Shown here in pieces: positions 1-64,000 of a stretch of 64,000 bases of DNA. The stretch is from NCBI RefSeq assembly GCF_002571225.1, contig NZ_NVEC01000008.1:1-64000 (forward strand), in the 5' to 3' direction. The notes below the pieces were generated by a model, which did not search any database, had not been told where the DNA came from, and was given only the letters and a program-made list of their open reading frames with translations. Both the position numbers and the translations under genes were made by a program. Numbering within the stretch: the stretch's first letter is position 1; each line of letters begins with the position of its first letter. The stretch is from Bacillus sp. AFS059628 (GTDB lineage Bacteria; Bacillota; Bacilli; Bacillales; Bacillaceae_G).

Positions 1-2
1 TT

Positions 3-254
3 ATTTATGATATCCAGCAAAGAAAGAACAATTATATAGAAAATGTATTAATAGCAATACAACACCATCAAAAAGAGCAATCTAAACAAGTTATTCAAAA
101 TATAGTAGAGAAGATGAATATGATGATCAGTTTAGTGACTACTTACATGGCTATTGAATCAGAATCTACGAAAGAATTAAAAGAGCTTCAGGAAGAACTT
201 ATTCACGCTCAAACATATATTCAAAAACGGAAATTTGAAGAAACACAGAGATAA
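3..254 (+). CDS. C-terminal part of a hypothetical protein, truncated by window edge
   Basis: The reading frame is open from base 3 to the TAA at 252-254 and gives 83 residues with no start in the window, so only the C-terminus is present. It is Lys/Glu/Gln-rich, with two predicted helices separated by a Met-rich stretch (MNMMISLVTTYMAIES), and looks like an all-helical cytosolic protein. I do not recognise the family. It is convergent with the YuzF-like gene on the other strand. Confidence 0.55.
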   Translation: MYDIQQRKNNYIENVLIAIQHHQKEQSKQVIQNIVEKMNMMISLVTTYMAIESESTKELKELQEELIHAQTYIQKRKFEETQR

Positions 255-321
255 ACCCCTGTGTTTTTACTTGGGGGACTATGACATTAATTTTTTATAA
301 ATCTAATTAGATGCAATTTGA

Positions 322-582
322 TTATTGTTTTGGCATAATCCATACAATTTGTTGAATGCGTACAATATATGGCATCGTATCTTCAATAAGCAAATGATCT
401 GGTTTCACATCTTTTAACTTTCCTCTTACATTACCCCTTACAGTTTCAATAACCACATGTTTACCAATCACTGATTGTAATGTCTGATATACGTAGGAAT
501 TGGGTGCACTTACCATATGCTGTTCACTCAAGTCATTTCCTTTCGAATAACTCATTCTATAAGACTCCTTTCTAACTTGCAT
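322..582 (-). CDS. YuzF-like DUF2642 family protein
   Basis: Small cytosolic protein of Bacillus with an Sm/Hfq-like beta-barrel type sequence. The core GKHVVIETVRGNVRGKLKDV followed by KPDHLLIED and a Val/Ile-rich end matches the DUF2642 pattern, which also occurs in spore-associated proteins. Its function is unknown. Two starts have Shine-Dalgarno-like sequences: ATG at 582 (AGGAG, 5 nt away) and ATG at 555 (AAGGAG, about 9 nt away); the shorter form begins MSYSKGND. The family assignment rests on recognition of the core motif. Confidence 0.7.
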   Translation of the reverse strand: MQVRKESYRMSYSKGNDLSEQHMVSAPNSYVYQTLQSVIGKHVVIETVRGNVRGKLKDVKPDHLLIEDTMPYIVRIQQIVWIMPKQ

Positions 583-792
583 TCTTTCTCCTAATATATG
601 ATATAAATCTTATCAATATGCTAGAAGGATAATTCATTATAGGAACGGAAATAACATTTTAATAAGGTACGGTTTCTATTTCTACATTGCTAAAAATTAT
701 TTATATAAAGTTACTTTTACTAGTTAATAGGTAATGACATAGGGATATTTTGAATATACATCTAGGTTGTTCCTTTTAGGATATGTATGATT

Positions 793-1026
793 TTAAATAC
801 GCCCTTTATTAGAATAGTACTCATACTTTTTTTGAGATTCTTTCGTAATACGTGCATTAAGTAAAATTGTTAACAATAAAAACACTCCATATTTTCCTCC
901 TGTAGCTCCTATGATAATCACACTACTACAAACAAGTATAATTAATAGGATAAACGAAACTGAATAAATACGCTCATAATTCTTTGACATCTTTTCATAT
1001 TTTATACGTTCTTTCCTTGTATCCAT
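793..1026 (-). CDS. small membrane protein of unknown function
   Basis: The 77-residue product has a charged N-terminus (MDTRKERIKYEKMSK), then two hydrophobic segments at about residues 22-42 and 46-58 joined by a short GATGGKYG turn, and a basic, tyrosine-rich tail. This is a two-helix hairpin membrane protein. I do not recognise the family. A ribosome site (AAAGGAGG) lies just upstream of the ATG. Nothing in the neighbourhood indicates a role. Confidence 0.5.
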   Translation of the reverse strand: MDTRKERIKYEKMSKNYERIYSVSFILLIILVCSSVIIIGATGGKYGVFLLLTILLNARITKESQKKYEYYSNKGRI

Positions 1027-1096
1027 CTAAATTCCTCCTTTAAATTATCCATTTCACTATAAAATAAATCTCGCCCTTAAAAAGGAAACAATATAT

Positions 1097-1142
1097 CGTT
1101 ATATAAATTAGTTTGTTTTTTTATCAACTAATTTATATAACG
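1097..1142. terminator. perfect 17-bp inverted repeat
   Basis: Two perfectly matching AT-rich 17-bp arms (1097-1113 and 1126-1142) flank a 12-nt T-rich loop. The left arm overlaps the stop codon of the tiny open frame at 1108-1179, so a terminator or RNA-stabilising hairpin for that transcript is the simplest reading. Confidence 0.5.
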
Positions 1143-1179
1143 TAAAAAGAAATCCTACCAATATTAAACTTTCCACCAT
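1108..1179 (-). CDS. 23-residue single-helix membrane peptide, toxin-like
   Basis: The frame encodes MVESLILVGFLFTLYKLVDK plus three residues: one hydrophobic helix followed by a basic tail. A purine-rich GGAGGGG stretch lies about 12 nt before the ATG. Shape and size resemble holin-like or type I toxin peptides of Bacillus, but so short a frame can occur by chance and no antisense RNA can be seen by eye. Its stop codon lies inside the left arm of a perfect inverted repeat. Function is inference only. Confidence 0.3.
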   Translation of the reverse strand: MVESLILVGFLFTLYKLVDKKTN

Positions 1180-1302
1180 GATAATCCCGCCCCCCTCCTT
1201 CCTTTTAACCCCAACACATCAAATAAAAGTTGTAGCAAACAAAAAGGATCCTCCCTTCTCTTAAAGGCTGATCCTTTTCTTCTTGCATGCAACTATTTTT
1301 AG

Positions 1303-1449
1303 CTATTCTTGATTAATTAGAATAACAGCTGGTCCATCTACATGAATTCCACCATCTTCGATTTTTTCATAAGGCTCAACTGTAATAGAGGTGATCCCTT
1401 CTCGCTTCTTTAATTCATTACTTAATTCTTTTGTTAACATTTTTTTCAT
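1303..1449 (-). CDS. BC1881 family protein
   Basis: This 48-residue protein (MKKMLTKELSNELKKREGIT and ending DGPAVILINQE) matches the small BC1881 family found in B. cereus group chromosomes and prophages. The pattern is an N-terminal helix followed by a VEPYEKIEI-type beta segment and a conserved GPAVI.IN tail. Function is unknown; members often sit in phage regions, so it may be a prophage remnant. A ribosome site (AAGAAGGAG) precedes the ATG. Confidence 0.7.
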   Translation of the reverse strand: MKKMLTKELSNELKKREGITSITVEPYEKIEDGGIHVDGPAVILINQE

Positions 1450-1501
1450 GTGTGCACTCCTTCTTATTGCTTAATTTACTATTTGCATGTAAATAAAATT
1501 T

Positions 1502-1534
1502 AAAATGGTTTCCTGGTCTGGAAACCATTTTTTT
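1502..1534 (+). terminator. rho-independent terminator
   Basis: A perfect 12-bp stem (AAAATGGTTTCC and its complement) with a 6-nt loop is followed by a T-run on the plus strand. No gene feeding it is evident on either side. Confidence 0.7.
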
Positions 1535-1996
1535 GTAGTTGACCATATGGTGTTACCAGTTCGTTTATCAATTTTTACGTAAAGAAGATAAACAATTACT
1601 ATACACTGTCTCATTATATATAAGGAACTCTTAAAGATAGCGATGAGATTAATTGTTTTTCTTCTAGAAATAATGACTTAGATAGTATATTACCTAAAAC
1701 AATGAAAGCCCTACCTCTCTTTCATCCTTACGGCTCCTTGTCCGTGCCAGTGTGAATCAGGATTACAAAAATCAAGTGACTATTTAATCGAGTTATTTGA
1801 TGGAACTTCGAACGTTCGTAAAAGAAATTTTAGAATAAAAATGGATTAGATTGAAGTAATAACAAAAGAGGTTCCTACTCTAAAAGTGAGTTGAAGAAAT
1901 TGAATGTCTTTGAAATGATTTGCTTTTAATACTCATCACATTCCCGAAAAATTCAGGATGTTTTCGGGGGATATAACACATTATCTATAATGAACC
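1535..1996. other. gene-free stretch
   Basis: No convincing gene. An open but startless frame of about 50 codons on the plus strand (about 1711-1850) contains a CPCQCESGLQ segment and could be a gene fragment. An imperfect hairpin (CCCGAAAA with TTTTCGGGG, about 1943-1970) lies downstream of the CarD-type gene and may help end its transcript. Confidence 0.35.
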
Positions 1997-2458
1997 TTAA
2001 CAGAAACTTTTTATTTGATTTTCAGTGATTCCTTTAATTAATTCTAGTTCACTGACCAAAAACTTATATGCATCATCCAACAATTTTTTTTCGCTTGTAT
2101 TCAGTGCTTTTTCTTTCCTCATACGCATTAAATCGCGTACAACTTCAGCACCTTCTTGTATTTCACCCGTTTTTATTTTGTCCATGTTCACTTTATGCCT
2201 TTGTTTCCACGGCATTAATTCACATGATTCTTCATGCTGAAAAATTTGTATAATGTGTCTTAATGCAAGTATATCAGTAACTGGGCGTATATTCGAATTC
2301 AATATTTTACCCGTAGGAATCATGACTTGCATCTTACTGATTGACATTTTTATGACATAATACTGTTGTTTTTCCCCTGAGAATTCTTTTTCTTCTATGG
2401 CTTCAATTATACCCGCTCCGTGCATTGGATAAACAATGTTATCGCCAATTTGAAACAT
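1997..2458 (-). CDS. CarD-family transcription regulator
   Basis: CarD/CdnL-type protein (153 residues) that should bind the RNA polymerase beta subunit and affect open-complex stability. The N-terminal Tudor-like RNAP-interaction domain starts MFQIGDNIVYPMHGAGIIEA, with the typical YPxHGxGxI signature and a later IPTGKI. The C-terminal half is helical (RHKVNMDKIKTG, LNTSEKKLLDDAYKFLVSEL), as in CarD DNA-binding domains. I chose ATG 2458 over an upstream one because GGAGGTG sits 7 nt before it and the family begins at this Met. It is monocistronic here. Confidence 0.9.
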   Translation of the reverse strand: MFQIGDNIVYPMHGAGIIEAIEEKEFSGEKQQYYVIKMSISKMQVMIPTGKILNSNIRPVTDILALRHIIQIFQHEESCELMPWKQRHKVNMDKIKTGEIQEGAEVVRDLMRMRKEKALNTSEKKLLDDAYKFLVSELELIKGITENQIKSFC

Positions 2459-2674
2459 ATAATCCACCTCCATATGTGGTAACCTTTTCAAGCTTAACAC
2501 ATATGTTGTTTTTTATCAAATATTCAATAATATCATGAGTTCATTTTCGGTGTCAATTACTTTTTTCTTCGAAAGTTAAATCAAGTAAAACAGCCGCAAA
2601 ATACCAAAGAGCGTTCCAGATTTCCAATAAAAGAAAAGAGAATTCCCACGTGTATATTCTGAAATCTCTACCCA

Positions 2675-3310
2675 TTAACGTAGATCAGTTTTCCCTTGAA
2701 AACGGCCAAATCGATCCCGTATATTTTTCAATCTTATATGATACTCCAAAATCTCAATTCTTGCTTTTTCTTCTAGAGGGGCAATTGGTCGTAAATCTTT
2801 TAACCCCCAATACTCAACCACTACATCAAGTACTTGATGTAGTGGCCCATAGTTTGCTTCTTTTGCAATCACAGCCATTCTATTTTCAAAATGAGGCATG
2901 ACGGCACCTGGCATTTTAAAATTCCTAATCACATTGGCACTATGGTAGCAATAATTGGGTTACAATTCTAAATGTGTTCGAATAACGTCTCGATAAAACG
3001 CATAATGAAGTGTTTCATCTTTTGCAAGACGGCGTAATAATGTAGCAAGATGTGAATCATGCTTACTTGCAACTTTAGCAACATTATTGTAGAACACCAT
3101 CCTTGCAAGTTCTTGAAGCGTCGTATACGTCATGGCTTCGATTAGTGTATGAAAATCAGGCTCAAACCCACCCTCAACGACTGATTTTCTTAATTTATGT
3201 ATACGTTTAGGGTTCACACTTCGAGTGAGTAGTAAATATGTCTCCAATAAATTTGAATGTTGATCCTCTTCTAAGGTCCAAGTATGAATAAAGTCTGTAA
3301 TAACAGATCA
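2675..3310 (-). pseudogene. acyl-ACP desaturase remnant
   Basis: The translated strand reads like the C-terminal two thirds of a soluble di-iron acyl-ACP (stearoyl-type) desaturase: FIHTWTLEEDQHSNLLETYL, GGFEPDFHTLIEAMTYTTLQ, then LAKDETLHYAFYRDVI, which carries the E-x-x-H iron-ligand pattern. An in-frame TAA (2960-2962) after HLEL splits it from the rest (MPGAVMPHFENRMAVIAKEA and onward), which continues in the same frame. The N-terminal portion with the first iron-ligand helix is missing. So this is a gene killed by N-terminal loss and a nonsense codon. Confidence 0.8.
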
Positions 3311-3687
3311 GATGTTCTGTGTATGAGGGGAAACATTTTACAAAAATGGTTATTAATCCTATAAATGTTCCTAATGGGGTCTCGTCACATTGACAGGTGA
3401 TTATGTGTGGAATTTAAACCAAAAAGCAAGTAGACCATTACGAGAGAAAAACTCTATAAAAAACGATAAAATGAATAACCGATTCCTTAACGTACAGGAA
3501 ATCGGTTATTTCGTGCCCAAAATGTGTCTAAACTTACAATTTTTTATTTTGATATAGTGACCCCTAACGGCCTAATTAAAATCATTTGTTTCGTATAAAT
3601 CAAATTTTATACTTATGACTGCATTCAATTTTTTTGATCTGTGCTAGCTTTTTTCTCTGATTTACTTCATCAAGCAATCCCATCCTA
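3311..3687. other. intergenic stretch with one hairpin
   Basis: No gene seen. An 11-bp inverted repeat (AATAACCGATT at 3474-3484 with AATCGGTTATT at 3500-3510) looks like a terminator core, but neither side has a good T-run. It lies between the penicillin acylase gene and the desaturase remnant. Confidence 0.4.
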
Positions 3688-6078
3688 TCACTTCGGCTCT
3701 AAAGTTAACACCTTCCCCTCTATTCCATCCGTATGCAATGTAGTCGTATGATACGTTCCATTTACCCAATCATCGATTTGATCATGATACCAATCACTTC
3801 TAAAATGTCCTGATTGTCCTGGCCCTACGGTATGATAACCTTTTGACATATCTTTCGTATCAATAACGAATCGCCAAGAAGCTCCGTGATTGACAATACC
3901 GTTATCTCCGTAACTCGCTGCTTGAACGGTAACTTGGCTGCCGCCAATTGGAACTGGTTTTTCGCGATTAAATGCAAGTAACGCTAACATACTAGATGAT
4001 TTTGAAATTGGATGTGTAAACGCCAGTTGATGGTAATCGCCCCACTTCCACTCCGCAACATTCGGTCCATATTCCTTCTGTAATTTCTTCATTACATTTT
4101 CGTACGATGTATGCACAACTTTTGTGAAGCCTCCGTACTTCGTAAACCAAGCGCTATTTTCCCCTGCTACTTCTTTTCGAATCAATTCATCAACAACTTG
4201 TGACTTCCCTTCAAATAACTCCATCACATCTTTCGGTATTTCTTTTGAAAATAGCGTATTTGAAATCTCTTTCATTAACAAATGGAATAGTAATGGTGCT
4301 GCTTCATCTTTATTATCATAAAAATTCCACTTTGTTAATTGTTTTACGCCTTCTTTCTCTACTTCATTTAAAGATTCTTTCTTTAACTCTTTTAACAATA
4401 TAGGGGCAAATTCTTTCCCGTATAAATTTTTTTGATCCATCTGTAACTCTTCTAAATCTTTCACCGTATACTTTTCCTTCTCTTGTAAAAATTCTTGAAT
4501 ACGCATTTGTCTATATGGCTGTGCCCACGTATTACTAATATGGTACGGATAGTTATCATCCACAATTTTATTATTCGCCGTTGAAATAAACCCTTGTTTT
4601 GGATTTATTACTTTTGGAAGTTGATCATATGGGATATACCCTTTCCATTCATATTCATCTGTCCATCCTGGAACTGGTAAACTACCATCACCTTTTTTAC
4701 GCACTGGTATATTTCCGTTCGCTTTATAAGCAATTGTGCCGTCATTTGACGCAAATACAAAGTTTTGAGTTGGAGTATGAAAATCTTGAAGTGCCGTTTC
4801 AAACTCATTCCAATCTTTTGCTTTATTCATATTTAATACAGCCTTTAATTCAGCGGAAGGCTCCAAAGCAGTCCATTTCAAAGCGAATACTGTTTTCGTT
4901 TTCTCTTTCCCCTTATCCGCAAACTCTGAAATGACTGGACCATGCCTAGTAACCGTCACTTTATACGGAATTGTTTTCCCGCCTTTTACTTTAATCGATT
5001 CATCAACAACTGTAGCTTTCTCCCACTTATCGTTATACAAAAATTCATTTTCATTATTAGGATTCCGCTTCTCAATATATAAATCTTGCACATCAGGGCC
5101 AGTATTCGTAACGCCCCATGCTATTTTGTCATTGTGTCCTAATATAACACCTGGTACCCCCGCGAAAATAACGCCACTCACATGTAAATCTTTCATTTCA
5201 AGTTTCGACTGATACCAAATTGAAGGCGTCGCAAAAGATAAATGGGGATCATCCGCTAAAATCGGCTTACCAGACGCACTCTTCTCACCACTTATGACCC
5301 AGTTATTGCTACCATTAAACTCTGGTGGTATAATCGTTTTTGCAAAACTTTGTGCTACGTCCACATTTGTATTTTCCAGTTCAGCTAGCAATCTAGGCGC
5401 GTCTTTCGGATATGTAGGAAATAGCTCATTTGCTTGCTCTTTCGGTAAATTTTTCAGCGCCCAATATCGAAACGCCTGCCCGTGCCAATGTCCGCCTAAA
5501 TCAAACGCCATATACTTTCCAATCGTTAACGTATCAACAATGGACCATTCAGCAGGTTCATATCCTAATATAGTAAACTCAACTGGCAATTTCTTTCCCA
5601 CTTTTGCCTCGCGTATAAAAGCATTTACCCCATCAGCAAATGACTGCAGGGCATATTTCGCTTCCCCGTCATATTGACTAACAGAAGCTTCTGCTGCTCG
5701 CCGTAAACCGAGCGTTCGAAACAACTTATCTCGATCAACAGCTGCTTCCCCTACAACTTCACTCAACATCCCAGAAGCTTGTCTTCTACTTAAATCCATT
5801 TGAAACAAACGATCTTGCGCTTGCACATACCCTTGCGAAAAATATAAATCGTGTGCATTTTCCGCTTTAATATGTGGTACCCCTTTACTATCTCGCTTTA
5901 CCTGTACAGCATGTTGTAAATCCTCTAGCTTTATCTTCCCATCTATCTTTGGCACAGAACTAAGCGTATATATATTCAAAAAAATCGCTGTACAAATAAC
6001 TAATAAAAGAACGATACTACTAGACCAAATAAAAACTCTCTTCCTTCTAGTTCGCTTCTTCTTTATAACAACTTCCAT
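3688..6078 (-). CDS. penicillin acylase family protein (Ntn hydrolase)
   Basis: At 796 residues this is a full-length penicillin amidase/acylase-type hydrolase, which cleaves amide bonds of acylated substrates such as beta-lactams or N-acyl homoserine lactones. An N-terminal basic stretch and one membrane helix (residues about 15-37) indicate export or anchoring. The chain then carries PHIKAENAHDLYFSQGYVQA and, near residue 257, FNGSNNWVISG, whose Ser is the expected autocatalytic N-terminal nucleophile after removal of the spacer. The C-terminus has the family FRSDWYHDQIDDW signature. Substrate is unknown. It is a single gene with a ribosome site (AGGGGAGG-like) ahead of ATG 6078. Confidence 0.9.
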   Translation of the reverse strand: MEVVIKKKRTRRKRVFIWSSSIVLLLVICTAIFLNIYTLSSVPKIDGKIKLEDLQHAVQVKRDSKGVPHIKAENAHDLYFSQGYVQAQDRLFQMDLSRRQASGMLSEVVGEAAVDRDKLFRTLGLRRAAEASVSQYDGEAKYALQSFADGVNAFIREAKVGKKLPVEFTILGYEPAEWSIVDTLTIGKYMAFDLGGHWHGQAFRYWALKNLPKEQANELFPTYPKDAPRLLAELENTNVDVAQSFAKTIIPPEFNGSNNWVISGEKSASGKPILADDPHLSFATPSIWYQSKLEMKDLHVSGVIFAGVPGVILGHNDKIAWGVTNTGPDVQDLYIEKRNPNNENEFLYNDKWEKATVVDESIKVKGGKTIPYKVTVTRHGPVISEFADKGKEKTKTVFALKWTALEPSAELKAVLNMNKAKDWNEFETALQDFHTPTQNFVFASNDGTIAYKANGNIPVRKKGDGSLPVPGWTDEYEWKGYIPYDQLPKVINPKQGFISTANNKIVDDNYPYHISNTWAQPYRQMRIQEFLQEKEKYTVKDLEELQMDQKNLYGKEFAPILLKELKKESLNEVEKEGVKQLTKWNFYDNKDEAAPLLFHLLMKEISNTLFSKEIPKDVMELFEGKSQVVDELIRKEVAGENSAWFTKYGGFTKVVHTSYENVMKKLQKEYGPNVAEWKWGDYHQLAFTHPISKSSSMLALLAFNREKPVPIGGSQVTVQAASYGDNGIVNHGASWRFVIDTKDMSKGYHTVGPGQSGHFRSDWYHDQIDDWVNGTYHTTTLHTDGIEGKVLTLEPK

Positions 6079-6150
6079 ATAACCCCTCCCTTTTCAAACT
6101 ATTCGCTTTTATTTAAGGAAGAACCTTTTAGAAAAGTAGAAAAACCCATA

Positions 6151-6900
6151 CTATGGATCATATAAACTACATACATCTCCCTTATATAAGCCTTCCCTTC
6201 CTTCAAGGAAATCTGCTCTCCCTTTTTCACACCAATTCCTCAAAATCCCCTTCACATAAGCAAATGTTCGCTTATTCTGTTCAAACGCAATCTTAAGTTC
6301 CTCTAATACTCCCTCTCCTGAAACTTTTTGCATCCACTCTTTCAATTCCTTCACGATATAGGGAGATAGACTACTTATATGTTGTTCATAAAACTTATAA
6401 ACTTCACTATGCGAAGTATCCTCTTCTATCTCTTCCTTCTCCTCAGCAACTTCTTGTAAACTACTATTATCCTCTTCTTTCGGCATACCAAAATGCTCTA
6501 ATAACAATGGAATCTTCCATTCTTCTTCCAGGCATTTACGTAAAAATATATGTATGAATTCTTTATTTTTTACAGTCTTTAACTCACGTAACACACACTT
6601 CTCAATATTCGTATTTAAAATAGGGTTATAGTGTAACCAATTTAGTATGTATAACTCTTTTGTTTCTGCATCGTATAAAATTTTCCCATATGCAACAAAC
6701 CTATTTAACAGCTTCTCAACAGTCTCCATACTGTAGCCTGTTTCCAGTTCTGCTAAACGTTTCGGTAATACGTAAATTCCACATTGCTTCGTTTTCGTAC
6801 CAGTTAACAAGTATATGTAAAAATAACGCTCCTCTGGCGTTAAATCTAATATGAATTCATCTTGCCAAAAGTTCACCTGCACATTACGATACACAGCCAT
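6151..6900 (-). CDS. DnaD-domain protein, replication-initiation type
   Basis: The 249-residue product starts MAVYRNVQVNFWQDEFILDL, a winged-helix N-domain typical of phage and chromosomal DnaD/replisome-organiser proteins. After an acidic linker (EEDNSSLQEVAEEKEEIEED) comes a DnaB_2/DnaD-type helical domain (EVYKFYEQHISSLSPYIVKE, ending FAYVKGILRNWCEKG, close to the YIxxILxxW signature). Such proteins help load helicase onto DNA. It may be a domesticated phage gene. AGGAGGGAAA lies before the ATG. Confidence 0.85.
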   Translation of the reverse strand: MAVYRNVQVNFWQDEFILDLTPEERYFYIYLLTGTKTKQCGIYVLPKRLAELETGYSMETVEKLLNRFVAYGKILYDAETKELYILNWLHYNPILNTNIEKCVLRELKTVKNKEFIHIFLRKCLEEEWKIPLLLEHFGMPKEEDNSSLQEVAEEKEEIEEDTSHSEVYKFYEQHISSLSPYIVKELKEWMQKVSGEGVLEELKIAFEQNKRTFAYVKGILRNWCEKGRADFLEGREGLYKGDVCSLYDP

Positions 6901-7119
6901 ATATTTCCCTCCTCCTTTTATTCATAAAAAGGCAGAATTCAATCCTTCAATATACATATAGGAATGAGGGCCTTGTTTTTGCATTTGAATTCCAAATTTT
7001 TTAACTACTACAACGCCGGTTTTATGTTTCCGCGCTTTTTTGTTCTTGTAGTTGTTTTTGTTTTGTTTTTTCTTAGTGATTTATTACTTGGTAGGGGCTT
7101 GTAAGGGACTTAGGAGGGG

Positions 7120-7446
7120 CTAGTTATCGGTTACTTCGATTAGAAAGGCTCGATCTGAGAAGCCGCCTCGTTCTTCTGCTTTCTTTTTACGGATGTTGTT
7201 TATTTCTTCTAGTGTTGTACCTTCGTGTTCGGCTAGGGCATTTATTAGTTCTAGTAGGTCGGATAGTTCTTCTAGTTTATGAGGTTTTGTTTTTGCTTCG
7301 ATGTATTCTGTTAACTCTTCTTGTGTTTTCTTGCAGAGTTCCTCTATGTATTCATCTTCGTTTAGGATTCTTGTTGTGGGTGTTTTTCCGTTAGCTTTTA
7401 TTATTTGTGGGATTTTGTTTCGGATTAGTTTGTTGTAGGTTGGCAT
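7120..7446 (-). CDS. MazG-like nucleotide pyrophosphohydrolase
   Basis: Small all-alpha NTP pyrophosphohydrolase-like protein (108 residues) beginning MPTYNKLIRNKIPQIIKANG, with the helical EELTEYIEAK and LEELSDLLELINALAEHEG segments that supply the E-x-x-E/E-x-x-D metal ligands. It probably hydrolyses nucleoside triphosphates, possibly non-canonical ones. It is paralogous to the gene at 46887. The gene uses A/C-ending codons almost exclusively (many CTA and AAC), unlike the MerR gene's middle part just upstream. A good GGAGGG site precedes the ATG. Confidence 0.85.
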   Translation of the reverse strand: MPTYNKLIRNKIPQIIKANGKTPTTRILNEDEYIEELCKKTQEELTEYIEAKTKPHKLEELSDLLELINALAEHEGTTLEEINNIRKKKAEERGGFSDRAFLIEVTDN

Positions 7447-7498
7447 GGGATTTCCCTCCGTTTGGTTTTTCTTCTATTATAATGGAAAAGCAGTTTAA

Positions 7499-8242
7499 CT
7501 AGTTGTTAAACTGCCTCATTGCTTCTTTTATATAGTTTTCTTCTTCGGTTGTGAAAAGAGTTGGGAATTCGGATAGTGGAAGGTTTGATTTTTGGATTAT
7601 GTCCTCTATATCACTTTGAGGTGTATCAAGATAGTTCGTTACCTCTTCTATTACATTAAAAAATTCCTTCAAGGTAACTTGAACGTCATGATGACTCGGA
7701 TTCTTCTCCTCTTCCTTATACTTTTTCAACTTCCCTATTACATCCATAAATCGCCGATCAAACTTTTCTTTTAATTCCTTATTATTATAAAAAACTTGAA
7801 CACTATCCTTTGAAAAATGTTCCTCTAACCATTCCTTATTTTCTTTCTCCCATATAAAAGTTTGCAGAAACGAAGAAAACAAAGCGACATCTACTCGTTC
7901 TTCTTTTTGAAACTTCTTCGTCATCTCGTCCATATGCGAAAGTACCTTCGCAATTCTTTCTTGCTCTACCAAAAGCAATTCCCTTTGAAAATGCATTTGT
8001 CTTAAAAAATCTCTCGTCTCTATATCACGCTGCAATATAATATTTTGAATCTCCCCAAGCGAAAAACCGAGATGCTTAAACGATTGAATTTGCTGCAGCA
8101 CATACAAATCATCTTTCGTATATAACCGATGCCCGCCCTCAGTATAATCGCTCGGCTTTAATAAATTAATCTTGTCATAATAACGAAGCGTCCGCACCGT
8201 AACATCCCCAACACTTGCAAACTCACTAATCATCCACGCCAT
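7499..8242 (-). CDS. MerR-family transcription regulator
   Basis: The N-terminal MerR winged helix (ISEFASVGDVTVRTLRYYDK, LKPSDYTEGGHRLYTKDDL) is followed by the long dimerisation helix (to about residue 110) and a C-terminal domain of about 130 residues that resembles TipAS/antibiotic-recognition domains. It probably responds to a small ligand and controls its own or a neighbouring gene; no palindrome with the 19-bp MerR spacing was identified by eye. AGGTGATGAT lies just before the ATG. It follows two small membrane-protein genes on the same strand, 8 nt after the nearer one. Confidence 0.88.
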   Translation of the reverse strand: MAWMISEFASVGDVTVRTLRYYDKINLLKPSDYTEGGHRLYTKDDLYVLQQIQSFKHLGFSLGEIQNIILQRDIETRDFLRQMHFQRELLLVEQERIAKVLSHMDEMTKKFQKEERVDVALFSSFLQTFIWEKENKEWLEEHFSKDSVQVFYNNKELKEKFDRRFMDVIGKLKKYKEEEKNPSHHDVQVTLKEFFNVIEEVTNYLDTPQSDIEDIIQKSNLPLSEFPTLFTTEEENYIKEAMRQFNN

Positions 8243-8250
8243 ATCATCAC

Positions 8251-8505
8251 CTACTCCGATAACTTCTCTTTCACATACTGAAGCATATGAGAAAAACTCA
8301 TCTCATTTTGCCTACAATATTGAAACAAACCTACAACAAACAATAAAAAAGGAATATTCCCTCCATAACGATTTTCATACTCGCTAATACCATCATAAAA
8401 GTACTCATACTTTCTTTTTCGTAAAACAATATAAATCGCAATAAACAACACTGCAATCATAATAAAAATTCGCTTTCCCCTTATCTCCACTTCTTGTTTC
8501 ATCAT
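8251..8505 (-). CDS. small membrane protein in MerR operon
   Basis: The 84-residue product has one clear membrane helix (RIFIMIAVLFIAIYIVL, residues about 13-29) and a second hydrophobic stretch (IPFLLFVVGLFQY). The middle is rich in Tyr, Arg and Glu. I do not recognise the family. The gene abuts the DUF4870-like gene upstream (its ATG lies at the stop of that gene) and is followed 8 nt later by the MerR gene, so the three are likely one transcription unit. Confidence 0.6.
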   Translation of the reverse strand: MMKQEVEIRGKRIFIMIAVLFIAIYIVLRKRKYEYFYDGISEYENRYGGNIPFLLFVVGLFQYCRQNEMSFSHMLQYVKEKLSE

Positions 8506-8844
8506 CTATTCTCCTTCCACCGCATACTTATCTTCTTTAAATAACGAAATTCGAATGAAATAACGATATGGCTCATCTCGTATTACTTTCCACGCAACAA
8601 TAATCACTTGAACGACCTCAAAGGCAAATACAATCCAAAATAAAACATCACTAATACGCGAACTAATATTAAATAGAAGCAAAATTAACAAATGAAAGTT
8701 GAACGCCTTTCGGCAATGGTATTTGTACACCTCATTTTTACGTGCCATCGTGATGTACATGAGTAGTGGCGAAAAGATTCCTATTATGGCTGAGAGTAGT
8801 AGCATGATGATGGTGTTTCTTTTTTCTTTTCTGGTGGTTTTCAT
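8506..8844 (-). CDS. DUF4870-like membrane protein
   Basis: This 112-residue protein has three or four hydrophobic helices (IIMLLLSAIIGIFSPLLMYI, FHLLILLLFNI, VLFWIVFAFEVVQVIIVAW) and a central YKYHCRKAFNFHL segment. The pattern of a helix, a short loop with H-x-x-x-AFNFH, and two more helices is that of DUF4870 proteins. Function is unknown. Codon use changes from mostly A/C-ending codons at the 5' end to mostly G/T-ending codons further in. It is the first gene of a three-gene unit with the MerR regulator. Confidence 0.65.
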   Translation of the reverse strand: MKTTRKEKRNTIIMLLLSAIIGIFSPLLMYITMARKNEVYKYHCRKAFNFHLLILLLFNISSRISDVLFWIVFAFEVVQVIIVAWKVIRDEPYRYFIRISLFKEDKYAVEGE

Positions 8845-8959
8845 GAGTGGTTTGGTCCCCCTTTTTGATTTGTCTTCTTTAGGTTAGGGGGTGACGTTGG
8901 GGGAGGTTCAAGCATCATTAATGGAAAATATTAAATTCCATATAATCAAGCTACTATTC

Positions 8960-8988
8960 TTGCCGAACACTTGTATCTATTTTATAAT
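8960..8988 (+). promoter_or_regulatory. sigma-A promoter of dndB operon
   Basis: TTGCCG (8960-8965), a 17-nt spacer and a perfect TATAAT (8983-8988) lie 42 nt upstream of the dndB ATG. Start of transcription would be near 8995. The -10 is consensus and the -35 matches in four of six bases. Confidence 0.7.
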
Positions 8989-9030
8989 CAATAATATAAA
9001 TTACGTACGTAAAGAATGGAGATGTAATGA

Positions 9031-10125
9031 ATGGATTATGGTTTTAGCTATAACTTCCCCGCTTTACGTGGAAAGCAAGGTGGTAAGGAGTACTTTGTTG
9101 TAATGTGCCCTTTACGCTTAATCCCTAAAATATTTCTATTTGACGAGGAAGAAATCCCTGCTGAACATCGTGCACAAAGGATATTAAATAAAATTAGAAT
9201 CCCAGAAATCACAAATTATATCATTGAAAATCAAAATGATTATGTTTTTTCATCCCTAACAGCATCTATAGATGGTGATATTGAATTCCAACCATTTAGT
9301 TCTGATCAGTCGTTTCAAGATTTAGGACAACTTCGTATCTCACTGGATTCTAAGTTCCTGATTAATGATGGACAACATCGAAGAGCAGCTATCGAAGAGG
9401 CGATAAAGCTTTCGCCAGAATTAGGACATGAAACGATTTCGGTTGTGTTCTATCATGATCAAGGTTTAAGAAATTCCCAACAAATTTTCTCAGATCTTAA
9501 CCGCCATGCAGTTAATACAACTTCATCTATCGGTATTTTATATGATCATAGGGATAAGTTAGCATTAGTTACAAAAGAAATTGTCGAGGAAAATGAATTA
9601 CTATCTCGATATACCGACAAAGAAAAAGTCAATTTATCTAAAAACTCACCGAAGATTCTCGCTTTAAATCACATATTTAATACAAACCTTCGATTACTAG
9701 GAAAGACAAAGGGTGACTTAATTACAGAAAAAGAAGAACAATTCTTAAAAGAATTTTGGAACATTCTTTGTGATACAATAGTCGAATGGAATTTAGTTTA
9801 CAAAAAAGAACTAAACCCTCGTGAACTTCGAATGCATTATATTGTCGGGCATGGAGTATTCATTGAATCTGTTGGTTTAGTAGGAAAATATGTTTTTGAA
9901 AATCATCCAAAAGATTGGAAAAAATACATTTCTCTTTTAGCAGATATCGACTACAGTCGTTCTAATTCTTCCGATTGGTTAGGACGAGCTTTCAATACAA
10001 ATGGTCGCATACAAAAGACAAAAGAAACAGTCACTTTAACCGCAAACAAACTAAAAGAAAAATTAGGTCTTCCTTTGACAGAAGGAGAACAAAAGATAGA
10101 AGAGAAATTCCAGTTAGGAGCATGA
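9031..10125 (+). CDS. dndB: DndB, DNA phosphorothioation regulator
   Basis: DndB is the DGQHR-domain protein of DNA phosphorothioation loci; in characterised systems it represses the modification genes and influences the extent of modification. The 364-residue product carries the signature LINDGQHRRAAIEEA (DGQHR at about 113-117) and the later FSDLNRHAVNTT motif. The ATG at 9031 follows a GGAG, and a consensus sigma-A promoter lies at 8960-8988. The stop codon overlaps the AUG region of dndC (ATGATAATG), indicating translational coupling. Confidence 0.93.
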   Translation: MDYGFSYNFPALRGKQGGKEYFVVMCPLRLIPKIFLFDEEEIPAEHRAQRILNKIRIPEITNYIIENQNDYVFSSLTASIDGDIEFQPFSSDQSFQDLGQLRISLDSKFLINDGQHRRAAIEEAIKLSPELGHETISVVFYHDQGLRNSQQIFSDLNRHAVNTTSSIGILYDHRDKLALVTKEIVEENELLSRYTDKEKVNLSKNSPKILALNHIFNTNLRLLGKTKGDLITEKEEQFLKEFWNILCDTIVEWNLVYKKELNPRELRMHYIVGHGVFIESVGLVGKYVFENHPKDWKKYISLLADIDYSRSNSSDWLGRAFNTNGRIQKTKETVTLTANKLKEKLGLPLTEGEQKIEEKFQLGA

Positions 10126-10127
10126 TA

Positions 10128-11696
10128 ATGTTAAATAATCTCATTACTGATTTAATAAATAATAAAAATGACTTTGTCTCTGAAGCAAAAGAGCATATAA
10201 AAAAAGTTTATCGTGCTGACGACCGCCCTTGGGTCGTTGGTTATAGTGGTGGAAAAGATTCCACAGTTGTCGTTCAGCTTGTTTTTGAAGCTTTAAGTGA
10301 ATTACCTACAGAGCAATTACACAAGAAAGTATATGTAATCTCATCAGATACACTTGTAGAAACACCGCTAATTATTCAATCTATCAATGTTACTTTACAT
10401 CGAATTCAAGAAGAAGCTTTAAAACGTGATCTTCCTATTGAAACGCATAAAGTAAAACCAAAATACGAACAATCTTTTTGGGCTAATATTATCGGAAAAG
10501 GCTATCCATCACCAAACCAACAATTTCGCTGGTGTACAGATCGCTTAAAAATTGAACCAGCAAATGCGTTTGTAATGGACAAAGTTTCTACGTTCGGTGA
10601 AGTAATCATGGTCCTTGGTGTTCGGGAGAATGAAAGTGCTACTCGTGATAACGTTCTTAAATCCCATACCGTTGAAGGTAAAGATTTAATGCGCCATTCC
10701 ACGTTAACAAATGCATATGTTTTTGCACCGATTAGACAGTTTAGTTTAAATAACGTTTGGGACTACTTACTGGAAAATCCATCTCCTTGGGGCAACGATA
10801 ACCATGAATTAAATAAGCTTTATCAAGATTCAAGTAGTGGTGAATGCCCTCTTGTTGTAGATAAAACCATTAAAGAAAGTGCTGGTTCATGTGGAAACAG
10901 TCGCTTCGGTTGTTGGGTATGTACAGTAGTAAATGAAGATAAAGCATTAAACGGCTTCATTCTTAGTGGATCAGATTGGATGAAACCTTTATTAGAATTC
11001 AGAAATTGGTTAGCTGGGATTCGGGATGTTAGAACATTTCGTATGAAATACCGTAAAGGTGGTCAAATTTACTTTAACCCGCTAAAAACTGAAGTAAAAG
11101 ATGATATTGAATATGTAATCATTCCAAAAAAATCTAGTCGTCCAAAACAAATGATTAAATTAGAAGAATTTACAATTTTAGAAAGGGATGAACTAAAGTC
11201 TTATTTAGCAATAAACAATATTGATTTAAGTTCTCCTGAGGATCCAAAAATTTTAGTAAAGCTTGATAATAATCAAATCGGACAACTTGGTTTAGGTCCC
11301 TTTACACTGAACGCGCGAAAAGAGATTTTACGCAGACTTCTTATTGTCCAAAGAGATTTACAACATCCTGAAGAAGAGGATTTTGAATTAATTAAAGAAG
11401 AAGAATTACGTGTTATTCGTCGTTACTGGTTAGAAAATGGCGATTGGGAAGATTCTTTACCTAGCATTTTTAAAGAGGTAATGGGATATGACCTAAACTG
11501 GGAGTATGATGATCGTCCATTATTTGATAATGAACAAATTACAGATTTAGAATCATTATGTAGCAAACACAACGTAGACTTTAAAGCATTAAAAAAACTT
11601 ATATCACTTGAAAAAGATTTTTCAGGTTATAAAGTTCGTCGTGGATTAATGAACGAAATTGAAAAAGTACTAAAGCAAGACTACTTACATTTGTAG
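10128..11696 (+). CDS. dndC: DndC, ATP pyrophosphatase for DNA sulfur modification
   Basis: DndC (522 residues) belongs to the PAPS-reductase/PP-loop family and activates the DNA backbone for sulfur insertion while carrying an iron-sulfur cluster. The PP-loop VGYSGGKDSTVVVQL is at about residues 38-52. Candidate cluster ligands are the cysteines in FRWCTDRLK, SGECPL and SAGSCGNSRFGCWVCTVV. An open frame extends further upstream within dndB, but ATG 10128 has AGGAG 7 nt away and starts the homologous region. It overlaps the end of dndB by proximity and precedes dndD by 15 nt. Confidence 0.95.
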   Translation: MLNNLITDLINNKNDFVSEAKEHIKKVYRADDRPWVVGYSGGKDSTVVVQLVFEALSELPTEQLHKKVYVISSDTLVETPLIIQSINVTLHRIQEEALKRDLPIETHKVKPKYEQSFWANIIGKGYPSPNQQFRWCTDRLKIEPANAFVMDKVSTFGEVIMVLGVRENESATRDNVLKSHTVEGKDLMRHSTLTNAYVFAPIRQFSLNNVWDYLLENPSPWGNDNHELNKLYQDSSSGECPLVVDKTIKESAGSCGNSRFGCWVCTVVNEDKALNGFILSGSDWMKPLLEFRNWLAGIRDVRTFRMKYRKGGQIYFNPLKTEVKDDIEYVIIPKKSSRPKQMIKLEEFTILERDELKSYLAINNIDLSSPEDPKILVKLDNNQIGQLGLGPFTLNARKEILRRLLIVQRDLQHPEEEDFELIKEEELRVIRRYWLENGDWEDSLPSIFKEVMGYDLNWEYDDRPLFDNEQITDLESLCSKHNVDFKALKKLISLEKDFSGYKVRRGLMNEIEKVLKQDYLHL

Positions 11697-11711
11697 GGTG
11701 AGGTTAAATTT

Positions 11712-13703
11712 ATGTTAATTGAACAACTAGAATTAGAAAACATAGGAGCTTATACGGAAAGAAATACCTTCGATCTGTCTATCTCCTCCCCAAAAAAGAA
11801 AGTAATTTTAATAGGCGGAGAAAATGGTGCTGGGAAAACAACATTTTTAAATTCCATAAAACTAGGATTATTTGGTTGTTTCGGCTATGGATATAAGACA
11901 GAGAATAATGATTACTATAAGCGCGTCCATGGGTATTTAAATGCTTCTGCTCGTAAAGATGAGACAAATCCTTTTAGTATTACAATTACCTTTAGTGAAG
12001 TAGAAAATTACAAACGCCATGTTTACACATTCAAAAGATCTTGGAACATTTTAAACAGCGCTATAAAAGAAAAATTCACTGTAAAAAAAGATGGTCATTA
12101 TTTAAATGATGCTGAAAAAGATATTTTCGAATCAAGACTACGAGAGAATTTCCCGCCTAAATTATTTGATCTATGCTTATTTGATGGCGAAGAAATTTCA
12201 AAAATAATAAATGAAAATAAATTATCCTCTTATTTAAAAGAATTATCTACTGTTATATTCAACTTAGATTTATTCCGGAATTTAGAAGGTGATTTGACCA
12301 ACTATTTACAACAAGAAATTGATCAAGAACATCTTTCTTCTATAGAAAGTGAAATCCTTACCCTTCAGCGTCAAGAGAAAGAACAGTCTTTAAAGATTGA
12401 AGATCTTGAAGACACAATTAAAACAGCGCAGCAGCAAATAGAAGAATCAAAAGAATCTTATTCTTTATTGAAAAAGGATTTTGAAACACATGGTGGTTTA
12501 ATTAAAGAAGAACGTGAAACGTTAAATAGACAAGTATTAGAAATTGAAGCACATCGAAAAGCTAATTCTGAAAAAGTTCGAGAATTTATTCAAACGCTTT
12601 TACCTTTCTATCTAAACAAAAACTTATTACTATCTACTAAAAATCAATTACAAAATGAAGAAAAACTATCATTAGCAAACCAATTAACTTCAGAGTTAAC
12701 TGAAGAGCGCGCTCTTGAATTAGCTAAAAGTTTACCTGGAGTCTCAACTCCTAATGATTTAGCAGCTGAATTGAGAAAACAAATTTTCAATATTATTAAG
12801 CCTAATGATACAGATGTTGAGTATATCCATAGAGTTTCACCAACACAACGCACACAATTCGAAGTAGCGGCACAACAAGTTGAAAGAGAATCTCATGACA
12901 CATATATGCAATTACTTCAAGAAAATAGAGAAAACTTACTTCAAGCACAAGAACTAAGAAAGAAAATTTCTACTAATGATTCTACAAATGAGTTTGCACA
13001 AATGTTAGAAACTATGACTCAAACACAAGAAAAAATCTTTAAGTTAGAAAAAGAAGTAGAAGAAAACTTAAGTATTTTAGAAACTAGACAAGAGACTTTA
13101 GAAGCATTAAAAAATACAATCAACTCAAAACAGAATATTGTACAACAAAGTAACAAAACGAGAAATACATTCTTAATTGCCCAAAGCATTATGAAATTAA
13201 GTACAGAGTTTCAAATGTTACAACATCAAAAGAAATTACAACAAGTACAAATCGAAGCTACAAAAATGTTGAATAAATTAATGCGTAAACACCAATATAT
13301 TTCTTCTTTACGCATTGATTCTAGCACGTTTGAAGTAACTTTATATGATAATAATCGTGACCATGTAGCAAAAGAAACATTATCAGCAGGTGAGAAAGAA
13401 ATTCTCTTACTATCATTAATTTGGGCAATGTTCAAATGTTCTGGTCGTCGTGTTCCATTCATATTCGATACACTTTTAGGCCGCCTTGATCAAACACATA
13501 AACATAATATTTTAGTAGATTTCATCCCTGCATGTGGTGAGCAAGTCTTAATCTTGTCAACTAACTCTGAAGTTGATGAAAAACACTATAATTTACTGAA
13601 AAACTTTGTATCCCATGGATACTTATTAGAATTTGATACAGAACTACGAAAAGTGAATGTTACAGATCAATATTTCAACTTTAATAAGGAGCAAGCAAAA
13701 TGA
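11712..13703 (+). CDS. dndD: DndD, SMC/Rad50-like ATPase of phosphorothioation
   Basis: DndD (663 residues) is the ABC/SMC-type ATPase of the modification complex, thought to supply energy or nick/open DNA for sulfur insertion. Walker A is GGENGAGKTT (35-44); the FDLCLFDGEEISKII block follows; a long coiled coil spans about 200-510; the ABC signature is LSAGEKEILLLSLIWAM and Walker B is FIFDTLLGRLD. The last 4 nt overlap the dndE start (ATGA). A second DndD-like protein is encoded at 15602. Walker B here has Leu where the second copy has Pro (DTPLGRLD). Confidence 0.93.
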   Translation: MLIEQLELENIGAYTERNTFDLSISSPKKKVILIGGENGAGKTTFLNSIKLGLFGCFGYGYKTENNDYYKRVHGYLNASARKDETNPFSITITFSEVENYKRHVYTFKRSWNILNSAIKEKFTVKKDGHYLNDAEKDIFESRLRENFPPKLFDLCLFDGEEISKIINENKLSSYLKELSTVIFNLDLFRNLEGDLTNYLQQEIDQEHLSSIESEILTLQRQEKEQSLKIEDLEDTIKTAQQQIEESKESYSLLKKDFETHGGLIKEERETLNRQVLEIEAHRKANSEKVREFIQTLLPFYLNKNLLLSTKNQLQNEEKLSLANQLTSELTEERALELAKSLPGVSTPNDLAAELRKQIFNIIKPNDTDVEYIHRVSPTQRTQFEVAAQQVERESHDTYMQLLQENRENLLQAQELRKKISTNDSTNEFAQMLETMTQTQEKIFKLEKEVEENLSILETRQETLEALKNTINSKQNIVQQSNKTRNTFLIAQSIMKLSTEFQMLQHQKKLQQVQIEATKMLNKLMRKHQYISSLRIDSSTFEVTLYDNNRDHVAKETLSAGEKEILLLSLIWAMFKCSGRRVPFIFDTLLGRLDQTHKHNILVDFIPACGEQVLILSTNSEVDEKHYNLLKNFVSHGYLLEFDTELRKVNVTDQYFNFNKEQAK

Positions 13704-14080
13704 ACTACCGTTTAAAGATTTCTAAAAGAGTATCAGATAAACTAAAAGAATTACAAGCTCCTACTAATTTAACACCAAATATTTTAGCTCGTTTAGCAGT
13801 TGGATTATCTTTAACTGATCCAACTTTTCCTGAGGTTTTAACAGATAAAGAAGCCGGTGGATTAGAAATCAATCGCCACACATTAACTGGAGAATATGAT
13901 TTTATTTATAAATGCTTAATCACTCAGCATGCGGGACGTGAAGTATCTGATAATGAATACTTTCCTACCCTATTCAACGCTCACTTAGAACGCGGAATTA
14001 ACTTATTAGACAGCGAATATAAACATGCTGGAAACAACGAGAAATTCACAATGAACTTGCTAAAATACGGTAAGGAGTGA
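13700..14080 (+). CDS. dndE: DndE, DNA-binding subunit of phosphorothioation
   Basis: DndE (126 residues) is a small basic protein reported to bind nicked DNA in the modification complex. The sequence fits the family throughout: YRLKISKRVSDKLKEL, then LTPNILARLAVGLSL, then EINRHTLTGEYDFIYKCLI and a C-terminal AHLERGINLL helix. The gene overlaps dndD by 4 nt upstream, and its stop overlaps a GTG codon of dndA. Clearly in one operon. Confidence 0.92.
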   Translation: MNYRLKISKRVSDKLKELQAPTNLTPNILARLAVGLSLTDPTFPEVLTDKEAGGLEINRHTLTGEYDFIYKCLITQHAGREVSDNEYFPTLFNAHLERGINLLDSEYKHAGNNEKFTMNLLKYGKE

Positions 14081-14085
14081 TCTCT

Positions 14086-15207
14086 ATGCTTTATCTTGAT
14101 AATAGTGCAACAACACAATTATTACCTGAAGTTAAAGAAGTAATGTTGCCATATTTACTTGAAGAATTCGGAAATCCTTCAAGTAAATATTACGGATTAG
14201 CCCAAAATGCTAAAGACGCTGTTGAAACAGCAAGAAAACATGTAGCTCAATTATTAGGCTGTGAAACTGATGAAGTAATCTTTACTAGTGGTGCTACAGA
14301 AAGTAACAACTTTATTTTGAAAGGCATCGCTCATTATCATAAAGATAAAGGCAATCACATTATTACTTCTAAAGTAGAACATCCTTCTATCATAGAAACT
14401 TGTAAATTTTTAGAAGCGAATGGCTATACGGTCACATATCTTGATGTAGATCAATATGGCAGAATCAATTTGGAAGAACTAACTAAAGCTATCCAACAAG
14501 AAAAAACTCTTCTCGTTTCAATTATGTGGGGCAACAACGAACTTGGTTCTCTAAACCAAATCAACGAGATCGCAAGAATCTGCAAAGAGAATGAAGTGTT
14601 CTTCCATACAGATGCTACACAAGTAGTTGGAAAAATACAATTCTCTCTTTCAGATATAGACGGTATAAACTTTTTATCCTGCTCTTCTCATAAGTTTCAT
14701 GGTCCAAAAGGTATTGGGGTAACCATAATAGGTAAAGATAATTTAGGATTACCAATCCAAATCACTCCTCTACTTCACGGTGGCGGACAAGAACGTGATA
14801 TACGCAGTGGCACACTACCCGTCCATAATATTGTTGGAATGGGAAAAGCTGCAGAAATCGCATATCTTAATTTGGAACAAAACATTTATAAATTAGAGCA
14901 ACTAGAGAACAAATTAGCTGATATTCTAAAAACCAAATTTCAAAATCATATTGAGTTTAACAATGATATTCAAGATAAAATACCTGGAATATTAAGTGTT
15001 ATATTTAAAGGTGTAAACAACGAAACGCTTGTGAGGACTCTTGCTCCAGTAGCTGCCGTTTCTACTGGATCGGCTTGTAGCTCAAGTAAACCAAGTCATG
15101 TATTACAAGCTATCGGATTATCTATGGATGATTTACGTTCTACTATTAGGTTCTCCCTTTCTTCTACTACTAGTTTAGAAGAGTTGGATGTTTTTAATAA
15201 TCTATAA
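14086..15207 (+). CDS. dndA: DndA-type cysteine desulfurase
   Basis: PLP-dependent NifS/IscS-family desulfurase (373 residues) that moves sulfur from cysteine toward DndC. Seen: the N-terminal LDNSATTQ, the PLP-lysine motif SSHKFHGPKGIG (Lys about 203) and the active cysteine in STGSACSSSKPSH (Cys about 331). I start at ATG 14086, 8 nt after GGAG, rather than the in-frame GTG at 14077. Many dnd loci lack dndA or place it first; here it is the last gene of the operon. A strong terminator follows directly. Confidence 0.9.
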   Translation: MLYLDNSATTQLLPEVKEVMLPYLLEEFGNPSSKYYGLAQNAKDAVETARKHVAQLLGCETDEVIFTSGATESNNFILKGIAHYHKDKGNHIITSKVEHPSIIETCKFLEANGYTVTYLDVDQYGRINLEELTKAIQQEKTLLVSIMWGNNELGSLNQINEIARICKENEVFFHTDATQVVGKIQFSLSDIDGINFLSCSSHKFHGPKGIGVTIIGKDNLGLPIQITPLLHGGGQERDIRSGTLPVHNIVGMGKAAEIAYLNLEQNIYKLEQLENKLADILKTKFQNHIEFNNDIQDKIPGILSVIFKGVNNETLVRTLAPVAAVSTGSACSSSKPSHVLQAIGLSMDDLRSTIRFSLSSTTSLEELDVFNNL

Positions 15208-15243
15208 AGAAAACAGAAAGGGATATGCCTTTCTGTTTTCTTT
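15206..15243 (+). terminator. terminator ending dndB-A operon
   Basis: A perfect 16-bp stem (AAAGAAAACAGAAAGG and its complement) with a 6-nt loop and a T-rich right arm directly follows the dndA stop codon. It separates this operon from the second dndD/dndE-like set. Confidence 0.85.
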
Positions 15244-15403
15244 ATTTCCTTACTAACTACTAATCTAGTAATTTTATATCTACGTTAATAGCTCCTCCCT
15301 ACTTAAAATCACAACTTTCTCTATTTTTAAACACCCATTAAAATATGGTAATATTATATATAAGATATTCCTATACTTCATGCTCATATTAAAGGTGGTA
15401 AAA

Positions 15404-15583
15404 ATGAATAAATTAAAAGAACAAGAGCTAGAATTACTAGCAAAAATTTGTAAAGAAAATGAACTATCAACAAAACTAGCATATGACTTATTACGTTCTG
15501 CTGAAAAATTTTCATATGAAAACACGAGTGAAAATCATAGAAAAAAAGATTACCTAGATTTAATTGATTTTTATGCCAAATAA
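15404..15583 (+). CDS. small protein heading the second DndD/DndE-like operon
   Basis: The 59-residue product is helical (MNKLKEQELELLAKICKENE, then LAYDLLRSAEKFSYEN, then KKDYLDLIDFYAK). It resembles the short proteins annotated as associated with DNA modification systems, though I cannot confirm that by search. I start at ATG 15404, preceded by AAAGGTGG; an upstream in-frame start lacks such a site. It lies 18 nt before the second DndD-like gene, so co-translation and a shared role are likely. Confidence 0.65.
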   Translation: MNKLKEQELELLAKICKENELSTKLAYDLLRSAEKFSYENTSENHRKKDYLDLIDFYAK

Positions 15584-15601
15584 AGTAAAGGTGACTACAT
15601 A

Positions 15602-17617
15602 ATGTTATTTAAAAAACTTATTTTTGATAATTACAAAACGTATTATGGGCATCAAGAAGTTGACTTCTATATCCCAAAAGAGGTACGTGAAGAAGGCGAA
15701 AAAAATATTATCTTGTTAGGCGGCCTAAATGGAGCTGGAAAGACTACAATTTTAAAAGCAATTTTATATGTTTTATTCGGAAAAAGAGGATTCTCACCTG
15801 CTGAGCATAAACGTGTATTTTCTAATGTTATTAACAATACCTTCTTTGACGAAGGTGGGAGAGATTGTTCTGTAACTCTTGCTATTGAAACGGATAAAAA
15901 TGAAGAATGGACTCTTAAAGTTAAATGGGGCTTTGATCACAACAAAAGGTTAATTAGTGAAAACCGTGATTTAACTGTGAAAAAGCCTGGTGCAATGATT
16001 GGTAAAACTGTACGTATTGATAATATAGATACATTTAATCGCTTTATGGATAAAATGATTCCATATCACGCTGCACCATTTTTCATTTTTGATGGCGAAG
16101 AAATTAAAGACATCATTTTACGACAAAATAGTGAGGAAATGAAAGAAGCTATTCACAAAATTACTGGGATGGAAACCTATAAATTATTACTATCTGACCT
16201 CTCTTCTATTAAGACTGGCATAGAGAAGAATTTAGCCAAAGCGGTTGACCAAAATAAACTAAAAAGTTTAGATGCCAATTTAAAAGAATACGAAGAGCAA
16301 ATCCAACATCTAGAAAAACGAAAAGAACTTATATCTTCTGAACGAAAGAAATTCGACGATCTAATCAATGAAGTGAAAAATGAACGTAATGAAAAAATTA
16401 CAACTAACTCCAAATCAAGAGAGGTTATTGTAAAAAAACAATCTGGTCTAGCAACTGAGTTACGTCTAGCTAAAGAGCAATTTGAAAACTATTTCAACAA
16501 TAACGCTATAAACATCATTCTAAAAGAAAAAACTAAAGTACTACAGAACAGATTAAAATTAGAGTATGATATTCGTCAAAAGAAAATGATACAAGACGCT
16601 TCTTTAATGCCTTATGAAAAATTTATGGATGAATTATTAAACCAACCATTCACTCCTCCCCTTTCAAATGAGCAATTAAATCAACTCAAGGAAATCGGAA
16701 GAGAAATTTGGGTTAAAGAAAATGATATCGAAAAAGATATATCCGAAGATCACGTAGATATTCACGATATTTCAAATAAAGACTATAACTACCTTGTAAA
16801 TCTCCCTGCTAGAAATAATAGTTATGTTATAGATTTAATAAATAAAATTGAGAAGCTGAATCTTGAATTAGAGGCATTAGAAATTGAAATTAGAAATGCA
16901 CCTGAAACGATTGATATTAGCGCAGAAAATGAACGTATTGATATCCTAACTAAAAAATTAGGAGAACTTAACTTAAAATATAAATCAATTATTGCAAAGT
17001 TAAATAAAATTAAAGAACAAAGAACAGCCGTTGTAAACCAGCTAACCCGTCTTTCTGATCAATGTGCAGATTATGATGCTCTAAATAAACGATTAATTTA
17101 TGTCAAAAAGTTGATTCATACTATGAATTCATATGTACATGAAATGACAAAGTTAAAAGCAAGCTTTATTCGCGAAGAATTTTCTTCAATGTTAAGTCGA
17201 TTATTCCGTAAACAAGATGAATTTGGAAAAATTGAATTCGATATTTCAACGTATACTGTTAGATTATACAACGATCGTAATCAAGAAATTAGTATTCAAG
17301 ACCGATCTGCTGGTGAAATGCAAATGATTTCCTCGTCACTAATTTGGGCCCTAACAAAAGCCTCTGATTTAGCCCTTCCTATGGTAATCGATACACCACT
17401 AGGACGCTTAGACAGTTATCATCGAAATCATTTAATTAACTATTACTATAAAGAGCTTAGTGAACAAGTAATTATCTTATCCACAGATACAGAAATTACC
17501 CAAGACTATATTAATTTCATGCAAGAGCATTCATATAAGCAATACATGCTTGATTATGACCAATCAAAGAAATATACAGTTATCCGCGATGGATATTTTG
17601 ATTTTATAAAGGTGTGA
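15602..17617 (+). CDS. second DndD-like SMC-type ATPase
   Basis: This 671-residue protein has the same architecture as DndD: Walker A GGLNGAGKTT (40-49), the block APFFIFDGEEIKDIILR, a long coiled coil (about 210-500), the signature DRSAGEMQMISSSLIWAL, Walker B MVIDTPLGRLDSYH, and the ending SEQVIILSTDTEI. The family match is at least as good as that of the dndD at 11712, yet the two are clearly diverged. It is followed 4 nt later by a DndE-like gene, so a dndD-dndE-like pair is present twice. Role is unknown; it may form an alternative or accessory complex, perhaps with DptFGH. Confidence 0.85.
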   Translation: MLFKKLIFDNYKTYYGHQEVDFYIPKEVREEGEKNIILLGGLNGAGKTTILKAILYVLFGKRGFSPAEHKRVFSNVINNTFFDEGGRDCSVTLAIETDKNEEWTLKVKWGFDHNKRLISENRDLTVKKPGAMIGKTVRIDNIDTFNRFMDKMIPYHAAPFFIFDGEEIKDIILRQNSEEMKEAIHKITGMETYKLLLSDLSSIKTGIEKNLAKAVDQNKLKSLDANLKEYEEQIQHLEKRKELISSERKKFDDLINEVKNERNEKITTNSKSREVIVKKQSGLATELRLAKEQFENYFNNNAINIILKEKTKVLQNRLKLEYDIRQKKMIQDASLMPYEKFMDELLNQPFTPPLSNEQLNQLKEIGREIWVKENDIEKDISEDHVDIHDISNKDYNYLVNLPARNNSYVIDLINKIEKLNLELEALEIEIRNAPETIDISAENERIDILTKKLGELNLKYKSIIAKLNKIKEQRTAVVNQLTRLSDQCADYDALNKRLIYVKKLIHTMNSYVHEMTKLKASFIREEFSSMLSRLFRKQDEFGKIEFDISTYTVRLYNDRNQEISIQDRSAGEMQMISSSLIWALTKASDLALPMVIDTPLGRLDSYHRNHLINYYYKELSEQVIILSTDTEITQDYINFMQEHSYKQYMLDYDQSKKYTVIRDGYFDFIKV

Positions 17618-17621
17618 TATT

Positions 17622-17993
17622 ATGGCAAATAGAAGAATGAACCTCTCAGGAACAGGTAAAGAAACCCTTGACCTACTCTGTGAAGTACTTGAGATTGATC
17701 GACCACAGGGGATAAAAATTGCGTTAGCAAAAGGTATTGCTAACGATACAGGAAAAATAAATGATGACTTTAAAGATGGAAAAAACAAATGGACAATCCC
17801 AGATAATATTATTAAAGATAAAGAGTTTTTACTCTTTAAACATTTAATTATTAACGAAATGCAAGTTGCTTTAAATGAAGATGAAATCACACAAAGCATA
17901 CTTTTGTATATAGAATATGGGCTAAAGATCATCAAACAAGAAGTAGACAATTTATCTTCATTAGAAGATTATCGTATTATTGTATTAAACTAA
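17622..17993 (+). CDS. second, diverged DndE-like protein
   Basis: The 123-residue product aligns by eye with the DndE at 13700: RMNLSGTGKETLDLL opposite RLKISKRVSDKLKEL, RPQGIKIALAKGIAND opposite TPNILARLAVGLSL, and FLLFKHLIINE opposite FIYKCLITQ, with a final helix IEYGLKIIKQEV opposite LERGINLLDSEY. The TLTGEYD-like block is replaced by KWTIPDNIIKD. The gene starts 4 nt after the second dndD-like gene with AAGGTG as ribosome site. Assignment is by alignment and gene position, less certain than for the canonical copy. Confidence 0.7.
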   Translation: MANRRMNLSGTGKETLDLLCEVLEIDRPQGIKIALAKGIANDTGKINDDFKDGKNKWTIPDNIIKDKEFLLFKHLIINEMQVALNEDEITQSILLYIEYGLKIIKQEVDNLSSLEDYRIIVLN

Positions 17994-17997
17994 AAGC

Positions 17998-18025
17998 AAA
18001 AGGAACCACCAAAGTGGTTCCTTTT
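17998..18025. terminator. bidirectional terminator between second dndE-like gene and dptH
   Basis: A 12-bp perfect stem (AAAAGGAACCAC and its complement) with a 4-nt loop has A- and T-runs on both sides, so it can end transcripts from both converging operons. It reaches the last base of the dptH stop codon. Confidence 0.85.
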
Positions 18026-21000
18026 TATATTCTCTCAGATAAAGATATAATATCAACCACCGTTACAGTTGGTTGAGACAATTCACCATTTACTTGTAAC
18101 ACAGGTCCATGTACAATGCATTGACCTTTTTTCAATGTTGAAAGTCTATTCTCCCATTCTTTTTTCTCTGAAGAATCGTTAGATAGACTAGTAGCAATTG
18201 TAGAAATCTCTTGTTCTGGCGGCGCAAAATAAACCTTCTGTGAAGCATTTTGTAGCCTTGCTAATTCATCAGTAGCCAATTGAGATTTTAAAAATTGAGT
18301 TGCATACCATGCAGACCATCCAAATTTACGTCCTTCTTGTAAAATTCGTGCAGAAGGTGATTTTTCCGTATGATCAAGATTTTGTGCTTCATCCATTATG
18401 ACAGGCATTGGATTATTTTTATTTCCAAACCTTACGGAATAATTCCAAAGATCCCATAAAACAAATTCTGTAATTATTAATTGAACGTCTCGAGGATACC
18501 CAGTCAACTGAATAATAAAAATCTCACCATTACTATCTACAACATCTTTCCAATTTATTGTATTTTCATGGCTAAATGGATTACGATCAATAAGCGGTCT
18601 TATTTGAGATAAAGCCGTCTTAGCATAGCTAGAACCATCTTCTTCTAAACATTCTCTAAGCTTTATTAGGCTCATATCTTCTCCATACTTATCCAATCCA
18701 TTAAGAGTACCTTCATAAATCGCATTTAATTGTTGCACACCTAATGTGCTATATACAGCAGCAAATACACTCTTAATTCTTTCAGCAACATCCGTATTAG
18801 ATTCCGGAAGCGTAATGCCTCCAATATCCCTTTCATTCTTTTGAAACGGATTAATTGGAAGCTGCTCACTATATACAATCTTTTGTTTTAACTTTGTACC
18901 CATTGCTTGTACAAATTCATCTTCTAATTGGTTTGGTAAAAATCCTTCTGTATAGTCAATAACAATACTTGGGATACCTTGCTTCGATTTTTCTAACAAT
19001 AAGCATTGCATGAAATATGTCTTACCTTGTCCGGATTTACCTGAGATCAACAAATGTCTATTCGCCAATCCTTTATTACCATACTCCCAATAAATCTTTC
19101 TATTCGAGTTCTCTGCCTTCCCAATTAGAATTCGAGATTCTTCTAATCCTTGTGGCTCTCTTTCTTTTGTCCCTTCAAGAACTTCTATTGTATTATCGAT
19201 TTTCTCTTTAGTAACCTCATTAGAATCGATAATTTCAGGCTTTGCTTCCACCTCTATATCAGCCTCTAATTCATTTTTTTCTGAGCGAAATGATGATGCA
19301 CTTTCTATTTCGCTACAGGCACCTGTATATTTATGAGAAAGTAATTCTTCCTTAATAAAATCGCCTTCTGTTTCTTGAATCCACTTCTTCATATCTTCCA
19401 TTGGTTGTATAAGACCACTATATCCATCAAACTCTGGAAGGCTTAATAAGGTAATCCCTTCATCCAGTTTGGCACTTCTATGATAAGCGTCTCGCTGGAA
19501 GGATAAAATTGCTCCTTCACCAATAGATGATTCTATTCCGTTGGAAATTATAAATTGATCTTTCAACAGTTTTTCAACCACTTTATTATTCAATTCATAA
19601 TTTTTCTCTTCCCAGAATCTACTTTTCAATATTTTATTAGCATTAGAAATATAAAGTTGAGCAAAGAAATTACGATAGAAACGGCTAGCAAAAGAATTAG
19701 TTGTTAATGCATCATTGATTAATTTCTTCGTATGTTTAACTTGTTTTCTCGCCTTTTCTAATACATCGTTTTTATTAGCTCCGATTTTTACTTCGACAGG
19801 ATAAAAATGCATCATTACATCATTCTCTACTTGTTCCAAACCTATTAACAGTAAATCATCACTATGAACACCTTTTACTCCTAAGTTTTTAGCTGTAAAT
19901 ATGCCATCTGCTTTCTTTAAATTAACAGCACCTGCAACTCTTAAAACTTCTTCTAGAGAAATTGGCACCCATAAAATGTCGCGATGTTCAAAATATGCTA
20001 AAGAGAATTTTATAGCAGAAATAATACTTAACTTCTCTCTAGAATAATGGCCCTTACTACCAATAACACGAAGTAACCATTCACCATTAAAAGTATTAAA
20101 TGCTTTAATAGTACTTTCTACATTTTCTTTTTTACTCTCTACTTGTTTTTCCTTTAAAAATTCTTCAATAACAAAATGATATTGTTGCGATTTGTCCGTT
20201 ACAGTAATAGCATCATATCTACTTGAAGAGGAATATTGATCACTATAATGAATAACGACTAGATTTTGCTCGTAATCATTAAAGAACTCCAGATCAAAAC
20301 TTGGGTCTACAAATGTTACCCAATAAGAAGATTTGAAAATTTCTTCTAGAGTTTCTTCATCAGCACTCGTTGTTCTAGAAAAAATCGCTTCACCTTTTCG
20401 ATACGTATTATTTCCACCATTATGAAGGTTTGCGCATAATTCATTAAAATAATACGTTGTTTGTGTTAAAAGATTCTCTTCCTCTACAGCATATGCTTTA
20501 ACACCGAAACCACTCTTATAGTTTTCATTACTCTTCATTGAAGGTACTGTAGTGTATAACCCATCAATTGCTAAACCTGATAACATTTCATCCATAGATT
20601 GTAATGCATATCGCTCTTGCGCTTGCATTTTATAGAAAGAAATATGAGCATACTTATATTCTTCGCCCATTTCTTTTTTATAATAAAATAGCTTTTCACG
20701 AATAAATCGCAATATATCCTGGGGTTCATGCTGCTGTTTTGCGCCTAAATTAATATTAAATTTTGTTTGAAACTCCTCTACCGATTCTATTCTTGAGAAA
20801 TTATCAAATGCACTGTCCTGGCCTTCTTCTTTATAAAGTGTAACTTCAACAGCTTTTAAACCTTCAGGCCCTTTTGATCTAATTCTTTCAAGCATCCAAT
20901 TTACGATACCTCTAAAGGTTTCATGATCGTTTTCAATATTGATTAAATTAATTTGCAACGGTGCCTTAGAGTACTCACTAAATAAATAACCAAAGTGTCC

Positions 21001-23208
21001 TTCAAACTGCTGAATTTTATCCTCAATTACTTTTGCTAAATATTGATTAGCATCCGATACTGAAACTTGATTAACTGGTTTAAAGTCCATCCACTCTAAT
21101 GCCATATTCTGATTATCTGGTCTATACAATTGATCTCGCTCATTATAAATATATGGAACTAGTCCATCTGGTTTTAATCGCTGTAAAATACTATTATCTA
21201 CTTCTTCATTTAAAAGTAAATTATTCAATTTTAATTGGAAAGCGACCATAACTGGATGGAATGGTGTAAATTTAATTACATTATTCCCCATAACTGTTCC
21301 TAACTTAAACAAATCTCGTCCACGTTTGCCGGCCTCATGCCCTTCTTCAAAACTTTTAATCTCTTGTATAAAAGCATTCAAATATTCTTCTGCTCTTTTA
21401 ACTAACTCTTCACTGTAATAACATAAGCTTGGTATACCTTTTTTAATTTTAAAGTAAGTTAAAAATCTACTATAAGCTTCTCTTAATTCATCGCTAATGG
21501 ACACCTCTTCAGGGACCAATGCATCGGACTCTACTACGGCACATCTAAGTCCATTTTCAATCCATTGGTACTCCCACTCGAATAAGTTTTTATATTCCGG
21601 GCTTAAATAGAATTCTCTATTTCCAAAACGCAATCGATTATTTATCCATTCAAAATCTCTTTGCTGCTCACGCTTTAATTTCCAAATTCGCGCGCCATTA
21701 ATGGGGGTAGATTCCGGTAACTCATTTTTCAATATAAATGGAATGATTGTTCCACTCTCCGTCAAGCGAATGTTAACTCGCATCTCTTCTTCATCATTAT
21801 ATGCTTCTGGTTGAGGGAGAATAGTAAGTTCATCATCTACGCTACAATCAATAGTTGCATTTTCCTCATAGACTTCCATTGATTTTTTGTTATAGCCTTG
21901 TCCAAATGAAAGCTCATTATCTTCATGCTGAAGTTCAATCAGGCACTTATTAGGAGCTATCAAATATGTTGTTTTAAAAGCATCTAATACATATGGGTCA
22001 ATTGGTAGTACCACAATAAATAGTTCTACACCTAAAGTTGATTTATCATCATGCTTATAAGACAACCTAACAAATGTAGGTTGATTACTCTCTGTTTTTA
22101 TAACCGCACTAAGGTTTATTTTCCCTACCGATACTTCTACATTTTTCTTAAACTTCGGAGGTACTTTTACGTATTTATTCGATAAACTTTTAACATTTCC
22201 ACCTTGAATTGAAAATGCCACATTTAAATATACTTCTTCCTTACCTTCTGGATTAAATATAACTAAGTGTCTTTTTCTTTCTCCTGCTGCGGTTTCCTTT
22301 TGAGGTTTATCCCAAAAGTGCAACCCTTCTTTAACTGTCAACTCTTTTAAATTGATTGATGCCTTTTTATGAAGATCTAAATAATCTTGATGGAATCGAT
22401 TAACATCAGCAAAGTTAATTTCTTGCCAATCTTCACGTTTTAATTTACTAGCTCCCTCAGGGGTGAACTTTTTTTCTAATTCTTCTGCGCCTAAACCAAA
22501 GTCATGAATTTTCCTAACAAATTCATATAATTCTCTATTCGCACTTAAACGTTCTTTTTGTTTATTCCCTTTAAAAGTAGCTAATTCTTCGTCTTTAAAA
22601 ACTGCAAATTTTTGATAGTCTTTATCTTCTATCGTACCCTTTGCAAGAGTAGAAAAAATTTCTTCAAACTCAAAAAAAGTAACTTGTTGATGTGCCTGTT
22701 CTTGCTTAATCATCTCCATGTTTTCTATAAGGATAATTTGTGCAGTTTTATCCAACATACTGCTTTCAATTTCTTGTCTTAATCCCTTTACTATAGAATT
22801 AGGATGCAACGGCATTCCATCCTTTTGAAGGTCACTACTTCCACCTTGAATTGAATCCAACTGCTCTGAAACTATACTCAATAAAGCTGTATCTTTCCAT
22901 ACACCTTTTTGTTCACCGACTTGATTTCGTAAAGTAACTAAGAAATCTGGTTTAACATTTTCATTTGTATAGGCAATAACAAGTTGAACATTTTGTATTT
23001 CAACTGAAAATGTTTTATACGGTTCACCTAATTCATGTTTATATACAAATTGTTTAACATTTTTCTGCTCTTGGAATGCTTCTACTAAATTCTCTACATC
23101 CTCTACTTTATCTAGCTGTAAATAAAATCTATCACCGGCTTTTATTGAACGATTTTTAAAATCCCCCAATAACAACTCACATATATAATTATAAAATTCG
23201 TTTGACAT
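18025..23208 (-). CDS. dptH: DptH, phosphorothioation-dependent restriction ATPase
   Basis: Very large (1727 residues) restriction subunit of the Dnd/Dpt system. The C-terminal third is a HerA/FtsK-type translocase: Walker A LLISGKSGQGKTYFMQ at about residue 1390, IVIDYTEGFLPNQL, and Walker B MPVIMDEAQNLD at about 1600. The N-terminal part is unlike known enzymes by eye, apart from scattered basic and acidic patches. With DptF and DptG it cleaves DNA lacking phosphorothioates. I begin at ATG 23208, where GGTGAT is spaced 7 nt; the frame is open further. It overlaps dptG by 20 nt. Confidence 0.9.
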   Translation of the reverse strand: MSNEFYNYICELLLGDFKNRSIKAGDRFYLQLDKVEDVENLVEAFQEQKNVKQFVYKHELGEPYKTFSVEIQNVQLVIAYTNENVKPDFLVTLRNQVGEQKGVWKDTALLSIVSEQLDSIQGGSSDLQKDGMPLHPNSIVKGLRQEIESSMLDKTAQIILIENMEMIKQEQAHQQVTFFEFEEIFSTLAKGTIEDKDYQKFAVFKDEELATFKGNKQKERLSANRELYEFVRKIHDFGLGAEELEKKFTPEGASKLKREDWQEINFADVNRFHQDYLDLHKKASINLKELTVKEGLHFWDKPQKETAAGERKRHLVIFNPEGKEEVYLNVAFSIQGGNVKSLSNKYVKVPPKFKKNVEVSVGKINLSAVIKTESNQPTFVRLSYKHDDKSTLGVELFIVVLPIDPYVLDAFKTTYLIAPNKCLIELQHEDNELSFGQGYNKKSMEVYEENATIDCSVDDELTILPQPEAYNDEEEMRVNIRLTESGTIIPFILKNELPESTPINGARIWKLKREQQRDFEWINNRLRFGNREFYLSPEYKNLFEWEYQWIENGLRCAVVESDALVPEEVSISDELREAYSRFLTYFKIKKGIPSLCYYSEELVKRAEEYLNAFIQEIKSFEEGHEAGKRGRDLFKLGTVMGNNVIKFTPFHPVMVAFQLKLNNLLLNEEVDNSILQRLKPDGLVPYIYNERDQLYRPDNQNMALEWMDFKPVNQVSVSDANQYLAKVIEDKIQQFEGHFGYLFSEYSKAPLQINLINIENDHETFRGIVNWMLERIRSKGPEGLKAVEVTLYKEEGQDSAFDNFSRIESVEEFQTKFNINLGAKQQHEPQDILRFIREKLFYYKKEMGEEYKYAHISFYKMQAQERYALQSMDEMLSGLAIDGLYTTVPSMKSNENYKSGFGVKAYAVEEENLLTQTTYYFNELCANLHNGGNNTYRKGEAIFSRTTSADEETLEEIFKSSYWVTFVDPSFDLEFFNDYEQNLVVIHYSDQYSSSSRYDAITVTDKSQQYHFVIEEFLKEKQVESKKENVESTIKAFNTFNGEWLLRVIGSKGHYSREKLSIISAIKFSLAYFEHRDILWVPISLEEVLRVAGAVNLKKADGIFTAKNLGVKGVHSDDLLLIGLEQVENDVMMHFYPVEVKIGANKNDVLEKARKQVKHTKKLINDALTTNSFASRFYRNFFAQLYISNANKILKSRFWEEKNYELNNKVVEKLLKDQFIISNGIESSIGEGAILSFQRDAYHRSAKLDEGITLLSLPEFDGYSGLIQPMEDMKKWIQETEGDFIKEELLSHKYTGACSEIESASSFRSEKNELEADIEVEAKPEIIDSNEVTKEKIDNTIEVLEGTKEREPQGLEESRILIGKAENSNRKIYWEYGNKGLANRHLLISGKSGQGKTYFMQCLLLEKSKQGIPSIVIDYTEGFLPNQLEDEFVQAMGTKLKQKIVYSEQLPINPFQKNERDIGGITLPESNTDVAERIKSVFAAVYSTLGVQQLNAIYEGTLNGLDKYGEDMSLIKLRECLEEDGSSYAKTALSQIRPLIDRNPFSHENTINWKDVVDSNGEIFIIQLTGYPRDVQLIITEFVLWDLWNYSVRFGNKNNPMPVIMDEAQNLDHTEKSPSARILQEGRKFGWSAWYATQFLKSQLATDELARLQNASQKVYFAPPEQEISTIATSLSNDSSEKKEWENRLSTLKKGQCIVHGPVLQVNGELSQPTVTVVDIISLSERI

Positions 23209-24589
23209 ACTGTGCATCACCACTATCACTTTTTTTATCTAGAATATTATGAGAATCAAATAGCTCGATAATCATCTTTTTCGAATGACGATCAAAAGCT
23301 ACTCCCCTTTTTGAAAATTCCTCAAACAAACGATTTAACGGCATTCTCTCTTCTTTTACACATACAGCTGTTAAGAGTAACAGCATTTCATGACTCATAT
23401 TAAAAACAGCCCCTATGCTGCCTCGATTTTTCAGAAAAACATCTGCCCCTAAATCTTCAATGTTCTCTCCAAACTTTTTACATGCATCTGTATTCATTCC
23501 CTCTTTTAGACAACTAAACAATGTTTTAAAAACCTCAGATATATCTTCTGGTGCATCTTTAGGTGTTACTCGCTTTGCCCAAAGCTCACTATATTTATTA
23601 ATCCATTGTTTACTATCTGTTAAAAATTGCTCTGAAACATCCAATCCTTTTTCATTTATTAAATCTTTTAAGTATCTATAATTCATAAATTGAAAACTTT
23701 GCTTTTCATCCGCTTCTTCATCTTGAAGCTCGTTATAACTTAATTGAGACATCGTGTGTATATGCACAAATAAATTTGGTGCTTTATCTTTTATTCTTCT
23801 AAATCCTTCTAGGTCATCCGCAGCTTTTCTTCTCTTACTAATAGATTCCCATTCTAAAGCGAAATATAAAGGATTAGAATGCGTATAATCCGCTTCATCA
23901 AATTGTTCAAACTTCACAACTAATTGACAAACATACATAAAGCTATAAAAATGCGTAAGTAATGGGAAAGATTTCAAGAAGTAATCTTTATATTGACTCA
24001 AAAATAGCAAGTCTTCCTGGTAGAAATTCGCTAAAAATCCCATTAAAGGTTGATATTGTTTGACCGGATCTTTAGCTGGAATATCTAATTTATTTAATAT
24101 GAGTTCTGTTAATATATCTTCACTTTCCTTATTCTTAAATATAGAACTAATACTTACTTCATCATGAACTAGCGCATCTTTTATAAATTGCCCATATTTC
24201 GGTAAATCTTTCTTCTCTTTAGGTGTAGCCATATAGTTAAATAAATATGGATGGATAGGTTTAATTTTATTATCTTGACCAAATAAATATTGATTTAAAA
24301 ATCGGTCTAAATCATATTCCGCTTCCTGCGTATACTCAATTTCTTCCATAATTTGATCTACAAAAGGGTTTCTAGAGGAAAACAATTCCTCTTCTTCACT
24401 ACTCTTCTTATCAACTAGGCGTAAACCACAAACATTTCGGACGTACTCACCTAAAACTTCATTAAAATTTCCACGTATTGATTTCGTTCTTTTTGTAACA
24501 AATGGTAAAATATCTACAACTTTACCAACATCATGTTTGTTATTCCCCAATAACTGTTCTAATTTATCTATTTTTAATAGTGTATCCAT
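23189..24589 (-). CDS. dptG: DptG, phosphorothioation-dependent restriction protein
   Basis: DptG (466 residues) is the middle subunit of the Dpt restriction module; it has no well-understood catalytic motif. The sequence is Lys/Glu-rich and helical, with a block VDILPFVTKRTKSIRGNFNE near the N-terminus and a C-terminal winged-helix-like ending (MPLNRLFEEFSKRGVAFDRH, KMIIELFDSHNILDKK). GGGAG lies before the ATG. The gene lies 6 nt after dptF and overlaps dptH by 20 nt. Assignment rests mainly on size and on position between F and H. Confidence 0.85.
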   Translation of the reverse strand: MDTLLKIDKLEQLLGNNKHDVGKVVDILPFVTKRTKSIRGNFNEVLGEYVRNVCGLRLVDKKSSEEEELFSSRNPFVDQIMEEIEYTQEAEYDLDRFLNQYLFGQDNKIKPIHPYLFNYMATPKEKKDLPKYGQFIKDALVHDEVSISSIFKNKESEDILTELILNKLDIPAKDPVKQYQPLMGFLANFYQEDLLFLSQYKDYFLKSFPLLTHFYSFMYVCQLVVKFEQFDEADYTHSNPLYFALEWESISKRRKAADDLEGFRRIKDKAPNLFVHIHTMSQLSYNELQDEEADEKQSFQFMNYRYLKDLINEKGLDVSEQFLTDSKQWINKYSELWAKRVTPKDAPEDISEVFKTLFSCLKEGMNTDACKKFGENIEDLGADVFLKNRGSIGAVFNMSHEMLLLLTAVCVKEERMPLNRLFEEFSKRGVAFDRHSKKMIIELFDSHNILDKKSDSGDAQYVKRIL

Positions 24590-24595
24590 TAATCA

Positions 24596-26860
24596 CTACT
24601 CCCTTTCAAACACAAACGCACCAAAATCATCTCGATTTAATTTATAGAAACGAGAATCATTAGGAAAATGTATCAATAACTCATTCTCTTTCTCTCCAAA
24701 TTTCATGATTTTCTCTACAAACTCTGTAAATTTAATTGCATCTTCTTCATCTTTTTTATTTGGACAATATCCCTGACAAACTTTTACTAATAAATTGTAT
24801 AGTTGATAATCAATATCCAATTCAATAATATTTTTTATATCTCCATCATGATACGCTAACACAAGCGATGATTTAAACGAGTCTAGTACATCATTTTGAT
24901 TAAATTTCAAATGATCGATTGATGGCTTTAAATTAAGTTGTTGAGCTAATCTATACTTATCACTTGGCTTGTTAAGATAAATATATCCTTTTTTCGGACT
25001 TCCCTTCCATTTAAATAACGCCTCTTTTATTTCTTCATAAAAGACTTTAATTTCTTTTTTATTACCCGAATTGAAATCAAACAATTTGTTTACATATTTA
25101 TGATACGTCTCATCCTCAATCTTTTGAGAGAAGTCTTCATTCGTTAAATATGTAATTCGAATAACAGCTTCTGAGAAACCAATGAATGATGGGCCATCTA
25201 CTTTCTCTTCACTAATAAAAGGATTTAACCACCCTCTACCTTGATCAGATGTTACACAATGATTTAATATAGTATCCCATTCATTTAAAGTACTTAAATC
25301 AATAATAATTTGATCGATGTGTGAGGATCTTCTATGAACTGGGTCTAATTCATGTAAAGTCTTTAGGATAGGAGAACGCTCTTTACGTTTAAACATAAGA
25401 TTAGGAACCGCTTGCTCTAACACTTCAAATTCTGAGAGAACTTCAATTACTTCTAATTTATCTGGAATAATAATGTCAGCTACAAAATTTAAAAATGCAC
25501 GAGCAGATATAACTAATTTATATTTCACTAACGTTTGAATAATTAAATTAACAATTTGTTTTTGCACGTAAGGTTCCTGGATAAATTTATAATTCTCATG
25601 AACCATCGTTCGAATATTGTTTTTTGTATCCTCTTGATAAGCCAAATAAAAAGGATTCCCCTCTTCTTTATTAAATATTTTATTTAATAAAGTTAAAAAG
25701 AAAGTTGATTGTGGCCCTTTTTCTGTTAGTTCATACGAGTGATAGTCACCGAAACTAATTAGATCAAAATGATCTTCACTATAACAAGTAGTGATGCTTG
25801 AAGAAAATAGACCACTGCCGTCAACAAATTTATTTAAAGCTTCGTATGTATATTCTTCATGGTTTAACGTTATAAAGTTGTGAAGAACTCCCATATTGAT
25901 TGCTAAAATAACTTTTTTATTTGATTGTCCAATTGATTGATCAGAGAAATCTTGAAGTATTTCTTCTAAAGTCTCCATCGCATTTTTGTTAGGAGAAAAA
26001 CTTTCTGTAGCATCATTAAAAATTTGATACCCCTCTAATAATTCTGGTTTATTCTCTTTTAAATACGCTAATAAATGGGATTTACCATCTCCAACACTAC
26101 CACAAAGGAGAATTAAGCTAGAGGAATTAAGTTCCTTATTTTTCACCAAAATACGCTCTAAGTCAGTTTGAATCTTTCTCTCTACATGCATATATTTTTT
26201 AAATTGGCTAAATGCATTTGCGTTTTCAATAGCCTCTTGTGATGAATCTTGTAACCTTTTTAGCTCTCTTAATAAATAACTTTCTCCCTCAGGAAGGTCT
26301 TTACAAAGGATGCTCTCTTCTGCTAAGTCTTCAATAATAGTTTCTTCTTTTTTTACCTCATCCTTATTAGTAATACCTATTAATTGCATGACTTGCGCTT
26401 TCACCATTTCTTGTATATCTGCTTCATTGCTTTGTGCTGGTCTTGGATGCTCATATGCAGGTATTTTTAATTGTTCAGGTGAATATACTTCATATAACCA
26501 AACAGCAATATTATGCATGACCTTATGCAATTTAAAAGCTGCACTAATATCATTAAACGAGCCATCATGCGCTGCTTTATTCCCCGTAAAACGAACTGTA
26601 TCAAAGTCCTTCTGTACCTCCGCTGTTATATAACCTTCTTTTGCAAGATAAGAAATTTTATCATAAAGTGATGAAATATATGGCACCTTTATATCTTCTT
26701 GAGCGAATACCTCATTCAATATAGCCTCAGCAAATAACCTAGCCTTCACAATCGCACTTGCCGGGTCTTCATATATTAACTCTTCCATTTTTTTCGCATT
26801 AACCGCTGCAACTTGATTAATATGCTCTATAAAACTTAAAAAATATTTTTCTTCAGACAT
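24596..26860 (-). CDS. dptF: DptF, phosphorothioation-dependent restriction protein, with N-terminal DUF4145-like domain
   Basis: DptF (754 residues) is an AAA-type P-loop protein needed for restriction of unmodified DNA. Walker A is LLCGSVGDGKSHLLAYLKE at about residues 245-265. Residues 1-125 look like the DUF4145 domain known from HsdR and other restriction subunits: AIVKARLFAEAILNEVF, SLYDKISYLAKEGYITAEV and the diagnostic RFTGNKAAHDG. The gene is the first of dptF-G-H and has 249 nt of leader before the WYL gene. Whether every DptF has this N-terminal domain I cannot say from memory. Confidence 0.9.
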   Translation of the reverse strand: MSEEKYFLSFIEHINQVAAVNAKKMEELIYEDPASAIVKARLFAEAILNEVFAQEDIKVPYISSLYDKISYLAKEGYITAEVQKDFDTVRFTGNKAAHDGSFNDISAAFKLHKVMHNIAVWLYEVYSPEQLKIPAYEHPRPAQSNEADIQEMVKAQVMQLIGITNKDEVKKEETIIEDLAEESILCKDLPEGESYLLRELKRLQDSSQEAIENANAFSQFKKYMHVERKIQTDLERILVKNKELNSSSLILLCGSVGDGKSHLLAYLKENKPELLEGYQIFNDATESFSPNKNAMETLEEILQDFSDQSIGQSNKKVILAINMGVLHNFITLNHEEYTYEALNKFVDGSGLFSSSITTCYSEDHFDLISFGDYHSYELTEKGPQSTFFLTLLNKIFNKEEGNPFYLAYQEDTKNNIRTMVHENYKFIQEPYVQKQIVNLIIQTLVKYKLVISARAFLNFVADIIIPDKLEVIEVLSEFEVLEQAVPNLMFKRKERSPILKTLHELDPVHRRSSHIDQIIIDLSTLNEWDTILNHCVTSDQGRGWLNPFISEEKVDGPSFIGFSEAVIRITYLTNEDFSQKIEDETYHKYVNKLFDFNSGNKKEIKVFYEEIKEALFKWKGSPKKGYIYLNKPSDKYRLAQQLNLKPSIDHLKFNQNDVLDSFKSSLVLAYHDGDIKNIIELDIDYQLYNLLVKVCQGYCPNKKDEEDAIKFTEFVEKIMKFGEKENELLIHFPNDSRFYKLNRDDFGAFVFERE

Positions 26861-27109
26861 ATTTACTATCCCTCACGCCATCTCATTAGTATTTTAATAA
26901 TATTTTATCATATTCTTTTATAATTAATTAATAATCGTATGTGAATTACATAAAATATCCAAATATACAATCATACTCCCAATTACTATCTATATTTTAT
27001 AAAATATTTGTAAAATTATATATAAATCTTAATACATATTTATAGTAACACTAAAACCGGTACTTATAACGTCACTTTCAATTTTAATTCGTATATCCTA
27101 TCCATTCAT
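26861..27109. other. AT-rich leader upstream of dptF
   Basis: No gene. The stretch is very AT-rich and should contain the dptF promoter on the minus strand, but no clean -35/-10 pair stood out. Repeated TATATA/TATTTT blocks occur at 26890-27040. Confidence 0.4.
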
Positions 27110-28057
27110 TTAAAATGAACCATACATCTCCAACAACTTCCTACCCTCCTCAACAACCTCTTCCCTCAATCCCTTAGGCTCCAACACCCTAACCGAAGCA
27201 CCCATCCCCAAAATCCACTTCTTAATCGATTCTTTCCCGCTCATCGTCGCCCGGAAAAGAATGCTGCCGTCCTCATTATGTGCTATCTTTTGATTCTCTC
27301 CCCAAATGGATTCTGGTACGGATACGGCGAACGGTGGATAGATGAGTAACTCTACTTCTAATGGCTCTTTCATGATGCCGAACTTCGGAAACTCTTCTCG
27401 GATATCGAATTTGTCGGGTATTTTATATGTATCATACAAAGTTTTAATATCTTTCATTCGAGATAGTTTAAACATACGTTTTTCTTTTTTATCATTACAC
27501 AGTGCTAAGCAGTAAAAGAATTCGTTGTAGTGCACAAAACCGTACGGGTCGATAATTCGTTCTGATCTTTCACCAGATAGTTTCTCATACTGGATTTTTA
27601 CTTTGCTTCTTATAAATAGCGCTTCTTGTAATTGTACATATTTTTGATTTTCATTCGAAAATACATAATTCGGCTTCGATTTTTGCACAAAATATATGTG
27701 GCGGTCTTTATTCGTTTCTACTTTCCGAACAGCATTCAATTTATCTAATGCTACTTGTGCGTCCCGTGAATACATGTCATTACCTTTTGAAACTAGTTTT
27801 TTTATAGAGAATGTTAACGCATCTAGCTCTTGTTGAGACATATTTTTAATAGGAAATAACGATGTATTCGAAAGAGAATAACCACCGTACCTGCCTTTTG
27901 TTGTCTCTATTTTTATACCTGCCATTTCAATATCATCACGATAAATACGGACCATCCGCTCTTTCACTTCTAACAACTCTGCCAACTCACTAATCCTCAT
28001 TTTCCCTCTCGCATGTAGGAGTTCAATCATGTATAGGCAGTTACTTAATTTACTCAT
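27110..28057 (-). CDS. WYL-domain transcription regulator
   Basis: The 315-residue protein has an N-terminal HTH (LLHARGKMRISELAELLEVK, RIYRDDIEMAGIKIE, with KGRYGGYSL wing) and a C-terminal WYL domain (KIQYEKLSGERSERIIDPYG, then YNEFFYCLALCNDKKEKRMF and RMKDIKTL). WYL proteins bind nucleic acids or nucleotides and often control defence loci such as CRISPR and BREX. Its position 249 nt upstream of dptF on the same strand fits either a regulator of the island or an older chromosomal gene. The last ~45 codons use mostly G/T-ending codons, unlike the rest. Confidence 0.9.
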   Translation of the reverse strand: MSKLSNCLYMIELLHARGKMRISELAELLEVKERMVRIYRDDIEMAGIKIETTKGRYGGYSLSNTSLFPIKNMSQQELDALTFSIKKLVSKGNDMYSRDAQVALDKLNAVRKVETNKDRHIYFVQKSKPNYVFSNENQKYVQLQEALFIRSKVKIQYEKLSGERSERIIDPYGFVHYNEFFYCLALCNDKKEKRMFKLSRMKDIKTLYDTYKIPDKFDIREEFPKFGIMKEPLEVELLIYPPFAVSVPESIWGENQKIAHNEDGSILFRATMSGKESIKKWILGMGASVRVLEPKGLREEVVEEGRKLLEMYGSF

Positions 28058-28145
28058 ATAATTCCTCGTTTCTATTCATCCATCCTCATTCAAGTATAAA
28101 AGAATAGAATCATCTTTCAAGTTGTTTCTATATGCTTCCAAATCA

Positions 28146-28562
28146 TCAATATATCACTCCAAAACGTTCAGTAGCACATCCATAACATACACCATCTCTA
28201 TCAAGATGTTCCGGCAAAGTCTTTGTATTACAAAACTGACACTGCTGATATCTCCTTTTTCTAAAATCAGCCACCATACTATTACTCTCTTTCATTTCCA
28301 CCGCTTTCTCATTGTCACTTAATTCTTCTAGATGTTCCCATAATAATATATGATGCGTAAACCGTGTCATATCTGGTGCGACTGGATAACTCCATACTAA
28401 TCTATGAAACCCTATTTCTAATTCCATTTCTCCTGCACGAATAAACATGTTCGGATCAAAATCCAGCCCTCGAACTGCGAATTCGAAATCTAATTCTTTC
28501 AACTTAAAAAGCTCCAATTGTTTTAAAATAAATTGTTGTATCTCTGTTTTTGCTAATTTCAT
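28146..28562 (-). CDS. hypothetical protein with C-terminal zinc ribbon
   Basis: The 138-residue protein has a helical N-terminus (MKLAKTEIQQFILKQLELFK), a middle segment with a basic RKRRYQQ run, and a C-terminal CQFCNTKTL...GVCYGCATE arrangement: two C-x-x-C pairs about 18 residues apart, a probable zinc ribbon. I do not recognise the family. AAAGGAGATT precedes the ATG. It stands between the WYL gene and the PD-(D/E)XK gene on the same strand, with 88 nt to the WYL start, so it may be co-transcribed with the WYL gene. Confidence 0.65.
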   Translation of the reverse strand: MKLAKTEIQQFILKQLELFKLKELDFEFAVRGLDFDPNMFIRAGEMELEIGFHRLVWSYPVAPDMTRFTHHILLWEHLEELSDNEKAVEMKESNSMVADFRKRRYQQCQFCNTKTLPEHLDRDGVCYGCATERFGVIY

Positions 28563-28594
28563 TAACGACTAATCTCCTTTATTACATTAAAACA

Positions 28595-28626
28595 AATGCC
28601 AAGTACATTCCTCTGCACTTGGCATT
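28595..28626 (-). terminator. terminator of the PD-(D/E)XK gene
   Basis: A 10-bp stem (AATGCCAAGT with ACTTGGCATT, about a 12-nt loop) lies 4 nt after the stop of the nuclease-like gene. The T-run for the minus strand is only partial. Confidence 0.6.
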
Positions 28627-28630
28627 GCTT

Positions 28631-30481
28631 TTAAATATGAACTTCCTCTTTAGCAATGTCTGTTAACATCTGAATAATATTTTGACAGTCCGTATCATTA
28701 AATAACTCGTTCATAGCCTGTATAACACTATCTTCATCTAACCAATTACTTATATTACTTGTATTTGTGTAAATTCTTGTATACGACGCTTCTGGCCTTT
28801 TCGCTGCCGCGCTTATTTTTCTCCCTTTACTTTCAATCCTTGTTAATAGCGCCAATCTCTTTTGTGGTTCTAGTGGTCCAATTTCTAGCGTCAGTTTCAA
28901 TCTATTATCCTTCAAACGTTCAAACCACATAATTGCACAGTTATTTAACCACCAATTCCATTTCGGTGTTCCAAATTGTTCTTCTAGTTTGCGAAACTCC
29001 GGCATAATAAATGATGGTAATCGGTGATGAATATTATAAAAACCTTCTTGGAACTTTTGTTCATGGGCGAATAATTGAAAAGCATTTGCTAAAGTATCCG
29101 CGTCTGTTTGACTACTCTCTACCGCAACAATTTCAGAAGAAGAATCTTCTTCTCCGTATACAAGCCCTTTTATAGTATCGCCTATAGCCGCCACCACTTG
29201 ATTAAAATCAGCATTGTTATACATATCATTCATCACACAGAGAATTTCATCTTGATCTGCCCAATCACTTATATTTTCATATCCAGCATAAATTCTTGTA
29301 TACATGGATCCAGCTTCTTTTGATTTTTCTTTAATGGTAATTCCATTTTCCTCTAACTTGTATAATAACTTTAATCTCTGCTTGTATTCCAATGGCCCAA
29401 CTTCAACAATAAGCTTCATACGCCCATCTACTTTTCTTTCGAACCAAGTTATAAGAGCATTATTTAGCCACCACTCATGATTTGGAACCCCAACAATCTC
29501 ATCAAGTTGTTTCCATTCTTCGAAAATGAAAGATGGAATGCGAATGTGTTCATGGTAACAATCTTCTGGTATTTGATTTTTCTCTACAAATTGTAAAAAC
29601 GCTTCTCTCATGACGCTATTTCCAGCTCCATGTATAAAGTGGAGCGTTTCAGCATACTTCTTATAAATTTTGCGAAGATCTTCTTTTTCTTCAGCACTCA
29701 ATTTCTTTACAGCGCTTAACAACTCTTTATTCACAAACTTTCCAACTACTTTTCCGTTACCATTTAAGCATAGAAAATCAACAGCGGCCTTATGGCTCTT
29801 ATAAACTGTTAACGCTAGTTCAATGTCTTCCTCATCACGAACAAGTTCCCCCTCTAATATATCAATATAGTAGGAAAGAAAATCTTTTATCGTACTAGAC
29901 GTATACTCACTATAAATATCTAATTGCCCTTTTAGTATATTTAATATATCTCCATAATCTAAAGTAAGATACGACTCATGACTCGGCGCACTACCATCTA
30001 AACTTAAAAAGATTGGAATGATCGTATACCCTGCATATTTTCCGCTAATAAAATCTATGTAATTTTGTAATTGTCCATCCGATTCAGATGACTTATATTT
30101 ATTCTCAATAAGAATAGCAACCTTTTGTGCCTCTGATATCGCCAAAATATCAATTCGTTTATTATAATTCGTCTGTACCTCACGGAAAACTTCCAAATCT
30201 TGAAGAGACTGCTTATGTAACTTAATAAAATCATATTGACCAATCCGTTCCTCATTCTCTACTTTTACAAACGTTTTAGAAAGTATCTTATTCACAAACA
30301 TAGAACCTAAATGATGATTCTCCGTTGGATCCAGTAACCAAGCAATCATATTAGAATGCCTAATCTCAAACTTATCCACCTTTAATATTTTAAAAGGATT
30401 AAAACGATTAAATTTACTATGTAGCTTCTCAAACTCAATTGAATTATCTAACAATGATAAAATTTCAAAATTATAATCCAT
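28631..30481 (-). CDS. PD-(D/E)XK nuclease-family protein with tandem C-terminal repeat
   Basis: The 616-residue product begins with a PD-(D/E)XK superfamily domain: MIAWLLDPTENH at 45-56, RIDILAIS (Asp about 111) and ILIENKYKS (Glu 126, Lys 128), the D...E-x-K catalytic pattern. After a helical middle come two ~110-residue repeats: IPSFIFEEWKQLDEIVG, EWWLNNALITWFERK and YTRIYAGYENISDW, then LPSFIMPEFRKLEEQFG, NWWLNNCAIMWFERL and YTRIYTNTSNISNW. Such standalone nucleases occur in phage-defence contexts. The start is ATG 30481. A good terminator follows. Confidence 0.8.
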   Translation of the reverse strand: MDYNFEILSLLDNSIEFEKLHSKFNRFNPFKILKVDKFEIRHSNMIAWLLDPTENHHLGSMFVNKILSKTFVKVENEERIGQYDFIKLHKQSLQDLEVFREVQTNYNKRIDILAISEAQKVAILIENKYKSSESDGQLQNYIDFISGKYAGYTIIPIFLSLDGSAPSHESYLTLDYGDILNILKGQLDIYSEYTSSTIKDFLSYYIDILEGELVRDEEDIELALTVYKSHKAAVDFLCLNGNGKVVGKFVNKELLSAVKKLSAEEKEDLRKIYKKYAETLHFIHGAGNSVMREAFLQFVEKNQIPEDCYHEHIRIPSFIFEEWKQLDEIVGVPNHEWWLNNALITWFERKVDGRMKLIVEVGPLEYKQRLKLLYKLEENGITIKEKSKEAGSMYTRIYAGYENISDWADQDEILCVMNDMYNNADFNQVVAAIGDTIKGLVYGEEDSSSEIVAVESSQTDADTLANAFQLFAHEQKFQEGFYNIHHRLPSFIMPEFRKLEEQFGTPKWNWWLNNCAIMWFERLKDNRLKLTLEIGPLEPQKRLALLTRIESKGRKISAAAKRPEASYTRIYTNTSNISNWLDEDSVIQAMNELFNDTDCQNIIQMLTDIAKEEVHI

Positions 30482-30617
30482 TCCCCACACCGCCGTTTAT
30501 AAATTTGTGAATCAACTCTCCTGAATAATCATTTTAATAAATTGTTATAAGTAAATTATAACTTATAATGTGGCATTATTTATGTCACATATCCTATTTC
30601 TTACAAATAAACATGCA
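30482..30617. other. spacer between nuclease and TctC-type genes
   Basis: Short spacer with no gene. It contains the leader of the nuclease-like gene (GTGGGG-type ribosome site) and a TA-rich stretch around 30540-30570 that could hold its promoter. Confidence 0.35.
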
Positions 30618-31586
30618 TTAATCACTAAACTTAACCATTTCCCCATACCAACCATAACTCTCCTCCAAAAACAACCTACTCTCCCCACTATCCTTATAAT
30701 AAGAATTCCACCCCCGCTCCCTCAAAATCCCCTTCCAACTCTCACTCTCAACCATCCTCTTAATCACACCATCCCAATAAGCAACCTCTTCCTCCGTCAT
30801 ATCTTTCGGACCCATAATCCCTTTCCAGTGCTGGAAGATGACGTTGATGCCTTGTTCTTTCCAGGTTGGGATTTCTGGTAGTCGGTCTAGGCGTTTTGGT
30901 GCAGATACGGCTAGTATTTTTATTTTGCCGGCTTTGTATTGTTTTTCGGCTTCTGATAGGGTCATGGTTGCGGCGTTTATTTGTTTGTTCGTTAGGGCGT
31001 TTATGGTTTTTTCTTTGTTTTCGTAGACGAAGAATTGTAGTTCGGCTGGGTTTATGCCGAATGCTTTGCTTACTTGTACGAATGATAGATGATCGTCGTT
31101 TCCTAGGCCGGGGGCAACACCGATTTTAAAGTTTTGCTTCTCTTGTTTTAGTTGTTCCATGAATTGTTTTGCGTTTTCTATGCTAGAGTCTTTTGAGACG
31201 ACAACGACTTCCCAATCTGATGCGAGTGTCGCGAGCGGTGTGAAGTCTTTATATGTTAGTTTACTGTGGCCTAGTAGGTTGTTCGTTATGAGTAAGCTTG
31301 AGTTAATTGCCAGTACGTGACCGCCTTTTTGTTTCGTATATTTCCATCCGACGTCACCGCTGCCACCTACTTTGTTTGTGACAGTAATTGGTTTTGTGAA
31401 GATTTTTTCTTCTGTCAGTGTTTTTTGCATCGCTCGCGCTGTTAAGTCCCATCCTGCTCCTTGAACGTTTGGTGCAACGATTTCTACTTTGTCGATGTTC
31501 ACTTTATTTGTTTCGGATTTCTCCGAGGAACAACCAGCTATTACTCCTGTCATAATCCATATACATAGTAATAATCGCTTCTTCAT
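30618..31586 (-). CDS. TctC-type tricarboxylate-binding lipoprotein
   Basis: Extracellular binding protein of the Bug/TctC family (322 residues), expected to bind tri- or dicarboxylates. Signal peptide MKKRLLLCIWIMTGVIAGCS ends in a lipobox (Cys about 19-20). Family motifs: VEIVAPNVQGAGWDLTARAM, TNKVGGSGDVGWKY and GVAPGLGNDDHLSFVQV. No TctA/TctB membrane partners are nearby; it overlaps the response regulator by ATGA, so it probably serves as a co-sensor rather than a transporter subunit. Third-base use switches abruptly from A/C to G/T about 75 codons before the stop. Confidence 0.88.
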   Translation of the reverse strand: MKKRLLLCIWIMTGVIAGCSSEKSETNKVNIDKVEIVAPNVQGAGWDLTARAMQKTLTEEKIFTKPITVTNKVGGSGDVGWKYTKQKGGHVLAINSSLLITNNLLGHSKLTYKDFTPLATLASDWEVVVVSKDSSIENAKQFMEQLKQEKQNFKIGVAPGLGNDDHLSFVQVSKAFGINPAELQFFVYENKEKTINALTNKQINAATMTLSEAEKQYKAGKIKILAVSAPKRLDRLPEIPTWKEQGINVIFQHWKGIMGPKDMTEEEVAYWDGVIKRMVESESWKGILRERGWNSYYKDSGESRLFLEESYGWYGEMVKFSD

Positions 31587-32260
31587 AGTCCTCGTCCTAT
31601 GCGATATTTTCGTTCTGGTCGTCCGATAATGCCGTATGTGTACTCTACTGTGCATTCATTTGTCGCTACCAAGTATTCTAAATATCTTCTTGCGGTTGTT
31701 CGGGAGGCACCCATTTGTTCTCCCATTTCTTCTATTGTAATGCCCTCGTCGAATCCTTTTATAATTCCTTTCACTTTTTGCAGTGTTAACGGATCAACAC
31801 CTGTCGGTAAGTTTTTTATGTCTTGTGTTTGCGAAATGCCGAAGAAGTTATCGATAAGTGCTTGATTCACTTCATTGTTACTATGTAATAATTGCTTCTT
31901 TCTTTTATAGTCTTCAATTGTGCGAACGAATTTTTCTAACGTGACCGGTTTTATAAGGTAGTTGCTTACGCCGTTTCGAATTGCCTTTTCTAGCATATGG
32001 TTTTCATTTGCCGCAGTAACCATAATGACGTCAACGTTTGGAAAGTCTGCATGAATTTTCGGCAATAAGTCTGTTCCGATTCCGTCTGGTAAGTAATTAT
32101 CTAATAGAAGTAAATCGATTTCTTCCTTTTGTAGTAGTTCCATCGTTCCTTTCGCGTTCAATGCTTTTCCAACCACTTTTACGTCCTTTATTTTTGATAA
32201 AAACTCTTCCTGAATTTGTGCGACGCGGAAATCATCTTCTGCAATTGCAACCTTCAACAT
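31583..32260 (-). CDS. CitT/DcuR-type response regulator
   Basis: The receiver domain (MLKVAIAEDDFRVAQIQEEF) has the phosphoryl-acceptor Asp54 in LLLDNYLPDG, and a Lys in SNYLIKPVTLEKF. The C-terminal winged helix (TLQKVKGIIKGFDEGITIEE, MGASRTTARRYLEYL) is typical of citrate/malate/fumarate response regulators. It should act with the sensor kinase just upstream (20-nt gap). Its stop overlaps the start of the TctC gene by 4 nt. The likely target is the permease promoter at 34.0 kb. Confidence 0.92.
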   Translation of the reverse strand: MLKVAIAEDDFRVAQIQEEFLSKIKDVKVVGKALNAKGTMELLQKEEIDLLLLDNYLPDGIGTDLLPKIHADFPNVDVIMVTAANENHMLEKAIRNGVSNYLIKPVTLEKFVRTIEDYKRKKQLLHSNNEVNQALIDNFFGISQTQDIKNLPTGVDPLTLQKVKGIIKGFDEGITIEEMGEQMGASRTTARRYLEYLVATNECTVEYTYGIIGRPERKYRIGRGL

Positions 32261-32279
32261 ATGCCCATCCCCCTGTTTG

Positions 32280-33869
32280 TTATGTACTTTCTCTCAATGT
32301 TTTCGGAAGGTAAATTGTAAAAATCGCTCCCCCATTTTTCTCGTTTTGAATCTCAATTGTTCCCTCTAGTAGATCTACCATTTCTTTCACGTTTGCTAGT
32401 CCGTAACCACGATCATTTCCTTTCGTTGAAAACCCTTTTTGAAAAATAGTCGTCATTTTTTCTGCCGGTATTCCTGCTCCACTATCTATTACTTCAAATA
32501 CAATGTCGTGTCCAATATCCGTAACGAAGAAAGAAACACTCTTCTCCTCTTGCCCACTCACCGCATCAAACGCATTGTCGATTATGTTTCCAAGGATCGT
32601 AATAAGGTGCGACACCTTTATATGGTCTGGTAACGGATGAAGCGCACTATCTCCTTCAATATGAAAATCAATTTTCTTCTCAGATGCTGTTCCGATTTTC
32701 CCTAATAAAATAGCTTGTACTTTCGCATCATGAATTTGATGGAATAAAATATGGTTTTGGCTTTGATGAATGTTAGATTCTTGCTGAATAAATTCAATCG
32801 CTTCCTTGTAATGTCCTAGCTGAAGTAATCCCGATAAGACGAAAAGTTTATTTGTGAATTCATGTGTTTGAGCGCGTAAGTCCTCCGAATACTTTCTTAC
32901 CTCAGATATTGTATTCACTAAGTTTTGCAGTTCTGTTTTATCTCTAAAACTACATACAACGCCTACCGTACTGTTATTTTCGAGTATCGGCGTCCTATTT
33001 AAAATAAACACTTTATCTTGAAACGCGATTTCTTGATCGTTTTCTAGCACTCTTTCCATATTAAATTCTGGTAAAACTTTTGAAATGTGCTGCTGCATAT
33101 AATCACCATTCACATGTAACATCTCTTCTGCCGACGTGTTCATCATCGTAATAAAACCGTTTTGATCGATAGCGATAATTCCTTCTTTTATAGATAGTAG
33201 TATCGCGCTTCGTTCCCTGTATAGCGCTGCGATTTCATTCGGTTCCAAACCGAGTGTATCTTTACGAATACTACGTGCTAAAAGAATGCCACCAACAATG
33301 CCGGCTAGTAATACAGCTAAGGAAAAGAGTATAATCTCTTTCGTTCTGCTTAATATGTTAGATTCAATACCTTTGATTAGAAACTCTACTGTCACAACAC
33401 CTACGACTTGATCGTAGTCTCCGTTATGAACAATAATGGGTGCCTTCGCCATTAAAGCAGGACCAATTTCCCCATTTCCTTCGAGCGTATAATAGCCGCC
33501 AAAAGTGAGTGCTTCATAGTTATATGGATTGTTACTCTTTGTACCAATTAACTCCGAATTAGAATGGGAATACATAATCCCAAAGCGATCTTCTATAATG
33601 ACATAATCTGCGCCAGCTTGCTCACGAACTTGTTCCGCAATGGATTGAATCGTACTTTTATGCTCGTTATTTTGAAAAGCTTCTTTTATAGCTGGCATAA
33701 AAGAAAGCGACTTCGCTGTTTGTAGTGCTAACTGCTCCACTTGGCGCTTCGTATCAACGGACTGAATGTACACAAATATTCCTGCTAATAGGAGAACGAC
33801 AAATAAAATTAACGTAATAATTAAGCTTACTATTTTCGTTTGTAATGTCACTTTGCGTGATTTCTTCAT
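32280..33869 (-). CDS. CitA/DcuS-type sensor histidine kinase
   Basis: The 529-residue kinase has two membrane helices (about 10-33 and 175-196), a periplasmic-type PDC/Cache sensor between them (YVIIEDRFGIMYSHSNSELI, GGYYTL), a PAS domain (LSIKEGIIAIDQNGFITMMN), the His region RAQTHEFTNKLFVLSGLLQL (His about 336) and an HATPase (GNIIDNAFDAVSG, DSGAGIPAEK, GYGLANVKEMV). This is the carboxylate-sensing family. It forms a three-gene unit with the regulator and TctC-type protein, and is divergent from the MFS permease 227 nt away. Confidence 0.93.
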   Translation of the reverse strand: MKKSRKVTLQTKIVSLIITLILFVVLLLAGIFVYIQSVDTKRQVEQLALQTAKSLSFMPAIKEAFQNNEHKSTIQSIAEQVREQAGADYVIIEDRFGIMYSHSNSELIGTKSNNPYNYEALTFGGYYTLEGNGEIGPALMAKAPIIVHNGDYDQVVGVVTVEFLIKGIESNILSRTKEIILFSLAVLLAGIVGGILLARSIRKDTLGLEPNEIAALYRERSAILLSIKEGIIAIDQNGFITMMNTSAEEMLHVNGDYMQQHISKVLPEFNMERVLENDQEIAFQDKVFILNRTPILENNSTVGVVCSFRDKTELQNLVNTISEVRKYSEDLRAQTHEFTNKLFVLSGLLQLGHYKEAIEFIQQESNIHQSQNHILFHQIHDAKVQAILLGKIGTASEKKIDFHIEGDSALHPLPDHIKVSHLITILGNIIDNAFDAVSGQEEKSVSFFVTDIGHDIVFEVIDSGAGIPAEKMTTIFQKGFSTKGNDRGYGLANVKEMVDLLEGTIEIQNEKNGGAIFTIYLPKTLREST

Positions 33870-34013
33870 ATTTCATATCCTTTGATAAAATATTCAAAAC
33901 TATCAATCTCCTTTTTCTATTATTATGACAAAACGAATAATGAAGCAACTATTAAAACTCTCCATGTACATAAAGTACAAAAAGAATAAAATTGTCATAA
34001 TATTGAGATTTCG

Positions 34014-34055
34014 TCCTACAGACAGTACAATTCAACTATAATGAACACGCTTTCA
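34014..34055 (+). promoter_or_regulatory. permease promoter with overlapping cre-like site
   Basis: A consensus TATAAT (34037-34042) has only a poor -35 (TCCTAC, 34014-34019), typical of an activated promoter. A CcpA cre-like sequence ATGAACACGCTTTCA (34041-34055, one mismatch to WTGNAANCGNWNNCW) overlaps the expected start, which would give catabolite repression. Confidence 0.5.
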
Positions 34056-34095
34056 TAATTATTATTTTTATTTATAAGCACGAGGAGGAATGATT

Positions 34096-35418
34096 ATGGC
34101 TCAAGCAAAATCTAATCGAGTCGCCGGCAATATTTTCAAAGGTTCCGTCGGTAATTTAATTGAATGGTATGACTGGTACGTTTACTCTGCTTTCGCTGTT
34201 TACTTCTCAGCAGAGTTCTTTCCTAAAGGAGATCCAACGAGTCAGTTACTCAACACAGCAGCTATTTTCGCAGTTGGGTTTTTAATGCGCCCTATCGGAA
34301 GTTTATTAATGGGACGCTATGCAGATCGGCACGGACGCCGGGCAGCATTAACACTTTCCATTACGGTTATGGCGGGTGGTTCTTTAATTATCGCCTGTAC
34401 ACCTAGTTACGAAAGCATCGGGATTATGGCACCAATTATTTTAGTTCTTGCCCGTTTACTGCAAGGATTATCACTTGGCGGAGAGTACGGAACTTCCGCA
34501 ACGTATTTATCTGAAATGGCTAGTAGTGGACGCCGTGGCTTTTATTCAAGCTTCCAATATGTGACGCTTGTAGCTGGGCAAATGGTTGCGTTAGGCGTTC
34601 AAATTGTTCTTCAGCAATTACTAAGCGAACCAGATATGAAAGCTTGGGGATGGCGCATTCCGTTCATTATTGGGGCGATGGGCGCAGTAGCTGTATTATG
34701 GCTTCGCCGCACGATGGATGAATCGGAGCAGTTCGCAAACATAAAATCACAAAAACGCGAAAGCGCAGGAACCGTTCGCGCACTTATGAAACACCCGAAA
34801 GCAGTATTAACAGTAGTCGGTCTAACATTAGGTGGTACTGTCGCATTCTATACGTACACAACATATTTACAAAAGTTCATGGTAAACACAGTCGGTCTTC
34901 CGAAAGAAGTTGTAAGCTGGATTAACTTTGTCGCACTACTTATTTTCGTCGTACTTCAACCAATTGCAGGGCTACTATCCGACAAAATTGGACGTCGCCC
35001 ACTATTAATGGCATTCGGTATTCTCGGAACATTACTAACAGCGCCAATCTTCTTCTTCATGGAAAAAACGACAGAACCAATCGTAGCATTTTTACTCATG
35101 ATGGTCGGTCTTATTATCGTTACTGGTTACACATCGATTAACGCAATTGTAAAAGCAGAACTCTTCCCAACTGAAATTCGCGCACTTGGCGTAGGTTTAC
35201 CATATGCACTAACCGTTGCGATATTTGGCGGAACAGCAGAGTTCATCGCATTATGGCTAAAGAGTATCGGAATGGAATCACTATTCTACTTCTACGTAGC
35301 TGGATGTATCGCGATAAGCTTTATTACGTATTGGCGTATGGCTGAGTCATCGAAGACTTCGCAAATTGAGGCGGAACTTGGTGATGGGGACAATTTAGTT
35401 AATAATAAATCTATTTAA
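34096..35418 (+). CDS. MFS permease of the metabolite:H+ symporter family
   Basis: This 440-residue 12-helix carrier belongs to the MHS subgroup (KgtP/citrate-proton/proline-betaine type). Seen are the amino-terminal LIEWYDWYVYSAFAVYFSAE, the loop 2-3 motif GRYADRHGRRAAL and its repeat LSDKIGRRPLLM, and the family LARLLQGLSLGGEYGTSATYL. I start at ATG 34096 because AGGAGG is 7 nt away. It is divergent from a carboxylate-sensing two-component set, so a di- or tricarboxylate is the likely substrate. The last ~25 codons switch to G/T-ending codons. Confidence 0.9.
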   Translation: MAQAKSNRVAGNIFKGSVGNLIEWYDWYVYSAFAVYFSAEFFPKGDPTSQLLNTAAIFAVGFLMRPIGSLLMGRYADRHGRRAALTLSITVMAGGSLIIACTPSYESIGIMAPIILVLARLLQGLSLGGEYGTSATYLSEMASSGRRGFYSSFQYVTLVAGQMVALGVQIVLQQLLSEPDMKAWGWRIPFIIGAMGAVAVLWLRRTMDESEQFANIKSQKRESAGTVRALMKHPKAVLTVVGLTLGGTVAFYTYTTYLQKFMVNTVGLPKEVVSWINFVALLIFVVLQPIAGLLSDKIGRRPLLMAFGILGTLLTAPIFFFMEKTTEPIVAFLLMMVGLIIVTGYTSINAIVKAELFPTEIRALGVGLPYALTVAIFGGTAEFIALWLKSIGMESLFYFYVAGCIAISFITYWRMAESSKTSQIEAELGDGDNLVNNKSI

Positions 35419-35534
35419 AATTATGTATTCTATGTTCTTCGTTTATCTGAACTCGATTTACTTTATCTAAGAAGGCATAATTCATTAATATATAATTTAA
35501 AAGCCTTCGGATATTGATTCTATAAACAAAAGAT

Positions 35535-35645
35535 ATGGCGATGTTGCAAGAAATCGTTAATCATAATACACCACAAATTACACTTAAATACATTGGTATC
35601 AATAAAGAAGAAAAGGATAATGTCCTTGATGCATTCCTTATTTAA
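35535..35645 (+). pseudogene. C-terminal remnant of a tyrosine recombinase
   Basis: The frame reads MLQEIVNHNTPQITLKYIGI followed by KEEKDNVLDAFLI. This is the end of an integrase, with the active tyrosine of the (L/T)(R/K)YIGI motif, but without the rest of the catalytic domain. A scar of a lost integrated element. Confidence 0.7.
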
Positions 35646-35702
35646 TCCAAAAATATTAAAATATGAATACTATAAGAATTAACTATCTACTTCCCATCAA
35701 AA

Positions 35703-36091
35703 TTATGGTAACCCTATTAAACCTGGGGTTACCCCTTCTACCTTTGCCCATTCAAACGAGCACTCAACTAACATTTGATTCTTACACTTAATTTTTAATA
35801 AACCTTCTTCTATCGTATTTATTTCAAAATAATCAATTATATTTTCTGTCCCTAAACCGTTTATTGTTAAATTATGAATAGTAAAGAAAGATATCTCTAC
35901 ATAAATTACATCCCACTTATTCCATCGTTTTGGCTTATTTCCGATATTTTCCTTTTTATCAATTAAATAACTAAAGTAGGACCATCTCTTTTAAGACGCA
36001 CATCTAATAACTCTAATTCTTCAAACTTTGGTATTTTCCCAAAAATACTAATTAACGCTTGTGGATTTAAAAATTTAAATTGATCAATCAT
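35703..36091 (-). pseudogene. Imm50-like immunity gene, frameshifted
   Basis: The start MIDQFKFLNPQALISIFGKI continues to LELLDVRLKRDGPTL, where the frame shifts by one base (near 35975); the shifted frame continues SYLIDKKENIGNKPKRWNKW and VEISFFTIHNLTINGLG to the TAA at 35703. The DVxLxRDGPTLxxxxD pattern resembles Imm50 immunity proteins of polymorphic toxins. Each half keeps coding-like sequence, so the frameshift seems recent. The family call is by motif only. Confidence 0.6.
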
Positions 36092-36102
36092 TTTTATACT
36101 CC

Positions 36103-36261
36103 CTATTTTTTATTTCTCTTCTCAAAATAATAATGATCCTCCATACCATCTACCTGTCCTGTTCGTGTATTGTATTCAGGTCTTATATTATTATGCGGTG
36201 GCTGATCTCCAATTCCACCGTCTCCAAACTTATGCCCCTCTGAATGATCTTGAATTATTAT
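36103..36261 (-). pseudogene. C-terminal tail of a polymorphic toxin
   Basis: About 52 codons are open and end with a TAG 11 nt before the Imm50-like gene: IIIQDHSEGHKFGDGGIGDQ, then NNIRPEYNTRTGQVDGMEDHY. The H-x-NxRP.....GxxxGxxxHY ending is that of nuclease-type C-terminal toxin domains followed by their immunity gene. Upstream sequence is not open, so only the tail remains. Confidence 0.55.
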
Positions 36262-36395
36262 TTAATGAATACGATTAGTTATATAATTAAAAATAAAATT
36301 GTTAAACAAATGTTGAGAAATATCAAATTTCAATTTCCATTATATTCTATTCTTGCTATCATTTAATGTAACTATTCAGAAAAGGAAGGGATTAT

Positions 36396-37511
36396 ATGCA
36401 TGTTCCAGTGAAGGGGAATGAAAAGGTTACAAAGTTACTTAATGACTGGTATCAATTAATGCTACAACAACAACTTTCAAAAGTAACAAACTTAAAACAA
36501 GAACTTGATGAATATATTAAAATTTTAAAAACTGAAGAAAACGCAGAACTACAAGACCAAAACCTATTATTATATTACTCTCTATTAGATTTTCTTTTTA
36601 AAACACTTACCGATAGATTCAGTATCACTAAAAGTAGTTTTGATAAAATTGATTCTTTTGAAACTCCGACTGATGGTTTCTTGGCTTATTATTATCATTT
36701 TTATAAAGCTGTACATTTCATGATACTCACTGACCATAATGAGGCACAAAATCATTATGAAAAAGCTGAATCTCTTTTGAAATATGTTTCCAATGAAATC
36801 GAACAGGCTGAATTTCAATCTAAGTTAGCTTTGTTTTACCATAACACCTACGAACCACTTTTAGCTATTCGTTATGCAACTACTTCAAAAGATATCTTCT
36901 CTAAACACCAAGGTTATGAAAGTAATGTAGCTTCTTGTGAAAACACAATCGGAATGAGTTGTGTATCTCTAAAACAATTTGAACAAGCCGAGGAACATTT
37001 AAATGCTGCCTTAAACTTATTAAACAAGAATAACGAAGAAACATTAATTTCATTAGTCCGCCATAATTTAGGTTGGTTATATTCAAGTCAAAATCTTTCT
37101 GAATCAGCTATTCGTCACTTATCAGAAGTAACAGAGAAAATTCCTAATCATTTTAAAGCTATTTTCCTACAAGCTAGAGAATATTCTAAGTTAGGTGAAA
37201 CAAATATTGCCTCTGACCTGATTGAAAAAGGTTTAAAAATTTGTTTAAACCTAGAGAATGAAGAATACACGCATCACTTTACCATTTTAAAAGCACTAAA
37301 TAACAATGCTTCTATTGAAGAATTAAAAAGAGTAACTATTGCAGGTATTTCCTATTGCAAAAGAGAAACACTTTGGGATTATGTAGAAGAATATGCAGAA
37401 CTGTTAGCAACTAGATTACATACTGCGTGTGACTACCAAACATCTAGTAACTATTTCTGTTTAGGTCTTGAAGCAAGAACAAAATTATTAGCTAAAGGGG
37501 CGTTAAAGTAA
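36396..37511 (+). CDS. Rap-family response-regulator phosphatase/regulator
   Basis: The 371-residue protein has a 3-helix N-domain and a C-terminal TPR superhelix (repeats with patterns such as LSESAIRHLSEVTEKIPNHF and FEQAEEHLNAALNLL). The segment EDQ-like ELQDQNLLLYYSLLDF places a Gln (about 55) at the position of the catalytic Gln of Spo0F-dephosphorylating Rap proteins, so it probably delays sporulation. The adjacent gene (1-nt overlap) encodes the Phr precursor that should inhibit it. AAGGAAGGG precedes the ATG. Confidence 0.88.
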   Translation: MHVPVKGNEKVTKLLNDWYQLMLQQQLSKVTNLKQELDEYIKILKTEENAELQDQNLLLYYSLLDFLFKTLTDRFSITKSSFDKIDSFETPTDGFLAYYYHFYKAVHFMILTDHNEAQNHYEKAESLLKYVSNEIEQAEFQSKLALFYHNTYEPLLAIRYATTSKDIFSKHQGYESNVASCENTIGMSCVSLKQFEQAEEHLNAALNLLNKNNEETLISLVRHNLGWLYSSQNLSESAIRHLSEVTEKIPNHFKAIFLQAREYSKLGETNIASDLIEKGLKICLNLENEEYTHHFTILKALNNNASIEELKRVTIAGISYCKRETLWDYVEEYAELLATRLHTACDYQTSSNYFCLGLEARTKLLAKGALK

Positions 37512-37744
37512 TGAAAAAGCTTGGTTTAACGATAATGAGTTTAGCTGCTACAGGTATTATGTCTTTCGGATTAAGTACTATTCCTGAAACACAACAAACA
37601 GCAAAGGTAGAGAACGTTAATAAATTACAATCAACACATGGAGAAGGCTGGTCACCTCAAAGACCTGACTTAGCGTATAGTCACGGTAATAGTGGCGGTG
37701 CACCTACTTACGATCATGGAAGACCGCCTGCACCACAAGCTTAA
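37511..37744 (+). CDS. Phr-type peptide pheromone precursor
   Basis: The 77-residue product has a signal peptide (MKKLGLTIMSLAATGIMSFG) and a short export tail. Unlike usual Phr precursors of ~40-60 residues, it has three related His-Gly segments: QSTHGEGW, AYSHGNSG and TYDHGRPP. These could be three signal units or one with degenerate copies. The start codon overlaps the last base of the rap stop (TAATG), so it is translationally coupled to the Rap gene. A terminator follows. Confidence 0.7.
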   Translation: MKKLGLTIMSLAATGIMSFGLSTIPETQQTAKVENVNKLQSTHGEGWSPQRPDLAYSHGNSGGAPTYDHGRPPAPQA

Positions 37745-37753
37745 TTGTTTCGC

Positions 37754-37789
37754 AAAGAAAGTCATACTACTTGTATGGCTTTTTCTTTA
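37754..37789 (+). terminator. terminator after rap-phr
   Basis: A stem of AAAGAAA-G-CATAC pairing with GTATG-CTTTTTCTTT, with one interior mismatch and a 5-nt loop, is followed by T-rich DNA just after the Phr gene. Confidence 0.6.
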
Positions 37790-37863
37790 TTTTAGTTACT
37801 TAACCCCTACATTTTTATCTAATTTGCTTTTGCTGATATAGAAGAGGGAAAAGATATAGAAGC

Positions 37864-37990
37864 ATAAAGTGAAACTTTAATCAACTCTCACCAATCGGGC
37901 TTTTACGGGCAGCCCGACGCTACCTAATTTCTTTGCTTTCGCTGAAATTTGAGGTGGGGGGTCTTACTGCCCGGCAAATAGTGGGATAAA
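37864..37990. repeat. bcr-type interspersed repeat, shorter copy
   Basis: ATAAAGTGAAACTTTAATCA at the left and GGGATAAA at the right match the second copy at 42001-42159, with shared blocks CTCACCAATCGG and CTTTGCT...GCTGAA in between. It lacks the GTGGGGG/CCCCCAC hairpin insert of the other copy. It fits the B. cereus repeat (bcr) class; the exact subfamily (bcr1 is my best guess) is not certain. Confidence 0.6.
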
Positions 37991-37992
37991 CA

Positions 37993-38622
37993 CTATTTAA
38001 TTTGTTCCTTATACTCATGGTTAACAAGTACATACCATTTTCCTGTATCAAATTTTTCTTTATTAATCACGTAAACTTTATTTTGTCTCTTTACCTCCCC
38101 TGGTTTTAATTCCTTAGTAATAGTAGAGGTCTCACCTTTTTCAACCTCATAACTACTAGCTGCCCACACATCACTTTGGTAAGCATTATCATTTTCATCC
38201 ACTAAATCCACTGATGGTAAAACGGCTAATTTCATCGATTCGTTTGTAATGTTTTTCCCTTCTACTTCTAAAACAATAAAGACATGTCCATTTTCAGGTT
38301 CTTGGAATCCTATGCTTTCTTTACCAACCTTATCTCTTTCTACAACTCTTTTTACAGTTACATCAAATTTAGGTGTATGAAAATCCTTGTTTACAGCATA
38401 CTCTTTTTCTTTTACTTTTGATTTCTCTTTTGTTTGTTCTGTATTTTTCTGCTTTGCATTCTCTTTCGTTTTCGCCTCATCAGTTGTTTGCACTTTCTTT
38501 TCTTCTTGTTTAGAATTGGTTTCTTTAGATTCTGAAGAAGTTTTGTCGGATGTATTGCCGCAACCAGATAAATTGAATACTAAAGCACCACCTAAAATAC
38601 ATGTAGTAAATTTTTTCAACAC
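37993..38622 (-). CDS. DUF4352-type lipoprotein
   Basis: The 209-residue product starts GTG-TTG (MLKKFTTCILGGALVFNLSG, then CGN), a lipoprotein signal with a lipobox Cys at about residue 21. A Lys/Glu/Thr-rich linker follows (about 30-75), then an Ig-like telokin/DUF4352 domain (DVTVKRVVERDKVGKESIGF, GHVFIVLEVEGKNITNESMK, YVINKEKFDTGKWYVL). These are exposed on the outer membrane face. Function is unknown. It abuts a bcr-type repeat downstream. Confidence 0.8.
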   Translation of the reverse strand: MLKKFTTCILGGALVFNLSGCGNTSDKTSSESKETNSKQEEKKVQTTDEAKTKENAKQKNTEQTKEKSKVKEKEYAVNKDFHTPKFDVTVKRVVERDKVGKESIGFQEPENGHVFIVLEVEGKNITNESMKLAVLPSVDLVDENDNAYQSDVWAASSYEVEKGETSTITKELKPGEVKRQNKVYVINKEKFDTGKWYVLVNHEYKEQIK

Positions 38623-38882
38623 CTCTTTTTATCCCCCAATAACACGATATGTAAATTCCCTACTTATCATAGCAAAAAACACGATCTTAAATTGTTGCAT
38701 CGTGTCGAATAATTAAGAATAATCAATTGTTTTTACATAAAATAAGAAGACCACGAATAGGTAACCTCATAAAATGAGTTAAAAAACTAGTAGCCTATAG
38801 AAAATGCCTCTAAAATGATTGTTATATATAATCGAAAATGTAGAATGAAATTAAAGACAAAAAACACATTTAGGAGGTTATC
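38623..38882. other. spacer upstream of the lipoprotein gene
   Basis: No gene seen. The stretch holds the lipoprotein leader and the ribosome site (AGGAGG at about 38872) of the following broken gene. Confidence 0.3.
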
Positions 38883-39220
38883 ATGACATTTGAGGAATTG
38901 AAAAAAACAAACCAACAACCTCATGGGTTGAGTATGATGAAGATGGGGAATTTTTCACCGAAGAAAATATAAGTGCAACAAATAAGGTTCTTGACACTTA
39001 CATTAACAATTTACAGCAACTAGGAGAGAATCCAACCGAAGCCGAAGTCATGCAATTTGTTAAAGAGGTAGTTATTCAAATAAATGAACTAAATGACGAA
39101 TATGACTACTTTATCGAAACAATGGAAAGAGAAGATCTCTATGAATTTATCGATGCAGCTGCACGAATAGCTGGCTTAGAATCCGAGGAAGATATAACTG
39201 AAGAATGGCGGAAGTGGTAA
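38883..39220 (+). pseudogene. frameshifted acidic helical protein gene
   Basis: After MTFEELKKTNQQP the frame breaks near 38925: the first frame soon stops, while the next one continues SWVEYDEDGEFFTEENISAT to EEDITEEWRKW and a TAA at 39220. A one-base deletion reconnects them into a ~112-residue acidic helical protein. I do not recognise the family; size and setting suggest a small immunity-like protein. The ribosome site AGGAGG is intact. Confidence 0.7.
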
Positions 39221-39262
39221 AAAAGCTGCATACGTTGTATCTAAATTTACTCCTTCATAAAA

Positions 39263-39306
39263 CTTTGTCCCTTATTCTCCAATTGGAAAATAAGGGACAA
39301 ACAAAG
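39263..39306. terminator. inverted repeat between broken gene and next gene
   Basis: TTTGTCCCTTATT pairs with AATAAGGGACAAA around a ~12-nt loop. It lies between convergent genes and can end either transcript, though only short A/T-runs flank it. Confidence 0.6.
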
Positions 39307-39327
39307 ACAATCAAATACTGATATATA

Positions 39328-39840
39328 TTAAAATCTCCACTCATTTCCCATTACTTTAAAATACAGCTTTTCAAATCCCCTAAAATACTTACTGTACATA
39401 CTTAACATTTCAATATATGTATGAATAACTTCGCTTAAATCAAAATGAACACCGTCTTTAGCTAAGTCATAGCTATCATCTAAACTATATAATTCAAAGT
39501 ATTCCGCCTTCCGATAGACCCCCCTGTTGACTAAAAGTCTGGCGGTGCATTTAATTGATTCTTCAATCGTCAGTTCATGTTCTTTTAGTTTTTCATGAAT
39601 GACGGAAAGTGTTAATTTAATAGCGTATTCTTCATCAACCGTGCTACTAAACTCAAATAACTTCCCTTCCATATCATCTATCTTTGCTTTAGACACTAAG
39701 GATATCTCAATTAATTCATATGGCGGACTATCACTTGCTTCAATTAGTTTATCACACCATTGAATTACTTCATTTTTTCTCCACAATCCACAGCAAAGCC
39801 CTAAGCCATAAATACGAGTTAATTTCCGAACTAAATCCAA
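39328..39840 (-). CDS. hypothetical helical protein
   Basis: The 170-residue product is predicted to be mostly helical (CCGLWRKNEVIQWCDKLIEA, SVIHEKLKEHELTIEESIKC, LSEVIHTYIEMLSMYSKYFR). It has no signal peptide and several cysteines near the N-terminus (GLCCGLW). I do not recognise a family. It sits in an accessory stretch beside the broken gene at 38883, so an immunity-type function is possible, but nothing in the sequence proves it. No strong ribosome site is obvious before the ATG. Confidence 0.5.
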   Translation of the reverse strand: MDLVRKLTRIYGLGLCCGLWRKNEVIQWCDKLIEASDSPPYELIEISLVSKAKIDDMEGKLFEFSSTVDEEYAIKLTLSVIHEKLKEHELTIEESIKCTARLLVNRGVYRKAEYFELYSLDDSYDLAKDGVHFDLSEVIHTYIEMLSMYSKYFRGFEKLYFKVMGNEWRF

Positions 39841-39945
39841 ATTTTCTCACCTGCATTTTTGTTTAATTTTAACACAATATATGATACATCGCGTTTGAGA
39901 TGCATACACGCATTATAAACAAAAAGACCACCAAAAGGCAGTCCC

Positions 39946-40923
39946 TCAAAACTCAATCCTATTCCCACCCCCACTCTCCACCGCCTTCTCATACAAATAC
40001 TTCGCAACGATAATATCCACTACCGCCAAACCAACCGATTTAAAAACAGTAATCTCTTCATCGTTTTCGCGGCCTGCTTTTTCACCGCTTATAATTTGAC
40101 CAAGTTCAGCGTGAATGTCGCTTGCTTCAAATAAACCTTCTCGCACTGGAACTTGAAGGTCCCCTGTCTCTTCTAATGCTGCTTCTTTCGATTCTACTAC
40201 TACTTTGTTTGCGCCCGCAATGGCATGGGATGGTAGTTCTTGCATGTTCGGCCTGAATGAGCCGACGGCGTTTACATGGACGCCTTTTTGTAGTTTTTCT
40301 GAGAAGACTGGTGTGGATGCGTTCGTAGTTGTAACGATGATATCTGCTTCGCTTATTGCTTCATTTGCATTTTTGTGAACATAAGCAGGTTTATTGAATC
40401 TCTCTTGTATATATTGCGAGAATGCGTATGCTTTTTCTTCTGTTCGATTGTATAACATGACTTTTTCAATATTTCTAACCGCAAATACTGCTTCAGCAAT
40501 TCCCTTTGCCTGTTCTCCTGTCCCGATGATGCATAAAGTTTTTGCGTTATGACGAGCTAAATGTTTTGTCGCTACTCCTGATAATGCGCCTGTTCGAATC
40601 ATCGTTAAGTAGGACCCTTCTAAAAGTGCGAGCGGTTCTCCCGTTTGAAAGTCTGATAGCATCACAATCCCGTTTATTGTTTTCCTTCCTATCTTTTTGT
40701 TCTCAGGGACTACTGTTACTACTTTTAAGCCAATTGCCTCAAGCCCTTCCGCTACTGAAGGCATAATTAATGCCGTATTTTTCCCTTTCGCAAATGGCAA
40801 TGAGCCGCGAATTGGCGTGATTGTTCTTTCTGCGGAAAATTCTTTTAAAGCAAGCGCCGCGTATGCAATGACTTCGTTCATATTTACTAAGTTTCTTTGT
40901 TCGTTCGCGCTTATGACTAGCAT
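39946..40923 (-). CDS. ornithine cyclodeaminase/mu-crystallin family reductase
   Basis: The 325-residue protein has the family NAD(P)-binding fold (TLCIIGTGEQAKGIAEAVFA), the ligand-binding MIRTGALSGVATKHLA and the C-terminal GLAVVDIIVAKYLYEKA. Next to a proline racemase-type gene, the best fit is 1-pyrroline-2-carboxylate or 1-pyrroline-4-hydroxy-type reductase in hydroxyproline/D-proline catabolism. True ornithine cyclodeaminase is less likely in this setting. AGGAGGAGGTGG lies before the ATG; it follows the racemase-type gene by 19 nt. The last ~30 codons use G/T-ending codons. Confidence 0.85.
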   Translation of the reverse strand: MLVISANEQRNLVNMNEVIAYAALALKEFSAERTITPIRGSLPFAKGKNTALIMPSVAEGLEAIGLKVVTVVPENKKIGRKTINGIVMLSDFQTGEPLALLEGSYLTMIRTGALSGVATKHLARHNAKTLCIIGTGEQAKGIAEAVFAVRNIEKVMLYNRTEEKAYAFSQYIQERFNKPAYVHKNANEAISEADIIVTTTNASTPVFSEKLQKGVHVNAVGSFRPNMQELPSHAIAGANKVVVESKEAALEETGDLQVPVREGLFEASDIHAELGQIISGEKAGRENDEEITVFKSVGLAVVDIIVAKYLYEKAVESGGGNRIEF

Positions 40924-40942
40924 ATCTTTCCACCTCCTCCTT

Positions 40943-41938
40943 CTATCCTAACAAAAATCCCCGGTTCAAATCATCTCTCGGGTCTACAACGAACTGATGA
41001 AATCCTGTAATAAATGCATTCCCCGTTACTTTCGGAACGACAGCTTCATATGTATGTACCGTTGTTACCGACAATACTTCTCCCTCGAATTTCCCATCAG
41101 TAATGCATTCATGGACAAAAATTTCTCCCTTTTGTAAAGCATCTTTTTCAAAAAGAGTTGCGATTCTTGCGGAAGTTCCTGTGCCGCAAGGAGAACGATC
41201 TACTTGCCCATCAGCGAAGATTGTTACATTTCGCAACGTTGCGCCTTCCCCTTTCGGATCATCCGAGAAAATAACGCCGTATATTCCTTTTAACCCTTCT
41301 TCAAGTGGATGTTTTACTTCCATTTGGCTCTCGATGTAGTGCTTAATTTTACCGCCCCACGTTTGAATAGCAGCTAAGTCTTTGAAATCAACTTTTAAGC
41401 CAAATTCTTTACTATCTACTACTGCATAAAAAGCTCCGCCAAACGCGATATCTACTTGAAATTCATAGTCATCTATTTTAATAGGAACGTCTTTTTTGTA
41501 TACAAATGAAGGGACATTTTCAAATGATACGGACTCTACTTCGCTCCCGTTATATGTTGCGTACGCAATGACTTCCCCAGCAGGGCTATCAATAATAAAC
41601 TTTTGTTTTGTTTCAAACATACCAGTTTCAATTCCGACTGTAATAACAGCGATAATGCCGTGACCACACATCGTACTCCATCCTTCGTTGTGCATAAATA
41701 ATACGCCAAAATCAGCGTGAGCACTCGCAGGCGGAGTAATGATACAACCGTACATGCCGTGATGTCCTCTCGGTTCATACATAAGAACTTCGCGAAGGTG
41801 ATCCAAATGTTCCATACAGTATGCCCGTCTTTCTAACTGCGTTTCTCCTTTTATTTCTGGCACGCCGCCTGTAATAATTCGAAGCGGTTCCCCAGCTACG
41901 TGAGCATCAATTGTCGTGTACACTTTACTAACCTTCAT
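40943..41938 (-). CDS. proline racemase-type epimerase/racemase
   Basis: The 331-residue protein has both catalytic cysteines of true racemases/epimerases: Cys91 in [11 protein letters not shown] and Cys251 in [14 protein letters not shown]. Dehydratases of the family (trans-3-hydroxy-L-proline type) replace the second Cys by Thr, so a proline racemase or 4-hydroxyproline 2-epimerase is more likely. I choose ATG 41938 with GGGGAGAGAT 5 nt away; the upstream start lacks a ribosome site. It is first in an operon with the cyclodeaminase-family reductase, together feeding 4-hydroxyproline catabolism. Confidence 0.9.
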
Positions 41939-42000
41939 TTCTATCTCTCCCCTATATGTTGGTACTCTTTTTATTGCAAATATCATGCCAACGCATAGGG

Positions 42001-42159
42001 TATAAAGTGAAACTTTAATCAGTGGGGGTTTTGTTCATCCCCCACTGATTATCAGCCCTCACCAATCGGACGTTTACGAACAGTTAATCTCCCACCTAAC
42101 TTCTTTGCTCCAACTGAATTTTGAGGGGGGAGTTTTACTGTCCGTTAACGCGGGATAAA
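42001..42159. repeat. bcr-type interspersed repeat, long copy
   Basis: The copy runs from TATAAAGTGAAACTTTAATC to GGGATAAA and includes a strong hairpin (AGTGGGGG with CCCCCACT near 42022-42049) absent from the copy at 37864. Total about 159 bp, close to the size of the B. cereus group bcr1 elements. It lies upstream of the racemase-type gene's promoter side. Confidence 0.65.
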
Positions 42160-42324
42160 TTTGTATACATTGTTTAAAAAAGCATACAGTACTGTCTATT
42201 TTTTTATACACGGTTCAGGAGCTATTTTATGGAACACCTTGATACAGCCAGGCTTATTATTTTCAATGGAAAGTTACTTCCCCCTGCCACATATACTGTT
42301 CAAAAGCAAAAAGGAAGTGATCTC

Positions 42325-42471
42325 ATGTACTACGGAACAAAGGGTTGGTACGTAGCCGAACTAAAAAAATTAGGTGTGCGTTACCACGAAGGGCGAAAAC
42401 TAGAAAGTTACCGCGGACATATCTTACGCAATTTACTCATTGCACAACAGGAGAAATTAAAAGAACAGTAA
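42325..42471 (+). CDS. DUF2639 (YflJ-like) small protein
   Basis: The 48-residue product MYYGTKGWYVAELKKLGVRY followed by HEGRKLESYRGHILRNLLI matches the DUF2639 pattern of Bacillus small proteins. Function is unknown. The frame is open upstream to 42229, but I start at 42325, which has AAAAGGAAGTGA ahead and the family N-terminus. It converges with the methyltransferase gene. Confidence 0.75.
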   Translation: MYYGTKGWYVAELKKLGVRYHEGRKLESYRGHILRNLLIAQQEKLKEQ

Positions 42472-42563
42472 TATACTATTGTAGCGATATCGACTTACCA
42501 ACAAATGCCGACAAATCACTCCTCCATTCCACCAACCAATCACACATCAATACAAACTAAAAA

Positions 42564-42587
42564 AAGGTCACCCAAACGGGTGACCTT
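42564..42587. terminator. bidirectional terminator
   Basis: A perfect 10-bp stem (AAGGTCACCC with GGGTGACCTT) and a 4-nt loop, with A-run on the left and T-rich right, sits between the DUF2639 gene and the convergent methyltransferase gene. Confidence 0.75.
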
Positions 42588-42593
42588 CCTTTC

Positions 42594-43592
42594 TTATTCA
42601 CAAACAAGAATTTGTCTAGAAAATGATCCTTTTTTTGTAATACAGCGATCTGTAATTTCGAATCCTGCTTCATGGATCATGTCGTCCATTGTTTCCATCG
42701 TGACAACGACTACCTTTTTAGCGATGCGGCGCGCGCTTGAAAGAATAGAGAGCTGGTCTTCCGGTGTTGCATGCGTAAATAAGTCGTACGGCATATCAAT
42801 AATGGCAACGTCGTAGTTCTCAGTAATTTCCTCGATTGGACCTTTTGTTACTGTTCCTTCCAATCCGAAATGCGCGATATTTTTTCTCGTTCCAAGAACT
42901 ACAAGTGGATTTATATCTCTACCAACGATGTTAATCCCCATAGAAAGCGCTTCTACTACTACTGTTCCAATACCACAGCACGGGTCAATTGCTCGTACTC
43001 CCTCTGGATTTGGCACCGCGATGTTTGCAACTGATCTCGCAACACGTGTGCTAAGAGATGTCGAATAACTATGCGGTTTTTTTATGTGATGATACCACAC
43101 TGGCTCACTTTCTACATAGTGCCCGAAGTACCAGCGTCCTCCAAGAGGAACAATCCCGAATACACGCTCTGGATTACGAACATCCGCTTCTCCTTCAATA
43201 TGCATACCAAGGTCGCGTTCAATAAGACGCCTTTCTCCATATTCAATTTTATTCTCCCCAACGAGGTCATTAATTTTAACGAAGATTACTTTAAATGTCG
43301 CTCCTGCCAAATCAATTTGTTCTACCTGTTTTAAAATGCTTTCTAAGTCGTCTCCTTCGTACATAACCTCAACGCGCTCTTTTATAAACGCACTTCTACT
43401 TGGATCAATTTTGACATCACTTTTCAAAATATTAACATGAGACTCCATTCCAAAGAACGAGCGCATTTCCAAGTAACATAAAGCACGCTCCTCCTCACGA
43501 AATGCATACGTATATATACATGCAGGTGTTTTACTATGATTATTCAATCTATTATCATCCTCTATATCGTTATAATTACAATACTTTTTCAT
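42594..43592 (-). CDS. TRM11-like SAM-dependent methyltransferase
   Basis: The 332-residue protein has a helical N-terminal region with THUMP-like character (YTYAFREEERALCYLEMRSF) and a C-terminal Rossmann methyltransferase: GVRAIDPCCGIGTVVVEALS (SAM loop), GINIVGRDINPLVVLG, and the acidic IIDMPYDLFTHAT at the position of the catalytic DPPY motif. Such proteins methylate guanosine N2 of tRNA or related RNA. No clear ribosome site precedes ATG 43592, so the start could be internal. Single gene. Confidence 0.85.
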   Translation of the reverse strand: MKKYCNYNDIEDDNRLNNHSKTPACIYTYAFREEERALCYLEMRSFFGMESHVNILKSDVKIDPSRSAFIKERVEVMYEGDDLESILKQVEQIDLAGATFKVIFVKINDLVGENKIEYGERRLIERDLGMHIEGEADVRNPERVFGIVPLGGRWYFGHYVESEPVWYHHIKKPHSYSTSLSTRVARSVANIAVPNPEGVRAIDPCCGIGTVVVEALSMGINIVGRDINPLVVLGTRKNIAHFGLEGTVTKGPIEEITENYDVAIIDMPYDLFTHATPEDQLSILSSARRIAKKVVVVTMETMDDMIHEAGFEITDRCITKKGSFSRQILVCE

Positions 43593-43643
43593 ATAAAATT
43601 AAATGATATCACATGCCGGAAATAAAGAGAAACGTTAATAAAT

Positions 43644-43673
43644 AAAAGAGACTGCCTATTGGCAATCTCTTTT
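43644..43673 (-). terminator. terminator of the SLH amidase
   Basis: A stem of AAAAGAG-ACTGCC with GGCAATCTCTTTT (a mismatch at one position, 4-nt loop) follows the stop codon of the amidase gene by 7 nt; A-rich DNA on the plus strand gives a T-run for the minus strand. Confidence 0.6.
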
Positions 43674-43679
43674 AATTTA

Positions 43680-45269
43680 TTAACGGAAAGAAGATACGCT
43701 ATTACCCTTCGCTTCGTAATAATCTAAAATACCTTGATAAATCGCTTCCGCTGCAGCTTGTCTCTGTTTTGGTGTAGCAATTTTATCTGCATCACTTTTA
43801 TTATCTACAAATGCTAATTCTGTTAATACAGCTGGCATTGTATTTTCTCTAGTTACATATAAGTCCTGATGTTTTATACCACGATCTTTTGTTCCAAGTG
43901 CTGCTACAAGACGGTCTTGAATTTTTTGTGCTAATAACATACTGTCTTCTACATGCGGATTCGTTACTTTTGCTCTTGCTGACTGATAATATAATGTTTC
44001 TGTACCTTGTCCATTTTTATATTGAGAGCCATTAGCATGAATACTTACAAAGATATCTCCATTATGTTCCTGTGCAAACTCTACTCGTTTTTTCAATGAA
44101 TCTGTTGAGTTTACTCCTGGACGTGTATTATCTGTACGAGTGAACATAACAGTAAATGGTGCCTTTTGCTCAAATATTTTCTTTAATCGTAATGATACAT
44201 CTAATACCGTTTCGCTTTCTTTCTCGTAATAACCAACATTACCTGAGTCAATTCCACCATGACCTGGATCAATAATAATCGCTTTACCTTCTAAGAAGTT
44301 CTCTTGCTTCACTGGGTTTAATTGGTTTTTATCAACCCACTGGAAACCAGCGCCTACGCGGATTCGAATCCAGCTGCCACTCTCTTCCATAATCGTTACT
44401 GTTTGTGCATTATATGTACCTAGCACTTTAGAACTATGTGAAGCTGTTTCATACGCAGTAAAGCCTTGATTAATCGTTTCTGTTTTTTCTTGTATAGGTG
44501 TCCACTTCTCACCTTTACTTGTTACAATTTTTAACCAGCCATCTGCTCTTTGTTCTTTCACTACAACCATTTGTGGCTTATGTTGAACATCAGTAATACC
44601 AGATGATAATGATGGTTGATGATATGTAATAAAGTTTCTGTTCATATACATTCTTTTTGATGTATCTGTTTTATTTTGATCAGCCATCGCAATAAACTGA
44701 GCTGCTTCTGCACGAGTTACAGTTCCTTCAGGCTCCCAGCCATTTCCCGTACCTTTAGAAATCTCTAAAGCTACTAAAATATTAGCTTGTTTCTTACCCC
44801 AATGAGGTTCCAAATCTTTAAACTGTGTTGGAAGTTCTCCAATAATTTTCTTATCTAATGAATATGCTTGTACTAACATAGATGCCATAGATGCACGGTT
44901 AATTTGGCTTGATGGATTGAATTTACCAGTACCATCTCCACTAATTACACCTGCTTTTTCCACTGCAGCAATGTACGGAGCTGCCCAATGGTTTTGTGCA
45001 TCTTTAAAAGATGGCTTTGCTTTTGGATCAATTGGTAACCCAAGAACGACTGCTAAAATTTTTGCAGCTGATCCTCTATCTACTGCTTCGGATGGAGAAA
45101 ACGTTCCATCAGGCTTTCCATCAAGCGCTTTTTTTCCTACTAAATAATCAACTGATTCTTGCGCCCATGTAGGAACATCCGAAAATTTCTTCGCTGCTGC
45201 GAAACTACTTATTGGAGACGATAATAAACTTGCGGCTAAAATACCTGCCGCGACTGCACGATACTTCAT
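43680..45269 (-). CDS. S-layer-anchored N-acetylmuramoyl-L-alanine amidase
   Basis: The 529-residue exported protein has a signal peptide (MKYRAVAAGILAASLLSSPI, AxA site after it), three SLH domains (about 30-210: VPTWAQESVDYLVGKKALDG, FKDAQNHWAAPYIAAVEKAG and EPHWGKKQANILVALE...), SH3-type repeats (about 210-340: VKEQRADGWLKIVTSKGEKW) and a C-terminal Amidase_3 domain (IIDPGHGGIDSGNVG, YYEKESETVLDVSLRL, VSIHANG, TELAFVDN). SLH domains bind pyruvylated SCWP, so this hydrolase is held to the wall; it probably cuts peptidoglycan. Start ATG 45269 follows GAGAGGAG by 12 nt. Confidence 0.93.
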   Translation of the reverse strand: MKYRAVAAGILAASLLSSPISSFAAAKKFSDVPTWAQESVDYLVGKKALDGKPDGTFSPSEAVDRGSAAKILAVVLGLPIDPKAKPSFKDAQNHWAAPYIAAVEKAGVISGDGTGKFNPSSQINRASMASMLVQAYSLDKKIIGELPTQFKDLEPHWGKKQANILVALEISKGTGNGWEPEGTVTRAEAAQFIAMADQNKTDTSKRMYMNRNFITYHQPSLSSGITDVQHKPQMVVVKEQRADGWLKIVTSKGEKWTPIQEKTETINQGFTAYETASHSSKVLGTYNAQTVTIMEESGSWIRIRVGAGFQWVDKNQLNPVKQENFLEGKAIIIDPGHGGIDSGNVGYYEKESETVLDVSLRLKKIFEQKAPFTVMFTRTDNTRPGVNSTDSLKKRVEFAQEHNGDIFVSIHANGSQYKNGQGTETLYYQSARAKVTNPHVEDSMLLAQKIQDRLVAALGTKDRGIKHQDLYVTRENTMPAVLTELAFVDNKSDADKIATPKQRQAAAEAIYQGILDYYEAKGNSVSSFR

Positions 45270-45476
45270 AAAAAATAATACTCCTCTCAACAATCATTAT
45301 TTAATAACGCGTAATCTTAATATACAAATTATATTGAATTCAGACAAAAAAAATTAGTGCGCCTCTATTATTTTATAATACTCGAATTATGTAGTAAACC
45401 TACTTTCTTAATATTGTAAAATAAAGTACAATTAATTTACTTTTCGTTAAATAAAGTCGATTTCTCTGCAAACAAA

Positions 45477-45503
45477 AAATAGGCTACCTCTGGCAGCCTA
45501 TTT
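45477..45503 (-). terminator. terminator of the M42 aminopeptidase
   Basis: AAATAGGCT at 45477-45485 pairs with AGCCTATTT at 45495-45503 around a GCC-rich loop. It lies 7 nt beyond the stop codon of the M42 gene, with an A-run on the plus strand. Confidence 0.75.
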
Positions 45504-45509
45504 CTTTTC

Positions 45510-46559
45510 TTATTCCGCAATCATCTCTGATAATACATATGCATAAACCAGTGCTTCTGTATGTGCAATCGAACTTTCATGTGTACGCTCAAATGCATGG
45601 GAAGAATCAATACCCGCTCCAATTAATGCATGTTTCACATCAAATCCAGCGTGAATCGCAGCCGATGCATCCGATCCATAGTACGGATAAATATCTACTT
45701 TATATTCAATATTGTTCGTTTTCGCAAGCTCTACTAAATGTTTACGCAGTGCATAATGATACGGACCGCTAGAATCTTTTGCACAAATAGATACTGTATA
45801 TTCATCAGATGCTTGTCCATCACCTAATGCTCCCATATCAACCGCTAAATATTCAACCGTTTCTTCTGGAATGTTAGAGTTACCACCGTATCCAATCTCT
45901 TCATTATTAGAAATTAAGAAATGAGTTGTATATGGTAATGTTACGCTTTCGTCTTGTAATCTTTTAATTAATTTTAATAGAATTGCAACACTTACTTTGT
46001 CATCTAAATGACGCGATTTTATGTATCCACTCTCTGTAATTTGAACGCGTGGGTCAAATGAAACGAAGTCTCCTACTTCTATTCCTAATTCGCGTACTTC
46101 ATCAGCTGAAAATACACGCTCATCAATACGAACTTCAATATTTTTCTCATCGCGTTTCGCTTCACCTGCATCTTTATATACATGCACAGATGTTTGATGC
46201 ATTAAAATCGTTCCTGTATACGTCTTACCGCTTGATGTTTCAATTTCGCAATATTCCCCTTCTACCGAGTTCCAGCGAAATCCACCAATCATAGAAAGAC
46301 TTAGACGACCGTCAGGCTTAATTTCTTTCACCATCGCACCTAACGTATCAACGTGTGCTGTTAATAAACGGTGCTGTGCATCATTTTTCCCTTTTACTGT
46401 TAAAATAAGAGCGCCTTTATTATTACGCTTCGTTTCTACGTTCCACTCACTTACATAGTTTTCAATAAAACGAATGATTTTCTCTGTATTTCCAGACGGA
46501 CTCGGAATAGAGACAAGCTCCTTAATCAGTTCCATCGTTTCTTTCGTATGATGTGCCAT
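45510..46559 (-). CDS. M42-family aminopeptidase
   Basis: The 349-residue metallo-aminopeptidase has the co-catalytic zinc pattern of M42: TAHVDTLGAMVKEI (His), LDDKVSVAILLKLI (bridging Asp), NNEEIGYGGNSNIPE (base Glu and Glu ligand), AVDMGALGDG (Asp ligand) and IDSSHAFERTHESSI (last His). These cut N-terminal residues from peptides in the cytosol. AGGAGG precedes the ATG. Single-gene unit with its own terminator. Confidence 0.92.
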   Translation of the reverse strand: MAHHTKETMELIKELVSIPSPSGNTEKIIRFIENYVSEWNVETKRNNKGALILTVKGKNDAQHRLLTAHVDTLGAMVKEIKPDGRLSLSMIGGFRWNSVEGEYCEIETSSGKTYTGTILMHQTSVHVYKDAGEAKRDEKNIEVRIDERVFSADEVRELGIEVGDFVSFDPRVQITESGYIKSRHLDDKVSVAILLKLIKRLQDESVTLPYTTHFLISNNEEIGYGGNSNIPEETVEYLAVDMGALGDGQASDEYTVSICAKDSSGPYHYALRKHLVELAKTNNIEYKVDIYPYYGSDASAAIHAGFDVKHALIGAGIDSSHAFERTHESSIAHTEALVYAYVLSEMIAE

Positions 46560-46685
46560 TGTCGTTTCCTCCTCATTTTTCCTATTATTTAGTATACAAA
46601 ATTTGCTAGAAAACCTCTACTCATATAGCTTAATTTTCTGAACTGTAGTAAAATTCACTTTAGTATACAAAAGGAGTTATACAAT

Positions 46686-46865
46686 ATGAATATATCAAAA
46701 AAATATGTACACATTGCACTCATTTGGTTTTTAGCATCATTACTTTGTTTACAAGTTTCTTATGCAGTTCATACTACTACTTCTATTACAATTGGCTGGG
46801 TAGTAACAGCTATCTTCTTCATTATTAGTTTAATTGCAACAAAAAAGCATAGCGTTAATGAGTAA
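46686..46865 (+). CDS. 59-residue two-helix membrane protein
   Basis: MNISKKYVHIALIWFLASLL continues with LQVSYAVHTTTSI, then GWVVTAIFFIISLIATKKHS. Two membrane helices with a short loop and a charged tail are seen. AAAGGAG precedes the ATG. The last codons lie within a strong perfect hairpin, which also ends the convergent MazG-like gene. Confidence 0.6.
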   Translation: MNISKKYVHIALIWFLASLLCLQVSYAVHTTTSITIGWVVTAIFFIISLIATKKHSVNE

Positions 46866-46877
46866 CGCTATGCTTTT
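46843..46877. terminator. bidirectional terminator overlapping a gene end
   Basis: A perfect 15-bp stem (AAAAGCATAGCGTTA and its complement) with a 5-nt loop overlaps the last codons of the small membrane protein and precedes the MazG-like gene's stop. The two flanks are A-run and T-run. Confidence 0.9.
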
Positions 46878-46886
46878 CCTACAAAT

Positions 46887-47213
46887 CTATTCTTCTGAAA
46901 CATCTAATAAATAAATGCCTCTTTCAAATCCACCGCGCTCTATTTCTTTTTGCTTACGAAGACGCTCTACATCTTCAATTGTTGCGCCTTCTGCACGCGC
47001 TAATGAAATAATTACTTCCAGTGCATCTGCAAGAGAATCAAGCGCATGTTCACGCTCCTTCATAGAAGCAAATTCACGAATTTCTTCTGTTCCAATTTTC
47101 GCTAAAGCTTGTATATATGCTTGTCCTGTTAACTTTTGTGCTGTATATGTTTTTCCAGACATTAAAATCTTCTCTGGAACACGATCTCTTACTAACTTGT
47201 TATATGCTGACAT
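46887..47213 (-). CDS. MazG-like nucleotide pyrophosphohydrolase
   Basis: The 108-residue protein is a paralogue of the one at 7120: MSAYNKLVRDRVPEKILMSG, EEIREFASMKE, then LADALEVIISLARAEGATIE and RLRKQKEIERGGFERGIYLL. The acidic residues of the EExxE and LADxLE pattern should bind metal for NTP hydrolysis. Two adjacent ATG codons follow AGGAGG; the second has the better spacing (7 nt). Codon use is typical of the region. Confidence 0.85.
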   Translation of the reverse strand: MSAYNKLVRDRVPEKILMSGKTYTAQKLTGQAYIQALAKIGTEEIREFASMKEREHALDSLADALEVIISLARAEGATIEDVERLRKQKEIERGGFERGIYLLDVSEE

Positions 47214-47314
47214 CATTTATCCTCCTATGTTTATCTGCCTTATAAAATAACCACTCTTTTTTCACATCCCGTTCTTTCTTCACTTCACCTGAGAAAGCAA
47301 AAATTAGATGCCTT

Positions 47315-47413
47315 TCAAAGAATAGTGCAGTCCGTACCGCAAAGAGATGGTGTACTATACAAAGCATAATATGTAAGTAAAATAATAACGATCACACCAA
47401 TAACTTTCTTCAT
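47315..47413 (-). CDS. 32-residue membrane peptide
   Basis: The frame reads MKKVIGVIVIILLTYYALYS plus TPSLCGTDCTIL: one membrane helix followed by a short exposed tail with a C-x-x-x-C pair. AGGAGCG precedes the ATG by 5 nt. It is short, so certainty is limited. A hairpin lies immediately upstream. Confidence 0.4.
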   Translation of the reverse strand: MKKVIGVIVIILLTYYALYSTPSLCGTDCTIL

Positions 47414-47428
47414 ATATCGCTCCTAAAA

Positions 47429-47468
47429 AAAGTGCTAACACAATTATACTAAAATGTGTTAGCACTTT
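47429..47468. terminator. terminator after the enoyl-CoA hydratase-like gene
   Basis: A 14-bp stem (AAAGTGCTAACACA and its complement) with a 12-nt loop lies 57 nt after the stop of the hydratase-like gene and just upstream of the small peptide gene. Confidence 0.65.
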
Positions 47469-47524
47469 CTCCCCTTTACCTTAAATTAACCGGTAGTAAA
47501 ACTATCATTACTTAAAATTTCACT

Positions 47525-48313
47525 TTATTCGCCTTTAAACGCTGGCAAACGTTTCTCTAAAAATGCAGCAATGCCCTCTTTATGGTCCGCTGTTTGTCTC
47601 ATCGCATATTGGCCGCGTTTTTCAAGTTGCAGCGTTTGTTCTAAATTAGAACGATTTACTTCACATAAAATTTGCTTCGTTTGAACCATCGCTTTGATCG
47701 GTTTTTGTGACCATTCACTAATTTTTTGCTTCACAGCCGTTTGGAAATCCTCACCGATTACTTCATCAATTAAACCGATATCAAGCGCTTCTGTCGCTGA
47801 TAATTTCTTTCCTTCCCAAATAATTTGCTTCGTCATATTTTCACCAACGCGCTTTTGAAGGAAGAAATGGCCGCCACCATCTGGAATTAAAGCGATTCCA
47901 ATAAAGTTCATCGCAATAATGGATGAAATATCCGCCATCACATAGTCAGCTGTTAGTGCAATGCTTAATCCAAGACCAGCAGTTGGTCCATGAATTGCAC
48001 TAATAACAAGCTTCGGCATCGTGTATAAAGTCACGACAACTTCAGAAATAGTATTCATAATACCATCAAACTTGCTTTCATCATTACTTGAAAGCATCGA
48101 TTTAATATCTCCGCCCGCAGAAAAACCGCGGCCGTTCCCGCATAACACAACAATGTGTGCAGAACTCTCCGCTACTTCTTTCAGTTTTTGTAATAACTCT
48201 TTTAATGTTGGCTCATCTAATGCATTTAACACCTCTGGGCGATTGACCATAACCGTTGCAACGTGCCCTTCATATTTCACAATGACAGATTCTGTTTTAC
48301 TTGTTACTTCCAT
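47525..48313 (-). CDS. enoyl-CoA hydratase/isomerase family protein
   Basis: The 262-residue crotonase-fold protein has the two oxyanion-hole regions: LCGNGRGFSAGGDIKSML and AIHGPTAGLGLSIALTADYV. The catalytic segment reads ALIPDGGGHFFLQKRVG, with Asp rather than one of the two hydratase Glu residues, closer to PaaG/isomerase-type members. It likely acts in acyl-CoA breakdown. I start at ATG 48313 (AGAGGGG 7 nt away); an upstream in-frame Met lacks such spacing. Confidence 0.85.
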   Translation of the reverse strand: MEVTSKTESVIVKYEGHVATVMVNRPEVLNALDEPTLKELLQKLKEVAESSAHIVVLCGNGRGFSAGGDIKSMLSSNDESKFDGIMNTISEVVVTLYTMPKLVISAIHGPTAGLGLSIALTADYVMADISSIIAMNFIGIALIPDGGGHFFLQKRVGENMTKQIIWEGKKLSATEALDIGLIDEVIGEDFQTAVKQKISEWSQKPIKAMVQTKQILCEVNRSNLEQTLQLEKRGQYAMRQTADHKEGIAAFLEKRLPAFKGE

Positions 48314-48638
48314 TATATACCCCTCTTTTCTACACAAAGATTATACTTATATAATTATAGAAAGGAGGTGAAAAACCCTTCTTTTTTCTTAATTTTCTGT
48401 CTAATAATCACGAAATTTGTATATAGCCTTGTATAAAACATACAATTTCGTTGAAAAATATAGAAATTAAAGTCGTTTTATCCATGCTTTTCATCTATTT
48501 ACCATTGCAATGAAATGGTGTATCCTTAAGTTTGATGCAAAAAACAAATATTGAAATTCATTCGCCTTACTATATAAAAAAGGCTTTATGCCCATCTCTT
48601 GGGTGTTGAAATAAAGGAATGAAGAACTGGAGGAACAT
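48314..48638. other. divergent spacer before the O-antigen-type gene
   Basis: No gene. It holds leaders for the hydratase-like gene and the O-antigen-type gene. GGAGG occurs at about 48625 just before the latter's ATG. A short stem (AAAGGC..., GCCC..., GGGTG at 48579-48608) is possible but weak. Confidence 0.35.
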
Positions 48639-50033
48639 ATGGTTAATAAGTTGAAACAAACGGATAACTACTTCCCAAATTTCCTATTGCTATTCATTGC
48701 GTTTCAACCAATTTTAGATTTATTAACATCTTTTTCAATCTATGTATTACACATGAGCGCAACAGTTGGAATTGTAGTCCGTTTCGCCTTTATGCTTCTT
48801 GCATTAGGATACCTACTTCTTCATCACAAACAACAAGATGCGAAAAAATACATTCTCTATTTATGTTTACTCGGAATTGCACTATCAATCGGTCTTGTAA
48901 ATAATATGATGGTTAAATCTCCAGTTTCATTTGGAGAAGAAGTGAAATTTATTTTAAAGAGCATATATCCAATTGTGCTACTGTTTGGATATACTATCGT
49001 CTTTAAAGAGCTAAAAAATAAAGAATATGTGTTTCATAAAATCATTACATATTTCTTATATGCAACTTTAATTTTAAGCATCACAATGATTATCGCAATG
49101 CAAACTGGCACTGATTTCCCAAGCTATCCTCACTCAAAAATTGGCTCAAGAGGTTGGTTCTTTGCTGGAAATGATTTAAGTGCTCTCTTCGCGATTATGT
49201 TCCCAATCGTTGTCTTATATTCGATTTATAAAACAACTTCTTTCTCGAAAATATATTACTGGATTCCAACAATACTTGCGATGTATGCAAGTATTATGGT
49301 CGGAACAAAAGTTGGATATGGTGCAATTGTGCTAACATTAAGCGTAGCACTTTTCTTCTCGTTCATTGAATATATGATAAACCGTAAAAAAGAAAAAAAA
49401 GGATTCACATATCTTGTAAACACCATCGTTGCAGCAGTTGTACTAGGAGGTTTAATTGTTCTTACACCGCATACTCCTATCGCAAAAAATATGGGAATCC
49501 ACATGCAAATATACGAATACAAAAAATCAGTACAAGAAGAACAAGATAAAAAAGAAGGAAAAGTAATTAAAGAAAATCCAGAGGATGCTAAAAAACACGC
49601 AAAAGGTGAACTAACAGACTCTGAAGTGAAGAGTTTAATTTATAGTGATCGCGACAAATTCTTAAAAGTATACAAACAATACTATAAAGAAGCACCGCTC
49701 TCACAAAAACTTTTTGGAATGGGTTACGCTGGTAACTACACAGTTAAAATTAAATTAATTGAAATGGACTTCCATGACCTATTTTTCGCCTTTGGAATTA
49801 TCGGTTTCCTTATTTACTTAATACCGCTTCTATACTTCGGTATTAAACTATTTATCCGTATGATTACAAACTTTAAGAAAATTATAACCGTAAAATATAT
49901 GCTATTAGCTAGTACACTTATCCTATCACTTGGCATTGGCTTTATGTCCGGTCACGTATTAACAGCGCCATCTGTTAGCATTTTCTTCGTCGTTATACTT
50001 GCCTACTTAATTGTTGATTTAGAAATAGAATAA
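48639..50033 (+). CDS. O-antigen ligase/polymerase-like membrane protein
   Basis: The 464-residue protein has about ten membrane helices (FPNFLLLFIAFQPILDLLTS at the start; LILSLGIGFMSGHVLTAPSV at the end) and a large hydrophilic loop at about 285-350 rich in Lys and Glu. This is the layout of Wzy/WaaL-type enzymes that join or ligate polysaccharide repeats on the outside of the membrane. In this S-layer/SCWP region it probably acts in cell-wall polysaccharide assembly or sugar modification. GGAGG is 7 nt before the ATG. A strong terminator follows. Confidence 0.8.
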   Translation: MVNKLKQTDNYFPNFLLLFIAFQPILDLLTSFSIYVLHMSATVGIVVRFAFMLLALGYLLLHHKQQDAKKYILYLCLLGIALSIGLVNNMMVKSPVSFGEEVKFILKSIYPIVLLFGYTIVFKELKNKEYVFHKIITYFLYATLILSITMIIAMQTGTDFPSYPHSKIGSRGWFFAGNDLSALFAIMFPIVVLYSIYKTTSFSKIYYWIPTILAMYASIMVGTKVGYGAIVLTLSVALFFSFIEYMINRKKEKKGFTYLVNTIVAAVVLGGLIVLTPHTPIAKNMGIHMQIYEYKKSVQEEQDKKEGKVIKENPEDAKKHAKGELTDSEVKSLIYSDRDKFLKVYKQYYKEAPLSQKLFGMGYAGNYTVKIKLIEMDFHDLFFAFGIIGFLIYLIPLLYFGIKLFIRMITNFKKIITVKYMLLASTLILSLGIGFMSGHVLTAPSVSIFFVVILAYLIVDLEIE

Positions 50034-50070
50034 GAAAGAAGCAGCATCTATTTGGATGCTGCTTCTTTCT
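50033..50070 (+). terminator. terminator of the O-antigen-type gene
   Basis: A 16-bp stem (AGAAAGAAGCAGCATC and its complement) with a 5-nt loop and T-rich right flank lies right at the stop codon. Confidence 0.85.
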
Positions 50071-50125
50071 ACTCTAGTCATAATTGGTTTTGCTCGCTTA
50101 ATTAAATTTTTTGTGGACTGCTAAA

Positions 50126-50155
50126 AAAGATCGAATCACATTACAATTCGATCTT
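50126..50155. terminator. terminator of the PatB-type gene at 50176
   Basis: AAAGATCGAAT pairs with ATTCGATCTTT around an 8-nt loop; A-run on the left gives the T-run for the minus-strand transcript. Confidence 0.7.
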
Positions 50156-50175
50156 TGAAACAAAACTATTTCCTT

Positions 50176-51207
50176 CTATTGAAACGATGCATGAACCTGC
50201 TCGAGCACCTCATCAATATTATCCTTCGTAATAACAATACCGAAATCTTTCGGCACATTACGATCTTCTTCCTTTACAACTTTATGTGCAATCATCTTCC
50301 CGATTTCTGGCCTGAAATGATGTCCATCCATATAATTATCTAAGTTCTTTGTTACTGAATTTAAATACATGAAATGATGTACTTCTCCAAATACATCAAC
50401 AGCATCATGGAGCCATCTTTTATAATCTTCCCAACGTCCTGATTGAATCATCGTACGGAACAATGGCTCTGAAACAGGCGTTGTAAAAATATAAAACTTT
50501 GTATTCGGATTATGAGATTTCACAGTACCTAATATTCCCTTCATATTTTGATACTCATAATTCCCACCATAGATCTCTCTACTAAATTTATCTACTTGCG
50601 CGGCAATTTGTGTGTCACGCTCTTCTTTCGTATACTCACGCATCGATTTTATGTTATCGCGATTATATACATCAATAGTCTTATTGTGATGAATGGAGTT
50701 TTGAATTGTATTTCGGGAATATGTAATTCCATCCATACTCACATACGATTTAATTGGATATAGTAAGCTTTGCGCCTCATTAATATATACTGCTGGCTTT
50801 TCAAAACCGATTTCTCTATTTTTGTTCGTTCCAAGGAAATCTAAACCAATCACAATAGAAGATAATTCACTACCTTTTCGCTCTTTTGCATATTCAATGT
50901 ACGCATCGTACTCACGCGGATCTGTACTACTTACCGCATAATTAAATGCGTTTAATCCGGTAAAATCATTTTCATTGATAAACGTTGTTCTACTACTTCC
51001 AAGTATAACGCCATCATAAGTAAACGGACGATATGTTATATAATTCGTTTTTTGTTGTCTCTCATTAAATCCAAACTGAACATCATTCCACTTATTTTTA
51101 TGCGAGAATAACCAAAGTGAATCTGCATAGCCGTTAAATATTCCAACACCTGCAAGTGGGACAAAAACACATACAAAAACGAAAATAAGCCACTGTTTGT
51201 TTTTCAT
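50176..51207 (-). CDS. patB1: PatB-type SCWP O-acetyltransferase partner
   Basis: The 343-residue membrane-anchored protein has one N-terminal helix (WLIFVFVCVFVPLAGVGIF) and an extracytoplasmic SGNH-like domain: DGVILGSSRTTFINEN, with the Ser of GSS as nucleophile candidate, and a C-terminal YMDGHHFRPEIG (Asp and His). In B. anthracis PatB proteins work with PatA MBOAT proteins to O-acetylate SCWP and help EA1 attach. Start codon chosen is ATG 51207 after AGGTGG; a GTG at 51216 is also possible. The patA gene ends 9 nt before. The 1/2 numbering is from memory and may be swapped. Confidence 0.8.
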   Translation of the reverse strand: MKNKQWLIFVFVCVFVPLAGVGIFNGYADSLWLFSHKNKWNDVQFGFNERQQKTNYITYRPFTYDGVILGSSRTTFINENDFTGLNAFNYAVSSTDPREYDAYIEYAKERKGSELSSIVIGLDFLGTNKNREIGFEKPAVYINEAQSLLYPIKSYVSMDGITYSRNTIQNSIHHNKTIDVYNRDNIKSMREYTKEERDTQIAAQVDKFSREIYGGNYEYQNMKGILGTVKSHNPNTKFYIFTTPVSEPLFRTMIQSGRWEDYKRWLHDAVDVFGEVHHFMYLNSVTKNLDNYMDGHHFRPEIGKMIAHKVVKEEDRNVPKDFGIVITKDNIDEVLEQVHASFQ

Positions 51208-51216
51208 ATTCTCCAC

Positions 51217-52674
51217 CTAGAAATTAAAGTATAAAAACTCACTAATACTCGTTAAATGTAGCACACTATACACAAGTAATATTGCAGTAAATAACGCCGT
51301 CCATACTGTCGGGCGGAATGAGTCTTTTAACTGAATTGAATTTTTTAAAAAGAAGCTAATACATAATGCTCCGAAAATATATGCTACTATTTCCGTATTT
51401 AATAATGAAACATGGTATGCTTCAGTGAATGAAACACCGTACTCTTTTAAAAATTGTAGTTTTTCAATAATAAATACCGGGAACACACTATTTGCTAGTT
51501 CGAATCCATTAAATCCAAACATTCCTTTTAACACCTTCACCGCATCATGCATCGATGTTGCTCTAAAGAATACCCATGTTATATTAATGAAGAAAAACGT
51601 CACGAGCCATCCTGCCCAGGCCGGCATGCGCCCTCCTGCTTTATTCCACAAACGATGAACGACAGAAGCTAATCCGTGCAGAAATCCCCAGAAAATAAAT
51701 GTCCAGCCAGCACCGTGCCAAAGTCCACTTATTAAGAAGACAATCATAATATTGACGTATGTACGCGTAATGCCTTTTCGATTTCCGCCAAGAGAAATAT
51801 ACACATATTTCGTTAAAAACTGGCTTAATGTCATATGCCAACGATGCCAAAAGTCTTGTATACTCACCGCTTTATAAGGAGAATTGAAGTTTTGAGGCAA
51901 TTTAATATTAAACATTAACGCAATCCCAATTGCCATATCGCTATATCCGCTGAAATCAAAGTATAACTGGAATGTAAACGCTAATGATGAAAGCCACGCT
52001 TCAACAAAGGTTAGTGACTGCTGTACATCAAACCCTTCCCGTACGACAGGAGATAAAACGTCTGCAATCCCTACTTTCTTGAAAATACCGATGGCAAATA
52101 CAAAAATACCGAGAATGATATAATTTGATTGCCAACGCTTCTTACTACGATCAGCAAACTGCGGCATAATTTGCGCATGGTGCACAATCGGACCTGCAAT
52201 AAGTTGCGGGAAAAATGTTACGAACAGAGCGTAATCAAGAAAATGACATGCCTCCGTTTCCCCGCGATATGTATCTACTAAAAAAGCAATCTTTTGGAAT
52301 GTATAGAAACTAATTGCAAGCGGTAACGTTAATGATAATAATGTAAAATGAGTTCCAAATAACGAATTCACATTTTGCAAAAAGAAATCATAATACTTGA
52401 AATAACTAAGCATTCCTATATTAAATATTAAGCCTACTGTTAAAAGGAGTTTACTCTTATGCTTCACGAGTCTCATTCCGATAAAGTAGTTCACAATGAG
52501 CGATATTAACATAAGCGGCAAATATTTTATATTCCAATAACTATAGAAAAATAAAGATGCTGCCACAAGCCAAGCTTTCGCTAAAGTAGTTTGTCCCAAT
52601 TTATTTAATAGAAAATATAAAAGAAATGCTATCGGTAAAAATAAAAAAATAAACTCAAACGAGTTAAATAACAC
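51217..52674 (-). CDS. patA1: PatA-type MBOAT O-acetyltransferase
   Basis: The 485-residue membrane-bound O-acyltransferase has about 11 helices and the catalytic His in SGLWHGAGWTFIFWGFLHGL, with the upstream conserved QDFWHRWHMTLSQFLTKYVY and FFPQLIAGPIVH. Like AlgI/DltB-type proteins it passes acetyl groups across the membrane, here to a PatB partner and SCWP. GTG start with a GGAAGAG site. It is divergent from the second patA gene, 226 nt away, and overlaps none. Gene numbering is uncertain. Confidence 0.88.
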   Translation of the reverse strand: MLFNSFEFIFLFLPIAFLLYFLLNKLGQTTLAKAWLVAASLFFYSYWNIKYLPLMLISLIVNYFIGMRLVKHKSKLLLTVGLIFNIGMLSYFKYYDFFLQNVNSLFGTHFTLLSLTLPLAISFYTFQKIAFLVDTYRGETEACHFLDYALFVTFFPQLIAGPIVHHAQIMPQFADRSKKRWQSNYIILGIFVFAIGIFKKVGIADVLSPVVREGFDVQQSLTFVEAWLSSLAFTFQLYFDFSGYSDMAIGIALMFNIKLPQNFNSPYKAVSIQDFWHRWHMTLSQFLTKYVYISLGGNRKGITRTYVNIMIVFLISGLWHGAGWTFIFWGFLHGLASVVHRLWNKAGGRMPAWAGWLVTFFFINITWVFFRATSMHDAVKVLKGMFGFNGFELANSVFPVFIIEKLQFLKEYGVSFTEAYHVSLLNTEIVAYIFGALCISFFLKNSIQLKDSFRPTVWTALFTAILLVYSVLHLTSISEFLYFNF

Positions 52675-52900
52675 ACCATCTCTTCCCTTCTAAACAAATC
52701 ACACCTTATTCATCTTATCTTATCCAGATAGTGGGTGTCAAAAGGATTCCATACCGCTTTCCTTCTATTATATGGGATAATTATTTTAATTGAATTATTA
52801 ACATGCTAAAATATTAAAAGCACTATTATAAAAAAGACTATATAATAGATATGTCGGTTTTTTTGTACGAAATGTATTTCAAAAAAGTGAGGAGAGTCCT
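52675..52900. other. divergent promoter region of two patA genes
   Basis: No gene. Leaders of the divergent patA genes lie here, with GGAGAG before the TTG start at 52901. No strong -35/-10 pair was found by eye. Confidence 0.4.
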
Positions 52901-54316
52901 TTGGTATTTAGTAGTTCGATTTTCTTATTTATCTTTTTACCTCTCGTATTATTTCTCTATTTTATAGTGCGTGCCGAGCTACGTAATTTCGTATTACTTG
53001 CATTTAGTTTAATTTTCTATGCATGGGGCGAACCACGTTTCGTTCTTTTAATGCTCTTTTCCATCGTATTAAACTATTGCTTTGGCCTACTCGTGCATCA
53101 TTATGATAAACGAAAAAATATGAAAGTCACATTTTTAATTATGGCTGTGGTCGGAAATATTTTATTACTTTCTTATTTTAAGTATATTTCCTTTTTCACA
53201 GACATTTTAAACAACGTCTTGCACTTATCTATTCATGTGGAACCTATTCCACTACCAATTGGAATTTCATTTTATACATTCCAAGCGATGTCCTATGTCA
53301 TCGATATATACCGTAAAGATGGAGATGTTCAAAAAAATCCTCTTAACTTAGCGCTATATATATCTATTTTCCCTCAGCTTATTGCCGGACCAATTGTTCG
53401 TTACAATATCGTCGCTGAACAAATTAAAACGCGCATCCATTCTTTTGAACGATTCACAGAAGGTATTCAAATTTTCGTTCTCGGATTAGCAAAAAAAATA
53501 TTAATTGCCAATCAAGTCGGATTTGTCGCCGATAAAATATTTGCCTTACCACCATCTGAAATAAGTGTTGGAACGGCATGGATCGGTATTATCGCCTACA
53601 CCCTGCAAATTTATTTCGATTTCTCAGGATACTCTGATATGGCAATTGGACTTGGAAAAATGTTCGGATTTGATTTCCCAAAAAACTTCAACTACCCATA
53701 CATCTCTAAGTCTATTTCAGAGTTTTGGAGAAGATGGCATATTACACTTGGCTCTTGGTTCCGCGATTACATATATATCCCGCTCGGCGGAAACCGCGTT
53801 TCAAAACTAGCGAATTATCGTAACCTCTTCATCGTATGGGGATTAACTGGTTTATGGCACGGAGCGAGCTGGACCTTTATCGCCTGGGGCTTATATTACG
53901 GCTTTATTATTTCAATTGAAAAAGCTGGATTTGAAAAAATATTAAACAAACTATGGAAACCGTTGCAGCATGCATACGTATTATTAGTCGTTATGATTGG
54001 TTGGGTCTTCTTCCGAGCTGACAACTTCGCATACTCGTTCCAATATTTAAAAGCGATGTTCGGCATAGGTGGGCAATCTTTCATTGATGACAATACAATG
54101 TTATACGTACATGAATACATTATCGTATTTCTCATTGCCTTTATCGCAGCGACACCAATTTTAAAACGAATGAAAAACATACTTGAACTTGCGCCTAAAG
54201 CGTATATGTTCACTATGCAATTTGTACGTCCTATATTATTACTAACATTATTTATGATTTCGGTTATGTACTTGATTAACTCAACATATAATCCATTTAT
54301 TTATTTCAGGTTTTAA
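52901..54316 (+). CDS. patA2: PatA-type MBOAT O-acetyltransferase
   Basis: The 471-residue membrane protein starts at TTG 52901 (GTGAGGAGAG 5 nt upstream). It has the MBOAT elements SIFPQLIAGPIVRYNIVAEQ, FWRRWHITLGSWFRDYIYIP and LTGLWHGASWTFIAWGLYYG (catalytic His). Sequence is clearly related to the other patA gene (51217) but diverged. It is followed 24 nt later by a PatB-type gene. Role: transfer of acetyl groups to SCWP outside the cell. Confidence 0.88.
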   Translation: MVFSSSIFLFIFLPLVLFLYFIVRAELRNFVLLAFSLIFYAWGEPRFVLLMLFSIVLNYCFGLLVHHYDKRKNMKVTFLIMAVVGNILLLSYFKYISFFTDILNNVLHLSIHVEPIPLPIGISFYTFQAMSYVIDIYRKDGDVQKNPLNLALYISIFPQLIAGPIVRYNIVAEQIKTRIHSFERFTEGIQIFVLGLAKKILIANQVGFVADKIFALPPSEISVGTAWIGIIAYTLQIYFDFSGYSDMAIGLGKMFGFDFPKNFNYPYISKSISEFWRRWHITLGSWFRDYIYIPLGGNRVSKLANYRNLFIVWGLTGLWHGASWTFIAWGLYYGFIISIEKAGFEKILNKLWKPLQHAYVLLVVMIGWVFFRADNFAYSFQYLKAMFGIGGQSFIDDNTMLYVHEYIIVFLIAFIAATPILKRMKNILELAPKAYMFTMQFVRPILLLTLFMISVMYLINSTYNPFIYFRF

Positions 54317-54340
54317 CTGATATAGGAAGGAAAAGTTATT

Positions 54341-55531
54341 ATGAAAAAATTGGGGAACCTCATCCTGTTTATCGGTTTTCTCACCATTATCTTTTCATTT
54401 GGCATATTATCGTTACTCAAAACAGACCGAGACATTTCACCAGTTGAAAATCGACCGCTCGCTCAAAAACCAGCAGTTACGAAAGAAGCGCTCCTAACTG
54501 GTAGCTTCTTTAAAGATTTTGAAACATACACAAATGATCAACTAATTGGACGAGATGAGCTTATTAAAAACTATACGATTACTCAAATTAATATGGGGAA
54601 ATCTCTCATTAACGACATTATTTTGACTGATGATAAATGGCTCCTGAAAAACCCGGCGTGGACAAAAAAATATAATGAAATTGACCAATCCATGCCTGCT
54701 ATAAAAGATTTATCTCAGTTTTCAAAAGAACAAAACGTTGAGTTTTACTTTGCTTTACCACCGTCAAAAACGAATGCATTATCATTTAAATTACCTTCTC
54801 ATATTCACACGTATGCACAGGACAATTTAAATTACTTTCTAAAGAAACTACCAGCTGACGTAAAACCAATAAAACTTATGGAACACTTTAAAAAGAACTA
54901 TACGAACGCAGAAATACAGGACATGTATTTCAAAACAGATCATCATTGGAATATGGACGGTGCCTTCTTAGGCTACCAATATATAATGAACACAATTGGG
55001 CGACAATCTTCTATATATAAAGGAAAAGAAATAAAAAAAGAAGATTATATTCGTACATGTGCGCAAAACAAACATTTAGTTGGAAGCTTCAACAACCAAC
55101 TATACCAACTCATAGATGCAAATGGTGAAAAATTATGCTACTACACACCGAAAGACGGTTTCAACTTCACAAGTGTGATGGCAAAAGATGTGCAAGGTAA
55201 TGTTCATCAAAATTTAGATGAACTATACGGCATAGAAAAACAAAAAGATACAACATCATACGCAGGTTATTACACGAACGACTATCCAGAAATCGTTATC
55301 GAAAATAATAACGCACCAAATGAAGTACGCGCCTTAGTCCTAAAAGACTCATTCGCAAATGCAATCGTGCCACACTTAGCACAAAACTTTAAGCATACAT
55401 CCATCCTCGACCTGCGCCACTATCACGAAAAAGATGTATATCAATACATGAAAGACAACAACATTAACATGGTATTGTTTGTGTATAGTGATTCAAATTT
55501 GAGCGGGGATATGTTTAAGTTTAAGAAATAG
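54341..55531 (+). CDS. patB2: PatB-type protein of the DHHW family
   Basis: The 396-residue protein has an N-terminal membrane helix (LGNLILFIGFLTIIFSFGIL) and an extracellular domain with the DHHW signature MYFKTDHHWNMDGAFLGY and the C-terminal VLKDSFANAIVPHLAQNF, as in alginate-type acetylation partners (AlgX/AlgJ). With PatA2 it should O-acetylate SCWP. Sequence differs strongly from PatB1. ATG 54341 follows GAAGGAAAAG. The last ~20 codons turn to G/T-ending codons. Two terminators follow. Confidence 0.83.
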   Translation: MKKLGNLILFIGFLTIIFSFGILSLLKTDRDISPVENRPLAQKPAVTKEALLTGSFFKDFETYTNDQLIGRDELIKNYTITQINMGKSLINDIILTDDKWLLKNPAWTKKYNEIDQSMPAIKDLSQFSKEQNVEFYFALPPSKTNALSFKLPSHIHTYAQDNLNYFLKKLPADVKPIKLMEHFKKNYTNAEIQDMYFKTDHHWNMDGAFLGYQYIMNTIGRQSSIYKGKEIKKEDYIRTCAQNKHLVGSFNNQLYQLIDANGEKLCYYTPKDGFNFTSVMAKDVQGNVHQNLDELYGIEKQKDTTSYAGYYTNDYPEIVIENNNAPNEVRALVLKDSFANAIVPHLAQNFKHTSILDLRHYHEKDVYQYMKDNNINMVLFVYSDSNLSGDMFKFKK

Positions 55532-55607
55532 AAAGAAGCCTCTTGTACACGCACAAGAGGCTTCTTTCTATTAAAAAGTCAGTGGGGATTCATCCCCACT
55601 GACTTTT
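55531..55607. terminator. two consecutive hairpins between patB2 and eag
   Basis: The first is GAAAGAAGCCTCTTG with its complement (55531-55569) and the second is AAAAGTCAGTGGGGAT with ATCCCCACTGACTTTT (55574-55607). Both have A- or T-runs, so each can end transcripts from the two convergent genes. The second hairpin resembles, but does not match, the bcr hairpin at 42022. Confidence 0.85.
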
Positions 55608-55626
55608 CATTCTATCTATAATCGAC

Positions 55627-58215
55627 TTATAGATTTGGGTTATTAAGAACGTTCACGTGTACAGCTTGTGAACCGATTTCGCTTGTAATAACATTTTTAT
55701 CTTTTAATACTTTGAATACTAATGTACCTTTGTCAGTGTACTTAGTAGTTAAAGTATCGTAAAGGTCTGCCTTAAAGTTTGGAAGTGCAGAATCACTTGT
55801 TTGAGATACTGTTACATCTCCAAGTTTTACATCGCCAGCGTTAAATACAGCATCGCCGTTTCTATCTAAGTAAAGTTTACCTTGCTCGTCACCAGATTTT
55901 ACAACACGTACTTTATGTTGTGTTTCTTTCGTTAAGTTAATACCTTTTACGATATCATCAAGGTTACTCTTCTCAAGTTCTAACACAGTACCGATGTTGA
56001 TTTTCTTCTCAACGAAGTTTTCTGTTTGAACTGGTTTGAAGTTTACAGATTTAATAGCGATTGTCTCTTGAACGATTTCGATTGTCGCTTTACCAGCAGT
56101 TGCACCATTTTTCGTTAAGTGGATATCAACTTTACCTGGTGCTTTACCTGTTACAACAACTTTATTTCCAACAATTTCAGCTTCAGCTACAGCTGGATTT
56201 TTAGACTCAACTACATAACCTTCTAAGTTTTCAGGATCAGAGTATACGCGATCTGAAGTGTACTTAGATAATTGATACTCAACTTTGTTAGAAACATTTA
56301 GATCAAGTTTTGTATCAGGTGATTGGCCGTATTGACCTACTTTAGATACAAGTTCAAAGTTTTTAAATGCAACGTTACCTTCTGTTACATTCACATATAA
56401 TGAGCCTAAAGTAGCACCGTTACCGTTTTGGAAGTGAACTGTACCTTCGCCTACTTCGTTACCTGTAACCGATACAGTTTTTGTACCGATTGAGCCAGCA
56501 TCCGTTGTTACTACATCTAATCCACCCTCTGCAACTACACCTGTTTTTGGAAGAACTTCTTTAATTGCAGCTGAGTTAGCACCAAATGGATCGCCATATT
56601 GGTCAGTTGTTACGAATGTAACAGGTAATGCTTTATTTTGAACAACTTGTAATTTGTCTGGGTTAGCTTTTACTGATACTAATTTACGAGAATCAGTCGT
56701 TACTTTAAATTTAACATCTTTCGTTACATCACCTACTTTAATAGTAAGTGTAGCTTCACCAGCAGCCTCAGCAGTAATGTAGTTGTTTACTACAGAGATA
56801 ATACCGTGGTTTGAAGATTTGATGCTAATTGATCCTGGATCCACTACTTTATCTTCTCCAGCAATTGTAGCAACTAATTTATTAAGAGATGCTTTTTCAC
56901 CAACAACTAAGTTTTGGCTATTTAAAGCAAAGTCTTTACCAGCAAGCTTGCTACCATAGTTTACAACCCCATCATTATCAGCATCTACCGCAAATACAAC
57001 ATTTTTAATTGCAGAAGCTGGTGTATCAAGATTTTTCACTGTAATGATACCAGTGTTAGAAACTGTTAAACCACCGCGTTTTGTAACTTGTACTTCTACT
57101 TTGTACTCACCTTGCTTAATACCAACAGCTAATTTACCTGTAGTAGAAGTAGCTTCTCCACCTTCAAAGATGTTTGCTGGTGAACCATCTAAGTTATTTG
57201 CTACAAATTTGACATCATGGTTTGCTAAGTTTAAGTACTCAACATCAGCATAACCTTTTTCATCGTTTAATTTGAAAGCAACTGTTTGACCAGCACGATC
57301 ATCATCAAATGTAAGTTTTTCTACTGCTAATTTTTTCACTTCATATACGAATTTCGTTACGAATGATTGGTTTTTCACTTTTACAGTAAGGTCTTTATTT
57401 GGAGCTACTTTACCACCAAGTGTTACAACTGCAGAAGTACCATCAGCACTTGCTTCAATCGCAACTGCTTTGTCTCCTTCAAGAGTTACATCATCAGCAG
57501 AAAGTTTGTCTAAGCCAGTACCTGTTAATGTTAATTTCGCTGGTTCAGAAACTTTCACATCAGTTACATATGCTTGTTGATTATCTTTTTTGCCATATTT
57601 TTTATCTGTTAATGCAATAAATTGAGCTGCTTCTGCACGAGATACAGATTTATTCGGCTCCCATTTATCACCAGTACCTACAGAAATTCCAAGGTTAATT
57701 AGGATGTTTGCTTTTTCTTCACCCCAATGATCTAATAAATCTTCAAATGTCGTAACTAACTCGCCGTTAACTTTATCTTTTAAGTTATAAGCACTTACTA
57801 ACATAGAAGCGAAAGAAGCACGGTCAATCTTTCCATTTGGATAGAAGTTTTCTTTGCCGTCACCTTTAACGATACCAGCTTTTTCTACTGCTGCGATATA
57901 TTTAGCAGCCCATGTATTTTTAGCATCTTTGAAAGAAGGTTGAGCATTTTCATCAACTGGTAAATTTAAAATTTTAGTGAAGATTACAGCCGCAGAAGCA
58001 CGATCGATTGATTCGGTTGGACCATATGTACCGTCTGGCTTACCTGTAATTGCACCTTTATCTACTAAGTAGTTAATAGAACCTTCTGCCCAATGTCCAG
58101 CTGGAACGTCTGGGAATGTTTTACCTGCTGCTGCTACTGGAGAAACAACACCTGCTACCATTGCTGCTGTCATTGTACCTGCGATTACTTTTTTGTAAGA
58201 GTTAGTCTTTGCCAT
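55627..58215 (-). CDS. eag: S-layer protein EA1
   Basis: The 862-residue S-layer protein has a signal peptide (MAKTNSYKKVIAGTMTAAMV, cleaved after AAA at about 29), three SLH domains (about 33-205: VPAGHWAEGSINYLVDKGAI, FKDAKNTWAAKYIAAVEKAG, DHWGEEKANILINLGISVGT) that bind pyruvylated SCWP, and a long Ig-like array, typical of EA1. The start is preceded by GGAGGAAATTT. EA1 is the stationary-phase S-layer in the related pathogen. The 5' ~120 bases match those of sap almost exactly. Length equals that of the reference protein as I recall it. Confidence 0.95.
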   Translation of the reverse strand: MAKTNSYKKVIAGTMTAAMVAGVVSPVAAAGKTFPDVPAGHWAEGSINYLVDKGAITGKPDGTYGPTESIDRASAAVIFTKILNLPVDENAQPSFKDAKNTWAAKYIAAVEKAGIVKGDGKENFYPNGKIDRASFASMLVSAYNLKDKVNGELVTTFEDLLDHWGEEKANILINLGISVGTGDKWEPNKSVSRAEAAQFIALTDKKYGKKDNQQAYVTDVKVSEPAKLTLTGTGLDKLSADDVTLEGDKAVAIEASADGTSAVVTLGGKVAPNKDLTVKVKNQSFVTKFVYEVKKLAVEKLTFDDDRAGQTVAFKLNDEKGYADVEYLNLANHDVKFVANNLDGSPANIFEGGEATSTTGKLAVGIKQGEYKVEVQVTKRGGLTVSNTGIITVKNLDTPASAIKNVVFAVDADNDGVVNYGSKLAGKDFALNSQNLVVGEKASLNKLVATIAGEDKVVDPGSISIKSSNHGIISVVNNYITAEAAGEATLTIKVGDVTKDVKFKVTTDSRKLVSVKANPDKLQVVQNKALPVTFVTTDQYGDPFGANSAAIKEVLPKTGVVAEGGLDVVTTDAGSIGTKTVSVTGNEVGEGTVHFQNGNGATLGSLYVNVTEGNVAFKNFELVSKVGQYGQSPDTKLDLNVSNKVEYQLSKYTSDRVYSDPENLEGYVVESKNPAVAEAEIVGNKVVVTGKAPGKVDIHLTKNGATAGKATIEIVQETIAIKSVNFKPVQTENFVEKKINIGTVLELEKSNLDDIVKGINLTKETQHKVRVVKSGDEQGKLYLDRNGDAVFNAGDVKLGDVTVSQTSDSALPNFKADLYDTLTTKYTDKGTLVFKVLKDKNVITSEIGSQAVHVNVLNNPNL

Positions 58216-58220
58216 TTTAT
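58098..58220. repeat. 5' end of eag nearly identical to 5' end of sap
   Basis: Bases 58098-58220 match 61240-61362 with a single difference (58180 against 61322), covering the ribosome site region, the signal peptide and the start of the mature protein. Synonymous positions are preserved, which points to gene conversion or strong constraint. Confidence 0.8.
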
Positions 58221-58912
58221 AAATTTCCTCCTTCAGGAATATGCTACTAGTTTCATATCATATTAAATTTGAAAACTAGCTAGTTAGAAAAGCCATAAAA
58301 CAAGAAAAACAAAAATACTATAATGAAAAGTAGTTCACTAATAAAATGATAAAAACCGTTAGATGTAAATATAAGGTTTAAATACCATTTTCTGAAACAA
58401 GTTCATCATACTATACAAAACTATTCGTTATCAAGAACTTTATCAAAAGAAAATTCGACACATTCTGATAATTCAGTCTTTTTATTGTATTATTATTATA
58501 TTAATAATACCCAAATATAGAAATGAACAAACTTTTTTCCTATAAACCACTCTCACTATCCCTCGTATATTTTTCATATCGAATACACAATTGGAATTAT
58601 AGCACATATTTCCAATTCATCACCTAAATATTTTTTACAATAAATACAATTTTCAGACTATATTCGACTGAAATTATTATATTTCGACATTTTATTCTTC
58701 TTTTCGAATGATTTTTTAACAGAAAAAGGTGTTAATTTACAAATAATTTACATATCAATGAGGTATTCTTCTATTTTTGAAAACGCTTTCTATTTCTTTC
58801 TCAATAAAACCATTCCCTTCAATCTCAAGTGTATATGAAATAAGTGCAAAATAAAAAGCCTATGATACTCATAGGCTTTTATTGATCATTTCATGTATCA
58901 AATGACTTTTAA
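58216..58912 (-). promoter_or_regulatory. eag leader with 0A-box-like and cre-like sites
   Basis: No gene. TTCGACA (read TGTCGAA on the eag strand) occurs at 58454-58460 and 58683-58689, with a near match at 58663-58669. A sequence fitting the cre consensus (TTGAAAACGCTTTCT) lies at 58777-58791, about 560 bases before the start. A long untranslated leader is implied if transcription begins upstream of these sites. Confidence 0.5.
58854..58880 (-). terminator. terminator of sap
   Basis: AAAAGCCTATGA pairs with TCATAGGCTTTT across a 3-nt loop, 33 nt beyond the sap stop codon. Confidence 0.8.
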
Positions 58913-61357
58913 TTATTTTGTTGCAGGTTTTGCTTCTTTAATAGAAACTGCAACTTGTACAGCTTTATCGAATTCCACTTTTTGTGTTTTTCCTTCTTTT
59001 ACAACTGTCAGGTTTTTCACATAGATAGATGTTGCACCTTTTGCACCAACAGTACCATTTTCAGCTACAACATTTGTGTCAGCAGAAACAAATTCTACAT
59101 TAGAAACTGTTGCTTTTGCTGTAGTTGCAGGTACACCATCAACAGATAAGATATTTAAAAGTGCAGCTTTTAAATCAGCATTTGGAGCTACTTCTTTAAG
59201 AGATGTGCTTGTAAATTCTACTGCTAATCCTTTAGCAGTTGGTGCTGTATCAACAACTTTGAATGAATGAGTTGTGATTAATTTACCATCTAGTACAACT
59301 GTTACTTTATAAGTTTCACCAGCTTTTGCACCTTGACCAACAGTAATTACACTGTTATTTTGTACAGTAACTTGTGCATCAGTTGCAGCTACTTCTTTAC
59401 CTTCTTTGTTTGTTGTTGTTACTTTTAGTTCAGCTGCTTCTGCACCTTTTAATACTAATCCATTTGCATCTACAGGAAGAACTGAAACAGTCATTGCATT
59501 CTTTTGATTTTCCTCAGTAACATATTTATCTAATTCTTTTTCTAAACCACGAACTTCGAATTTAGAGAATACACCTGGAGCTTTTAATTCTAGAGCTAAT
59601 GTAGCTTTTGCTTCTTTTTCACCAGATTTTGCAGTTAATACAACTGTATAATTACCAGCTTCTTGACCTGCTGCATTCAGAACTAATTCTTTGTTCACAT
59701 ATTTAGCTTCTAATTTTTGCTCTTTTAATTCTTTACCATCTTTATCAAGTACTTTCACTGTTACAGGAGCTGTAAACTCTTTACCGTATTGATCTAGTAC
59801 TGGAGCTTTTACTTTTAAATCTGTTACATCTTTTGTAGAAAGCGCTACGTTAGTTTTTTCTAATTTAATTTCTTTCATTGCTTTTTGAGCAAAAGCTTCA
59901 ATTTCAACTGTTTTTGAAACAAGCTCTTTACCATTCGCATCTTTAACAGTTACTTTTACTGGTGCGTTTCCTGCAGATAATACAGTTACTTTACCAGTAG
60001 CTTTATCTACTACAGCAACTTCTGTGTTTAATGACTCATATTCAACTTTTCCAGTTGTTACTGCATTAAATTGATCTTTCAACTCTACTTGAACGTAAGC
60101 GTTGTCGCCTTCGTAAACTTTATTGTTTTGTTTGAAATCTTTAGAAGTAAAGTCAGCTTTATTTTGTTCTGCAACTGTCCAGTTAGAGATTGAAGCTACT
60201 GCAGCACCTTCAGCAGAAACTTTTACTGTTTTACTTTCAGCTACTACTTTACCGTCTTTTTTATAAACAGCTTTTACAGTAGTTGAAGTACCTTTTGCTA
60301 AAGTGATTTCACCTTTTGCATTAATTTTTTCTGAAGCTGGAGTTACAAATTCGATACCTTCTGGTGAAACAACTTCAGTACCGTTTTCATCTTTAACTGT
60401 GAATTGTAATGCAGTTGGCTCATCAGCTACAACTGTTTGGTCAGCCATTTCGATTGTTTTTGCTTCTAAAGAACCTACAACTACTTCAGCTTTACCAGCT
60501 TTGTTTACATCTACAGTGTAAGTTTGTTTAGCTGCTAAGTTACTATATAATTCAACTGTAGCAGATTTTTTATCTTCTGATAAAGTTACTTCTTTAACTA
60601 ATACTTTATCGTTGTTAGCTTTGTTAGTTACTTTGATATCTTCTTTAGTTAATTTTTCAACAGATTTGTTGAATTTAACTTCTACTTTTTGAGTTGTAAC
60701 TGCTTTTGCAGATTCAACTGTTGTTGCTGTTGTACCGAACTGCTTGTCAGTCTTAGCAATAAATTGAGCTGCTTCTGCTTTAGTTACAGATTTATTTGGC
60801 TCCCATTTGTCGCCAGTACCAACAGAGATTCCTAATTTAACTAGGATGTTAGCTTTATCTTTACCCCAGCTATCTTTTAAATCATCGAATTTAGTTTCTA
60901 GAGGACCGTCTACTTTAGTATCTAATTTGTAAGCTGATACAAGAAGAGATGCCATAGAAACGCGGTCGATTTTTCCGTTTGGATCGAATTTTCCGTCGCC
61001 TTTACCTTTAACAACGCCAGCTTTTTCTACAGCTGCGATGAATGGAGCAGCCCAGCCCTCTTGAGCGTCAGAGTAAGATGGTTTAGCATCTTTATCGATT
61101 GGTAAGTTTAAGATTTGAGCCATCATTGTAGCTGCTTCTGCACGAGTTAATTCTTTTCCAGGCTCGAACATTCCTTTGTCGTTACCTTTAACTGCGCCTT
61201 TTTCTACTAAGTAGTTAATAGAATCAATTCCCCAGTGATCAGCTGGAACGTCTGGGAATGTTTTACCTGCTGCTGCTACTGGAGAAACAACACCTGCTAC
61301 CATTGCTGCTGTCATTGTACCAGCGATTACTTTTTTGTAAGAGTTAGTCTTTGCCAT
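58913..61357 (-). CDS. sap: S-layer protein Sap
   Basis: The 814-residue S-layer protein has the same signal peptide as EA1, three SLH domains (about 33-215: VPADHWGIDSINYLVEKGAV, DAQEGWAAPFIAAVEKAGVV, SWGKDKANILVKLGISVGTG) and six Ig-like domains ending IKEAKPATK. The region after the SLH domains is nearly identical to my memory of B. anthracis Sap, but residues about 97-190 differ, with stretches closer to EA1 (LVSAY, DKWEPNKSV). Start follows GGAGGAAATAT. Sap is the exponential-phase S-layer in the related pathogen. Confidence 0.95.
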   Translation of the reverse strand: MAKTNSYKKVIAGTMTAAMVAGVVSPVAAAGKTFPDVPADHWGIDSINYLVEKGAVKGNDKGMFEPGKELTRAEAATMMAQILNLPIDKDAKPSYSDAQEGWAAPFIAAVEKAGVVKGKGDGKFDPNGKIDRVSMASLLVSAYKLDTKVDGPLETKFDDLKDSWGKDKANILVKLGISVGTGDKWEPNKSVTKAEAAQFIAKTDKQFGTTATTVESAKAVTTQKVEVKFNKSVEKLTKEDIKVTNKANNDKVLVKEVTLSEDKKSATVELYSNLAAKQTYTVDVNKAGKAEVVVGSLEAKTIEMADQTVVADEPTALQFTVKDENGTEVVSPEGIEFVTPASEKINAKGEITLAKGTSTTVKAVYKKDGKVVAESKTVKVSAEGAAVASISNWTVAEQNKADFTSKDFKQNNKVYEGDNAYVQVELKDQFNAVTTGKVEYESLNTEVAVVDKATGKVTVLSAGNAPVKVTVKDANGKELVSKTVEIEAFAQKAMKEIKLEKTNVALSTKDVTDLKVKAPVLDQYGKEFTAPVTVKVLDKDGKELKEQKLEAKYVNKELVLNAAGQEAGNYTVVLTAKSGEKEAKATLALELKAPGVFSKFEVRGLEKELDKYVTEENQKNAMTVSVLPVDANGLVLKGAEAAELKVTTTNKEGKEVAATDAQVTVQNNSVITVGQGAKAGETYKVTVVLDGKLITTHSFKVVDTAPTAKGLAVEFTSTSLKEVAPNADLKAALLNILSVDGVPATTAKATVSNVEFVSADTNVVAENGTVGAKGATSIYVKNLTVVKEGKTQKVEFDKAVQVAVSIKEAKPATK

Positions 61358-61362
61358 TTTAT
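61240..61362. repeat. 5' end of sap nearly identical to 5' end of eag
   Basis: Partner of the tract at 58098-58220 (122 of 123 bases the same). Confidence 0.8.
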
Positions 61363-62027
61363 ATATTTCCTCCTTAGGAATGTAATACTAGTTCCATCAG
61401 TTTTTAAATAGGTATTCTATTTATTTTTGAAACTAGTAGATATAAATGTGGTTAAGATATCCTTTATACAGAATAATATAATATTCCATACCATAGAATT
61501 ACACACCATTTTTATCCAATTAAAAACATCAAATTCGACAAAAAAGTGAATTTTCGCAATTATGAACGATCGTTTTTTCGACTTTTATTTTAAAAATCCA
61601 GATTATAAAATCAGAATATTTTAAAAAAGTAAAAAACGCGTCAGAATTACATTTTTAACAATATTTTCATAACCATTTACAACTATAGCAGAAAAACGTT
61701 TGCAATTTCAATATCTAATTATAAAGATATTATGACATTAATCGACAACCTATTTTTCTACAATTCGACATTTTTCTAAGCATTAGATTTTTCAAAATCA
61801 CCATACCTATTTTCTTATAATTTATTAAATAAAACGCTTAATCCTAACATTCACTATATATTAATGTTAGGATTTTCAAACATACATCTTATCTCTCAAA
61901 CTTCTTTTTTTATGAGCACGCATGTAAAACCCCTTATTAAATTCGACATTTTTATACAAATTTTTATTTTCTTTCGACATTCTCTTTTTTTCAAAAAATA
62001 AAAAGAGGATGTCCTCTTAAATTAAGG
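61358..62027 (-). promoter_or_regulatory. sap leader with four 0A-box-like heptamers
   Basis: No gene. TTCGACA occurs at 61534-61540, 61764-61770, 61942-61948 and 61973-61979, all in the same orientation (TGTCGAA on the sap strand), plus a near match at 61577-61583. The first is followed by AAA, giving a full TTTGTCGAA. TGTCGAA is the core of the Spo0A-binding 0A box. A weak cre-like site lies near 61690-61705. The stretch is very AT-rich. Confidence 0.55.
62003..62018 (-). terminator. short hairpin after csaB
   Basis: AAGAGGA and TCCTCTT form a 7-bp stem with a 2-nt loop about 10 nt past the csaB stop, with an A-run on the plus strand that gives a T-run in the transcript. Confidence 0.55.
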
Positions 62028-63125
62028 TCACATTCCTCTTTTTTCGAACTCTTTTGAATTCAGATCACTTATGATGTATCGAGATGCTGTTGAAATTTGC
62101 TCTCGTAATTCTTCTACTCTTTGTTCCAATGTTGCTTGTACATATTCTTTTTGTTCTAGTTGCTTCATTGCGACATTATACAAAGTTTCAGCTGTCCAGT
62201 CACCATCTACGTTTCCGATAATCGGCTGATTTACTTGTTGTAAAAATGAATCGATCTTTGGATCATATGAAATACCGACCACAGGAATATTAGCAACCGC
62301 AGATAATATGAGCGCATGAAGTCTCATACCGATTAGAAGCGAACATTCCGACAAAATTGAAATTTTTTCATGAATGTCCAGCTTATATGGAAGCATATGA
62401 GCTTCTTCTCCCATTAAGTTAATAATATCGCGTGACGCATTTTGATCAAATGGTCCATGCATTGGTACGAATAAAATATGATATCCATCACGCTTAAATT
62501 TTTTCAGCGTATCCGCTAACTTCTTCATATAATCTTCTTTCGCGTCCCAATACCTCACACTAACTGCAATTACTTTCCCTTGAATTGAATGTTTTTGCAG
62601 CCACTCCGACTTCATTCCTTCTGGTTGACATGCCAATACTGGATCTGGAACTAGTTCGATATCCTTCTTAATACCAATCTCTTTTAAATACAAAAATGAA
62701 TCTTCATCACGAACTGATATATATTCCGCTTTTGATACTTGCCATTTCACTAATAAACGATTTTGCCTTTTCGTAATTGGACCAATTCCTTGCGCATAAA
62801 TATAATACGGCTTCTTCAAAAAACGAGCAATTCGCATAATACCTGTATAATACAAAATACTTTTAATACTCGTTTTATCTTGCAGGAGGCTTCCCCCTCC
62901 GCTAATTAAGCCATTACTTCTCTTTATTTCCTTATAAATTGCTCTTATATCCCAACGATTTACTGCCTCTACACCGTACATTTTTCTTGTATAGTCGGGG
63001 TCATTCGAAAGTACAACAAGCTCAAGAGTAGGATCCTCTTCATGTAGCGCTTTAATAATTGATTGCAAAATTGCTTCGTCCCCAACATTATAAAAACCAT
63101 AATATCCTGATAAAACTAACCGCAC
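62028..63125 (-). CDS. csaB: CsaB polysaccharide pyruvyl transferase
   Basis: The 365-residue enzyme adds ketal pyruvate to the SCWP that SLH domains bind. It starts (V)RLVLSGYYGFYNVGDEAI at GTG 63125, with GGAGGAG 7 nt away; upstream open sequence lacks such a site. Family features include LISGGGSLLQDKTSIKSILY, YYIYAQGIGPITKRQ, SVRDEDSFLYL and the C-terminal LIGMRLHALILSAVANIPVV. Its gene is separated from csaA by 141 nt and precedes sap on the same strand. Loss abolishes S-layer attachment in the related pathogen. Confidence 0.95.
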   Translation of the reverse strand: MRLVLSGYYGFYNVGDEAILQSIIKALHEEDPTLELVVLSNDPDYTRKMYGVEAVNRWDIRAIYKEIKRSNGLISGGGSLLQDKTSIKSILYYTGIMRIARFLKKPYYIYAQGIGPITKRQNRLLVKWQVSKAEYISVRDEDSFLYLKEIGIKKDIELVPDPVLACQPEGMKSEWLQKHSIQGKVIAVSVRYWDAKEDYMKKLADTLKKFKRDGYHILFVPMHGPFDQNASRDIINLMGEEAHMLPYKLDIHEKISILSECSLLIGMRLHALILSAVANIPVVGISYDPKIDSFLQQVNQPIIGNVDGDWTAETLYNVAMKQLEQKEYVQATLEQRVEELREQISTASRYIISDLNSKEFEKRGM

Positions 63126-63266
63126 TCTTAATCTCCTCCAACATTTCGCAATCAACTTTTTGTCATGCAACAAATTGCTATCAACTCTTTAATAAGAAAA
63201 GTTGGATAACTTCAAATTGATTTCTTTCACAAACATATAAATAACCATACCCATTTATGGACAAAT

Positions 63267-64000
63267 TTACTTACGTAAAAATGGGATTTGCTTTTTGGAT
63301 ATCCAGTTCAACTTTAATGCGCATATGCCATAGATGAACAAAGCCACACAAAATGCTAAACCACTATATATTATTGCAATAAGTCTAGAATCTACCACAT
63401 TTATGAAAGTAGATGTAAAGTATAATCCTATCCCTACTATACTAGATACTCCAATTACAGCAAAAAATCTCCCCACATGAATCGAATAAGCCAATTCTTT
63501 TCGAATGTATATATAGTTTACGATACAAATCATGATATATATAATCAGTGTACTATAAGCCGCACCAGTTATGCCAAATTGACTTACGAGTACTATATTT
63601 AATATGACTTTTACAAAACTCGCTCCAACAACGATCCACGCTGCCTGTTTAGAACGGTTAATTCCTTGCAAAATCCCTATTGATAATACCATAATTGATG
63701 TGAAATACGAACTACCAATTAAAATAGCTAACATTCCGCTCCCTTTAGCATCTGTAAACAATCCAACATTTAACGGGATTGTAAGTGCCATGAGCCAGAT
63801 TGTTATTGGTGTTGTTAAAACATGAGCAAGCTCGTTTGTTCGTTCAATTGTTTGTTTTGCTAACGTTATATCTTTCTTTGTTAATGCAGCAGTTAATAAC
63901 GGGATTAATGGAAATACCATCGCACTTGCAAACACGACAATTAATTGTGTAAACGCAAAGCCACGACTATATATACCAAATTGTTCTTGAATCGTTGTAG
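63267..64000 (-). CDS. csaA: CsaA, flippase-like membrane protein (5' end outside window)
   Basis: The stop lies at 63267 and the frame stays open to the window edge (about 244 residues), so the N-terminal part is missing. It has multiple membrane helices (FTQLIVVFASAMVFPLIPLL, GMLAILIGSSYFTSIMVLSI, AWIVVGASFVKVILNIVLVS, VNYIYIRKELAYSIHVGRF) typical of MATE-like polysaccharide flippases, preceded by YSRGFAFTQ. Together with CsaB it is required for SCWP pyruvylation in the related pathogen, perhaps by exporting the precursor. The direction and order fit csaA-csaB. Confidence 0.9.
   Translation of the reverse strand, partial: TTIQEQFGIYSRGFAFTQLIVVFASAMVFPLIPLLTAALTKKDITLAKQTIERTNELAHVLTTPITIWLMALTIPLNVGLFTDAKGSGMLAILIGSSYFTSIMVLSIGILQGINRSKQAAWIVVGASFVKVILNIVLVSQFGITGAAYSTLIIYIMICIVNYIYIRKELAYSIHVGRFFAVIGVSSIVGIGLYFTSTFINVVDSRLIAIIYSGLAFCVALFIYGICALKLNWISKKQIPFLRK

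Follow-up and report, generated by a model that had tools for sequence, protein, structure and literature searches.

Organization of the Locus

The window, i.e., the whole 64-kb stretch of DNA analyzed, harbors a three-gene unit (15404–17993, forward strand) located between a dndBCDEA modification operon and the convergent restriction genes dptHGF. The modification operon, also on the forward strand, consists of dndB (9031–10125; TIGR03233, 587.7 bits), the sulfurtransferase gene dndC (9975–11696; TIGR03183, 676 bits), the canonical dndD (11712–13703; TIGR03185, 800.6 bits) and dndE (13700–14080; TIGR03184, 104.7 bits), and dndA (14077–15207; TIGR03235, 562 bits). The listed TTG start of dndC overlaps dndB, and the true start is probably later. 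The reverse strand carries the partner restriction gene dptH (18025–23229; TIGR03237, 1899.7 bits), dptG (23189–24589; TIGR03236, 442.9 bits), and dptF (24596–26860). The products of dndB, C, D, E, and A and of dptH and G pass their NCBIfam cut-offs, and DptF was identified by the PADLOC DndF model (PDLC02673, 834.7 bits).

The trio encodes a small protein of 59 amino acids (SP; 15404–15583), a 671-aa ABC/Rad50-like ATPase (DndD2; 15602–17617), and a 123-aa putative double ribbon-helix-helix protein (DndE2; 17622–17993). These are the three proteins, at the same place, of the preliminary description, which had also proposed that terminators bracket the unit. A hairpin on the forward strand at the boundary of dndA and the trio (15205–15244; –23.2 kcal/mol, z –7.3), which is absent from the terminator list of the pattern scan, and a bidirectional terminator between DndE2 and dptH (17998–18025; –16.7 kcal/mol, z –6.3), which the pattern scan includes, bear this out. 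The intergenic gaps within the trio are 18 nt (SP to DndD2) and 4 nt (DndD2 to DndE2), and a likely ribosome-binding site, AAAGGTG, stands before each gene. An earlier in-frame ATG would lengthen SP to 67 aa. A promoter scan returned 12 sites compared with 15.0 in shuffled sequences, i.e., no excess. No near-match to positions 9000–30000 of the window was found in plasmid DNA, and a scan of viral contigs with DndD2 found no relative. Homologues on the Priestia megaterium plasmid pBMG4 are annotated as “DNA modification system-associated small protein,” “DndD,” and “hypothetical protein”; the parts of the trio are thus already annotated, but gene by gene.

A Third Clade of DndD-Type ATPases and a Predicted DndE Fold

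DndD2 exceeds the curated cut-off of TIGR03185 (291.9 bits against 245.85) and retains the Walker A (15719–15748), Q-loop, signature (17303–17317), and Walker B/D-loop (17381–17413) motifs, in keeping with its initial description as a DndD-like protein with Walker A, signature, and Walker B motifs. Neither DndD2 nor DndC had a relative in the PDB by sequence search at E 0.001. In a quick tree of 57 ATPases, DndD1 (19 sequences), DndD2 (33), and PbeC (5) formed separate groups, with SH-aLRT values of 98 for the DndD2 group and 78 for the DndD1 group, and DndD2 fell outside the clade of modification-operon ATPases. The CxC motif, a zinc hook at the apex of the coiled coil, was found in all five PbeC rows, in none of the 33 DndD2 rows, and in none of the 52 non-PbeC rows overall. 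Judged from its sequence, DndD2 belongs to a third ATPase clade that is neither canonical DndD nor PbeC.

The best PADLOC model for DndD2 is named PbeC (PDLC02735, 1156.5 bits), and this model covers a different lineage, that of DndD2. The model name and a weak match of the L102 SP to PbeB (E 1.6e-4) would fit a remnant of an ordinary CxC-ATPase PbeBCD system that lost PbeA and survived by linkage. Such an origin is most improbable considering the separate clades, the hook missing from DndD2, the intact ATPase motifs in the window, and a separate set of PbeA and PbeC near the trio in six genomes. In three of these (G551, G618, and G002) the PbeA of the separate set is full-length, and in the first two the trio is followed by PbeA, PbeC, and, where PbeD would be expected, a small gene without a family match. 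In the other three (G415, G494, and G009) the trio lies across the dnd operon, next to a PbeA gene of the short form and a PbeC gene. Among the 33 DndD2 genomes, PbeA is full-length in 5, present as a short form in 8, and without a match above 100 bits in 20; an HMM built from one PbeA had no match in the window. An identification of the trio as PbeBCD itself was dropped, as PbeC is a separate clade with CxC and a distinct PbeA/PbeC set lies near the trio in those six genomes.

The likeness of DndE2 to DndE, which had been described as an alignable similarity, is found in the predicted structure and not in direct sequence comparison. BLASTP between DndE2 and DndE1 was not significant, TIGR03184 did not match, and the PF08870 match was sub-threshold (E 0.0024, 18.6 bits, cut-off 25). 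In a profile search of the PDB with DndE2, DndE appeared only at E 0.16 and 0.57 and was outranked by an unrelated protein (E 0.023). The AlphaFold model (pLDDT 82), on the other hand, has solved DndE structures as its best match and shows the two ribbon-helix-helix units of the DndE fold; a 123-residue protein lacking this fold would have spoken against the original proposal.

The Small Protein and the C-Terminal Tail of DndC

SP matches the Pfam family PF20306 (Sp-DndD) at 34.1 bits (E 3e-8; gathering cut-off 27.2), and relatives from loci L046, L105, and L099 score below the cut-off (22.1, 19.8, and 15.0 bits, respectively). A profile of SPs aligned from 26 loci was compared with ten families of the locus and matched the DndC tail (E 4.8e-5, probability 68) and, as the second match, the N-terminal extension of fused DndD2, with no others; the next-best family was DndA at E 0.021. 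Enlarged profiles (32 SPs and 34 DndCs) improved the match to the DndC tail to E 9.9e-6 and probability 82.5, a score reached in none of 100 column shuffles. The PADLOC DndC model also matches the L102 SP (E 9.6e-7). The related part of the window DndC spans residues 516–573 (11520–11693, forward strand; PF20306, E 9.6e-7). Pfam PF20306 itself already matches the DndC tail: it did so in four of the six DndC proteins scanned, above the gathering cut-off for the window DndC alone, and it had no match in E. coli DndC, the L054 DndC, or the fused N-terminus of L097. Single sequences did not resolve the relationship, as direct BLASTP of SP against DndC was not significant, and in an ungapped comparison 112 of 500 shuffles scored as well, with the best segment outside the tail.

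In E. coli, residues 433–482 and the last helix of DndC are predicted to bind DndD, the former at its head, and pull-downs with the triple mutant L458D/E462A/R471A abolished DndD binding (Fu et al., 2025, PMC12193691). The window DndC tail is the equivalent of this mapped docking segment. A direct lookup of 458/462/471 mismatches in the DndC of E. coli H240, where the published specificity loop sits four residues earlier; by this offset, L, E, and R correspond to 454, 458, and 467. SP aligns to the docking stretch, and by eye the SPs of L102–L104 share the pattern of L, E, and a paired R. In the window SP, L29 is present, the glutamate is shifted by one, and R46 comes after a longer loop; this arginine is invariant among 17 SPs, though not in the full set of 26. 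In three genomes of the class, SP is fused to the N-terminus of DndD2. The predicted model of SP has three helices at moderate confidence (pLDDT 69, pTM 0.40), and by this model SP is not plainly disordered, whereas the small protein was called mostly disordered by Rakesh et al. (2024, PMC10853773).

The PP-loop sulfurtransferase subunit is missing from the trio, and the profile of the 59-aa SP matches the C-terminal stretch of DndC only. SP thus resembles a DndC docking tail by profile comparison, and the trio looks like DndCDE without the sulfurtransferase. This gives a proposed identity to the small protein of Rakesh et al.

Recurrence at the 3′ End of dptH

The trio was found at the 3′ end of dptH in 27 distinct loci, including the window, with a convergent arrangement in 25 and a co-directional one in two (G551 and G618), where the order is dptFGH-SP-DndD2-DndE2 and the trio is downstream of dptH. 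Identical duplicates (L005/L047, L009/L073, L010/L067, and L011/L069) were counted once. The distance between DndD2 and dptH is within 0.5 kb in 25 loci and 1.9–2.0 kb in L048 and L066. A transposase gene is located within the trio of G618. The trio is unlikely to be a chance arrangement since it is conserved in the 26 further loci, and it can be regarded as routine in one DptFGH clade, as the preliminary description had suggested checking; no known role for it was found. Of the 27 loci, 8 have the dnd operon upstream of the trio, 16 have it on the other side of dptF (often with just its dndB end inside the stretch), and 3 have it in neither place. The modification operon therefore lies on either side and is not the fixed partner of the trio.

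A scan of genome contigs with DndD2 retrieved 18 loci, of which 15 had the trio at dptH and two were cut by contig ends; the remaining locus, L018, has no adjoining dptH. DptH (TIGR03237) was found in 21 of 398 genomes sampled from the class and 30 of 397 from the order of Bacillus sp. EB01. In the phylum sample, in which three candidates were scored per genome at E 1e-80, one strong DndD2 was found among 398 genomes, namely the central genome G001 itself, along with two weak matches (285–308 bits). The dpt loci of Massilia, Pseudoalteromonas, and Levilactobacillus plasmids had no trio in flanks of 8–10 kb.

In a DptH tree of 64 rows, 26 rows with an adjacent trio and 32 without are explained by one state change. 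L015 was left out because its DptH is split over contigs, and six rows with too little flanking sequence were in the tree with no state assigned. The trio group reaches an SH-aLRT of 89, short of the 95 mark, while the wider DptH clade including G415, G494, and G009 has a support of 99. Five rows without an adjacent trio carry DndD2 elsewhere (G243, G278, G305, G415, and G494).

Co-divergence and Co-occurrence

Pairwise divergence across 16 loci was closely correlated between DndD2 and DptH (r 0.95), similarly to DptF and DptH (0.94), with a value of 0.82 between DndD2 and DndC. The partial correlation of DndD2 and DptH given DndC was 0.86, with none of 5000 permutations as high, whereas that of DndD2 and DndC given DptH was 0.12 (p 0.26). 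These values exclude G551, whose trio belongs to a divergent DndD2 branch and which was dropped after it showed as an outlier; with G551 included, the correlation of DndD2 and DptH was 0.45 and neither partial was significant (p 0.066 and 0.153). G551 may represent a replacement by a distant trio doing the same job, an explanation arrived at after the outlier was seen.

In the sample of 397 order genomes, for which three candidates were scored per genome, all 16 genomes with a strong DndD2 also had DptH, which itself occurs in only 30. The possibility raised at the outset of a separate defense unit, i.e., an independent cassette that shares the island and has its own effect on phages, is weakened by this co-occurrence. 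The terminators and likely ribosome-binding sites of the trio would suit such a cassette; family searches, however, found no nuclease or other effector domain in it, and we consider independence highly unlikely.

DndC was present in all 33 DndD2 genomes checked. Among 50 DptH-positive genomes from two samples, DndC was over the cut-off in 29, and 23 of these had DndD2, compared with none of the 21 without dndC over the cut-off. The association of DndD2 and DndC has a Fisher p of 5e-9, for which the tree gives just 2–3 independent contrasts; phylogenetically, the co-occurrence represents one or a few events and is only suggestive. A test for co-occurrence beyond shared ancestry had no power. 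In the other six of the 29 genomes, only a canonical DndD-type protein matched the DndD2 model (223–319 bits, compared with at least 822 for DndD2), and phosphorothioate (PT)-coupled DptFGH can therefore do without the trio. When all candidates were rescored in 14 DptH genomes without DndD2, just two DndD-type matches appeared (240–248 bits).

These patterns bear on the earlier suggestion of an alternative modification complex, in which DndD2–DndE2 would recruit the shared DndC, or swap with DndD1–DndE1, and place the modification at other sites, while SP would serve in assembly or regulation. The score of DndD2 as a DndD, the presence of DndC in 23 of 23 DndD2 genomes among the 50, and the single dndC-type gene detected by HMM in the window are all consistent with a shared DndC. 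The suggestion is nevertheless weakened because SP resembles the docking tail only, without a PP-loop sulfurtransferase. SP should occupy the DndC docking site and is fused to DndD2 in three genomes, and the divergence of DndD2 does not follow that of DndC when DptH is taken into account. A second modification complex is accordingly unlikely.

Alternatively, the trio may act without PT reading, as a Rad50-like clamp bringing DptFGH to DNA ends or to invading DNA, or as a brake on the nickase, with DptFGH itself reading PT. Trio presence follows the DptH clade, SP lacks the specificity loop that Fu et al. reported for DndC (PMC12193691), archaeal DndE binds nicked DNA with no sequence preference (PMC9239217), and the trio of L102–L104 pairs with a helicase-nuclease of another kind, all of which a loader or brake would accommodate. 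Against it stand dndC in 23 of 23 trio carriers and DndD2 in 0 of 21 DptH genomes without dndC over the cut-off, though these counts derive from few independent events. We regard it as rather unlikely.

Proposed Function of the Trio

Of the three roles initially offered, that of a sensor of modification state for DptFGH fits best because DptFGH is the constant companion of the trio, and the modification operon may lie on either side. With about an even chance of being correct, the trio is an accessory complex of one DptFGH clade that is DndCDE-like and non-modifying, scans DNA, and couples PT status to restriction. The locus anatomy, the predicted fold of DndE2, the linkage and co-divergence with DptFGH, and the relationship of SP to the DndC tail were obtained by computation.

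From these we infer that the three proteins form a complex, that it contacts DptFGH, and that it reads PT, as follows. As a Rad50-like ATPase, DndD2 would clamp and loop DNA, with DndE2 as its DNA-binding subunit. SP would be the docking tail of DndC in the form of a separate protein and would fill the DndC site on the DndD2 head, and the sulfurtransferase would then not be recruited. In DndCDE, DndE attaches to the coiled coil of DndD, and the tail of DndC attaches to the DndD head (Fu et al., 2025, PMC12193691); SP–DndD2–DndE2 should therefore assemble likewise. The assembled complex may scan DNA and perceive either PT at target sites or occupancy by DndCDE. Without the DndC specificity loop, site preference must come from DndE2 or partners. 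The state would be passed to DptFGH, which would nick unmarked DNA and leave marked host DNA alone. The tie between the trio and DptFGH suggests a part in informing the restriction complex or in delivering it. Published work, including PMC11662687, treats the sparing of numerous unmodified host sites by DptFGH as an open question, and a conserved DndCDE-like complex without the sulfurtransferase is a concrete candidate for the coupling part in one DptFGH clade.

A broader role is possible, if more doubtful. Three order genomes (G331, G683, and G708) carry dnd genes and a more distant related trio, and DptH has no match in them. A UvrD-type helicase (~715 aa) and a ~950-aa protein are encoded divergently from this trio; the latter has a sub-threshold PDDEXK_1 match and was called AddB-like by the context of the UvrD helicase, with two of the three pairs scanned. 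The trio might thus be a portable PT-reading adapter, a retired modification complex with its enzyme reduced to the docking tail, licensing structurally unrelated helicase-nuclease engines: DptFGH in one clade and a UvrD/AddB-like pair in others, with PbeBCD–PbeA as a parallel case. If true, this would explain how some DptFGH are PT-coupled and others stand alone.

Comparison With Known Systems

The trio shares with DndCDE the order (DndC tail)-DndD-DndE, a DndD-type ATPase with a partner of predicted DndE fold, and an SP similar to the DndC tail. It differs in having neither a PP-loop sulfurtransferase nor the DndC specificity loop, in the separate, distant clade of its ATPase and DndE, and in a tighter link to the restriction genes than to the modification operon. 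PbeBCD, of the PbeABCD system (Xiong et al., 2019; Rakesh et al., 2024), likewise is a cassette next to PT genes with a small protein, an ATPase, and a DndE-like protein, whereas the trio is without CxC, belongs to a distinct clade, and is located at dptH in a window without a PbeA match. The genes pbeAC, dndFGH, and PT genes occur together in 25 strains (Xiong et al., 2019, PMC6459918).

The window dptFGH is complete, with the trio as the constant neighbor in this clade. DptFGH (DndFGH) is described as three genes, with DndI added in some, and the available sections of these descriptions do not mention a DndD–DndE trio as a part; Salmonella DndFGH restricts phages, also with no mention of such a trio in the sections available (PMC11662687). 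The literature available in part did not contain the trio with DptFGH, and Supplementary Data S1 of PMC10853773 may list such neighborhoods.

Duplicated ATPase–DndE pairs, the small protein, and mixing with DndFGH were described by Rakesh et al. (2024, PMC10853773), who, in the sections available, report that 22% of Dnd taxa have DndD and CxC ATPase systems in tandem, both with a DndE of their own. The premise of the preliminary description that a Dnd locus has one DndD and one DndE is therefore outdated. A second ATPase–DndE pair near the dnd operon is common to those duplicates and the trio. The published duplicates, as far as that source describes them, are opposite-facing DndBDE/DndDE clusters or CxC pairs, whereas the present unit is a cassette at dptH that contains a small protein and an ATPase without CxC. 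Set against the available sections of these studies, the ingredients are known (Xiong et al., 2019; Rakesh et al., 2024), while the bond of the trio to one DptFGH clade, its separate ATPase clade, and the identity of SP with the DndC tail appear to be new.

The trio comprises a small protein that resembles the tail of DndC (SP), the DndD-like ATPase DndD2, and DndE2, a protein with a predicted DndE fold. Upstream of dptF, the window encodes a regulator with a WYL domain, a protein of 138 aa that matches no Pfam family, and a 619-aa member of the PDDEXK_4 nuclease family (27110–30490). These genes may supply a regulator and a backup effector.

The open frame of DptH is only 1329–1361 aa in six genomes (loci L054, L058, L059, L083, L084, and L093 of genomes G243, G278, G305, G415, G494, and G009, respectively), whereas it is mostly about 1700–1815 aa elsewhere. 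All six genomes also encode a short PbeA (about 460–530 aa) lacking the N-terminal part of the PbeA model, a form present in 2 of the 54 other genomes searched. The truncations of DptH and PbeA may complement each other.

Two loci, L099 (G551) and L100 (G618), share the co-directional gene order dptFGH-SP-DndD2-DndE2-PbeA-PbeC plus a small gene, and each genome carries three ATPase sets, counting the canonical DndD-DndE pair, which adjoins the array in G551. In G618, an IS110-type transposase gene separates DndD2 from DndE2, and DndD2 was reported to contain one internal TAG.

A related trio accompanies dnd modification genes in L102 (G331), L103 (G683), and L104 (G708), genomes with no DptH match. 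There, two genes divergent from the trio, one for a UvrD-type helicase and the other for an AddB-like protein, are possibly a further phosphorothioate-linked restriction engine. The same stretch of L104 also encodes a NERD-domain protein (2061–3155) and a PtuA-like ATPase (11981–14839).

Among PADLOC models, the DndD2 lineage scores best with PDLC02735, named PbeC, despite lacking the CxC hook, and PADLOC may therefore call Pbe systems in genomes without one.
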